Assembly (NCBI GenBank): GCA_919901555.1
Contig: CAKKPG010000203.1
Coordinates: 1 to 36,508 of the forward strand
Length of the DNA: 36,508 nt
Source: Nitrospiria bacterium
GTDB taxonomy: Bacteria > Nitrospirota > UBA9217
Direction: 5' to 3'
Shown: positions 1-36,508 of the stretch, piece after piece
Numbering within the stretch: position 1 is the first letter of the stretch
How the letters are laid out: every line of letters starts with the position of its first letter
The notes under the pieces: model-generated
What the model was told of the DNA's origin: nothing
Databases searched by the model: none
Seen by the model: the letters and a program-made list of their open reading frames with translations, nothing else
Translations under genes and position numbers: made by a program

Positions 1-40
1 CAATTTGCAATTTGCATTTTTCAATGGAGCGAAGCGACGT

Positions 41-562
41 TCACCGCCACCTGCTCCATTTGAAATGCTCCTGCTTGACCTTTTCCTGGAGTTTGATGAT
101 CCCCTCCATGAGCGCCTCGGGCCGCGGCGGGCACCCCGGGATGTAGACATCTATGGGGAGGAACGCATCGGCGCCCTGAACCGTGCTGTAGGAATTGAAG
201 ATGCCCCCGCTACATGCGCAGCTGCCCATGGCGATCACGTACCGCGGCTCCGGCATCTGGTCATAGACCCGCCGCACGATGGGCGCCATTTTCTTCGTGA
301 TGGTGCCGGCGATGATGATGAAGTCCGCCTGGCGCGGCGATCCCCGGAAGATCACCCCGAATCGGTCAAGGTCATAGTGAGAAGCGCCGGTCGTCATCAT
401 CTCGATGGCGCAGCAGGCAAGCCCGAAGGTCATGGGCCACATGGACGACATCCTGCCCCAGTTCACGATCTTGTCGATGTTCGTGATGATGACGTTCGCG
501 CCCGGAATGATCTTCAGGCCTTTTTCTATTTCGATCGGTTCTACAGTCTGGACAGTCACCAT
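41..562 (-). CDS. nuoB: NADH-quinone oxidoreductase subunit B (NuoB)
   Basis: This 173-residue protein is the complex I subunit that carries the N2 [4Fe-4S] cluster, the last iron-sulfur centre before quinone. The cluster ligands are visible: the tandem Cys pair in [10 protein letters not shown] (C50, C51), the Cys in GSCACSGG (C115) and the Cys in PGCPPRPEA (C144). Length and motifs are normal for the family. It follows nuoA on the same strand, in the usual nuoAB order, so the operon would continue with nuoC/D beyond the left edge. The 55-base spacer to nuoA contains short repeats of the CTCCGCATTCCGC kind seen elsewhere in the window. Identification is firm. Confidence 0.97.
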
Positions 563-617
563 GCTGCTTCCCTACTCTCTTGCATATGCACTCCGCATTC
601 CGCACTCCGCATTCGTA

Positions 618-992
618 TCAGTCCCACACAAAAGCCTCTTTCTTCCAGGCATAGATAAACCCGAGGACCAGCACAGCCATGAACAGCATCATTTCGACCA
701 GCGCATACAGCCCGAGTCCGTCAAAGACCACGGCCCAGGAGTAAAGAAAGACCGCCTCCACGTCGAACACCACAAAGAGCATGGCAATGAGGTAGAACTT
801 GATGCTGAAGCGGTACCGCGGCTCACCCACCGGAGGGTTCCCTGACTCATAGGGCAGCAGCTTGTCCGGGTACGGCCTCCTCAGCCTGAACAGGCCGCCC
901 ACGAGGAGGGTCCCGGCGCCGAAAGCCAGGGCCGCCACCATGAGCAGAATGATCGGCAGGTAGTTCACGGGTATAAAGCTGCCTGGTGTCAT
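618..992 (-). CDS. nuoA: NADH-quinone oxidoreductase subunit A (NuoA)
   Basis: This 124-residue integral membrane subunit of complex I has the family pattern: an N-terminal hydrophobic helix, a loop containing the PYESG motif (about residues 47-51) and a conserved RFSIKFYLIAMLFVVFDVE stretch, followed by a third helix. The ATG at 992 has a purine-rich GAGGAG about a dozen bases upstream. It is the first gene of the nuo operon, with no gene upstream of it for about 360 bases. Its role is in the membrane arm near the quinone site. Identification is firm. Confidence 0.96.
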   Translation of the reverse strand: MTPGSFIPVNYLPIILLMVAALAFGAGTLLVGGLFRLRRPYPDKLLPYESGNPPVGEPRYRFSIKFYLIAMLFVVFDVEAVFLYSWAVVFDGLGLYALVEMMLFMAVLVLGFIYAWKKEAFVWD

Positions 993-1011
993 CGGATCCG
1001 TTCTCCTCGCC

Positions 1012-1320
1012 TACCCCGGATAAACCGGAAAAGCTTTCTCGCGCAAAGCCGCAAAGAACATCATAAACCTTGGCTTGCCAAATGAATCACCCCGCAGCAA
1101 GCTGACGGGGTATCTGGTCATTAATTCTCCCCTCCCTACGATGGGAGGGGATCAAGGGGAGGGTGATGCGTTCGACATTCCCGCACTTCACCCTCACCTA
1201 ACCTCTCCCATCAAGGGAGAGGAACCTATAAGGTGACCCTGTGGCAAGCTACAGGGAATTGCAAGTTCAAGATTTTGACTTTCTTTGCGACTTGGCGCCT
1301 TTGCGCGAACATTTTCTTGC
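1012..1320. repeat. Gene-free spacer filled with inverted intergenic repeats
   Basis: The 358 bases between nuoA and the ferredoxin gene hold no convincing gene. On the left is CCCGGATAAACCGGAA followed by a TCGCGCAAAGCCGCAAAG arm, and on the right the complementary-type arm CTTTGCGACTTGGCGCCTTTGCGCG (about 1280-1310). Between them are two further hairpins built from CTCCCCTCC/GGGAGGGG (about 1127-1160) and CCTCTCCCATCAAGGGAGAGG (about 1201-1222). The same CCCGGAYAARCCGGAA plus GCAAAG-arm arrangement recurs between nifD and nifH. The nuo promoter must lie here but I cannot pick it confidently. Confidence 0.7.
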
Positions 1321-1350
1321 CGTCCTGAGAAGAATTTGATTCCTGTGTTA

Positions 1351-1863
1351 CTAAAATACGGGCCCGAATTCGGCGATCTCCCGCGCATATCTCTCTCGCT
1401 TGAGCGCCGACGCCTCTGCCGCCGAAACCCAGCGGAGCGCATGGGCCGTGCATTTCGTGACGCAGGCGGGCTTCAGGCCCTTGTCGATCCGGTCTTTGCA
1501 GTAGTCGCACTTGATGACCCTGCCCGTCTCCGGGTTCCACTGCGGCACGCCCCAGGGGCATGCCGTGATGCAGGACTTGCACCCCACGCAGAGAGCCTGT
1601 TCGACGAACACGATGCCGTCCTTCGCCCGCTTCTGCATCGCGCCCGTCGGGCACGCCGACGCGCACCACGGCTTTTCGCAGTGGAAGCAGGGCATGAAGG
1701 CGAACTGTATTTTCGGTATGCCTCTCACCATTTTCGGCCCCACGGGGATGATCCTGCAATACCGGGGACCGACGGGGACATTGTTCTTCGTCTTGCAGTG
1801 CACCTCGCAGGCATAGCAGCCGATGCACCGTTTCTGATCCTGATAAATATAGTAAATGCTCAT
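1351..1863 (-). CDS. Four-cluster ferredoxin-type electron transfer subunit of a molybdopterin oxidoreductase
   Basis: This 170-residue protein is an iron-sulfur subunit of the DmsB/PhsB/NrfC type, which passes electrons to or from a molybdopterin catalytic subunit. Four cysteine groups are visible: C13-C16-C19-C23, C59-C62-C67-C71, C92-C95-C98-C102, and C119-C122-C134-C138, enough for four [4Fe-4S] clusters in the usual cross-paired arrangement. There is no signal peptide. The ATG at 1863 has AGGAGAGG nearby upstream. It lies 23 bases downstream of the catalytic subunit gene, so the pair forms one enzyme. No membrane anchor subunit (NrfD or PhsC type) follows, so the final electron partner is not encoded here and is probably soluble. 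Confidence 0.9.
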   Translation of the reverse strand: MSIYYIYQDQKRCIGCYACEVHCKTKNNVPVGPRYCRIIPVGPKMVRGIPKIQFAFMPCFHCEKPWCASACPTGAMQKRAKDGIVFVEQALCVGCKSCITACPWGVPQWNPETGRVIKCDYCKDRIDKGLKPACVTKCTAHALRWVSAAEASALKRERYAREIAEFGPVF

Positions 1864-1886
1864 GATGACCTCTCCTTATCCTTCGC

Positions 1887-3968
1887 TCAAGCCTTCTTTA
1901 CGCTCACCATACACTCGAGATACGCCACGCCGCCGCCGACGGGGTCGACCGTTTCGAGGAGCCCGGACTCGAGTTTTGTGTCCCGCAGGCCCTTCTTGAA
2001 CGACCGGGTTTTGAGCGGTATCTCATTGCCGAAGCCGTGGAGCATGAACACCGCTTCGGGATGGATGAAGGGGGTCGCCTTCACCTTGATCGTGCCGCTG
2101 TACCCATCGGCGCTCACCATCGCCATGCCGCCGTCCTTGATCCCGAGCTTCTCGGCCTCCTCGTCATTCAACCACAGGACATTCTCCGGCACGATCTCAT
2201 TGAGATACACATTGTTCTGTGATTGCGCATGGGTATGCACCGCCGTCCGCCCGAATGCGAGCCTGAAGGAACCCACATCAGGTTTTTTGGGGCTTACATA
2301 CGGCGCCAGTGACTCAAACTTGCTTTTTGCAAGTGACGGGGAAACGATCTCGATTTTTCCCGACGGCGTGTTGAACTTCAGCGCTGCCCGGTCCATCATG
2401 ATCGGCTTCGAAGAGAGGCTCACCGAGCCCTTGGCGTCGAAATCCGAGATCTTGACGCCGGTACCATCGAGCTGGTAATTCCAGATTTCCTCAATGCTAT
2501 TATAAGGGAAATACTTGCCGCTCCCCATCTGCTCGGTGATGAGCTTGAATATCTCCCATGCCGGTTTGCTGTCGTACCGCGGGCTGATCGCCTGTTTCCT
2601 CATGATAATGCTCGGCTTCGGCCCTTTCTGCACCGAAAGGATATTGGATCGCTCAAGATAGGTGGCCTCGGGCAGGATAACGTCGGAATACCAGCCGGTC
2701 TCGCTGTAATTGACATCGATCGAGACAAGGAGCTCGAGGTTGTCGAGCGTCTTTTTTTGCGCCTCGGGGTCGGGCAGGGAAGCGATAGGGTCGTACCGGT
2801 AGGCAAAAAACGCCTTGATCGGATAGGGCTGTCCCGTGCGTATCGCCTTGTACAGGTTCACGATATGGCCCGTGCCCATGGATTTGCCGGCCATTTCGGC
2901 ATCGACGATCTTGTCCTTCACCTCGGGGATATTCTCGCCGAGCGAGTGCAATGATTTCGCGCCGGCGTCCTTTGCCCCCTTTGCAATGATCAGCCCGCCC
3001 TTTGCTTCGATATTCCCCATCAGGGCATTGAGGATGTAAATCGATCTGCTGCTGTAAAATGAATCCACGTAGCGGGCCAGCATCCATCCGCCGTGGAATA
3101 TCACTCCCGGCTTGGACGCGCTGACGTCGCGGGCGAGGTCGATGATCTCCCGGGCCGGAATGCCGGTCTCTTTTTCCGCCCACGGGGGGGTGTAGGCAGC
3201 CACAAAGCTCTCGAGTTCCGCCAATCCCGTTACCCATTTACTCACGAAATCGACATCATAGAGTCGTTCTTTCAGGATCACATGGATGAGGGCAAGATTC
3301 AGGGCATAATCCGTGCCTGGTCGTATCATCAGGAATTTGTCGGCTTTGGATGCCGTGACCGTTGCCCGAATATCGATGTAGGTCAGCTTTGCTCCGGCCT
3401 CCAGCGCATCGAGGATATTGTTCACCTCTTTCACCTGAAGCGATTCAAAAACATTTCTCCCGTAGAGCACGATATGCTTCGTATTGGTAAAATCGTACCC
3501 GAGATCGCCGCGGCCGTACCCCAGAAGCGATTGACACGCGATGTTGACATTTTTGCCGCAGGTGGCATCGTGGTCCAGATAATTCGGAGAGCCAAGCGCC
3601 TTCATGAAGCTTTTCGTCAGGTCCGTAAACGGTCCGCTCCGGTCGGCGAGGGCGATGGCCTTCGCGCCGTGCTTTTTCGTTATCTCTTTGAGTTTTCCCG
3701 AGATGAACTCTAGGGCCTCGCCCCAGGTCGCCTTCTTCCACTGCCCTGATCCCCTCGGCCCGGTGCGGATCATGGGGTGTTGAGGCCGCTCCGTATCGTA
3801 TTCAAAGGCAAGGCCCGCGGACCCCTTTGCGCAGAGGCTTCCCTCGATGCCCGGCACATGGGGATTGCCCTCGATCCACTTCACCATGCCGTCCTCCACC
3901 TCCACCCGGATGGGGCAGCGGACTGCGCACATTCCGCACATGCTGTATACAGACGAAGTCTCTCCCAT
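1887..3968 (-). CDS. Molybdopterin oxidoreductase catalytic subunit, PhsA/PsrA-like (thiosulfate/polysulfide reductase type)
   Basis: This 693-residue protein belongs to the complex iron-sulfur molybdoenzyme (DMSO reductase) superfamily. The N-terminal [4Fe-4S] ligands C11-x2-C14-x3-C18 and C46 are present. The HDATCGKN segment places C137 as the likely Mo/W-coordinating cysteine, as in the PhsA/PsrA and nitrate reductase NapA types rather than the Ser-ligated DMSO reductases. The C-terminal molydopterin dinucleotide-binding domain is recognisable from AVHTHAQSQNN onward. The start is fixed by a GGGAGGAAACA ribosome site right before ATG 3968, and the protein begins almost at the first cluster, so there is no twin-arginine leader. 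That is unusual for PhsA/PsrA, which are exported. Substrate is inferred only from family resemblance and from the linked TauE-type exporters: a sulfur oxyanion or polysulfide is most likely. Confidence 0.85.
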   Translation of the reverse strand: MGETSSVYSMCGMCAVRCPIRVEVEDGMVKWIEGNPHVPGIEGSLCAKGSAGLAFEYDTERPQHPMIRTGPRGSGQWKKATWGEALEFISGKLKEITKKHGAKAIALADRSGPFTDLTKSFMKALGSPNYLDHDATCGKNVNIACQSLLGYGRGDLGYDFTNTKHIVLYGRNVFESLQVKEVNNILDALEAGAKLTYIDIRATVTASKADKFLMIRPGTDYALNLALIHVILKERLYDVDFVSKWVTGLAELESFVAAYTPPWAEKETGIPAREIIDLARDVSASKPGVIFHGGWMLARYVDSFYSSRSIYILNALMGNIEAKGGLIIAKGAKDAGAKSLHSLGENIPEVKDKIVDAEMAGKSMGTGHIVNLYKAIRTGQPYPIKAFFAYRYDPIASLPDPEAQKKTLDNLELLVSIDVNYSETGWYSDVILPEATYLERSNILSVQKGPKPSIIMRKQAISPRYDSKPAWEIFKLITEQMGSGKYFPYNSIEEIWNYQLDGTGVKISDFDAKGSVSLSSKPIMMDRAALKFNTPSGKIEIVSPSLAKSKFESLAPYVSPKKPDVGSFRLAFGRTAVHTHAQSQNNVYLNEIVPENVLWLNDEEAEKLGIKDGGMAMVSADGYSGTIKVKATPFIHPEAVFMLHGFGNEIPLKTRSFKKGLRDTKLESGLLETVDPVGGGVAYLECMVSVKKA

Positions 3969-3999
3969 TGTTTCCTCCCAAACCGCGTTACAAGATACT

Positions 4000-4042
4000 C
4001 CTCACCCCTCCCCGTCCGGCGCCTTCGCGGGGAAGGGTGAAG
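4000..4042. repeat. Inverted repeat in the 83-base TauE-oxidoreductase spacer
   Basis: CCTCACCCCTCCCCG and CGGGGAAGGGTGAAGG form the imperfect arms of a hairpin between two co-transcribed genes. It is not followed by a T-run, so it looks like an intergenic repeat or an mRNA processing hairpin rather than a terminator. Confidence 0.5.
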
Positions 4043-4051
4043 GTCAATTCG

Positions 4052-4441
4052 TTAATACACCCCGAGCAGGTTCAAGGCGAGAATCACCAGCCCTGCCACA
4101 GCTATCTTCTTGACCGTCGTCGGACTGACGCGCTTGGCTATCTGCGGCGCGATGTATCCGCCCAGGATGGCTGCGGGGAACATGATGAGAAAAAACAGAA
4201 AGTCGAAGTTTCCGAACTGGTAGTGGCGCATGGTCCCCATGAGGGTGTTGAAAAAGATCGCCAGCAGCGAGCTTCCAACGACCACATACATGGGAAGCCC
4301 CAGCCCGACCGTCATTAAAGGAACCATGAACGGCCCGCCGCCGAACCCGAACATTGATGAAACAATGGCGATCAGGAAACCGCCGATGCATCCCAGAACT
4401 ATGTTGATCTTGAACTCATGTCCCCAGAATTCGACTATCAT
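4052..4441 (-). CDS. TauE/SafE-family half-exporter (single TauE repeat)
   Basis: This 129-residue membrane protein has about four hydrophobic segments and the TauE/SafE (DUF81) signature with the glycine-rich FGFGGGPFMVPLM turn. A complete TauE/SafE transporter is about 250 residues with two such repeats; this gene encodes one. The next gene upstream encodes the other half behind a periplasmic domain, so the two probably assemble as a split transporter for sulfite, a sulfonate or another anion. AAGGAGGG lies just before ATG 4441. It is co-transcribed with its neighbours from the sigma-54 promoter at 5848-5862. Confidence 0.88.
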   Translation of the reverse strand: MIVEFWGHEFKINIVLGCIGGFLIAIVSSMFGFGGGPFMVPLMTVGLGLPMYVVVGSSLLAIFFNTLMGTMRHYQFGNFDFLFFLIMFPAAILGGYIAPQIAKRVSPTTVKKIAVAGLVILALNLLGVY

Positions 4442-4486
4442 GATATCCCTCCTTCGTAATTATGCGTTATGTGCCTTCCGTTGCGG

Positions 4487-5764
4487 TTAACCCTGTTTTG
4501 TCTTCGCGGCCTCTTCGGCCTTCTTCTTGAACTCTTTCAGAATCGCCTGCTCCTTCTTGTTCTTTTCCAGGTAACCCGGGGTCGTCTGCCAGAACATGAG
4601 GCCGGCAAGGATCAGCAGGATCCATCCGAAGACGAATTTAAACTGTTCCAGGGTGATCAGCTCCGTCAGCTTCGGCCCGATAAAACCGCCGACCACCATG
4701 GCGAGGCCGATGGCAACGCCCAGCTTCCAGCTGATAAACTTGATCTTCGAGTAGTTGTAGATGCCGCTCCCCTGGGAAAAGAGGACTGTCGGCATGACCG
4801 TTCCGGCCACGATGGTGTGAGGTATGGGCCAGATGGAAACAAGGAGCGGATTCATGATAAACCCGCCTCCCGCGCCCATGAGGACGCCGAAAATGGCGAT
4901 TGCCAGGGTGAGGAAGAACGGACCGAAGAGGTTCACGCTCGTCCCCCCATTACTGAGATAGACAAGGGGAAAATTGATTTTATTATCGAACGATACAGGC
5001 CGGCTCTTCGTGTTCTTATCCACGGCGGCGGATAAATAGTACGTGCCCGGCGCAAGACCTTTCCGGATTTTTATTTCCGCCTTATAGCTCCCGTCGGGAT
5101 GTACCTCGACATCGGCGCTGAATACCTTGTCGGAGGATATGAAGCGCGCCTTCACGAGCTGCATGGAGCGCTTGGCGTTTTCCTTTTCATCCATTGTCGG
5201 AAGAGGCGTTCCCCGCGACCCGATGATGCTGCCCATGAGCGTGGCCTGGTATCGGTCGATCTTCCGAGCACCGGGAACGGAGTAGGCAACGTCCGCGCCG
5301 AGGTCCTTCAGCGCCTTGGAGTAAGACCATTTCTTGCCTTCCTTCCTGATTATGTCGAGATTTTCCTTCTGCTCTCTCGGAACAAATATCTTGTAATAGG
5401 CGGGCATTTCATGGGTCATGTAGAGAATATAGGGTCTCTTTCCCGTTTCCTTGTCCGCCTCGGCGTCGAACCGGGAGGCCCGCACCGTCTTCTCCGCCCA
5501 CACCTCAAGGTAGACCGGCTTGCCTACCGGCGCTTGGCCGGTAACGATGATCGTGCCGCCATTGTTCAATGATGTTTTGTCGATCAGAACGGTCGGTGCA
5601 ACTGCTCTTGACGCGTTCTTTGCGCCCGCCTTTGCATCAGTTCCTGCCCCGGACTTTACAGCCTGCCCGGCCGGCTTCGGCTTCTCGGCAAAGGCGCCGT
5701 TCTGCCAGAGCATGATGAAAGCTGCGGTTACTGCAATGACCAGCGACAACCAGAAACGTTTCAT
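4487..5764 (-). CDS. TauE/SafE-family half-exporter with N-terminal periplasmic domain
   Basis: This 425-residue protein has a signal peptide or first helix (MKRFWLSLVIAVTAAFIML), then about 240 residues of predicted extracytoplasmic sequence with beta-rich character (PTVLIDKTSLNNGGTI, GSYKAEIKIRKGL), and then a C-terminal TauE/SafE half with the GAGGGFIMNPLL turn and about four helices. It ends in a charged lysine-rich cytoplasmic tail. I chose ATG 5764 because it has a perfect GGAGGGGGTCCT site in front. The reading frame can be extended upstream to 5869, but that extension crosses the sigma-54 promoter and would not be in the transcript. The periplasmic domain is not one I recognise; it may bind the exported anion or interact with the sensor lipoprotein. 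It is the first gene of the operon. Confidence 0.85.
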   Translation of the reverse strand: MKRFWLSLVIAVTAAFIMLWQNGAFAEKPKPAGQAVKSGAGTDAKAGAKNASRAVAPTVLIDKTSLNNGGTIIVTGQAPVGKPVYLEVWAEKTVRASRFDAEADKETGKRPYILYMTHEMPAYYKIFVPREQKENLDIIRKEGKKWSYSKALKDLGADVAYSVPGARKIDRYQATLMGSIIGSRGTPLPTMDEKENAKRSMQLVKARFISSDKVFSADVEVHPDGSYKAEIKIRKGLAPGTYYLSAAVDKNTKSRPVSFDNKINFPLVYLSNGGTSVNLFGPFFLTLAIAIFGVLMGAGGGFIMNPLLVSIWPIPHTIVAGTVMPTVLFSQGSGIYNYSKIKFISWKLGVAIGLAMVVGGFIGPKLTELITLEQFKFVFGWILLILAGLMFWQTTPGYLEKNKKEQAILKEFKKKAEEAAKTKQG

Positions 5765-5847
5765 AGGACCCCCTCCTCTAATTTTTTTGCAGCGCGTACC
5801 ATCAACTGAAAAAGTGGATGAGAAAGCGCATGCATTCTCATAGCAAA

Positions 5848-5862
5848 GCAATTGCAGTGCCA
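5848..5862 (-). promoter_or_regulatory. Sigma-54 (-24/-12) promoter of the TauE/molybdoenzyme operon
   Basis: Read on the minus strand the sequence is TGGCAC-TGCAA-TTGC, an exact match to the TGGCAC-N5-TTGC sigma-54 consensus. Transcription would start near 5836, giving a leader of about 70 bases before ATG 5764. Two matching dyads lie upstream, as expected for an enhancer-dependent promoter. Confidence 0.9.
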
Positions 5863-5915
5863 TATTCATAACATATGGATTTTAATGGATTGCTGTGAAC
5901 AGCGGAGCTTTGAGT

Positions 5916-5931
5916 GTTCCCGAAGGGGAAC
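5916..5931. promoter_or_regulatory. Enhancer dyad 1 (GTTCCC-N4-GGGAAC)
   Basis: This is a perfect 6-bp-arm palindrome with the same flanks (TGTTCCC...GGGAACGCA) as the second dyad. It lies about 60 bases upstream of the -24 element. It is a candidate binding site for the adjacent NtrC-type regulator. Confidence 0.75.
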
Positions 5932-5959
5932 GCAGGGGAGGGGTGAAAAAAGGCAAAAT

Positions 5960-5975
5960 GTTCCCAAAAGGGAAC
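5960..5975. promoter_or_regulatory. Enhancer dyad 2 (GTTCCC-N4-GGGAAC)
   Basis: This second copy of the palindrome is centred 44 bp from the first, about four helical turns, so both sites face the same side of the DNA. That is typical of paired upstream activator sites for sigma-54 activators. It sits just past the stop codon of the regulator gene that probably recognises it. Confidence 0.75.
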
Positions 5976-5981
5976 GCAGGA

Positions 5982-7340
5982 TCATTCAATTCCGTATTCC
6001 TTCAGCTTTTTCCAGAGCACTTTTCTGCTGATTCCAAGGCGCTTCGCAGCCTCGATTTTCTTGCCCCCTGCTTCGCTGAGCGCATTCAAAAGCCTCTGTT
6101 TTTCAAAGCATCTGATGCTTGCATCCAGGGAAAGGGCGTCGGTGATACAGGGAATCGTTTCAGAACCCCCCGTTATCTCTTCAGGGAGATGTTTTCGGTC
6201 TATGACGCTGTTTTTTGCGAGAACAACGGCCCTCTCAACAGCGTGCTTCAGTTCCCTCACATTCCCGGCGTAGGTGTAGGCGAGCAGGGCCTCGTAGGCA
6301 GGCTGCGACAGGGACAGGTCGGCCCTGTGGTATTTATTCTTGAAGTAGTTGAGGAAATGGTCTATGAGATAGGGGACATCTTCCTTCCGTTCTCTGAGCG
6401 GCGGCAGGGTGATGGGCACCACGTTGATTCGATAGAAGAGGTCTTCCCTGAACCCTCCCGCTGCAATGCGTTCCTTCAGGTTCTTACTCGTGGCGTATAC
6501 ACTCCGCACATCCACCTTGAGAGGGGCATTGCCGCCCAGCCGGGTTATCAAGCCGTCCTCCAGGACCCGGAGCAGCTTCGGCTGCAAAGACATCGGGATG
6601 TCGCCGATCTCATCAAAAAAGATGGTGCCGCCGTCGGCAAACTCGAATTTGCCCTTGCGGGTCTCCGTCGCGCCCGTAAAGGCCCCCTTTTCGTGGCCGA
6701 ACAGCTCGGACTCAAAAAGATTTTCAGGTATGGCCGCGCAGTTGATCTTGACGAACGGCTTTTCACCTCTCCGGCTCAACCGATGGAGGGCGTTTGCAAC
6801 CAGTTCTTTTCCCGTTCCGCTCTCCCCCTGAACGAGGACAGGTACGTCCGTAACCGCCACTGATGCAATGCGATCGAAGACGTCCTTCATCGCGGGACTG
6901 ACCCCGATGATGTTCTCAAATTCAACTTTCTCCCGCAGGGTCTCTTTCAGGAAGCTTACTTCGTCTTCGAGCTTCTGAAATTTCAAGAACCGCTCCACGG
7001 CAATCAGAAGTTCTTCGTTGGCGAAGGGCTTCGCAATATAATCAAAAGCCCCCTTTTTGATGGCCTGCACAGCGCTCTTTATTTCCGCATGCCCCGTAAT
7101 GATGATCACACCCGTCTTCGGGGAAACGGCCTCCGCCTTTTCAAGGATCTCGAACCCGTCGTGGTACGGGAGTTTGAGGTCCGTAATGATCAGCTCGTAT
7201 GCGGTGTTTTCCAGGGCGCGAAGTCCTTCGCGTCCGTCCGCGCACACGGAGACGGCATATCCCTGATAGGCCAGGAAATGGTTCATGCCGAGCCGCATGA
7301 TGGGATCATCTTCTACGATAAGAATGCGCTTTTTCATCAT
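5982..7340 (-). CDS. Sigma-54-dependent response regulator (NtrC family)
   Basis: This 452-residue protein has three parts in order: a receiver domain (phospho-acceptor D54 in IITDLKLP, switch lysine in AKPF), an AAA+ domain with Walker A GESGTGKE (172-179), the sigma-54 contact loop GAFTGA (219-224) and Walker B FFDEIGD, and a C-terminal Fis-type helix-turn-helix (AAKRLGISRKVLWKKL). It overlaps the kinase gene by 4 bases (ATGA; a second ATG at 7337 is also possible), so the two are translationally coupled. Its promoter target is most likely the operon immediately downstream, where a perfect sigma-54 promoter and two identical-type dyads lie between its own stop codon and the TauE gene. Confidence 0.95.
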   Translation of the reverse strand: MMKKRILIVEDDPIMRLGMNHFLAYQGYAVSVCADGREGLRALENTAYELIITDLKLPYHDGFEILEKAEAVSPKTGVIIITGHAEIKSAVQAIKKGAFDYIAKPFANEELLIAVERFLKFQKLEDEVSFLKETLREKVEFENIIGVSPAMKDVFDRIASVAVTDVPVLVQGESGTGKELVANALHRLSRRGEKPFVKINCAAIPENLFESELFGHEKGAFTGATETRKGKFEFADGGTIFFDEIGDIPMSLQPKLLRVLEDGLITRLGGNAPLKVDVRSVYATSKNLKERIAAGGFREDLFYRINVVPITLPPLRERKEDVPYLIDHFLNYFKNKYHRADLSLSQPAYEALLAYTYAGNVRELKHAVERAVVLAKNSVIDRKHLPEEITGGSETIPCITDALSLDASIRCFEKQRLLNALSEAGGKKIEAAKRLGISRKVLWKKLKEYGIE

Positions 7341-8965
7341 GAGAGCGGCAGCTGCACGGTAAAGGTCGTGCCCTCCTCCGAGGTTTTCACCGTGATATCT
7401 CCTTTATGCTGTTCAATGAGCGCCTTGCTCACCGAGAGCCCCAGTCCGGTCCCCTCGCCGGTGTCCTTGGTGGTAAAGAACGGATCGAATATGCGGGTGA
7501 TCACCTCGCGGGGAATCCCCTTCCCGGTATCGGTAAAGGACACCCGGCACTTTGATTCGTCGCTCTCCGTCCTGATGGTAAGGACCCCGCCGCCCTCCAT
7601 GGCCTGGACGGCATTTATGATAAGATTGAGAAAAACCTGCTCGAGCTTGTTGGGGTCAACCATGAGTGCGGGAAGGTCCCCGGACAGCTGCTCAACGAGC
7701 TTGATCCCCTTCTTCAAAATCGTGTATTCCGAGAGTTTCAGCACGTTCCTGACAATCGTATTAATGGATGACCGGGACATGCTCAATGCCGAATTTTTTG
7801 AAAAATCGAGGAGCCGCTTCACAATGCTCTGGATCCTGTCGAATCCGGATTTGATGACCTCGATGTGCTGCCTCCTGGTGTCCTCGTCCATGTTCGTCTC
7901 GATCAAGTTATTGAAGCAGAGGCCGATCCCGCCCAGCGGATTGTTGATCTCATGGGCGACCCCGGCTGCCACCTGGCCGAGAGCGGAGAGCCTGTCGAGG
8001 CGGAATTTCTCCTGATTTGCCTCCTCAAGTTCCCTGAGATTGCTCTTCAGGTCGCCGACCATCTGATTAAAAACCTCGATCAGTTCCCCCACTTCGTCGC
8101 CGCAGGACTCGCGATAGACGATGCACTTCTTGCAGTCACCGATCTTTTCAGCGGCGCCGCCCTGCACGCAGCCGAAGCACCTGGTGCCCGATATCGTCCA
8201 GCACCGCTGTTTGCCGTAGGCCGGGCAGTCTTTCAGGTCGCAGCCCTGGACCTCCCAGCAGTTCTGCAGAGAGTCGTTCGGCACCGTCACATCCAGGTTC
8301 CCCGTCTGCACCAGCTCCATTTTATCTTTGAGTTTTTTCATGGGCGTCGTAAGCTGCTTCGCGAGGGCGACGGCGCCCCCTATTCCGATAAATATGACGA
8401 GCGCGGAGATGAAATAAACATACCGCTTGAGCTCCTTCATAGTATCCTCGACCACCGCCTCCGTACTCTCCCGTGAAAATCCGACCATGACCATGCCGAC
8501 AACTTCGTATCCTATTTTAACCGGGACAAGTATCTCTTTGACGCCGTCTTGGGAACTGTCGCCGATGTATGTTTCTCCCTTGGTGAGGACGCTCAGCGCC
8601 TGTTTCTGAAGCCGGGCAGGAAGCGTCTGTCCGAGAAACACCCGATTCGTATGCGCAACAATGCGTTTGTCCCGGTCAACGACCACCAATGCGTACATGA
8701 ATCCGGGCGTCTGTGCAATTGCTCTCACAAGTCCATCGAGCCTCAGGGGATCCATTAAGATGAGGGGCTCAACGGCATCCTTGGCCAGGTTTCGCACGAT
8801 CACGACGTGGTTCTTATCCATCTCCGATCTCAGGGCGCTCTTCTGGTGGCTGATAATGAGGCCGGTGACGATCACCATCATGACGGCGACCAGGGAAAAA
8901 ACCGCCACGGAAAATTTCTGGACCAGGCTCAGTTTCCTGAATATTTTCTTGAGATTTATGTTCAT
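7337..8965 (-). CDS. Membrane histidine kinase with cysteine-rich two-CW-type insert in the HAMP region
   Basis: This 542-residue sensor kinase has TM1 (about 17-39), a periplasmic domain of about 145 residues, TM2 (about 183-203), a HAMP-like segment, HisKA with phospho-acceptor H338 in VAHEINNP, and an HATPase domain (NLIINAVQAM, DTGKGIP, GTGLGLS). Between the two HAMP halves (about 207-231 and 288-312) sits an insert with nine cysteines (C236, 242, 247, 255, 263, 266, 278, 281, 288), including CW, CPAY and CW motifs. This matches the pattern annotated as the two-CW domain. Such a cluster could bind a metal or respond to redox state between membrane and catalytic domain; that function is inference. 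It lies 2 bases downstream of the PhnD-like lipoprotein gene, which suggests that protein supplies the ligand signal. Confidence 0.93.
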   Translation of the reverse strand: MNINLKKIFRKLSLVQKFSVAVFSLVAVMMVIVTGLIISHQKSALRSEMDKNHVVIVRNLAKDAVEPLILMDPLRLDGLVRAIAQTPGFMYALVVVDRDKRIVAHTNRVFLGQTLPARLQKQALSVLTKGETYIGDSSQDGVKEILVPVKIGYEVVGMVMVGFSRESTEAVVEDTMKELKRYVYFISALVIFIGIGGAVALAKQLTTPMKKLKDKMELVQTGNLDVTVPNDSLQNCWEVQGCDLKDCPAYGKQRCWTISGTRCFGCVQGGAAEKIGDCKKCIVYRESCGDEVGELIEVFNQMVGDLKSNLRELEEANQEKFRLDRLSALGQVAAGVAHEINNPLGGIGLCFNNLIETNMDEDTRRQHIEVIKSGFDRIQSIVKRLLDFSKNSALSMSRSSINTIVRNVLKLSEYTILKKGIKLVEQLSGDLPALMVDPNKLEQVFLNLIINAVQAMEGGGVLTIRTESDESKCRVSFTDTGKGIPREVITRIFDPFFTTKDTGEGTGLGLSVSKALIEQHKGDITVKTSEEGTTFTVQLPLS

Positions 8966-8967
8966 GT

Positions 8968-10629
8968 TCAGTATCGTCTGAGGGCCTCGAATTCAGCCTC
9001 ATCGGCCTCCCGGAAGCCCCTGATCCTGGCCGCCTTCAGTACGTCCCGGTCGCGAAGTTCCGTCAAAAGACGCGTGACCGCCTTGACGAGGGACGGATCG
9101 GTATTCCGGCACAAGGCAAAGGGCCAGTTCGGGAGCGGCTCCGTCCTCGCCAGTACCCGTATCCTTTTCATATCGACCGCGTCTTTCCATACCACCAGCG
9201 CGGATTCCCTCACAAAACCGGCATCCGCCTCTCCCCGGTAGACGCCCAGGATCACGTTCTCCTGTCTTTTGGCGTCGACAATATTCATGTCTTTTTCCAC
9301 ATCGATGCCGTTCCGCAAAAGAAATAATTTTTGCGAAAGATATCCGCCCGCCGATTTCGGCGAAGTGATAAAGACCTTTTTATTCTTCAATCCATTGATG
9401 TGCCTGATGCTGCTGTCGGCCCTCGTGATGATCACCCCCCTGAAGCTCTCCCCCCCTTCCATCCCGTCCTCGGAAGGGCTGTCCTCGCCGATGGTCGTTA
9501 CGAGCGGCCGCAGGTCCACCTCCCTGTCAATTAATGAAAAGATATAGGGGTTCTGATAGGAAAAATCCACCGCGCCCCTCTTCACCACATCCATAAAATC
9601 ATCAAAGTCCCTGGGGACGACGAGCTTGAATTCATATCCCGTCTTTTGAGACAGGTACCGCATCAACGGTTCATACCGCTTATAGAGCGTTATGGCTGAA
9701 TAGAGGGGAAGGACCGCGACCTTGATCGTCTTCGGACCATACTCGATATGGTCCCTCCCCGTAAGGTTCTTTATCATTACCCGGACCACATCGAAGTCCC
9801 TGTCCTCGGCGGCGACAAATCCTCCGATACGTTCATCAACGGCCGGGAGACTCCGCCCGTCGGATAACGATACGAGACCTTTGATGATGACTTCCCTTGT
9901 TGCCGGCAGGAGTCGGCGCGACGCGCAGAGAACGAACTGGGGTATCGCCTCGGAGGTCTTTATGATGACCAGTCCATCCTCGGTGTATTTTTTCGCCACA
10001 AACTCGCTGAGAGCCCCCACATCATGGTTGCCGATGAGGATGGAAAGGGCCACGCTGTCTTCCTGCTGGAGATGGTCCACGGAGGCAAAGTCCTTAATGC
10101 CGATGCCGACTTCATTCAGCATGGACAGGGGAATGAGATAGCCGAACGACGACTGCTGGTTGCCGAGGGCAAGCCGCTTCCCTTTCGCATCCACGACCTT
10201 CCCTATACCGCTGCCGCTCTTTGCGATCAACACGCTGCGGGACGTGGCGCCCTCTTTCGTGACGGTCCTGACAAGGGGGATAACGTTCTCTCTGTAGCGG
10301 GCCCGCACTTCACAATAGGTTGCGGGATCAAGACAGGCGATATGGACCTGACCGGTTCCCAGCTCCCGGATGGCCGCGTCATAGTCCTTGGCGATTTTGA
10401 TGTTTACGGGCCTCTTCAGGGTATTTTCAAGGTGGTACTTCAACGGGAGGAATCTTTCATACATCGAGCCGGCGCTTTCCACGGGAAGGATGGAGAGAAT
10501 AAGGGGGGGAACGGCCTGCCGGGGAGAGGCCTTCGTTTCAGCGCTGTTCGTGATGCTATTCGTATTGCCCTGATCTGAACATGCAGCGACGGTTGCCAGC
10601 ACGGTGAGTAAAATTGCTGTTCTTTTCAT
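8968..10629 (-). CDS. Tandem PhnD-like periplasmic substrate-binding lipoprotein, likely sensor partner
   Basis: This 553-residue protein carries a lipoprotein signal peptide (VAAC lipobox, C17) and two consecutive PhnD/phosphonate-binding-type domains, roughly 38-295 and 300-540. Each begins with the characteristic beta strand plus YxRFxPLxxxLE pattern (MYERFLPLKYHLE and LYKRYEPLMRYLS). No ABC permease or ATPase is nearby; instead a histidine kinase and its regulator follow in the same operon. Known kinases such as TtrS use a PhnD-like domain to detect tetrathionate, so this looks like the same idea with the sensor domain as a separate, duplicated lipoprotein. The ligand is unknown; a sulfur oxyanion is favoured by the target operon. 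A duplicated two-domain arrangement could bind two ligands or be asymmetric. Confidence 0.9.
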   Translation of the reverse strand: MKRTAILLTVLATVAACSDQGNTNSITNSAETKASPRQAVPPLILSILPVESAGSMYERFLPLKYHLENTLKRPVNIKIAKDYDAAIRELGTGQVHIACLDPATYCEVRARYRENVIPLVRTVTKEGATSRSVLIAKSGSGIGKVVDAKGKRLALGNQQSSFGYLIPLSMLNEVGIGIKDFASVDHLQQEDSVALSILIGNHDVGALSEFVAKKYTEDGLVIIKTSEAIPQFVLCASRRLLPATREVIIKGLVSLSDGRSLPAVDERIGGFVAAEDRDFDVVRVMIKNLTGRDHIEYGPKTIKVAVLPLYSAITLYKRYEPLMRYLSQKTGYEFKLVVPRDFDDFMDVVKRGAVDFSYQNPYIFSLIDREVDLRPLVTTIGEDSPSEDGMEGGESFRGVIITRADSSIRHINGLKNKKVFITSPKSAGGYLSQKLFLLRNGIDVEKDMNIVDAKRQENVILGVYRGEADAGFVRESALVVWKDAVDMKRIRVLARTEPLPNWPFALCRNTDPSLVKAVTRLLTELRDRDVLKAARIRGFREADEAEFEALRRY

Positions 10630-10780
10630 AACACATCCATAGTTCAGGCCGCCCCCGGCGCCGGAGATATCCGGCCTCCTGACGGCAGGGGGACTCTTCC
10701 TGGTTCCGGAACCGGCCCATGATGTTCACCAATGCATCCCAAGGACCCGCGATCGAACGGGATTTTGCCCGTGTGCGGCC

Positions 10781-10809
10781 ATTATACACCGGCTCCGGGC
10801 AATACAAAA
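10781..10809 (-). promoter_or_regulatory. Candidate sigma-70 promoter for the PhnD-kinase-regulator operon
   Basis: On the minus strand TTTTGT (10804-10809), a 17-bp spacer and TATAAT (10781-10786) are found. The -10 is perfect and the -35 is weak. The leader to ATG 10629 would be about 145 bases and contains GC-rich dyads, for example GGTTCCGGAACC near 10700. Confidence 0.45.
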
Positions 10810-10923
10810 GCGGTTTTTCTCCGGCAAAAAAGGCGGACGGGCAAAGGAGCAGCGCGATCCGCGCCTGTCCACCAGGGAAAAGCGATACACTGCACGATCA
10901 TGCCGGTCGAACGGCCCCTACTC

Positions 10924-10952
10924 TTGCATTCCGCTATTCAATACGGTAGAAT
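10924..10952 (+). promoter_or_regulatory. Candidate sigma-70 promoter for the methyltransferase gene
   Basis: TTGCAT (10924-10929), a 17-bp spacer and TAGAAT (10947-10952) are followed by the composite palindrome at 10965-11087 and then the GTG start at 11107. The palindrome would therefore lie in the 5' leader. Confidence 0.5.
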
Positions 10953-10964
10953 TTAACAATTCGG

Positions 10965-11087
10965 GTAACTACTCAGGTCTGCCGCAAAAAGACGCAGAAG
11001 TCACAAAAGGTTGTAGCGTCGGGGTTTATCCCCGACGATTAGTCGCCCTCAGTAAATGAGGGCGCTACAGAGGACCTGGGTAGTTAC
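10965..11087. repeat. Nested palindromic repeat element (GTAACTACTCAGG family, copy 1)
   Basis: Outer arms GTAACTACTCAGGTC (10965-10979) and GACCTGGGTAGTTAC (11073-11087) pair with one mismatch. Inside is a second inverted pair GTAGCG/CGCTAC (11013-11018 and 11063-11068), which encloses two more hairpins: TCGGGG/CCCCGA (11019-11035) and GCCCTC/GAGGGC (11045-11063). A second copy of the outer arms is at 24208-24255, and a partial arm is at 28231-28239. It fills most of the 477-base gene-free stretch 10630-11106. Confidence 0.8.
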
Positions 11088-11106
11088 AAAATTCGGAGGA
11101 AAAACC

Positions 11107-11730
11107 GTGGACCCTTATTCGAAAGATCAGCTCCTGTCATTTTACAACATGCACCTGAAGCAGTTCGGCGACCGGCCCGAGGCGCTCCGCTGGACGCCCA
11201 AGGGCCAGCTCATGCGCTATCACGCGCTCCTCGAAATCGCGCCGGACCTGAATGACCGGAAGGTCCTGGACTTCGGCTGCGGCACGGGCGACTTTTACCG
11301 CTTCCTGAGGCGGAGGGGGATCGAGGTGCAGTATACCGGTGTGGACGTCAACGAGAACTTCATTAACCTGGCGCGGAAAAAATACCCCGAATGCACCTTC
11401 AAGGTCATGGACCTCGATGAGGACTCTTTGAATGAGTTCTACGATTACATCTTCATCTGCGGCGTGTTCAACCTGCTCGTCCCGGGGGTCGCCGATGACC
11501 TGAAGAACGCCCTCGTCAACCTCTTCAAATATTGCAACAGGGGGCTCGCCCTGAACGCCCTTTCCTCTCATACTCCGATCAAGGACATGGAGCTCAACTA
11601 TACTTCACCGGAGGAAATGGTCAAATTCGCGCTGGAGAGCCTCTCGCCCTCCGTTGCCGTCCGCCACGACCACATCCCCTACGACTTCACGCTGTTCGTC
11701 TACACGTCGTATAACGAAATCGACCTGTAA
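11107..11730 (+). CDS. Class I SAM-dependent methyltransferase
   Basis: This 207-residue protein has the Rossmann-type SAM-binding motif I VLDFGCGTG (about residues 53-61), followed by the acidic-end strand TGVDVNENFI and a DYIFICGVFN segment at motif IV. I chose the GTG start at 11107 because GGAGGA (11095-11100) sits 6 bases upstream. The ATG at 11056 that would extend the frame lies inside the palindromic repeat and is not preceded by a ribosome site. The substrate cannot be read from the sequence; small-molecule or sugar methyltransferases share this layout. It stands alone on the plus strand, followed 12 bases later by the remnant of a dehydrogenase gene. Confidence 0.85.
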   Translation: MDPYSKDQLLSFYNMHLKQFGDRPEALRWTPKGQLMRYHALLEIAPDLNDRKVLDFGCGTGDFYRFLRRRGIEVQYTGVDVNENFINLARKKYPECTFKVMDLDEDSLNEFYDYIFICGVFNLLVPGVADDLKNALVNLFKYCNRGLALNALSSHTPIKDMELNYTSPEEMVKFALESLSPSVAVRHDHIPYDFTLFVYTSYNEIDL

Positions 11731-11742
11731 AAGGAGCGGTCC

Positions 11743-11862
11743 ATGACCACGAAAAAGACAGCGCTCGTTACGGGCGCGAACAAAGGCCTGCGGCTCGCGA
11801 CCCTCGGCCCCGACGGCCCGACGGGGAAGTTCTTTCATGGAGATGAAGAACTGCCGTGGTAA
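11743..11862 (+). pseudogene. Internally deleted short-chain dehydrogenase/reductase remnant (39 codons)
   Basis: The frame opens with ATG after AAGGAGCGGTCC and reads TTKKTALVTGANKGL, the N-terminal TGxxxG cofactor-binding motif of classical SDR enzymes. It then jumps directly to RLATLGPDGPTGKFFHGDEELPW and a stop, which resembles the C-terminus of the same kind of SDR. About 200 residues in the middle are missing without a frameshift. It cannot be an enzyme; it is most simply a deletion relic of an intact gene that once followed the methyltransferase. Confidence 0.75.
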
Positions 11863-11922
11863 GTGGTGCGAGTACGTTGATTTGATGAGACGAATACACT
11901 AAGAAGTTTCCCGACGATCTGA

Positions 11923-12552
11923 TCAGCGGCGGAGTTGCATGGCGCGCACCGGGCCGGCGTGATCCCCTCTTTTATTGCAGCCCGGTTTAATCGGCTCTCC
12001 AAAGCGCTGCCGCAGGGTCTGCACGAATGCCGCGTCCGCTCTCGGAGATGCGATCTCCAGCGGCGAGTACCCGCGCTTCCAGGCAAGGTAGAATGTGGTG
12101 ATAAGGAGGATGCCGGTGATAACGAAGTTTGGCCAGGCGTTGAGCTCCCACTGGCCTGAGCAGGAGAATTCACGGGGAGAAAAGGGGAGAAAATACGGAA
12201 TCACCCACCGGTCGTCTCCGGGACCGCGGGCGCCGACGAAGTCACCAAGGAGGTGAAGATGGAAGCTCACAAAAACGAGCGCTGCAACAGCCCGGTTTCG
12301 AGCGCTGAGCAGGAAGGCGACCAGCGTTACGAACAGGCCGAACAAAAGGTTGTGGCCGAGGACATGGTGGTAATTGCTCCACCAGAGCAGGGGGTTGCCG
12401 CCGTTCCGCGTGAGGGCCTCGGCGACGATGCCGAAGCCGTCAACATCGGGGATCAAGCCGGCTGCCGTCACCATGATCCGTTCTTTCCGTCCGAACCGCC
12501 TGCTGCCGTTGGCAACGAGCCATCCGGCGAGTAAATGAGTGACCGGACTCAT
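11923..12552 (-). CDS. Membrane-bound metal-dependent hydrolase, YdjM/DUF457 family
   Basis: This 209-residue integral membrane protein has the motifs of the YdjM/DUF457 family: an N-terminal histidine (MSPVTHLLAGW), the acidic GLIPDVDG, HHVLGHNL and HLHLLGDF, which together form the presumed metal site at the membrane face. Several hydrophobic helices are visible. I start it at ATG 12552, after a GAAGGACA site, because the longer frame has a non-homologous arginine-rich leader that overlaps the preceding gene. The start lies 11 bases after the stop of a 64-residue membrane protein on the same strand, so the two are probably co-transcribed. The substrate is unknown for the family. Confidence 0.8.
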   Translation of the reverse strand: MSPVTHLLAGWLVANGSRRFGRKERIMVTAAGLIPDVDGFGIVAEALTRNGGNPLLWWSNYHHVLGHNLLFGLFVTLVAFLLSARNRAVAALVFVSFHLHLLGDFVGARGPGDDRWVIPYFLPFSPREFSCSGQWELNAWPNFVITGILLITTFYLAWKRGYSPLEIASPRADAAFVQTLRQRFGEPIKPGCNKRGDHAGPVRAMQLRR

Positions 12553-12562
12553 GATATGTCCT

Positions 12563-12757
12563 TCAAGCCTTCGGGCCCTTGCTCTTCCTGGCCAGCGCCC
12601 CGCCCTTGGACAGCAGTACCGCGAATACGGCAATGCCGACGGCGATGCCGATAAAATACGCGATCCCGCTTTCAATCACAAAAAAACCCCGCAAGCCTGC
12701 CAGCAAAACAACCACTCCCGCGATTTGCATCAGCAATCCCTTGTTTCTCTCAGACAT
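12563..12757 (-). CDS. Small two-helix membrane protein
   Basis: This 64-residue protein begins MSERNKGLLMQ, has two hydrophobic segments (about residues 9-23 and 28-48) and ends in a basic tail (LARKSKGPKA). ATG 12757 is preceded by AAAGGAGG at ideal spacing; an in-frame start 21 bases earlier overlaps that ribosome site and is rejected. I do not recognise a family. It is the first gene of a two-gene unit with the YdjM-like hydrolase. Confidence 0.7.
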   Translation of the reverse strand: MSERNKGLLMQIAGVVVLLAGLRGFFVIESGIAYFIGIAVGIAVFAVLLSKGGALARKSKGPKA

Positions 12758-12811
12758 TGTAATCCTCCTTTCGGACAATAATATCGCCGTTAACAGGCCA
12801 CTATGAGGTAA

Positions 12812-12817
12812 AGTATA
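12812..12817 (-). promoter_or_regulatory. Candidate extended -10 promoter for the small membrane protein unit
   Basis: On the minus strand the sequence is TATGCTATACT, an extended -10 (TGC-TATACT), in an AT-rich stretch unlike the surroundings. No convincing -35 is seen. It lies about 55 bases upstream of ATG 12757. Confidence 0.35.
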
Positions 12818-13003
12818 GCATACTATTTGTAATATTTTTGGTCTTCCCCAAGGAAAAAAGTGCGCATTGCTGCCGGGCGATTCACCTTGCTGAGATTGAT
12901 CGGAACTTACCGTCGAGTTTCGTTTGATATGTGCGGCAGGCGCTAACGATGTGAGGCGCGGAGTGCGGCTATGGGAGAATCGTTCCCTTATGAAAAAAAA
13001 ACA

Positions 13004-13160
13004 TTATTCCTCAGCAGAATCCTCATCCGTCCCAAAGGCGCCTTTTATCCCCAGTTCCTTGATCTTCTTCCTGAGCGTATTGCGGTTGATGCCGAGCAGG
13101 TTCGCGGCGCGCACCTCGCCGCCCTCGGTCTTTCCGAGCATGAGCGTGATGAGGTGCATC
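13004..13160 (-). pseudogene. Orphan C-terminal (Fis domain) fragment of an NtrC-type regulator
   Basis: The minus strand encodes about 52 residues ending ...GAFGTDEDSAEE-stop, with VRAANLLGINRNTLRKKIK in the middle. This is nearly the same as the end of the intact NtrC gene at 24328-25788, which has the same helix-turn-helix and also ends in an acidic tail. The homology starts abruptly and is preceded in frame by a TAA codon, so there is no receiver, AAA+ domain or start codon. It is a truncated duplicate or the relic of a second, lost NtrC gene beside the nif cluster. Confidence 0.75.
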
Positions 13161-13188
13161 TCGAGAGTTGTTGACGTGGCTTATGAAG

Positions 13189-13353
13189 CTAATGCACGCC
13201 CTTCGATAGATACAGGCCGTACAGCAAAGAACCCCAGGCGACCAGCGTCACCGTGGTCGCAGACTTCCCCTTGTCAACATCGTTCGCTCTGCCGATCAGG
13301 AAGGACAGGAAAAACGTCACGATCGCAAAAAACAGCATGCCCGCTACTATCAT
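13189..13353 (-). CDS. Small membrane protein (54 residues) downstream of hesA
   Basis: The frame begins MIVAGMLFFAIVTFF, has two hydrophobic stretches (about residues 2-21 and 33-50) separated by a polar GRANDVDKGK loop, and ends SKGVH. ATG 13353 has a strong AAAGGAGG site 8 bases upstream. The stop of the hesA-like gene is 50 bases upstream on the same strand, so it is probably the last gene of the nif transcript. I know no family match, and short length means it is easily missed. Confidence 0.65.
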   Translation of the reverse strand: MIVAGMLFFAIVTFFLSFLIGRANDVDKGKSATTVTLVAWGSLLYGLYLSKGVH

Positions 13354-13402
13354 GATCTTCGCCTCCTTTTCCCTGTTCCGGATATCAGGGACGCTCTTTC
13401 TC

Positions 13403-14149
13403 TCAGGTCCCGCATACCTCGCACAGTTCGTTCCGGGGAATCCTGACCTTCCGGAATTCCATGTCCAGCGTGTTGAACACCAGCATCTCCGAGAGCAGCG
13501 GCTTGCCGTACCCGGCGAGCATTTTGACGGCCTCCAGGGCCATTATGCACCCGAGCAGGCCCGATACGGCGCCGAGCACCGGAAATCCGAGCTCCTCCCA
13601 TGACGGGTCGTCCTCGGGATACACGCAGTGGATGCAGGATGTAACCTGAGGGATGACATTAAAGATATAACCTTCCATCCCGTTCATGGCCGCCTCAACC
13701 ATGGGAATGCCCTTCTCGATACAGGCCTTGCTCAGGATCCTGCGCTCGGAGAAATTCGGCCGTGCAGACAGGGCGATCTGCGAGGTGAGAAGCAGCTCCT
13801 GTACATTGCTGCCCGTGATCCGCTCGTCGAGGGCCTCGATCTCCACGTCGGGATTGATCTGGCGGATCGTCTTCTTTGCCTGCAGGACCCTGCTTGTCCC
13901 GATCGCGTCGTCCCGCATCAGTACCTGCCGGTTCATATTGGAAACGGTAAGCTTCCCCTGATGCACAAGGACCAGCCTGCCGATGCCGGCCACGGCAAGG
14001 TAAAGGGCCGCCGTGCCGCCCAGACCGCCGACGCCGGCCACCAGCGCCGTGGTATTCTTCAGCCGTTGCTGATGCTCTGCGGTAAATCCCTCAAGCATCA
14101 TCTGGCGGCGGTACCGCTCCCGGTCGTTCTGCGTAAGTTGTTTTCCCAT
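13403..14149 (-). CDS. hesA: HesA/MoeB/ThiF-family protein of the nif cluster
   Basis: This 248-residue E1-like protein has the ATP-binding GVGGLGG motif, the Mg/adenylate segment SNMNRQVLM and a structural zinc site from two CxxC pairs (CIHC and the C-terminal CEVC). Members of this family adenylate the C-terminus of ubiquitin-like sulfur carriers; HesA proteins accompany nif genes in many diazotrophs and are thought to help cofactor or cluster assembly. ATG 14149 lies four bases after the nifB stop, in line with tight coupling. A longer frame from 14182 would overlap nifB and is less likely. No small sulfur-carrier gene is visible nearby. Confidence 0.85.
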   Translation of the reverse strand: MGKQLTQNDRERYRRQMMLEGFTAEHQQRLKNTTALVAGVGGLGGTAALYLAVAGIGRLVLVHQGKLTVSNMNRQVLMRDDAIGTSRVLQAKKTIRQINPDVEIEALDERITGSNVQELLLTSQIALSARPNFSERRILSKACIEKGIPMVEAAMNGMEGYIFNVIPQVTSCIHCVYPEDDPSWEELGFPVLGAVSGLLGCIMALEAVKMLAGYGKPLLSEMLVFNTLDMEFRKVRIPRNELCEVCGT

Positions 14150-14153
14150 ATCA

Positions 14154-15041
14154 TCACACCGACCCGTCGTAATCCTCGCCAATGCGCGACATCAGCACTT
14201 CGAGTTCCATGTCCTTGTCCTCGCCCAGGATCCCGCAGGCATCGGCACGGCACTGCCTGCAATGGGTCATCTGCTTGATAAAGGGCCGGCACTGCTCGCG
14301 CAGCCTGCCGATCTCCGCATGCGAAGGCCTTGTCATGTGAGCGAACTCGGCCTGGGGAATAAGCGGAAGAATGTTCATGATGTCCACGCCGAGCTTTCCG
14401 GCCCGTTCCGCGATCAGCGGGATCTCGTGATCGTTCACCCCGGGGATGAACACGGTATTGACCTTGGTGATAAGGCCCGCGTCGATCGCATTCTCCAGTC
14501 CCCTCCACTGGTTTGCCAGGAGCAGTTCCCCCGCCGCTCTCCCCTCATATCGCCGCCCCTGGTAAATGACCCAGGAATAGATTTTTTCCGCGGTCTCGGG
14601 AGAAACAGCATTGATCGTGACGGTCAGGCTCTTCACCCCTGATGCGATAAGCTGCTCCAGCCTGTCCGGCAAAAGGAGGCCGTTCGTGGACACGCAGAGC
14701 GTGAGATCGGGGTACTCCCCGTATATCCGCCGGAGCACGACGTACGTCGGGGCATTGACGAGAGGATCTCCGGGGCCGGCGATACCTACGACGCTCAACC
14801 TGTCGCTCCGTTCTATGAGCACCCTGGTCCGATCAACGGCCTCATCCGGGGTCAGGATCCGGCTCGTGATCCCCGGCCGGGACTCATTGGCGCAATCGAA
14901 TTTTCTGAAGCAGTAGCGGCACTGGATATTGCAGGCAGGCGCGACCGGCAGATGGGCCCTTCCGAAGAGGTGGTGCGCCTCTTCCGAGAAACAGGGATGC
15001 ACCTTGATAAGTTCTTTGCCTATATGTCCGGGATTGCGCAT
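14154..15041 (-). CDS. nifB: Nitrogenase cofactor biosynthesis protein NifB (radical SAM, no NifX domain)
   Basis: This 295-residue radical SAM enzyme builds NifB-co, the carbide-centred Fe-S precursor of the nitrogenase active-site cofactor. The SAM cluster motif CNIQCRYC (C37, C41, C44) is followed by the NifB-typical FRKFDCANESRPG. The second-cluster residues are in HPCFSEEAHH near the N-terminus, and HCRQCRADACG near the C-terminus is also typical. It is the minimal archaeal/anaerobe form, ending after the radical SAM core without the NifX domain of proteobacterial NifB. A separate NifX protein is encoded upstream. GGAGGAGAGC precedes ATG 15041. Confidence 0.96.
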   Translation of the reverse strand: MRNPGHIGKELIKVHPCFSEEAHHLFGRAHLPVAPACNIQCRYCFRKFDCANESRPGITSRILTPDEAVDRTRVLIERSDRLSVVGIAGPGDPLVNAPTYVVLRRIYGEYPDLTLCVSTNGLLLPDRLEQLIASGVKSLTVTINAVSPETAEKIYSWVIYQGRRYEGRAAGELLLANQWRGLENAIDAGLITKVNTVFIPGVNDHEIPLIAERAGKLGVDIMNILPLIPQAEFAHMTRPSHAEIGRLREQCRPFIKQMTHCRQCRADACGILGEDKDMELEVLMSRIGEDYDGSV

Positions 15042-15189
15042 GCTCTCCTCCTTTTGACGGCCTACCGACCTGTACAGTCTCTATAGCAAGATCATTGCCG
15101 CGGGCCGAACGTTGATTATCAAGGAGTTGAATTGCGGAGACGGAAACAACTGCACGGACCAGAGGCAATTGCATGTTTTCGAGGCAGTA

Positions 15190-15254
15190 CAATCCGCATT
15201 CCGCATTCCGCTTGTACCCGCGTTATCGCAAGAGCAGGGTGAAATCCGCATCAT
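15190..15254. repeat. ATTCCGC-type repeat copy between fdx and nifB
   Basis: Short CCGCATTCCGCATTCCGC units flank a core around TTATCGCAAGAGCAGGGTG and end in AATCCGCA. A closely similar block, with core CTTTCGCAAGAGCCGGGGC between the same flanking units, lies inside the NifN part of nifEN at 17807-17875. The remaining bases of the fdx-nifB spacer (15042-15189) show no gene. Confidence 0.65.
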
Positions 15255-15529
15255 ACGGTCACATGCACATGGCACTTCTTGGTGCAGGTGCGCGCGCATG
15301 CTTCGCAGCCGATACAGTTCTCAGGCCGGGCGATAGACATGACCTTGTTGCCCATATCGTCGCCGTATTCGTCCTCGCCTTCAAAAGGTTTTTCGATGAG
15401 CTCCAGCACGTCGAAACCGCAGACCTTGTAGCAGCGGCCGCAGCCGATGCACTTGTCGATCTCGATCGTTTCGATGAATTTCGGCGTCCAGGGCCTGCCG
15501 CCCCGGGTTGTTCCGGTGATTGTCGGCAT
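15251..15529 (-). CDS. nif-cluster 2[4Fe-4S] ferredoxin (FdxB/ferredoxin III-like)
   Basis: This 92-residue ferredoxin has two cluster motifs: C27-x2-C30-x2-C33-x3-C37 and C72-x2-C75-x2-C78 with C82 and C86. An acidic loop of about 35 residues between them (EGEDEYGDDMG) is typical of the nif-specific ferredoxin III. It would donate electrons to NifB or to nitrogenase reductase. ATG 15529 is preceded by AAGGAG; the longer frame starting at 15589 runs through a GAAACGGGG repeat and is not a real leader. It lies between nifI2 and nifB. Confidence 0.92.
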   Translation of the reverse strand: MPTITGTTRGGRPWTPKFIETIEIDKCIGCGRCYKVCGFDVLELIEKPFEGEDEYGDDMGNKVMSIARPENCIGCEACARTCTKKCHVHVTV

Positions 15530-15551
15530 GATGACTCCTTTTGTGGATATT

Positions 15552-15632
15552 GATGAAACGGGGAAACGGGGAAACGGAGATAAAGACAATCCTCTTCTCC
15601 GTTTCTCCCCCTCTCCGATTCACCGTTTCATA
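15552..15632. repeat. Inverted GAAACGG repeat between nifI2 and fdx
   Basis: ATGAAACGGGGAAACGGGG at the left and CTCTCCGATTCACCGTTTCAT at the right can fold back on each other, with further CCGTTTCTCC arms inside. It separates two co-oriented nif cistrons and is not followed by a T-run. Confidence 0.55.
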
Positions 15633-15639
15633 ACTTAAC

Positions 15640-16056
15640 CTATGCAATGGCCTCGCCATTGCGCTCGCCGGTCCGGACGCGCAACGCGCCTTCAATGGGA
15701 GAGACGAAGATCTTTCCGTCGCCGGCCTTGCCGGTCCGGTTCACCGTGATGAGAGACTTGACGATCGTTGTCACCACGTCGTCGGGCACGACGATCGTGA
15801 GCAGCCGCTTCGGCACAAAGAGCGCGACCTTCGGCAGCGTGTGGTCCAGCGCATAGGTGGACGGCGTGGGCTTGAGCTTCACCGCCGTGCAGTAGCTGTC
15901 CGGCATTTCCGCGTCCATCTCCGCGCATAGGGCGCCTTTCTGCTTACCCCGACCCTCGACGCTCTGGATCGTGAGCGACGAATAACCGAGCTCGTCAAGC
16001 GCCTTTTTCGTTTCCGGGAGCTTGTCCCGGCGTATAATGGCGGTGATCTCTTTCAT
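15640..16056 (-). CDS. nifI2: Nitrogen regulatory PII-type protein NifI2
   Basis: This 138-residue PII-family protein carries the expanded T-loop region (residues about 42-75, KGALCAEMDAEMPDSYCTAV...) that marks NifI2 rather than GlnB/GlnK. The ATP/2-oxoglutarate-binding GDGKIFVSP and RVRTGE motifs are present. With NifI1 it forms a complex that binds the MoFe protein and stops nitrogenase turnover when ammonium arrives and 2-oxoglutarate falls. TGAGGAGG precedes ATG 16056. It follows nifI1 and is placed after nifX, not in the usual slot between nifH and nifD. Confidence 0.93.
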   Translation of the reverse strand: MKEITAIIRRDKLPETKKALDELGYSSLTIQSVEGRGKQKGALCAEMDAEMPDSYCTAVKLKPTPSTYALDHTLPKVALFVPKRLLTIVVPDDVVTTIVKSLITVNRTGKAGDGKIFVSPIEGALRVRTGERNGEAIA

Positions 16057-16075
16057 GTGGTAGTACCTCCTCAGA

Positions 16076-16138
16076 GCGCAGGCTAAAGCCTGCGGCTACC
16101 TGTTTTATTCCGCAATCCGAAATCTGAAATCTACAATG
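16076..16138. repeat. Hairpin and CCGCAATCCG repeat between nifI1 and nifI2
   Basis: CGCAGGC-TAAA-GCCTGCG forms a tight hairpin at about 16078-16094. It is followed by CCGCAATCCGAAATCTGAAA, which is an arm of the same repeat family that recurs at 18305-18423 and 27072-27106. No promoter signal was recognised. Confidence 0.55.
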
Positions 16139-16141
16139 CCA

Positions 16142-16459
16142 CTACAGCCCCGCTTCACCGGTCCTTACCGTATATGCAGCTTCCACGGGGCTGACAAAGA
16201 TCTTGCCGTCGCCGATGAACCCGGTCCGGGCCTTTTCATGGATCACCTTGACGACCGTGTCCATGTCCTTGTCGTCGACAACCGTCATGATAAGCACCTT
16301 CGGCAGTTCATCATAGTGCACCGGTCCGACGGTCAGCCCCTTTTGCTTACCCCTTCCGAACACCGGAACCTTCGTGAGCGATGGAAAGCCCGCGCCCTCA
16401 AGCGCCAGCACTACCTCCTGCTCCTTTTCCGGCCGAATAAACGCCCTGATCATCTTCAT
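16142..16459 (-). CDS. nifI1: Nitrogen regulatory PII-type protein NifI1
   Basis: This 105-residue protein begins MKMIRAFIRPEK and has the NifI1-type T-loop sequence GRGKQKGLTVGPVHYDELPK, followed by GDGKIFVSPV and TVRTGEAG at the nucleotide site. The GlnB-type Tyr-51 uridylylation site is absent, as expected for NifI1. It acts with NifI2 in ammonium switch-off of nitrogenase. ACAGGAGGAAA lies before ATG 16459. It lies between nifX and nifI2. Confidence 0.93.
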   Translation of the reverse strand: MKMIRAFIRPEKEQEVVLALEGAGFPSLTKVPVFGRGKQKGLTVGPVHYDELPKVLIMTVVDDKDMDTVVKVIHEKARTGFIGDGKIFVSPVEAAYTVRTGEAGL

Positions 16460-16482
16460 GGTTTATTTCCTCCTGTTTTTTA

Positions 16483-16557
16483 TCTGAACTCCGAACTTTG
16501 CCTGCACCCAGCGCTTATGAGTGCAACGCGCGAATGCAGGGTGAACTCTGAACTATG
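16483..16557. repeat. GAACTC-type inverted repeat between nifX and nifI1
   Basis: CTGAACTCCGAACTTTGCCTGC and its partner GCAGGGTGAACTCTGAAC bracket a short CAGCGCTTATGAGTGCAACGCGCG core. The GAACTC/GAACCC unit also forms the in-frame linker at 34783-34815. Confidence 0.55.
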
Positions 16558-16948
16558 TTTTGTGCATCGCCTTCCTGAGCCACGGCGGTGGCGACGTTTT
16601 GATGGTCTCAGCAAGCTGTTTCAGCGCCCTCTCGATCGCCACCGGCTCCTTTACCTTCATGGGCATGATGCCTTTTTTGACCAGCCGCGCTGCCGAAGGG
16701 CCGCCGATCTCCGCAAGATAGATGAGCTTGCAGTCCGCAAGACGATCAACCTTGTTCTGGACCGCGCTGTCATGCAGCGGGCCCGTGTCTTTGGTGTCCA
16801 TGACCGCCCTGTCCATGCCGTCGGCGAACTTCCGTATTTCAATGAAACAAAATCCGCCTTCGATCATTTCGTAGATTGCGAACGAGCCCGCCCTGCCGAA
16901 ATGCTCGTTGACGTTCTTTTCGTCGGTCGTTGCAAACGCGACTTTCAT
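16553..16948 (-). CDS. nifX: NifX/NafY-family FeMo-cofactor biosynthesis protein
   Basis: This 131-residue protein of the dinitrogenase iron-molybdenum cofactor binding family starts MKVAFATTD and has the family's HFGRAGSFAIYE and GGPSAARLVKKGIMP segments. NifX carries NifB-co or the VK cluster between NifB and NifEN. ATG 16948 is preceded by TTGGAGG; the longer frame to 17023 has no ribosome site. It directly follows nifEN, which fits a role as shuttle to that scaffold, and supplies the domain that the short NifB lacks. Confidence 0.9.
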   Translation of the reverse strand: MKVAFATTDEKNVNEHFGRAGSFAIYEMIEGGFCFIEIRKFADGMDRAVMDTKDTGPLHDSAVQNKVDRLADCKLIYLAEIGGPSAARLVKKGIMPMKVKEPVAIERALKQLAETIKTSPPPWLRKAMHKT

Positions 16949-17030
16949 GATAAACCTCCAATGGCCTTCGAGCTCGCAGGCTGTCATGCGTTCAAGCCGA
17001 CAGGCGAGACGCAGCATCTTCACGGCTGCC

Positions 17031-19745
17031 TCAATGCCTGCCCATCAAAATACTGCCGACCTCATTGATAAGTGTCGTCGTCCCCCGGTAGCCGATGGTG
17101 ACCTTCGACGGATACCCCAACGTTTTATATACCGGAAACCCCATCTCATACAGCGGGACCCCAAGCCGTTTTGCCGTGCTCGACCCATGGGAGTTAGTGA
17201 TAAGCAGATCGAAGTCTCCTGCGATGGAGAAAAGATCGTTGATCTTCACGTCCCGCGCCCGGATATGGTCGGCTGCCGCTGAAAGCGTCGGAATGACCGC
17301 CAGCTCTACGGTTGCGCCCATTTCATCAAGCCACTTCGAGGTCTGGACGGCACAGTCAGGCTCCAGGGCAAGACAGACCTTTTTCCCGCCGAAGAAAAAG
17401 TGCGCGTCCCGCATGACATCCTGCAGGACCCTGCGTTGCCGTTCATATTTCGCGGGTACGACTGTTCCGCTCACGTCCGAGACGGTTTGCATCAAGCGGT
17501 CTGAATCTTCGAGCCCGGCGATACTATCGAGAACGCGGTACTCGATGCCGAACTTTTTATGCAGGAGCTTTGCGGCAGGCTCCATGCTCGTACCCAGTGC
17601 GATGGTGAAGGCTGCATCACCCAGCCTGTTCAGTTCTTCCAGGCTTGTCCCTCCTGAGGCAAGCGGAGAAAAAGTCTGCCCGCTCCCATCAAGTGCGGAC
17701 AGGTCTGGGAGGATGACCGCCCTCAGGCCGATGGCTTCGACGATCTCCCTGATCTCGGTGAAATCCGCCGGAGTGAGCTGCGATCCGGCAAGAATGTTGA
17801 CCTGCTTTAATTCCGCATTCCGCAATCCGCCTGTCCCGGTGCTTTCGCAAGAGCCGGGGCAATCCGCAATTCCTATGATCGCCTCCACTGCCCGTGCATA
17901 CCCGGTCTCCAGCCCGCCGTCAAAGTCAGGCGTGGGCACATGGATAATCATGGTCTTTGACGTTTTACTCCTGACTACTGACTCCTGACCCCTGATTACT
18001 GCTTTAATATCGTCCCCCTTGACCTCGGACAATCCCGAGGTGAGGATCCCTATAAGAGCAGGGTTGTTCTTCTCAATGAACCCGTCAATGGCCTGCGTCA
18101 GCTTCTCCTCGCTCCCCATGACCACGTCTTCCACAAAAAGCTTGCTCGAAGCCAGGGCAACAGGCTCTCGGAAGTGTTTGGTCAGCAGCACTTTGCCGAG
18201 AAAGGTACAGCCCTGTGCGCCATGGATGATCGGCAGCGCGCGGTCGATCCCCTGGAGCGCCATGGCCGCTCCGATCGACGGAGAGTGCTTGAGAGGATTT
18301 ATAATAATTTCGGATTTCGGATTGGCAATTGCGGATTGCCGACCCTGCATTTCCGGTTTTAAATCCGCATGGAGCCTGCCCTCGAATGCCTTTATCGGGG
18401 GCAATCCGCAATCCGCAATCATGCCGCTTCTCTTGTAGAAGCGAAGACTGTTGCTGATCTGCTCGGCCAGGTTCACGAGCCCCGCATATCCCGCATACGC
18501 CGTATGCCGTTCCTGGTTCACATCCACAAAGGGGTAGCCTTCCTTGATCGCGAGGTACTGGTTCCTGCCCCCGGCAATGAGCATGTCCGCGTTCCGCTCC
18601 TTCAGGAGCCGGAGCAGGTTCTTCGGCGTCACATCCTCCACCAGCGGGGCGTCCGGTCCGAGGATCGCTTTCATTTTTTCCTCATCCTCGACCGTGCTCT
18701 TTTTGGTGCCCACCGCCACGACCTCGATGCCGAGGTCGCGCAGCGCGGAGATAAAGGACCAGCTCTTGACCCCGCCGGTGTACAGCACGGCTTTTTTGCC
18801 GCGCAGATGCCTATACGGCTTGAGTGCTTCTCTGAGCTTCTTCTCTTCACTTTTGATCAACGCTTCTACTGATCTTGATAGATCGGAATCTTCTGACTGC
18901 CGCCCCCTGGCCACCGGCCCCTGGAGTTTTTCCGCAATGGCCCGCAAGGCCTTCGCTATCTCGGTGCTGCCGAAGAAGGATACTTCCACAAAGGGGATGC
19001 CGTATTTCCGTTCCATTTCCCTGGCCACATTGATCAGGGCACGGCCGCAGACGACCACATTCAATTTTGCCTGGTGCGCCCAGGTGATCTGTTCGAACGT
19101 CGCGTCGCCTGTGATCCTTGAAAGGACCCGGATCCCCGACCTGGTGAGCAGCGGTTCCACGAACCAGAGGTCGCCGGCGATGTTGTACTCGCCGATCAGA
19201 TTGATGTCGGTATGCGTCATGACCGGCGTCTCGCCCGTTCCGATCACGTGCTCCAGCAGGACCTCGCCGGCGATCCGGTTCCCCAGGTTCTTGGGCCCCA
19301 CGAACCCCGGAGCGTTCACCGGAATCACGCGGATGTCCAGTTCGTCTTCGGCCCGTTTGCATACGGAGTCAATGTCCTCTCCGGTCATGCCGTTCACGCA
19401 CGTGGCGTACACAAAGATCGCCTTCGGTTTGACCGCCTCGGATGTCCGCCTGATGGCGTCCAGCAGCTTCTCTTCCGACCCGTAGATGATATCGATCTCG
19501 CTCATGTCGGTGGTGAACCCCATGGTATGAAGTTCGCCCTTGGATGAAAGAGCTCCCCGGCCTTCCCAGGTGTTGCCGCAGCAGGCAATGGGGCCGTGCA
19601 CAAGATGCGCCGCATCGGCAATGGGCTGGAGCACGATCATGGCCCCGTCGAACGCGCAGGACTCTCCCCCGCGGGAGCGGCAGACCTTGTGCTTGTCGTC
19701 GGTGGAACAGCCCTCTGCCGTTAATTTATCGAGCGTGCTTACCAT
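17031..19745 (-). CDS. nifEN: Fused nitrogenase cofactor scaffold NifE-NifN
   Basis: This 904-residue single-chain protein joins NifE (about 1-440) to NifN (about 481-904); it is the scaffold where NifB-co matures into FeMo-co. NifE cluster cysteines are visible (C30, C55, C116) along with the VLYTGGVKSWS motif. NifN contributes HGAQGC (C513) and the QVNILAGSQLTP motif. I start at ATG 19745 because the frame further upstream reads through a CAGTAGACTGTAG repeat and is unlike NifE. The linker (about 443-480) and two NifN segments (about 585-598 and 626-647) are encoded by DNA of the intergenic repeat families; they fall at variable loop positions, so the protein may tolerate them. There are no stops or frameshifts. 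The fusion is rarer than separate nifE and nifN. Confidence 0.93.
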   Translation of the reverse strand: MVSTLDKLTAEGCSTDDKHKVCRSRGGESCAFDGAMIVLQPIADAAHLVHGPIACCGNTWEGRGALSSKGELHTMGFTTDMSEIDIIYGSEEKLLDAIRRTSEAVKPKAIFVYATCVNGMTGEDIDSVCKRAEDELDIRVIPVNAPGFVGPKNLGNRIAGEVLLEHVIGTGETPVMTHTDINLIGEYNIAGDLWFVEPLLTRSGIRVLSRITGDATFEQITWAHQAKLNVVVCGRALINVAREMERKYGIPFVEVSFFGSTEIAKALRAIAEKLQGPVARGRQSEDSDLSRSVEALIKSEEKKLREALKPYRHLRGKKAVLYTGGVKSWSFISALRDLGIEVVAVGTKKSTVEDEEKMKAILGPDAPLVEDVTPKNLLRLLKERNADMLIAGGRNQYLAIKEGYPFVDVNQERHTAYAGYAGLVNLAEQISNSLRFYKRSGMIADCGLPPIKAFEGRLHADLKPEMQGRQSAIANPKSEIIINPLKHSPSIGAAMALQGIDRALPIIHGAQGCTFLGKVLLTKHFREPVALASSKLFVEDVVMGSEEKLTQAIDGFIEKNNPALIGILTSGLSEVKGDDIKAVIRGQESVVRSKTSKTMIIHVPTPDFDGGLETGYARAVEAIIGIADCPGSCESTGTGGLRNAELKQVNILAGSQLTPADFTEIREIVEAIGLRAVILPDLSALDGSGQTFSPLASGGTSLEELNRLGDAAFTIALGTSMEPAAKLLHKKFGIEYRVLDSIAGLEDSDRLMQTVSDVSGTVVPAKYERQRRVLQDVMRDAHFFFGGKKVCLALEPDCAVQTSKWLDEMGATVELAVIPTLSAAADHIRARDVKINDLFSIAGDFDLLITNSHGSSTAKRLGVPLYEMGFPVYKTLGYPSKVTIGYRGTTTLINEVGSILMGRH
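17807..17875. repeat. In-frame repeat inside nifN, block 3
   Basis: CCGCATTCCGCAATCCGCC, a core CTTTCGCAAGAGCCGGGGC and a closing AATCCGCAATTCC encode NifEN residues about 626-647, before the conserved QVNILAGS strand. Close copy of the intergenic block at 15190-15254. Confidence 0.7.
17966..18001. repeat. In-frame repeat inside nifN, block 2
   Basis: A tandem run of CTCCTGACTACTGACTCCTG-type units encodes residues about 585-597 (RGQESVVRSK). The unit is a simple direct repeat of roughly TGACTACTGACTCC, unlike ordinary NifN coding sequence. Confidence 0.65.
18305..18423. repeat. In-frame inverted repeat forming the NifE-NifN linker, block 1
   Basis: Arms AATTTCGGATTTCGGATTGG plus AATTGCGGATTGCC at the left and GGCAATCCGCAATCCGCAAT at the right enclose about 60 bases. 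Together they encode the linker (about residues 443-480). The right-hand 22 bases (18402-18423) are identical to those ending at the start codon of the EamA gene (27333-27354). Confidence 0.75.
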
Positions 19746-19756
19746 AAAAACCCCGT

Positions 19757-19866
19757 CTTTAGTAGACAGTAGACTGTAGACTGTAGACTGTAACCAGGGT
19801 AAAACCAGAGCTACCGTCTGAATATGTTTATTTTCCCTGTCTACTGTATGCTGTCTACTGCCTACT
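19757..19866. repeat. CAGTAGACTGTAG inverted repeat between nifK and nifEN
   Basis: Tandem AGTAGACAGTAGACTGTAG units at 19759-19791 face CTGTCTACTGTATGCTGTC units at 19840-19866 across about 50 bases. It fills the entire spacer upstream of nifE and explains the false upstream extension of the nifE frame. Confidence 0.75.
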
Positions 19867-19870
19867 TGCC

Positions 19871-21376
19871 TCACCGTATCACATCAAAGCTCGCCGAACC
19901 CTCGGTCTTCCTGTCCAGCTCGTCCAGCACCGTATTCACCAGCATGGTCACGAGGTTCAATGCGCCCTGGTACCCGATGATCGGCCGGCGGTGGAGATGA
20001 TGCCGGTCGAAGAGCGGGAACCCGATACGGACCAGCGGCGTTCCCGTGTCCTGCGTCAGGAACTTCGCATAGGAGTTGCCGATCAGGACGTCCACGGGAT
20101 CGGTGAACAGCAGGGAGCGCAGATGCCACATGTCCTTGCCCGCGTAGACCTTGCCATTCGCGCCAAAGGGACTTGACGCCAGCAGCTCGTTCGCCTCTGC
20201 CTCGAAATGCTTGTCGCCGTTGGTGCAGACGACGTGCACCGGTTCGCCGCCCATCTCCATGATGAGGCTCATCATACCAAGCAGGATGTCCGGGTCGCCG
20301 ACGAGAGCGAACCGCTTGCCGTGAACGTAGGGATGGGAGTCCACCATGGCGTCCACGACCCTGCCGCGCTCCGCTTCGATCGCAGCCGGGACCGGCTTAC
20401 CCGTCAGTTTGGAGAGCTCCGCAAAGAACGCATCGGTGTTCCTGATGCCGATCGGGGAAAGCGTGAGCGTCTTCTGGTTCCATTCCTTCTGGATGTAATC
20501 CATGGTCTTCACGGTCGAATACTTCTGAAGCGCCACCGTGGCCAGTGCGTTCACCCCGTCCGTGGCGTCTGGGAGCGAGGTCCCGCCGGGGTAGAGTTTG
20601 TATTCACCCGTGTTCGGGGAATCAAAAGTATCGCTCACATCCGCGAGCACCGTTGCCTCAATGCCCATCAGAGCCAGAAGCCGTTTGATTTCGTGGTAGT
20701 TCCCGGTATAGGTATCGAAGCCCGGGATGATGTTGATCTTCCCGTTCGATTCGCCTTTCTTGCCAGCCGAGAGCGCTTTCAGTATCCCTCTCATCATATT
20801 GTCATAGCCCACGATATGCGAACCCACAAAGCTCGGGGTGTTCGCGAAAGGGATGAGCAGGTCCTGGGGGACGACGCCCTTCTCCTTCGCCGTCTTGATG
20901 TAGGCGTTGAGGTCGTCGCCGATCACTTCCGCCATGCAGGTCGTTGAGACCGCGATCATCTTGGGCTTGTACAGGGCATAGGTGTTTTCCAGGCCTTCGA
21001 GCATGTTGTTCAGGCCGCCGAATACCGCCGCATCCTCGGTCATGGACGTGGAGATCGCGGCAAAGGGCTCCTTGAAGTGGCGGCTCAGGTGGCTCCGGAA
21101 GTAGGCCACGCAACCCTGGGCGCCTTGCACGAACGGCATGGAGCCTTCAAAACCCGAAGCGCAGAACACCGCGCCGAGGGGCTGGCAGGCCTTCGCGGGA
21201 TTGATCTTGATGTTCTCCCGCTTGAAATTGAGCTCCTTGTACTCCTCGGTCTTGGTCCATTCCGAGATCTCCTGCACCTTTTCAACAGGCCAGCAGTTCT
21301 CGAACTCCTTCTTGCGCTCGAACTGCTCCTTATAGTCCTGCTGCTTGAATAGCTCGCTATGGTCTCTGATTTTCAT
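19871..21376 (-). CDS. nifK: Nitrogenase molybdenum-iron protein beta chain NifK
   Basis: This 501-residue beta subunit of the MoFe protein has the three P-cluster cysteines: C64 in KACQPLGA, C89 in GAQGCVAYF and C147 in TTCMAEVIGDD. The N-terminal region includes the NifK-typical ENCWPVEKVQE. ATG 21376 has CTGGAGG at good spacing; the frame can be extended to 21421 but that stretch lies in a spacer with inverted repeats. Length is normal for an anaerobe NifK. It lies 125 bases downstream of nifD and shares its transcript. Confidence 0.97.
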   Translation of the reverse strand: MKIRDHSELFKQQDYKEQFERKKEFENCWPVEKVQEISEWTKTEEYKELNFKRENIKINPAKACQPLGAVFCASGFEGSMPFVQGAQGCVAYFRSHLSRHFKEPFAAISTSMTEDAAVFGGLNNMLEGLENTYALYKPKMIAVSTTCMAEVIGDDLNAYIKTAKEKGVVPQDLLIPFANTPSFVGSHIVGYDNMMRGILKALSAGKKGESNGKINIIPGFDTYTGNYHEIKRLLALMGIEATVLADVSDTFDSPNTGEYKLYPGGTSLPDATDGVNALATVALQKYSTVKTMDYIQKEWNQKTLTLSPIGIRNTDAFFAELSKLTGKPVPAAIEAERGRVVDAMVDSHPYVHGKRFALVGDPDILLGMMSLIMEMGGEPVHVVCTNGDKHFEAEANELLASSPFGANGKVYAGKDMWHLRSLLFTDPVDVLIGNSYAKFLTQDTGTPLVRIGFPLFDRHHLHRRPIIGYQGALNLVTMLVNTVLDELDRKTEGSASFDVIR

Positions 21377-21408
21377 GGTTAAACCTCCAGGCGAAAAACT
21401 CTTAATAT

Positions 21409-21492
21409 CACACGAAGCCACGAAGGCACGAAGATAAGATTGATTTTATCGAACGCCCTTGACTTCCTTTGTGCCTCTGTGCCTCCGTGTGA
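21409..21492. repeat. CACGAAGG inverted repeat between nifD and nifK
   Basis: CACACGAAGCCACGAAGG (from 21409) and CTCTGTGCCTCCGTGTGA (to 21492) form a long imperfect hairpin in the spacer. A single arm with the same CACGAAGGCACAAAG unit lies after namZ (about 33583-33598). Confidence 0.7.
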
Positions 21493-21501
21493 GATGACCT
21501 T

Positions 21502-22929
21502 TTATTTCTTTCTTCGAATTAAACTCCACGTGGGGCTGTTCACCGTCATGTCCATGTCTCTCGCGAATACCGGGAACCCGTCGAACCCATGATAGGGTCC
21601 CGAGTAGTCCCAGGAGTGCATCTGCCGGAAGGGCACGCCGAGCTTGTGATACGAATACTTTTCCTTGATGCCCGAACCCACCATGTCCGGCTTCAACCGC
21701 CGCGTGAATTCTTCCAATTCATAGAGGGTCGCGTCATCCATGATCACCGCACCTTCTTTCATATCCGGATAGGTGCGCTTGTAGTCGTCGTTATGGCCGA
21801 ACTCGTAGCCCGAGGCCACGACTTCCATACCCAGGTCCTCGTAGGCGCCGATGGTGTGGCGCGGACGAAGACCGCCGACATAGAGCATCACCTTCTTGCC
21901 CTCAAGCTTGGGCCGGAACTGCTCCACGACTTTCTCCATGAGCGGCGTGTACTTGGCGATCACGGCCTCCGCGTTCTTCTGGATCTTCTCGTCGAACTTG
22001 GCGGCTATCTTTCTGATGCTGTCAAAGGTCTTCGTGGGACCGAAGAAATTAAACTCCATCCACGGAATGTTGTAAGCCTCTTCCATGTGGCGGCAGATAT
22101 AGTTCATTGACCGGTAGCAGTGGATCAGGTTCAGCTTGGCCTTGGTCGCGATCCCGATCTCGTTGATCGTTGAGTCTCCCGTATACTGGGCGATGACGCG
22201 AAGCCCCATCTCTTCGAGTATCTTGCGCGAGGCCCAGGCGTCGCCGCCGATGTTGTAGTCGCCGATCAGGTTCACGTCATAGGGTGTGGTCTTTTCGAGC
22301 GTGCCCTTGCCGAGCACATAGTCCTTGATGGTATCGTTCGCGATGTGATGTCCCAGGGACTGGGACACGCCGCGGAAGCCTTCGCACCGTACCGGCACGA
22401 TCGGGATGTTGAGCTCCTTTGCCACGCGCTTCGAGACCGCTTCGATGTCGTCGCCGATGAGCCCCACCGGGCACTCGGACAGAATGCCGATGCCGCGGCC
22501 GAGCGGGAAAAGCCCGTGCAGCTCCTTGATCGCCAAGTCGAGCCCCTTGTCGCCGCCGTACACGATATTCTTTTCCTGGAAGTCCGTCGTAATGTGCATG
22601 GCGCCGAAGGCGTCGATCCCGGTCCGGCCGTTGTAGTAGTTCCTGCGCGACCACCAGGAGTACTGGCCGCAGCCGATGGGACCGTGGCTGATCGTGATCT
22701 GGTCCTTCACCGGGCCCCAGACCACGCCCTTGGCGCCTGCATAGGCGCAGCCGCGCACGGTCATGACGCCGGGCCGGGATTTAACGTTCGACTTCACCTG
22801 GCAGGTACTGCACTGTCCCGTCGGGTCGTTGGCTGCAAGGTGCTTGGCCCGCTCCTTCTTCGATTTCTCGGGGTACGCCGCCAGGACCTCTTCGATCATT
22901 TTTTGGGTTTCTTTGATTGTTGAGCTCAT
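21502..22929 (-). CDS. nifD: Nitrogenase molybdenum-iron protein alpha chain NifD
   Basis: This 475-residue alpha subunit binds the FeMo-cofactor through C271 ([11 protein letters not shown]) and H438 ([11 protein letters not shown]). P-cluster ligands C61 (RGCAYAG), C87 (GPIGCGQY) and C153 ([10 protein letters not shown]) are present. The HCYRSMNYI sequence and the linked nifEN and nifB identify a molybdenum nitrogenase rather than VnfD/AnfD; no vnfG/anfG gene is present. An additional C40-x2-C43 pair occurs in the N-terminal arm ([11 protein letters not shown]). TTAGGAGA precedes ATG 22929. It follows nifH after a 163-base spacer made of an inverted repeat. Confidence 0.98.
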
Positions 22930-22937
22930 AAAATTCT

Positions 22938-23085
22938 CCTAACCCGGACAAGCCGGAACCATAAAGCTGAAACAAAGTCGTTTCTCGCAAAGCTCGCGAA
23001 GGACGCAAAGAAAACTCTCGTCTTGATTTCAAGACCAATGATTCAGCCCTTCTTTGCGACCTTTGCGCCTTTGCGAGAGATATTA
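22938..23085. repeat. CCCGGACAAGCCGGAA / GCAAAG inverted repeat between nifH and nifD
   Basis: AACCCGGACAAGCCGGAACC is followed by a CTCGCAAAGCTCGCGAAGG arm. The facing arm is TTTGCGACCTTTGCGCC-TTTGCGAGAG (about 23050-23080), and a smaller CTTGATTTCAAG hairpin lies near the middle. It is the same compound arrangement as at 1012-1320. It is the position where nifI1/nifI2 lie in many anaerobes. Confidence 0.7.
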
Positions 23086-23092
23086 TTTGTTT

Positions 23093-23968
<876 letters not shown>

Positions 23969-23973
23969 CTATT

Positions 23974-23988
23974 GCAACAGGCGTGCCA
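23974..23988 (-). promoter_or_regulatory. Sigma-54 (-24/-12) promoter of the nif operon
   Basis: On the minus strand the sequence is TGGCAC-GCCTG-TTGC, an exact consensus match. The transcript would begin near 23962, giving a leader of about 27 bases before nifH. A NifA-type TGT-N10-ACA site was not found in the next 100 bases; two imperfect direct CGCACWTTC copies (about 23994-24033) are the only candidate upstream element. Confidence 0.9.
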
Positions 23989-24089
23989 CTGCAGAATGTG
24001 CGGTTTTAAAGGGAATTTTGAAGTGCGCGGCGAAGTGAAATGAATAAAAGAAGAGCAGGTGATGGTAATGTATACAAAAGAGGACTCAG

Positions 24090-24242
24090 ATGAGCGGCGT
24101 AGAGGGGATAAGTCTTTTGCTTCTCAATGCGATATTCTATGCTGTCACAGCCGGCTACAAGGAGGAGGAGATCGGCAAAGCGCTTTTCCTTTCCCCGTGC
24201 AATAAAAGTAACTACTCAGGCCTGCCGAAGCGAAGCGGCTGA
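24090..24242 (+). other. Weak 50-codon ORF in the nifH-ntrC spacer
   Basis: An ATG after AAAGAGGACTCAG opens a 50-codon frame (MSGVEGISLLLLNAIF...) that ends inside the palindrome at 24208-24255. The middle has one hydrophobic stretch and KEEEIGKAL. There is no homology I recognise, and the frame end is encoded by repeat DNA. It is listed because the 392-base gap 23936-24327 otherwise contains only promoter, palindrome and terminator. Confidence 0.2.
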
Positions 24243-24255
24243 CCTGAGTAGTTGC
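24208..24255. repeat. GTAACTACTCAGG palindrome, copy 2
   Basis: GTAACTACTCAGGCC (24208-24222) and GACCTGAGTAGTTGC (24241-24255) pair around a CTGCCGAAGCGAAGCGG loop that itself contains a small stem. The outer arms match the element at 10965-11087, so the family has a conserved border with a variable centre. Confidence 0.75.
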
Positions 24256-24256
24256 C

Positions 24257-24292
24257 AATAAAAAAGGTTGGGCAGAAATACTTTGCCCAACC
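24257..24292 (-). terminator. Rho-independent terminator of the ntrBC operon
   Basis: On the minus strand GGTTGGGCA, a 9-base loop and TGCCCAACC are followed by TTTTTTATT. The perfect 9-bp stem and T-run lie 36 bases after the ntrC stop and separate it from the nif promoter. Confidence 0.9.
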
Positions 24293-24327
24293 CTCGACAT
24301 GCGGAAATACTCTGTATGCACGTCACA

Positions 24328-25788
24328 TCACTCTTCTTCTTCTTCCAGCTCTGTTTCCCCTTCCTCGCCAAAGGGCCCCTTGATCCCGAGGTCCTTGATC
24401 TTCTTCCTGAGCGTATTGCGGTTGATGCCGAGGAGGTTCGCGGCGCGCACCTGGTTGCCCTCGGTCTTTTTGAGCACCAGGGTGATGAGCGGCTTCTCCA
24501 CGCGCTGGATCACCATGGAGTGGATGTCCCCCTGTTCGAGCCCGCCCATCCGGTCAACGAGGTCAGAGAGCTTCTCTTCCAGAAAGTTTTCGAAAGAAAG
24601 CGCCACGCCGTGGCCCGGCTTGAATATCTGGGGCGGCAGGGCGTCGGGGAATATCTTGTCTCCGGGAGAGAGCGTGATGGCGCGCTGGACGGCGTTCTCG
24701 AGTTCGCGGACGTTCCCGGGCCAGTCGTAGGCCCGGAGGATCTTGAGCGTCTCCGGGGTCAGCACCTTGCGGACCCCTCCCGGTCCTGCCTGATATTTCT
24801 GGAAAAAGTACTCGGCGAGGGGGGCGATATCGTCCTTGCGTTTTCTGAGGGGCGGCAGGTTGATCTGGATGACGTTGAGACGGTAGAACAGGTCTTCCCG
24901 GAACCGCTTCTCGCGCACGGCCTTGTCGAGATTATGGTGCGTGGCGGCGATCACCCGCGCGTCGGTCTTGATGGGGTCCGTGCCGCCGACGCGGTCGAAC
25001 TCCTTTTCCTGGAGCACGCGCAGGAGCTTTCCCTGGAGGGAGAGGCTCATGTCGCCGATCTCATCGAGAAAGAGCGTGCCCCCTGCCGCGGCCTCGAACT
25101 TTCCGATCTTGCGGCCGACGGCGCCGGTGAATGCCCCCTTCTCGTGCCCGAAGAGCTCGCTTTCGAGGAGCTCCGAGGGGATGGCGGCGGAGTTCACCGC
25201 CACAAAGGGCCGTCCCGCCCGCTTGCTGTGATAGTGGATGGCGCGGGCGACCAGCTCCTTTCCCGTGCCGCTCTCGCCGTGGATGAGGACCGTGGCGTCG
25301 CTCTCGGCCACGCGGCCGATGGTCTTGTAGATCTCCTGCATGGAGGGGGTGTTGCCCACAAGCCCGCCGTCGTATTTTTCCCGCACCTCGGCGCGGAGGG
25401 CGGTCACCTCGAGATTGAGACGCCTCACCTCGATGGCCTTGCGCACCAGGACGTTCACCTCGTCGAGGTCGAAGGGCTTGGTTATGTAGTCGTAGGCCCC
25501 CCGCCGCATGGCCTCGATGGCGTTCTGCATGGTGGCCTGGGCCGTCATGATAATGACGGAAACGGCGCGCCCTTCGCCCTGGATCTTTTCAAGCGCTTCG
25601 AGGCCGCTCATCCCCGGCATGCGGATGTCCATGAGCACGACGGCGACGGCGCCGTCCTTGAGCCCTTCGAAGGCCTCGGCCGCGTCCTTGGCGAGCACCG
25701 TCGCGATGCCCTCTTTTTCCAGGGACTTCTTGAGCACCCAGCGGACGCTCTCGTCGTCGTCGACTATGAGGACTTTTTCATTGGTCAT
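24328..25788 (-). CDS. ntrC: NtrC-type sigma-54 response regulator
   Basis: This 486-residue protein has a receiver domain with D54 (VVLMDIRMP), an AAA+ domain with Walker A GESGTGKE (171-178), the GAFTGA loop (218-223), and a Fis-type DNA-binding domain (AANLLGINRNTLRKKI). It ends in an unusual acidic tail (ELEEEEE). The partner kinase upstream and the neighbouring nif and glnK-amtB operons, each with a perfect sigma-54 promoter, point to nitrogen control; binding sites were not identified by sequence alone. I use ATG 25788; the TTG at 25806 lies inside a tandem repeat. No good ribosome site is visible, so translation may depend on coupling to ntrB despite the 111-base spacer. The end of this gene exists as an orphan copy at 13004-13160. 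Confidence 0.9.
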   Translation of the reverse strand: MTNEKVLIVDDDESVRWVLKKSLEKEGIATVLAKDAAEAFEGLKDGAVAVVLMDIRMPGMSGLEALEKIQGEGRAVSVIIMTAQATMQNAIEAMRRGAYDYITKPFDLDEVNVLVRKAIEVRRLNLEVTALRAEVREKYDGGLVGNTPSMQEIYKTIGRVAESDATVLIHGESGTGKELVARAIHYHSKRAGRPFVAVNSAAIPSELLESELFGHEKGAFTGAVGRKIGKFEAAAGGTLFLDEIGDMSLSLQGKLLRVLQEKEFDRVGGTDPIKTDARVIAATHHNLDKAVREKRFREDLFYRLNVIQINLPPLRKRKDDIAPLAEYFFQKYQAGPGGVRKVLTPETLKILRAYDWPGNVRELENAVQRAITLSPGDKIFPDALPPQIFKPGHGVALSFENFLEEKLSDLVDRMGGLEQGDIHSMVIQRVEKPLITLVLKKTEGNQVRAANLLGINRNTLRKKIKDLGIKGPFGEEGETELEEEEE

Positions 25789-25790
25789 AT

Positions 25791-25896
25791 TTTTGGACCG
25801 AGGCAACCATGTTGCCGTTGTTATGGACTGAGGGAACCATGTTCCCGTGCTTTACGTCGACACGGTCGACTTGGTCCACACGGTCGGCTTGCTCCA
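25791..25896. repeat. Two tandem repeats with palindromic cores between ntrB and ntrC
   Basis: A 30-bp unit is present twice (25791-25820 and 25821-25850); its cores are the palindromes GGCAAC-CAT-GTTGCC (25802-25816) and GGGAAC-CAT-GTTCCC (25832-25846), in which a G/C change has been compensated on both arms. Next, an 18-bp unit CACGGTCGACTTGGTCCA is present twice (25861-25878 and 25879-25896) with two differences. Confidence 0.85.
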
Positions 25897-25899
25897 CAA

Positions 25900-27015
25900 T
25901 CATCCCGCCAGCGGCAGATACACGCTGAACGTGGTCCCCTCGCTCTCCTGGCTCTCCACCCGGATCGTGCCGAGGTGTTCCTGCACGATCTGGTAGGAAA
26001 GCGCCAGACCCAGCCCCACGCCCCGGTCCTTGGTCGTAAAAAACGGCGCGAAGATATCGTTCAAATGCTCCTGTTTGATGCCGGGACCGGTGTCGCCCAC
26101 TTTGACGACCATGAGCCGGTGCTTCTTGCCGTCGGCCTGTACGCTCGTGAACAGGTCCGACATCCTCGTGACCACCGTCAGCTTGCCTCCCGAAGGCATC
26201 GCCTCGATGGCGTTCTTGATAAGGTTCAAGAACACCTGGACCAGCTGATCGTGGTTGCCGGCGATGTCGGGCAGGCTCGGGTCGTACTGGCGTGAAAGAA
26301 CCACGCCGTTCTGTTTCGCGCTCTCCTCATTCAGGACGAGCGCGCGGTCGATGATGCTGTGGATGTTATGTCTTTTGACCTCGCGCGGTTTGATCCGCGT
26401 AAAATCAAGAATGCCCTCGAGCACGCGGTTCAGCCTGTCCGCCTCTTTCAGGATGACATCAAGGTATTCTATGAGGCCCCTGCCGTCGGGGCAGGGCGCG
26501 GACTGCGCCTGGAGGTCCGACTTCATGAGTTGCGCCGCGCCCCGTATCCCCACGAGCGGGTTCTTGATCTCATGGGCGATGCCGGCCGCGATCATGCCGA
26601 TGGCCGCCAGCCGGTCGGACCTCCTCATGCGCTCCTTAAGGTCTCTCACGCCGGCCTGGTCCCGTATCGTCAGGATGACGCCCACGGAGGCTCCGTCCTT
26701 GTCCGTAAGAACGCTCGTCACAAGCCCTGCGGGGAGCGGTGGGCGGTGCTTGAGCGTCAGTTCCGCCTCGTAATCGGAGTATGACCTGCCCGTGGAAAGG
26801 GTCTTCTCGATCTGGCCCGCCACCGCGGGGTTCTCGGAAAAGACTTCTTGTATTTTTCTCCCCACCGCGTCCGCGGCGGTGATGCCGGTCATTTCCTCGA
26901 CTGCCCTGTTCCAGATCAGGGTGCGGCCTTCGGCATCCGCCACAACCACCCCGTCCACGATCCCGGCCAGGATGTCGGCGGTAAGGTCCTTGATCTGTGA
27001 GTTCAGTGCCAGCAT
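25900..27015 (-). CDS. ntrB: NtrB-type soluble histidine kinase
   Basis: This 371-residue kinase has an N-terminal PAS domain (about 12-120; ADAEGRTLIWNRAVEEMTG), a HisKA domain with H148 in AGIAHEIKNPL, and an HATPase domain (NLIKNAIEAM, DTGPGI, GLGLALS). There are no membrane helices, as in NtrB, whose activity is set by PII proteins. It lies upstream of the NtrC-type gene and between the nif and glnK-amtB clusters. The ATG at 27015 has an in-frame TAG two codons upstream and no ribosome site; a weak TTGAAT-N17-TATCTA could start transcription at the ATG itself, but the -10 is poor. Function as a nitrogen sensor is inferred from context. Confidence 0.85.
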   Translation of the reverse strand: MLALNSQIKDLTADILAGIVDGVVVADAEGRTLIWNRAVEEMTGITAADAVGRKIQEVFSENPAVAGQIEKTLSTGRSYSDYEAELTLKHRPPLPAGLVTSVLTDKDGASVGVILTIRDQAGVRDLKERMRRSDRLAAIGMIAAGIAHEIKNPLVGIRGAAQLMKSDLQAQSAPCPDGRGLIEYLDVILKEADRLNRVLEGILDFTRIKPREVKRHNIHSIIDRALVLNEESAKQNGVVLSRQYDPSLPDIAGNHDQLVQVFLNLIKNAIEAMPSGGKLTVVTRMSDLFTSVQADGKKHRLMVVKVGDTGPGIKQEHLNDIFAPFFTTKDRGVGLGLALSYQIVQEHLGTIRVESQESEGTTFSVYLPLAG

Positions 27016-27071
27016 GAACTATAGATAACACAATATATTTGAGTATTCAAGTGAATTTATGGTATAGTCCA

Positions 27072-27351
27072 CCGATTGCGGATTGTAGATTTCGGATCGC
27101 GGATTAAAATCCTAACCCGGACAAACCGGAACCAAAAATAAATTCATATTTACCACGGATGCACACTGATAACCACGGAAAAGAATTCAAGATTCAGTCT
27201 TTTGGTTTTTTTCCATCCGTGCAACTCCGTGTTAATCCGTGGTAAAATGGTTCTTAGATTTTCTTGCCATGTTGAGAAAAATTTGACTCGTAACTGACTA
27301 AAACCATTCGACGTAAAAACGAATTTTACTTTCAATCCGCAATCCGCAATC
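27072..27351. repeat. Repeat-filled spacer between ntrB and the EamA gene
   Basis: This stretch has no gene. In order it holds CGATTGCGGATTGTAGATTTC units, a CTAACCCGGACAAACCGGAACC border (27111-27131), a long inverted repeat with arms TTACCACGGATGCACACTGA and AACTCCGTGTTAATCCGTGG (27148-27247), and two CAATCCGC units abutting the ATG of the next gene. The border is shared with 1012-1031 and 22938-22958. Confidence 0.75.
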
Positions 27352-28224
27352 ATGATGAGCCTCCGCCTCATACTCGTCTCCATTATCTGGGGGGTAAACT
27401 TTGCGTTCGTAAAATTTGCCCTCTCAGACTTTCTTCCCCTGAGCTTCACCGTGGTGCGGTTCTCGCTGGGCGCGCTGTTTCTCATGGGCGTCATGCTCGT
27501 CACCAGGGAACCCTTCGGCATCGCGCGGAAAGACCGCGCCCCCCTTATCCGGCTCGGCCTCATCGGGATAACGCTGTACAACATCTTTTTCATGGAGGGC
27601 CTCAAGTATACGACAGCGTCACACTCGGCCCTCCTCATCTCCTTGTCACCCCTGTTCGCGGCCCTCATCCAGGCCGCATCGGGAAAAGAGCGGATCACCG
27701 GCGCCGTCGGCATGGGGCTTCTCCTCTCGTCCATCGGGGTGTTCCTCATCATCCGCAGCCACGCCAACGGCCTGGATTTTTCATCAGGCGGGCTCTTCGG
27801 AGACGTCCTCACGCTCTGCGCCTCGGTGTTCTGGGCCCTCTATACCCTGAAAGCGAAGCCGCTCCTCGAAGCCTATTCTCCCGTCAAGGTCACCGCCTAC
27901 ACCATGGCTACGGGGTCGCTGTTGCTCCTGCCCGTGGGAATGTACGAGCTCATCCATCAAACCTGGAGCACGATATCGGCCCCGACCTGGGCGGCCCTCG
28001 GCTTCGCGGCCTTTATTTCCGGAGGGCTCGCCTTCAGCCTCTGGTACCAGGGCGTAAAGAGGATCGGTGTTACCCGGACCATCGTCTACCATTATCTCGT
28101 GCCCTTCGTTGCCGTGGTCTTTGCCGCGATCTTTCTGGACGAGCACATATCTTCCGTGCAGGTCCTGGGCGGCCTTTCGATTCTGACCGGGGTCTCCCTC
28201 GTGCAGAGAAGCAGGACCGTCTAA
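27352..28224 (+). CDS. EamA-family (DMT superfamily) transporter
   Basis: This 290-residue protein has ten hydrophobic segments in two EamA repeats (about 5-135 and 148-285), with the family's SIIWGVNFAFVKFAL start and FWALYTLKAKPLL second-repeat start. Members export or import metabolites such as amino acids; the substrate cannot be read here. The start ATGATG directly abuts a CAATCCGC repeat and no ribosome site is visible, so it is weakly translated or its leader is unusual. It is transcribed divergently from ntrB and faces amtB. Confidence 0.88.
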   Translation: MMSLRLILVSIIWGVNFAFVKFALSDFLPLSFTVVRFSLGALFLMGVMLVTREPFGIARKDRAPLIRLGLIGITLYNIFFMEGLKYTTASHSALLISLSPLFAALIQAASGKERITGAVGMGLLLSSIGVFLIIRSHANGLDFSSGGLFGDVLTLCASVFWALYTLKAKPLLEAYSPVKVTAYTMATGSLLLLPVGMYELIHQTWSTISAPTWAALGFAAFISGGLAFSLWYQGVKRIGVTRTIVYHYLVPFVAVVFAAIFLDEHISSVQVLGGLSILTGVSLVQRSRTV

Positions 28225-28248
28225 CAACGTGTAACTACTTTAAGAAAT

Positions 28249-28280
28249 GGGGTTGGCATGGTGGCAGCCATGTCAACCCC
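28249..28280 (-). terminator. Hairpin between the convergent EamA and amtB genes
   Basis: GGGGTTGGCATGG and CCATGTCAACCCC form a strong stem with one bulge. On the minus strand it is followed by ATTTCTTAAAG, a modest T-rich tail, so it may end the amtB transcript; on the plus strand there is no T-run. A partial GTAACTACT arm precedes it. Confidence 0.55.
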
Positions 28281-28352
28281 GGTGGGAATGGACCGAAGCG
28301 CGTCCGCGCACGACTTCAGTGTTTTTTGCCGCTCCCTGCCGGGAGGGTTTTC

Positions 28353-29684
28353 TTACAGGTTGTACGCCTTCTCCCCGTGCTGGCTTTCGTCCAGTCCCGT
28401 AACTTCCTGCTCGACATCAACCCTGATCCCCACGACCGCCTTGATGATCATGAAGAGCACGAAGGTCATGACCCCGCTGTAGACCAGGGTGGCTGCCACG
28501 GCGATGAACTGCGTCCAGAGCTGGCCGGGATTGCCGTAGAGAAGGCCCTTGCCCAACTCATTGACGGATGGATCGGCGAAGACGCCCGTCAGGAGGGCGC
28601 CGATGGTCCCACCGATGCCGTGAATGCCGAAGGCATCGAGGGTGTCGTCATAGCCCAGCATGGGCTTGAGCTTTGCCACGGCGTAGAACGGTATAATGCC
28701 CGCGGCAATGCCGATGATCATGGCGCCCGAGATGTTCACGAAGCCCGCTGCCGGCGTGATGGCCACCAGCCCGCCCACGGCGCCTGACGCCAGACCAAGG
28801 ACCGTCGGCTTCCCGGAGTGCAGCCACTCCGTGAACATCCAGGCCAGGGCAGCCACGGCTGTGGCCGTATTGGTGTTGATGAAGGCCGCTCCGGCAAGGC
28901 CGTTCGCCGCCAGGGCGGAGCCCGCATTGAACCCGAACCAGCCGAACCACAGGAGCCCCGCTCCGGTGATCACGAGGGTGAGGTTGCTCGGCAGGATGGC
29001 CTTTTCCTTCCGCTTGCCGAGGACCAGGGCGCCCACGAGCGCCGCGATGCCGGCGTTGACGTGCACCACCGTGCCGCCGGCGAAGTCGAGGGCCCCGAGC
29101 TTGGCGAGGAAGCCCCCGCCCCAGACCCAGTGGGCCACGGGAAGATACACCACGGTCATCCAGAGGATGGAGAAGAGCACCCAGGCCGAGAACTTCATCC
29201 GCTCGATGTAGGCGCCGCTGGCCAGGGCCACGGTAATCGCCGCGAAGGTGAGCTGGTACATGATGAAGAGGTACTCAGGGATGGTCTTCGCCAGGTCGCT
29301 GATGCTGTTCACCCCCACCCCTTTCAGGAGCAGCTTCTCCGCGCCGCCGATGATGCCCCGGAGGTCCGTTCCAAAGGAAAAGGTGTACCCGTAGACGACC
29401 CAGAGAACGCTCACCATGCAGAAGGTGACGAAGGTCATGGCCATGGTGTTGAGCGAGTCCTTGCGCTTCGCCAGGCCTCCGTAGAAGAGCGCCAGCCCCG
29501 GGATGGACATAAGCATGACCAGGGCCGTCGCCACGATCATCCACGCGGTATCTCCCGTGTCGATCTTGAGCGCAGGCGCGACAGCCGGGGCCTCTTCAGC
29601 CGTGATTATGGCTGGAGCAAAAAGCGCCGCAACAATGAAAACCAGCGCCAGTACGATATTTTTTTTTGAGCCGATCATTTTCAT
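28353..29684 (-). CDS. amtB: Ammonium transporter AmtB
   Basis: This 443-residue channel has a cleavable signal-like N-terminus (KKNIVLALVFIVAALFAP...) followed by the Amt fold of about eleven helices. The pore twin histidines are in VVHVNAGIAAL and FGIHGIGGTIGAL, and the family motif GLALFYGGLAKRKDSLN is present. It lets NH3/NH4+ cross the inner membrane and is blocked by GlnK when nitrogen is plentiful. GGGAGG precedes ATG 29684. It is 38 bases downstream of glnK, and the whole unit has a sigma-54 promoter at 31075-31089. Confidence 0.97.
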   Translation of the reverse strand: MKMIGSKKNIVLALVFIVAALFAPAIITAEEAPAVAPALKIDTGDTAWMIVATALVMLMSIPGLALFYGGLAKRKDSLNTMAMTFVTFCMVSVLWVVYGYTFSFGTDLRGIIGGAEKLLLKGVGVNSISDLAKTIPEYLFIMYQLTFAAITVALASGAYIERMKFSAWVLFSILWMTVVYLPVAHWVWGGGFLAKLGALDFAGGTVVHVNAGIAALVGALVLGKRKEKAILPSNLTLVITGAGLLWFGWFGFNAGSALAANGLAGAAFINTNTATAVAALAWMFTEWLHSGKPTVLGLASGAVGGLVAITPAAGFVNISGAMIIGIAAGIIPFYAVAKLKPMLGYDDTLDAFGIHGIGGTIGALLTGVFADPSVNELGKGLLYGNPGQLWTQFIAVAATLVYSGVMTFVLFMIIKAVVGIRVDVEQEVTGLDESQHGEKAYNL

Positions 29685-29722
29685 TTTATATTCCTCCCTG
29701 TTTCTTTCACCGCATTATTTTC

Positions 29723-30175
<453 letters not shown>

Positions 30176-30194
30176 TCACGATACGATATGCTTT

Positions 30195-30944
30195 TCAAAA
30201 ATTGATGTCCAGCTGCGTTGTCCACTTCCATGCGCCGTTGATCGCCTGTTCGTTAAACCACACCGGACCCGTGAGCAGGCTGATGTCCTTGGTGAAGAAA
30301 TAGTAGAGGCCGACACCGCCGCCGCCGATAGCGTTCTTTCCCGAGGCATAGTCGGCGGCAAAAACGAATTTGTTGTACTCGTTCCCCGCAGCATCCTTAG
30401 CCGACTTGAACCCCCGGTCGAAGGCCACCATGTAGCCCGTGTTCTCCTTGGTGCCGTCCGTGGCGAGCAATACCTTGCTGTTGCCGATGTACGGTCCCAC
30501 AGTCAGCCTTCCCACGCCGGGAAGGGTCTTGCCGATCACGCCGTAGACGATGTCTTGATTGGTCACGTCCTTTTTCGTCCCCACGTTGAAGATGCCGACT
30601 TGCAGCGCGGGAGCTCCTTTGAACAGAGCATTTTCGGGAGCCCCGATCTTGGCGTTGAAGTAATACGGATAGTCCGACGGATACAGAGCGTCAACGCCGA
30701 CCTCCATTAGAATCTTCTCATACGGAAGCACGCCCATCGTCAAACCGATGTCCGTGGGGAACGCACCCTGCTCGCCAGTCGCAGACCGCTTGCCCGTGGT
30801 GAAGTAATTATCGATACCCAGGTGCAGCACTTTATAGCCCTGAATGTCCATCGTCATCGGCGTCCAGTACGTCGTCGACGGTGTGGCATGCACCGCTGTG
30901 CTCACAAGCAGCACGAACCCCAAAATCAAAACGATCTTCTTCAT
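30195..30944 (-). CDS. Secreted, probable outer-membrane beta-barrel protein of the glnK-amtB operon
   Basis: This 249-residue protein has a clear signal peptide (MKKIVLILGFVLLVSTAVHA) and then a sequence of alternating beta-type segments rich in Tyr, Gly and Phe, ending in LDINF, a terminal aromatic typical of outer-membrane barrels. It has no cysteines and no lipobox. AAGGAGG precedes ATG 30944. It is the first gene after the sigma-54 promoter and before glnK, so it would be made under nitrogen limitation, possibly as an ammonium- or urea-permeable pore; that function is inference. I do not recognise a named family. Confidence 0.8.
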   Translation of the reverse strand: MKKIVLILGFVLLVSTAVHATPSTTYWTPMTMDIQGYKVLHLGIDNYFTTGKRSATGEQGAFPTDIGLTMGVLPYEKILMEVGVDALYPSDYPYYFNAKIGAPENALFKGAPALQVGIFNVGTKKDVTNQDIVYGVIGKTLPGVGRLTVGPYIGNSKVLLATDGTKENTGYMVAFDRGFKSAKDAAGNEYNKFVFAADYASGKNAIGGGGVGLYYFFTKDISLLTGPVWFNEQAINGAWKWTTQLDINF

Positions 30945-31074
30945 TGTATCCTCCTTGACCCCCCATGGGTTGATACCCGTCCCGCAGTGCAGGACATGGT
31001 GAAAAACAGGAAAGACCTCCGGAGCCTTTCGAAGCTGTTGCTGTTCCGCTCACAGCTTTCTGCCTTAACTTATA

Positions 31075-31089
31075 GCAAGGCATGTGCCA
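31075..31089 (-). promoter_or_regulatory. Sigma-54 (-24/-12) promoter of the barrel protein-glnK-amtB operon
   Basis: On the minus strand the sequence is TGGCAC-ATGCC-TTGC, an exact consensus match. The leader to ATG 30944 would be about 120 bases. The rest of the 348-base gap (31090-31292) shows no gene and no clear activator palindrome. Confidence 0.9.
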
Positions 31090-31292
31090 TCTGCGGGGAG
31101 GCAGAACTTTTTAAGGAACAGGCTGATTCTATTGACGTATTTTAGAGGAGGATGTGGCGACGATAGTACGAGGAAGCAAAAGAGGAAGACCGGTTTTTCA
31201 TCACGTGATTCAAAAATAGGCAGTTGGCGCAGGAGCGAAGGTACGGCATGATGGCGGTGCGGCGGTAATTATTGGATCCTGAGAGCGGCGCG

Positions 31293-31547
31293 CTACATGG
31301 CGAGGATTATCTGGATCATCATGGCCAGGTCGTCCTTATGGGCGGCGAATACGGGGCACGAAGGGCAGCTTCCTTTCATGATCGTTTTCCAGCGCGTCTT
31401 CTCCGCGTCGGGCAGGGACGCAATAATGAAGCTCCAGTCCATCTGCCAGCAGCCTTTGTTCTCGTTATACGCCGGGCAGGCGGACTCGCCCTGTTTCTGC
31501 CCTTTGACAAAGCACTTGGGATTCACGTCCCAGCACATGGCGCCCAT
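31293..31547 (-). CDS. Small two-CW-type cysteine protein
   Basis: This 84-residue soluble protein has six cysteines (C5, 12, 24, 33, 61, 64) in a CW...C...CPAY...CW...CPSC pattern. The CW-CPAY-CW half is the same arrangement as the insert in the HAMP region of the kinase at 7337-8965, and corresponds to what is called a two-CW domain. A metal or redox role is plausible but unproven. AGGGAG lies upstream of ATG 31547. It is 39 bases downstream of the CDF-like gene on the same strand, which could link it to metal handling. Confidence 0.75.
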   Translation of the reverse strand: MGAMCWDVNPKCFVKGQKQGESACPAYNENKGCWQMDWSFIIASLPDAEKTRWKTIMKGSCPSCPVFAAHKDDLAMMIQIILAM

Positions 31548-31586
31548 GGTCGATCACTCCCTCGCTCCGCCTGCAGGTCATGAGAT

Positions 31587-32243
31587 TCAGATATTGCGCT
31601 CCGGCCCCGTTTTTTCCGCGCGGTAACCGGTATTGCCCTTGCTCACTTCAAACGCGTCCCATCCCTCCCGCGCCAGAATGGGGAGCATCAGGAGCGCCGC
31701 GGCTGAATCCGCCCACCACCACCCTGCCCATCCAGGGAAGCCCAGGCCCAGAAACAGCATAAGCGCAAGATAGGCCCCGAAAACGGTTTCCATAACATCG
31801 GCCCGCAGCGCCGCGTGCTCAAGCGCCCGCGCGGTGCGGAACTTCATGACCGCCAGCGCCGGCAGCGCAACGAGCGAGAGCGAAGCCACGATAAAGCCGG
31901 CGGCGCTCGCCTCAGGCTTCTCCCGGTAATAGAGCCGGGAGCCGGATTCATTCAAGAGGTACAGTGCGAGGAGAAAAAAAACGACGCCGACCACAAAAAG
32001 AACTTTTCGTTCAAGGAGCATGTGGTCTTGCCCGATTTTCCGCCCTCTCAGTTCCAGGAGAATGCGCCATGCAACGAGGCCTGGTGAAACAGCCAGGAGA
32101 ACGCTGCCCAGGCCGAAACTGAGAAGCGCAATAGAGCCGGAGTCGATCCCCGCGACCACGGCGATCACCGCTGCGGCCAGACCCCAGCCGATCGTGGCAT
32201 ATTCAAGGTACGCTGCTTTTCTAAAGAAGGGTGTCTTGGGCAC
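31587..32243 (-). CDS. Cation diffusion facilitator-like membrane protein, degenerate metal site
   Basis: This 218-residue protein has six hydrophobic segments and the CDF pattern SIALLSFGLGSV in TM2, ALRADVMETV in TM5 and WWADSAAAL in TM6. It ends after the membrane domain without the usual cytoplasmic C-terminal domain. In the TM2 motif the position that is usually aspartate (FGLDS) is glycine, which may impair transport. I use GTG 32243 because AAGGAGG lies 7 bases upstream; the GTG at 32261 is too close to that site. It precedes the two-CW protein gene. Confidence 0.75.
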   Translation of the reverse strand: MPKTPFFRKAAYLEYATIGWGLAAAVIAVVAGIDSGSIALLSFGLGSVLLAVSPGLVAWRILLELRGRKIGQDHMLLERKVLFVVGVVFFLLALYLLNESGSRLYYREKPEASAAGFIVASLSLVALPALAVMKFRTARALEHAALRADVMETVFGAYLALMLFLGLGFPGWAGWWWADSAAALLMLPILAREGWDAFEVSKGNTGYRAEKTGPERNI

Positions 32244-32347
32244 GGCTCCGCCTCCTTGCACAAAAAGATTGTTTTAATTGTAACCTTCCCCGCGGCGATT
32301 GTCAACCGTTTGCATCATTCGCCTGCATCATTCTACTCTGCAACTTT

Positions 32348-32366
32348 CCTGTTGCTATTCAACAGG
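32348..32366. promoter_or_regulatory. Palindrome overlapping the namZ promoter -35
   Basis: CCTGTTG-CTATT-CAACAGG has perfect 7-bp arms and covers the -35 hexamer TTGCTA. The position is typical of a repressor operator. Confidence 0.6.
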
Positions 32367-32380
32367 AGAGCCACTATAAT
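32352..32380 (+). promoter_or_regulatory. Strong sigma-70 promoter of namZ, possibly leaderless
   Basis: TTGCTA (32352-32357), a 17-bp spacer and TATAAT (32375-32380). Transcription would start about 32387, at the ATG of the namZ-like gene (32386), leaving no room for a ribosome site. Confidence 0.65.
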
Positions 32381-32385
32381 CCCGC

Positions 32386-33573
32386 ATGCCCCCAAAGAGC
32401 AGAAGCGTTTTCACGGGCCTTGATCGCATCGAATCGCTCTGGCCCCGGGACCTGAAGGCTACCCGCGTCGGGCTCGTGGCGCATCCCGCATCGATCAGCG
32501 GCAATCTCGAGCACGCGAAGGACGTGCTCCGCCGGTCAAAAAAGATCCGCCTCACTACTCTCTTCGGACCTCAGCACGGCATCCACGGCCAGACGCAGGA
32601 CAACATGGTGGAATGGGAAGGCTTCCGGGACCCCGACACCGGCCTGCCGGTCTACAGCCTGTACGGAAAGACGCGCAAGCCCAGGCCCGAGATGCTCGCG
32701 GACATCGACGCTCTCGTCATCGACCTGCAGGACGTGGGCAGCCGTTACTACACCTTCATCTGGACGCTGGACCTTTGCATGCAGGCCTGCACTGAGACGG
32801 GAAAGGCCGTGGTCGTTCTTGACCGGCCAAACCCCATCGGAGGCCGCATCACCGAGGGGCCGGTGCTCGATCCGGAATACGCCTCATTTGTAGGACTACG
32901 GCCCCTTCCTGTCCGCCACGGCATGACCATCGGCGAGATCGGCCTCTATCTCCGGGACAGGTTCTATCCCCGCCTGGACTTCACGGTGGTCCCCATGGAG
33001 GGCTGGAAACGCCCAAAGTGGTTCGACGAGACCGGCCTGCCCTGGGTCTTCCCCTCTCCCAACATGCCGACACTCGAGACGGCCCTTGTCTATCCCGGCA
33101 TATGCCTGCTGGAAGCCACGAACATCTCTGAAGGCCGCGGCACGACGCGACCCTTCGAGATATTCGGCGCGCCCTTCATACACACCGAAACTCTTATAAA
33201 GAGGCTCCGGGAATTCAAACTCCCCGGCGTGGCGTTCCGGCCGCTGCACTTTCAGCCCACGTTCCAGAAACATGCGGGCACGGTCTGCGGGGGAGCGCAG
33301 ATCCACGTCATTGACCGCGAGCGGTTCAAGCCCTTCAAGACCGGCGTGGCGATCCTGAAAGCGATTCACAACACCTATCCCCGGGAGTTCGCCTGGAAAC
33401 AGCCGCCCTACGAGTATGAAGAGGTGAAGCTGCCCATCGACATCCTGGCCGGGACCGACCGGCTGAGGAAGGACATCGAGGCGTGGGCTGACCTTAAGGA
33501 CATGGAAGCGTGGTGGAAGGAAGAGGCGCGGGCATTTGAAAAAATAAGAAAGAAATACTTAATTTACAAATAA
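32386..33573 (+). CDS. namZ: NamZ-like exo-beta-N-acetylmuramidase (DUF1343)
   Basis: This 395-residue protein belongs to the DUF1343 family, whose characterised member NamZ removes N-acetylmuramic acid from the non-reducing end of peptidoglycan fragments. Family motifs seen include VFTGLDRI near the start, FGPQHGIHGQ, DLQDVGSRYYTFIWTL, VLDRPNPIGG, FPSPNMPTLETALVYPG and EGRGTTRPFE. There is no signal peptide, while the Bacillus enzyme is exported, so it would act on imported muropeptide sugars in the cytoplasm, or export is by another route. The likely start coincides with the transcription start. The next gene encodes MurU- and AmgK-type domains, giving a MurNAc salvage set. Confidence 0.88.
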   Translation: MPPKSRSVFTGLDRIESLWPRDLKATRVGLVAHPASISGNLEHAKDVLRRSKKIRLTTLFGPQHGIHGQTQDNMVEWEGFRDPDTGLPVYSLYGKTRKPRPEMLADIDALVIDLQDVGSRYYTFIWTLDLCMQACTETGKAVVVLDRPNPIGGRITEGPVLDPEYASFVGLRPLPVRHGMTIGEIGLYLRDRFYPRLDFTVVPMEGWKRPKWFDETGLPWVFPSPNMPTLETALVYPGICLLEATNISEGRGTTRPFEIFGAPFIHTETLIKRLREFKLPGVAFRPLHFQPTFQKHAGTVCGGAQIHVIDRERFKPFKTGVAILKAIHNTYPREFAWKQPPYEYEEVKLPIDILAGTDRLRKDIEAWADLKDMEAWWKEEARAFEKIRKKYLIYK

Positions 33574-33598
33574 CTGAAGACACGAAGGCACAAAGAAA

Positions 33599-33712
33599 GG
33601 CAATGCAAAAGTCAAATTTCTAAATGCAAATTGCAAAATTGAGGTATGGCCTGGGGCCGGAAGTTTGGATTCTTTCATTTTGACTTTTGCATTTTGCATT
33701 CTGCATTTTGCC
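33599..33712. repeat. GCAAAAGTCAAA inverted repeat after namZ
   Basis: GGCAATGCAAAAGTCAAA (from 33599) faces TTTTGACTTTTGCATTTTGC (33677-33696), followed by more TGCATTTTGC units. The same TTTGCATTTTTC-type sequence starts the window (1-29). Confidence 0.65.
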
Positions 33713-33757
33713 TTAAGAAGGCCTGCCTTGGTGACTTAGTGATAAATTTTTAAAATC

Positions 33758-35797
33758 ATGCCGAAGTTTCCAATAAACATCTTCCTCCCCGCCGCCGGAC
33801 TCGGCGAGCGGCTCCGGCCGGTGACGAACCACCTGCCCAAGCCGCTCCTTCCTATTCTGGGAAGGCCGCTGATCCAGGTCATCCTGGAAAAACTCGCTGC
33901 TGTCTGCACAGGAAAGATCGGCATCAACCTTCACTACAAGCCGGAGCTGATACGTGACTGGGTCAAAAACTCGCCCTACGCGGACCGCGTCGCCTTCTTT
34001 CCCGAGGACCCCATCCTCGGCACCGGCGGCGCGCTCAGGAACGCCGAATCGTTCCTGTCCTCCGGCCCCTTCATCGTCCATAACTCGGACATTCTCCTGA
34101 ATATCGACTTCTCCCGTCTGATCGAGGAGCATCTCGCTTCGGGAAACATCGCCACCCTCGTCTGCCACCGCCTGCCCCATCTCAGCAACGTGGTCATCGA
34201 CAGGAACGGCCAGGTGCTGGACGTGGAGAACGCCGGCGCCTCCAGGCCCGATCCGTCCATTGTCGCCGACAAAGTGGCCTACACGGGTATCGCCGTCTAT
34301 TCGCCGGAGATACTGAAATTTCTCCCCCAGGGCGTGTCCCACGCCACGGTTGCATGGATCGCCGCGTCAAAAGCCGGGCATAAGGTCCGCGCCATGGATT
34401 TCACCGGGTGTTACTGGAACGACGTGGGCAACCCCGTGACCTACGCCCGGGGAGTCCTCGATGCATTGAGAGAGAACGGCGAGACCGTGCATCGTTCCGT
34501 GGCCGCCCGCTGCGGCCGCATCGAGATAGACGGCTATGTGGTGCTGGAGGCGGGGAGCGAGGTCGAAGACGGCGCGCGGATCAGAAACTGCATTGTCATG
34601 CCCGGGGCCCGCGTGAAGGGAAATCACGGGAACCGCATCCTGGGGCCGGATTATGCCGTCGCCCTCACGGAATCGGACATGCAGCCCTCGCTCCATGCCG
34701 CTGAGAAGAAGCGGGTGTCGCTCTCTGACCCGCTCTTTGCAAACTACTTCGGAATTCGGCCCGCGAGCGAAGGTGCGCCCTTAACTCAGAACTCAGAACC
34801 CAGAACCCAGAACTCGCCATACTGGTCCGACGCCATTCTCATCGGCCTCGGCGGCTCGGACCGCCGCTACTTCCGCGTGCGGAACGACGATAAGACAGCC
34901 GTGCTCATGGAGTGCAAGCCTGACGACGCTGATTACGAGCGCCATCTCGTGTACACCAGGTTCTTCGCCGGCCATACGGTCCCCGTGCCGGGCCTCCTGT
35001 CATCCGACGAGGGAACGAAGCGCGCCCTTTTCGAAGACCTCGGCGACACGAGCCTCTACTCCTACATGAAGCTCCCCCGTGACAACGGCCACATCGGGGA
35101 GGTCTATCGCCGCGTGCTCGATATCCTGGTCAAGCTCCACACCAGGACGATGGAGCATGTCGATGACTGCCCCCTGCTCCGGGCGAGAATCTTCGATTAT
35201 GACTACCTGCGCTGGGAAACGGGCTACTTCCTGGACCGGTTTGTGGTTGGACTTAGAAAGTTGGAGTTGAAGAACAGGCCGGCAATTGAGGAGGAGTTCC
35301 ATCGTCTCGCGAAGAAGGTGGACGGCTTTCCCAAGGGGATCATCCACCGGGACTTCCAGTGCCAGAACGTCATGGTCCTGGCCAACGGCATCCCCCGCGT
35401 CATCGACTACCAGGGCGCCCGCATGGCGCCGCCTGCTTACGATATCGCCTCGATCCTCTGGGACCCGTACCACCGGCTGGATGACGGCGTGCGTGAGCAA
35501 TTGATCGAGTACTACGTGCGCGAGATGAAGAAGCACTCCGGCGGAAAGTTCAATGAAAAGACCTTCACGGAAAGCCTCATCCCCTGCCGCCTCCAGCGCC
35601 ACATGCAGGCCCTGGGCGCGTACGGATTTCTGTCCGTCGCGAAAGGGAAGAAATACTTTCTGAAGCACGTTCCCGAAGCGCTCCGGCTGCTCAAGGAAGA
35701 AGCGGCTGCCGTAAAAGCAGACTTTCCGGTACTGAACCATCTTTCAACGACCCTCGATAATCATATAAAGGGCACCTCTATGGGTTCTCATTCATGA
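33758..35797 (+). CDS. Fused MurNAc-1-phosphate uridylyltransferase/sugar kinase (MurU-AmgK type)
   Basis: This 679-residue protein joins a nucleotidyltransferase (about 1-320; signature AAGLGERLRPVT...PKPLLPI at 12-33) to an aminoglycoside-phosphotransferase-type kinase (about 355-660; GGSDRRYFRV, catalytic HRD at 530-532, metal-binding D550 in VIDYQGAR). In Pseudomonas, AmgK phosphorylates MurNAc or GlcNAc at the anomeric carbon and MurU makes UDP-MurNAc, bypassing de novo synthesis. With NamZ upstream, this completes a salvage route. The linker at residues 342-353 (LTQNSEPRTQNS) is encoded by a GAACTCAGAACCC repeat. The start ATG 33758 lacks a clear ribosome site. Substrate assignment relies on domain order and neighbourhood; other sugar-1-phosphates are possible. 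Confidence 0.85.
   Translation: MPKFPINIFLPAAGLGERLRPVTNHLPKPLLPILGRPLIQVILEKLAAVCTGKIGINLHYKPELIRDWVKNSPYADRVAFFPEDPILGTGGALRNAESFLSSGPFIVHNSDILLNIDFSRLIEEHLASGNIATLVCHRLPHLSNVVIDRNGQVLDVENAGASRPDPSIVADKVAYTGIAVYSPEILKFLPQGVSHATVAWIAASKAGHKVRAMDFTGCYWNDVGNPVTYARGVLDALRENGETVHRSVAARCGRIEIDGYVVLEAGSEVEDGARIRNCIVMPGARVKGNHGNRILGPDYAVALTESDMQPSLHAAEKKRVSLSDPLFANYFGIRPASEGAPLTQNSEPRTQNSPYWSDAILIGLGGSDRRYFRVRNDDKTAVLMECKPDDADYERHLVYTRFFAGHTVPVPGLLSSDEGTKRALFEDLGDTSLYSYMKLPRDNGHIGEVYRRVLDILVKLHTRTMEHVDDCPLLRARIFDYDYLRWETGYFLDRFVVGLRKLELKNRPAIEEEFHRLAKKVDGFPKGIIHRDFQCQNVMVLANGIPRVIDYQGARMAPPAYDIASILWDPYHRLDDGVREQLIEYYVREMKKHSGGKFNEKTFTESLIPCRLQRHMQALGAYGFLSVAKGKKYFLKHVPEALRLLKEEAAAVKADFPVLNHLSTTLDNHIKGTSMGSHS
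34783..34815. repeat. In-frame CAGAACTCAGAACC repeat at the domain junction
   Basis: Four to five units of AACTCAG/AACCCAG in tandem lie exactly between the nucleotidyltransferase and kinase domains. The same unit type is intergenic at 16483-16557. Confidence 0.8.
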
Positions 35798-36381
35798 TTC
35801 ACGCGACCACCGGCAAGCTACACTGGAACTACTTCATCGCTCTCGAACGCGATCTTGAGGTTGTCTCTCGCTACGTCGAGTTCTGCCCACAGAACTTCGA
35901 CGTGTATTCGATCGAGTTTGCACATTTGCTGTTTGCTGCTGCATCCGAAGTGGACGTTGTGGCGAAGCTACTGTGCCAGCGCCTCCAGCCTAGTGCCCCG
36001 CGTAGCAACATCGACGAGCATCGGACTATGCTTATGGCTGCGATCCCTGACCTGACTACGACACTGGTATTCGTTCCTCGCTACGGCCTTGACTTCAAGC
36101 CGTGGGACAACTGGGCCGGTCCGAATAATCCTCTCTGGTGGCGTAGTTACAACAAGGTAAAGCACGAGCGAGACGCGCATTTCGACCAAGCGACGCTCAA
36201 GAATGCCCTCAACGCGCTCGGTGCGCTCCTGATTCTCACTTACCACCATTACAGCTACGCGCTGGCACCTGCCGGTGCACTTCGACTTTCGCCCAGGGAC
36301 ACCATGCAGAGCTTGCAGCCAGAGTCCACGCTCCTTCGCCTCCAGAGCGACTACTATTACGGCCATCTCCTCATCGAATGA
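35794..36381 (+). CDS. Hypothetical protein, HEPN-like features possible
   Basis: This 195-residue protein starts in a 4-base ATGA overlap with the kinase fusion stop, so it is translationally coupled. It looks all-alpha, with a first half of helices (DVYSIEFAHLLFAAASEVDVVAKLL), then WWRSYNKVKHERDAHFDQATLKNALNAL and a hydrophobic-aromatic segment (LLILTYHHYSYAL). The charged KHERDAHF motif in a helical protein recalls HEPN-type folds, but the canonical Rx4-6H is not present and I do not assign a family. It has no signal peptide. A role in cell-wall salvage is not evident; it may simply have been captured by the operon. Confidence 0.6.
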   Translation: MIHATTGKLHWNYFIALERDLEVVSRYVEFCPQNFDVYSIEFAHLLFAAASEVDVVAKLLCQRLQPSAPRSNIDEHRTMLMAAIPDLTTTLVFVPRYGLDFKPWDNWAGPNNPLWWRSYNKVKHERDAHFDQATLKNALNALGALLILTYHHYSYALAPAGALRLSPRDTMQSLQPESTLLRLQSDYYYGHLLIE

Positions 36382-36412
36382 TTTCCGAATAACAGTGTGC
36401 TATTTTCGCATA

Positions 36413-36457
36413 ACAGGAAAATCTCAGCGAAAATCTCAGGGACGAAAATCTAAGGGA
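36413..36457. repeat. Three-copy 15-bp tandem repeat near the right edge
   Basis: CGAAAATCTCAGGGA (36428-36442), CGAAAATCTAAGGGA (36443-36457) and a diverged first copy at 36413-36427. It is followed by CCTATAATCCCCC, in which TATAAT could be a -10. Nothing else is visible in 36382-36508. Confidence 0.6.
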
Positions 36458-36508
36458 CATCCTATAATCCCCCTGTCAAGTGCAAAATGATTTTGCTCAA
36501 GTTTCAAC

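Follow-up and report, generated by a model that had tools for sequence, protein, structure and literature searches.

The linker that joins the NifE and NifN halves of a fused nifEN gene is very probably a composite palindromic repeat, which arose in a gene that was already fused and at a place where extra residues are tolerated. The gene lies in a stretch of DNA of 36,508 nt (the window) from a 3.45-Mb Nitrospirota assembly of 220 contigs (the host genome, G000), whose relatives are named Nitrospirae or Nitrospirota. The arrays of the window were found to be one case of a genome-wide population of repeats with a period of 7, which went beyond the initial annotation of this DNA. More tentatively, Nitrospirota of the family of the host genome might possess an active DNA process with a 7-base step, which repeatedly refills tolerated sites in biosynthetic proteins with lineage-specific heptamer palindromes.

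The nifEN gene occupies positions 17031-19745 on the minus strand and encodes 904 amino acids from an ATG at 19745, a start chosen by codon-use scoring. The longest open reading frame reaches a GTG at 19874, 5' of this ATG, through a heptamer-rich leader in which the period-7 array scan located a TGTAGAC array (19761-19792, minus strand). Equivalog domains for NifE (TIGR01283, 599 bits, cut-off 505) and NifN (TIGR01285, 446 bits, cut-off 327) were both present in the single frame 17031-19745, which runs without a stop from NifE across the linker into NifN. The match to the fused-protein model NF011047 (PRK14477) spanned nearly the entire protein and scored 1025.2 bits, below the cut-off of 1229. 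The natural single-chain GmNifEN of Geobacter metallireducens (PDB 9i0g) was matched by sequence with an E-value of 2e-225 and gave the lowest E-value by fold (8e-73 for 9i0g_A), and the NifEN fold was recovered in each half with Foldseek (also 9onk_A, rmsd 2.5; 9ian_C, rmsd 3.3).

The linker element (18305-18423, minus strand) is a palindrome of heptamer arrays coding for residues about 442-481, which were modelled as coil, and its GCGGATT/AATCCGC arrays flank a 26-nt hairpin element. In gene orientation, the left arm consists of three GATTGCG units (18401-18420, minus strand, by array scan) and the right arm of the inverted heptamers CAATCCGCAATTGCCAATCCGAAATCCGAAAT (18307-18340, minus strand). 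On the plus strand, ATTTCGG units at 18307-18323 and an array at 18327-18340 stand in the opposite orientation to the GCAATCC units at 18401-18420. The centre of the linker, which the initial annotation had not set apart, is a separate dispersed hairpin, CCCCGATAAAGGCATTCGAGGGCAGG (18375-18400, minus strand; stem CCCCCGA/TCGAGGG), with copies in the host genome and in others. As coding-strand RNA, the linker was predicted to form a single long hairpin (-45.2 kcal/mol, z -3.0; 1 of 200 shuffles equally good), in which the outer part of the right arm pairs with the left arm.

The linker had been described as built of CGGATT/AATCCG-type arms shared with spacers of the same window, and this description was accurate, coordinates included. 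The 22-nt sequence CAATCCGCAATCCGCAATCATG at 18402-18423 has an exact copy at 27333-27354 (expected number 0.01, with up to three mismatches allowed). With one mismatch, AATCCGNAATCCG was found at nine sites in the window compared with 0.42 expected, including the three spacers originally named as well as 15191 and 17817, and AATCCGCAATCCGC occurred 19 times genome-wide, compared with zero for the reversed control. The second-best match of the linker in the genome spans just 57 nt. Alignment of the linkers revealed no conserved peptide among the relatives. A linker peptide conserved on unrelated DNA, the pattern that would have spoken against a repeat origin, was accordingly not seen among them.

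Two more in-frame arrays, absent from the initial annotation, were found in the NifN half. At NifN site 1, the array scan located a TCAGGAG array (17967-17995, minus strand), and the homologous site is filled in relatives; at NifN site 2 (17806-17875, minus strand), GCGGATT/GCGGAAT heptamers flank a GC-rich hairpin (about 17830-17859), the in-frame array itself spanning 17810-17872. The site 2 element is an 83% match to a spacer copy at 15193-15239 (repeat family D13), part of an intergenic heptamer array with hairpin at 15190-15239 (plus strand). In NifN, there is no folding of the site 1 array (z -1.0), and site 2 folds no better than shuffled sequences (z -0.1). Intergenic heptamers at 16103-16137 (plus strand) are an inverted 83% match of 27075-27109 (I1); the latter belong to the heptamers at 27072-27109 (minus strand), a AATCCGNAATCCG-type match in the repeat comparison, and the exact copy at 27333-27354 (plus strand) is likewise intergenic and repeats the end of the linker arm. 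The period-7 scan also detected an in-frame AACTCAG array (34783-34813, plus strand) in the ORF at 33758-35797, which codes for the stretch between a nucleotidyltransferase-like and a kinase-like half (named by eye from the translation). The spacer at 15554-15622 carries inverted arrays of an 8-base unit (GAAACGGG / TTCTCCGT), a period-8 relative of the heptamer palindromes. No Rfam family was matched in the window, the elements included.

Arrays were counted in 660 kb of host genome stretches. Exact lag-7 runs of 11 or more numbered 57, compared with 0 in shuffled sequence, and other short periods gave 5-11 runs each, about 5 of which probably come from runs of N, since this background was constant across periods. 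Tandem 7-base units, and no other period, were thus enriched above chance, as in heptanucleotide repeats. When mismatches were allowed, 131 arrays in 45 unit classes were obtained, the intergenic ones often being inverted pairs spaced by a few to about 130 bases. Thirty-four of these arrays (26%) lay within genes predicted by codon use, compared with a coding share of 80% of the sequence, and they were crowded into 18 genes where 32 were expected; tolerance alone may not fully account for this clustering. Arrays at most 5 kb apart shared units more than permuted ones (0.28 compared with 0.185, P 0.004). GCAAAAT, the commonest heptamer class, was intergenic in 19 of 19 cases in the host genome sample L061-L100, though several of its frames look open.

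A cobalamin operon on contig C20 (L080; 4.8-19.6 kb), whose proteins were named by eye from translations, held 14 of the 34 coding arrays. This contig carries three cobalamin riboswitches, the sole Rfam matches. Many of the ORFs of the operon (4852-19594) have in-frame heptamer arrays and/or the hairpin CCCCGATA, some with several per gene. Four sensor kinases of the host genome, on contigs C19 (L079, L093, L094) and C52 (L191), have different units, either heptamer or hairpin, at one common loop of their ATPase domain.

The central hairpin CCCCGATAAAGGCATTCGAGGGCAGG has 14 copies in the host genome, with one hit for the reversed-pattern control, and was detected in 11 of 148 genomes of the phylum, namely the host genome and 10 other Nitrospirota. 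About 10 of the 14 copies lie within ORFs, gene status being judged by an open frame and a recognisable protein, and they are read in several frames or antisense, which argues for an origin at the DNA level. The hairpin is translated as PPIKAFEGRLHA in NifEN, as PDRVIRGQA in a cobalamin-operon ORF and as SSPDNVIRGQA in a sensor kinase, and it stands antisense, in frame, in a HisH-like ORF (L194, contig C61). The same composite of heptamers, hairpin and inverted heptamers, built of GGGTCAA units, was found in a malonyltransferase-like ORF of genome G015. The initial annotation had proposed a count of repeat copies in the genome and in genes; this was obtained genome-wide for AATCCGCAATCCGC and CCCCGATAAAGGCATTCGAGGGCAGG and, for the arrays, within the 660 kb.

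Fused NifENs of the host genome and of further Nitrospirota were compared with the split NifE/NifN pairs of eight others; nearly all the sequences are from metagenome assemblies. In a quick tree with a midpoint root, the fused members formed one clade of 21 Nitrospirota sequences. This clade includes L060 (GWC2_42_7), which appears split merely through an N gap, and excludes L042, a second type of fused NifEN from genome G003 that groups with the split genes and was left out of the conclusions on the fused clade. L042 has a GC-rich palindrome in its linker; G003 is a MAG of the same family, 74% complete and 5% contaminated, and L042 may be contamination. In L060, the linker consists of unrelated repeat-like sequence (peptide HCEAQSAEAIS...ASPSARNDK) and NifE has an extra insert, NSPFSPLILRGD, so that other elements use the same protein.

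The lag-7 scan detected 36 arrays in 21 fused ORFs (L042 included, L060 not) and none in the 16 split ORFs, and other periods that are not codon multiples gave 0-2 arrays in the same ORFs. Two of the 36 lay upstream of the start codon of nifEN in the host genome. The remaining 34, from 14 genomes, were confined to four homologous sites, namely one loop of NifE, the linker and two places in NifN, which together make up about 15% of the NifEN protein; arrays that share a common descent do not count as separate events. The frame was open in each array-bearing fused NifEN ORF that was examined. These in-frame arrays at shared sites support the second proposal of the initial annotation, that a repeat was inserted, or grew, in frame. 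Six early-branching fused members had no heptamer array in the scan, and their linkers are short. As the arrays are nested within the fused clade, with its six early branches array-free, the sequence comparison suggests that the fusion most likely predates the repeats. The nearest NifENs are about 75% identical, and no two genomes were found that are similar enough to reveal an exact empty site or a duplication.

The placement of the arrays in loops is in keeping with an AlphaFold2 model of NifEN, built from a shallow alignment of 12 sequences (mean pLDDT 70). Residues 277-286, 439-485 (the linker region) and 629-644 (NifN site 2), which are three of the four array sites, were modelled as coil at pLDDT below 50; this lends support but no more, because some conserved segments also have pLDDT below 50. 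NifN site 1 was modelled with moderate confidence as a helix end plus loop, with no clear disordered loop, which counts against the explanation by tolerated loops. Gaps were present at or near the array sites in alignments of the NifEN of the host genome with the PDB chains.

The units at the shared sites differed between genomes. At NifN site 1, TCAGGAG was found in the host genome, GGGTCAA in G007, G011 and G024, AAGGGGC in G015, CAGGAAG in G002 and AAGATTC in G026, while the linkers carried GATTGCG, AGTGCGG, AAGGGGC, AGGAGTC or GTCAGCA. The sister genomes G007 and G011 had TAGGAAT- and GCGGAAT-type units at NifN site 2, and at the NifE site GGAGTCA was present in G011 and nothing in G007. 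Further palindromes at NifEN sites were GC-rich hairpins, in L023, L034, L039 and L042. Units were scored as alike when 6 or 7 of 7 positions agreed in any phase or on either strand; this was the case for 40% of pairs from different sites of one genome, 15% of pairs from the same site in different families and 9% where site and family both differed, compared with 1.7% for random units. In CbiD, four sites behave in this way. Family f3 has GGGTCAA units there and family f1 has units of GCGGANT or AGTTCNN; no arrays were found at those sites in CbiD of distant relatives.

These observations might be explained by arrays with a 7-base step that are seeded throughout the genome. Seeding and turnover would probably involve slippage during replication, or template switching within hairpins; a step of 7 bases has been suggested for heptanucleotide repeats (Mrazek et al. 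2007, cited by PMC4679880 and PMC4692102). Local copying would contribute, since neighbouring arrays are alike, and short hairpins and palindromes would be copied into heptamer arrays by some route. Purifying selection would then remove arrays that break the frame or fall in folded parts, so that the survivors collect in linkers and loops. A period of 7 is not a codon multiple and therefore cannot be created by selection on the protein. Beyond spacing, the linker peptide is unlikely to have a function of its own.

In the initial annotation, it was suggested that nifE and nifN were fused by read-through of a repeat-bearing spacer; a stop codon would have been lost in such an event. The same units are indeed present in spacers of this window, but the fused form is common to the entire clade, the short linkers of its early branches are array-free, the split relatives lack arrays in either gene and the linker units vary by genome, which makes this origin of the fusion very improbable. 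A role for the inserts in the protein or mRNA, such as spacing of NifN or translational pausing at a hairpin, would fit the strong hairpin predicted for the linker mRNA and the recurrence of the same four sites in many genomes. It is nevertheless improbable, as no peptide, frame, unit or structure is conserved at these sites, the two NifN arrays fold no better than shuffles and close relatives differ at the NifE site. Still less credible, and barely to be entertained, is phase variation, in which one unit more or less would put NifN out of frame and cut it off: arithmetically a single 7-base unit would do so, but the arrays are short and imperfect, the array-bearing NifEN ORFs examined are open and the same arrays are abundant in biosynthetic genes, where a switch would hardly be expected.

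Transposition is a stronger candidate, although on balance unlikely. The repeats would then be mobile, with a transposase as their mover, one example being the IS200/REP-associated tyrosine transposase (Y1_Tnp), as for REPs. The 26-nt hairpin, with a nearly constant core at many unrelated sites in 11 genomes, would be accounted for in this way, and Y1_Tnp genes are present in the host genome (three) and in most relatives. Against this, the heptamer arrays vary in length and lack defined ends, Y1_Tnp occurs in 108 of 148 genomes, even where GCGGANT arrays are absent or rare, and G006 has four Y1_Tnp genes but one array match. Y1_Tnp was also considered as the mover and was rejected: present almost everywhere, it is not diagnostic.

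The preferred reading, a repeat that arose within the fused gene, would make NifEN a clear case, across many genomes, of a DNA repeat process that writes new peptide into conserved enzymes, repeatedly at the same positions. The non-codon period marks the origin of the inserts, and insertion, unit turnover and selection can be traced site by site. This bears on the open question of why heptanucleotide repeats dominate bacterial microsatellites. Caution is also advisable with loop inserts and linker peptides in proteins of these genomes, which may be repeat-derived rather than functional modules. If the broader process exists, whole operons (nif, cobalamin) would contain repeat-derived peptides with a turnover like that of satellite DNA. 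Bacterial proteins would then evolve in length by a route so far undescribed, which Geobacter and cyanobacteria might share.

NifEN fusion itself is not new, because natural fusions are known from G. metallireducens and Anabaena variabilis, with function shown in A. vinelandii (PMC10865832; PDB 9i0g, 9i0h). According to that account these are single-chain NifE-NifN maturases, as in the Nitrospirota gene, and no repeat-coded linker is reported in the available part of PMC10865832. PMC13031127 concerns an artificial NifEN-B fusion, and a NifEN fusion was not found in the accessible part of PMC4284476.

A resemblance to Rickettsia palindromic elements (RPE; Ogata et al.), proposed in the initial annotation, was apt as an analogy. 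As described in parts of PMC10969869 and PMC3733652, RPE are likewise palindromic DNA, about 100-150 bp long, that sits in spacers and, in frame, in metabolic genes unrelated to one another, and in-frame insertions in unrelated genes were found here in NifEN, CbiD, other cobalamin-operon ORFs, HisH and a sensor kinase. The identification as RPE did not hold, as there is neither a conserved full-length element (the best second match covering 57 nt) nor a conserved peptide, the elements being read in several frames. The Nitrospirota elements are mosaics, with arms of heptamer arrays of changing sequence, and the same protein sites are refilled with different units. Going by these descriptions of RPE, the linker elements work like RPE but are none, since sequence, mosaic build and host differ.

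In the sections of Aklujkar et al. 2009 (PMC2700814) on G. metallireducens repeats, tandem 7-base units (GGACCGG x4, MTYCTGA x5) are described from intergenic DNA as well as from inside genes, and a single gene may hold several; some are drawn as looped-back strands. Those units have other sequences and are read as regulatory or IHF/HU sites, and the sections contain no comparison of one coding site across species. The GGGAATC / GGGGA(C/T)T heptamers of Xanthomonas and Nostoc (PMC4692102) and the TAACTGA repeats of Beggiatoaceae (PMC4679880) also form short period-7 arrays across the genome, with orthologous spacers that vary in repeat length and sequence. They differ in being mostly intergenic, with one unit family per study, and in the G-quadruplex or translational roles proposed for them. 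Among the open-access papers searched, none was found to report that different heptamers refill the same coding sites from species to species. Judged by sequence type, the Nitrospirota arrays are closest to the G. metallireducens heptanucleotides, the Xanthomonas/Nostoc GGGAATC repeats and the TAACTGA repeats.
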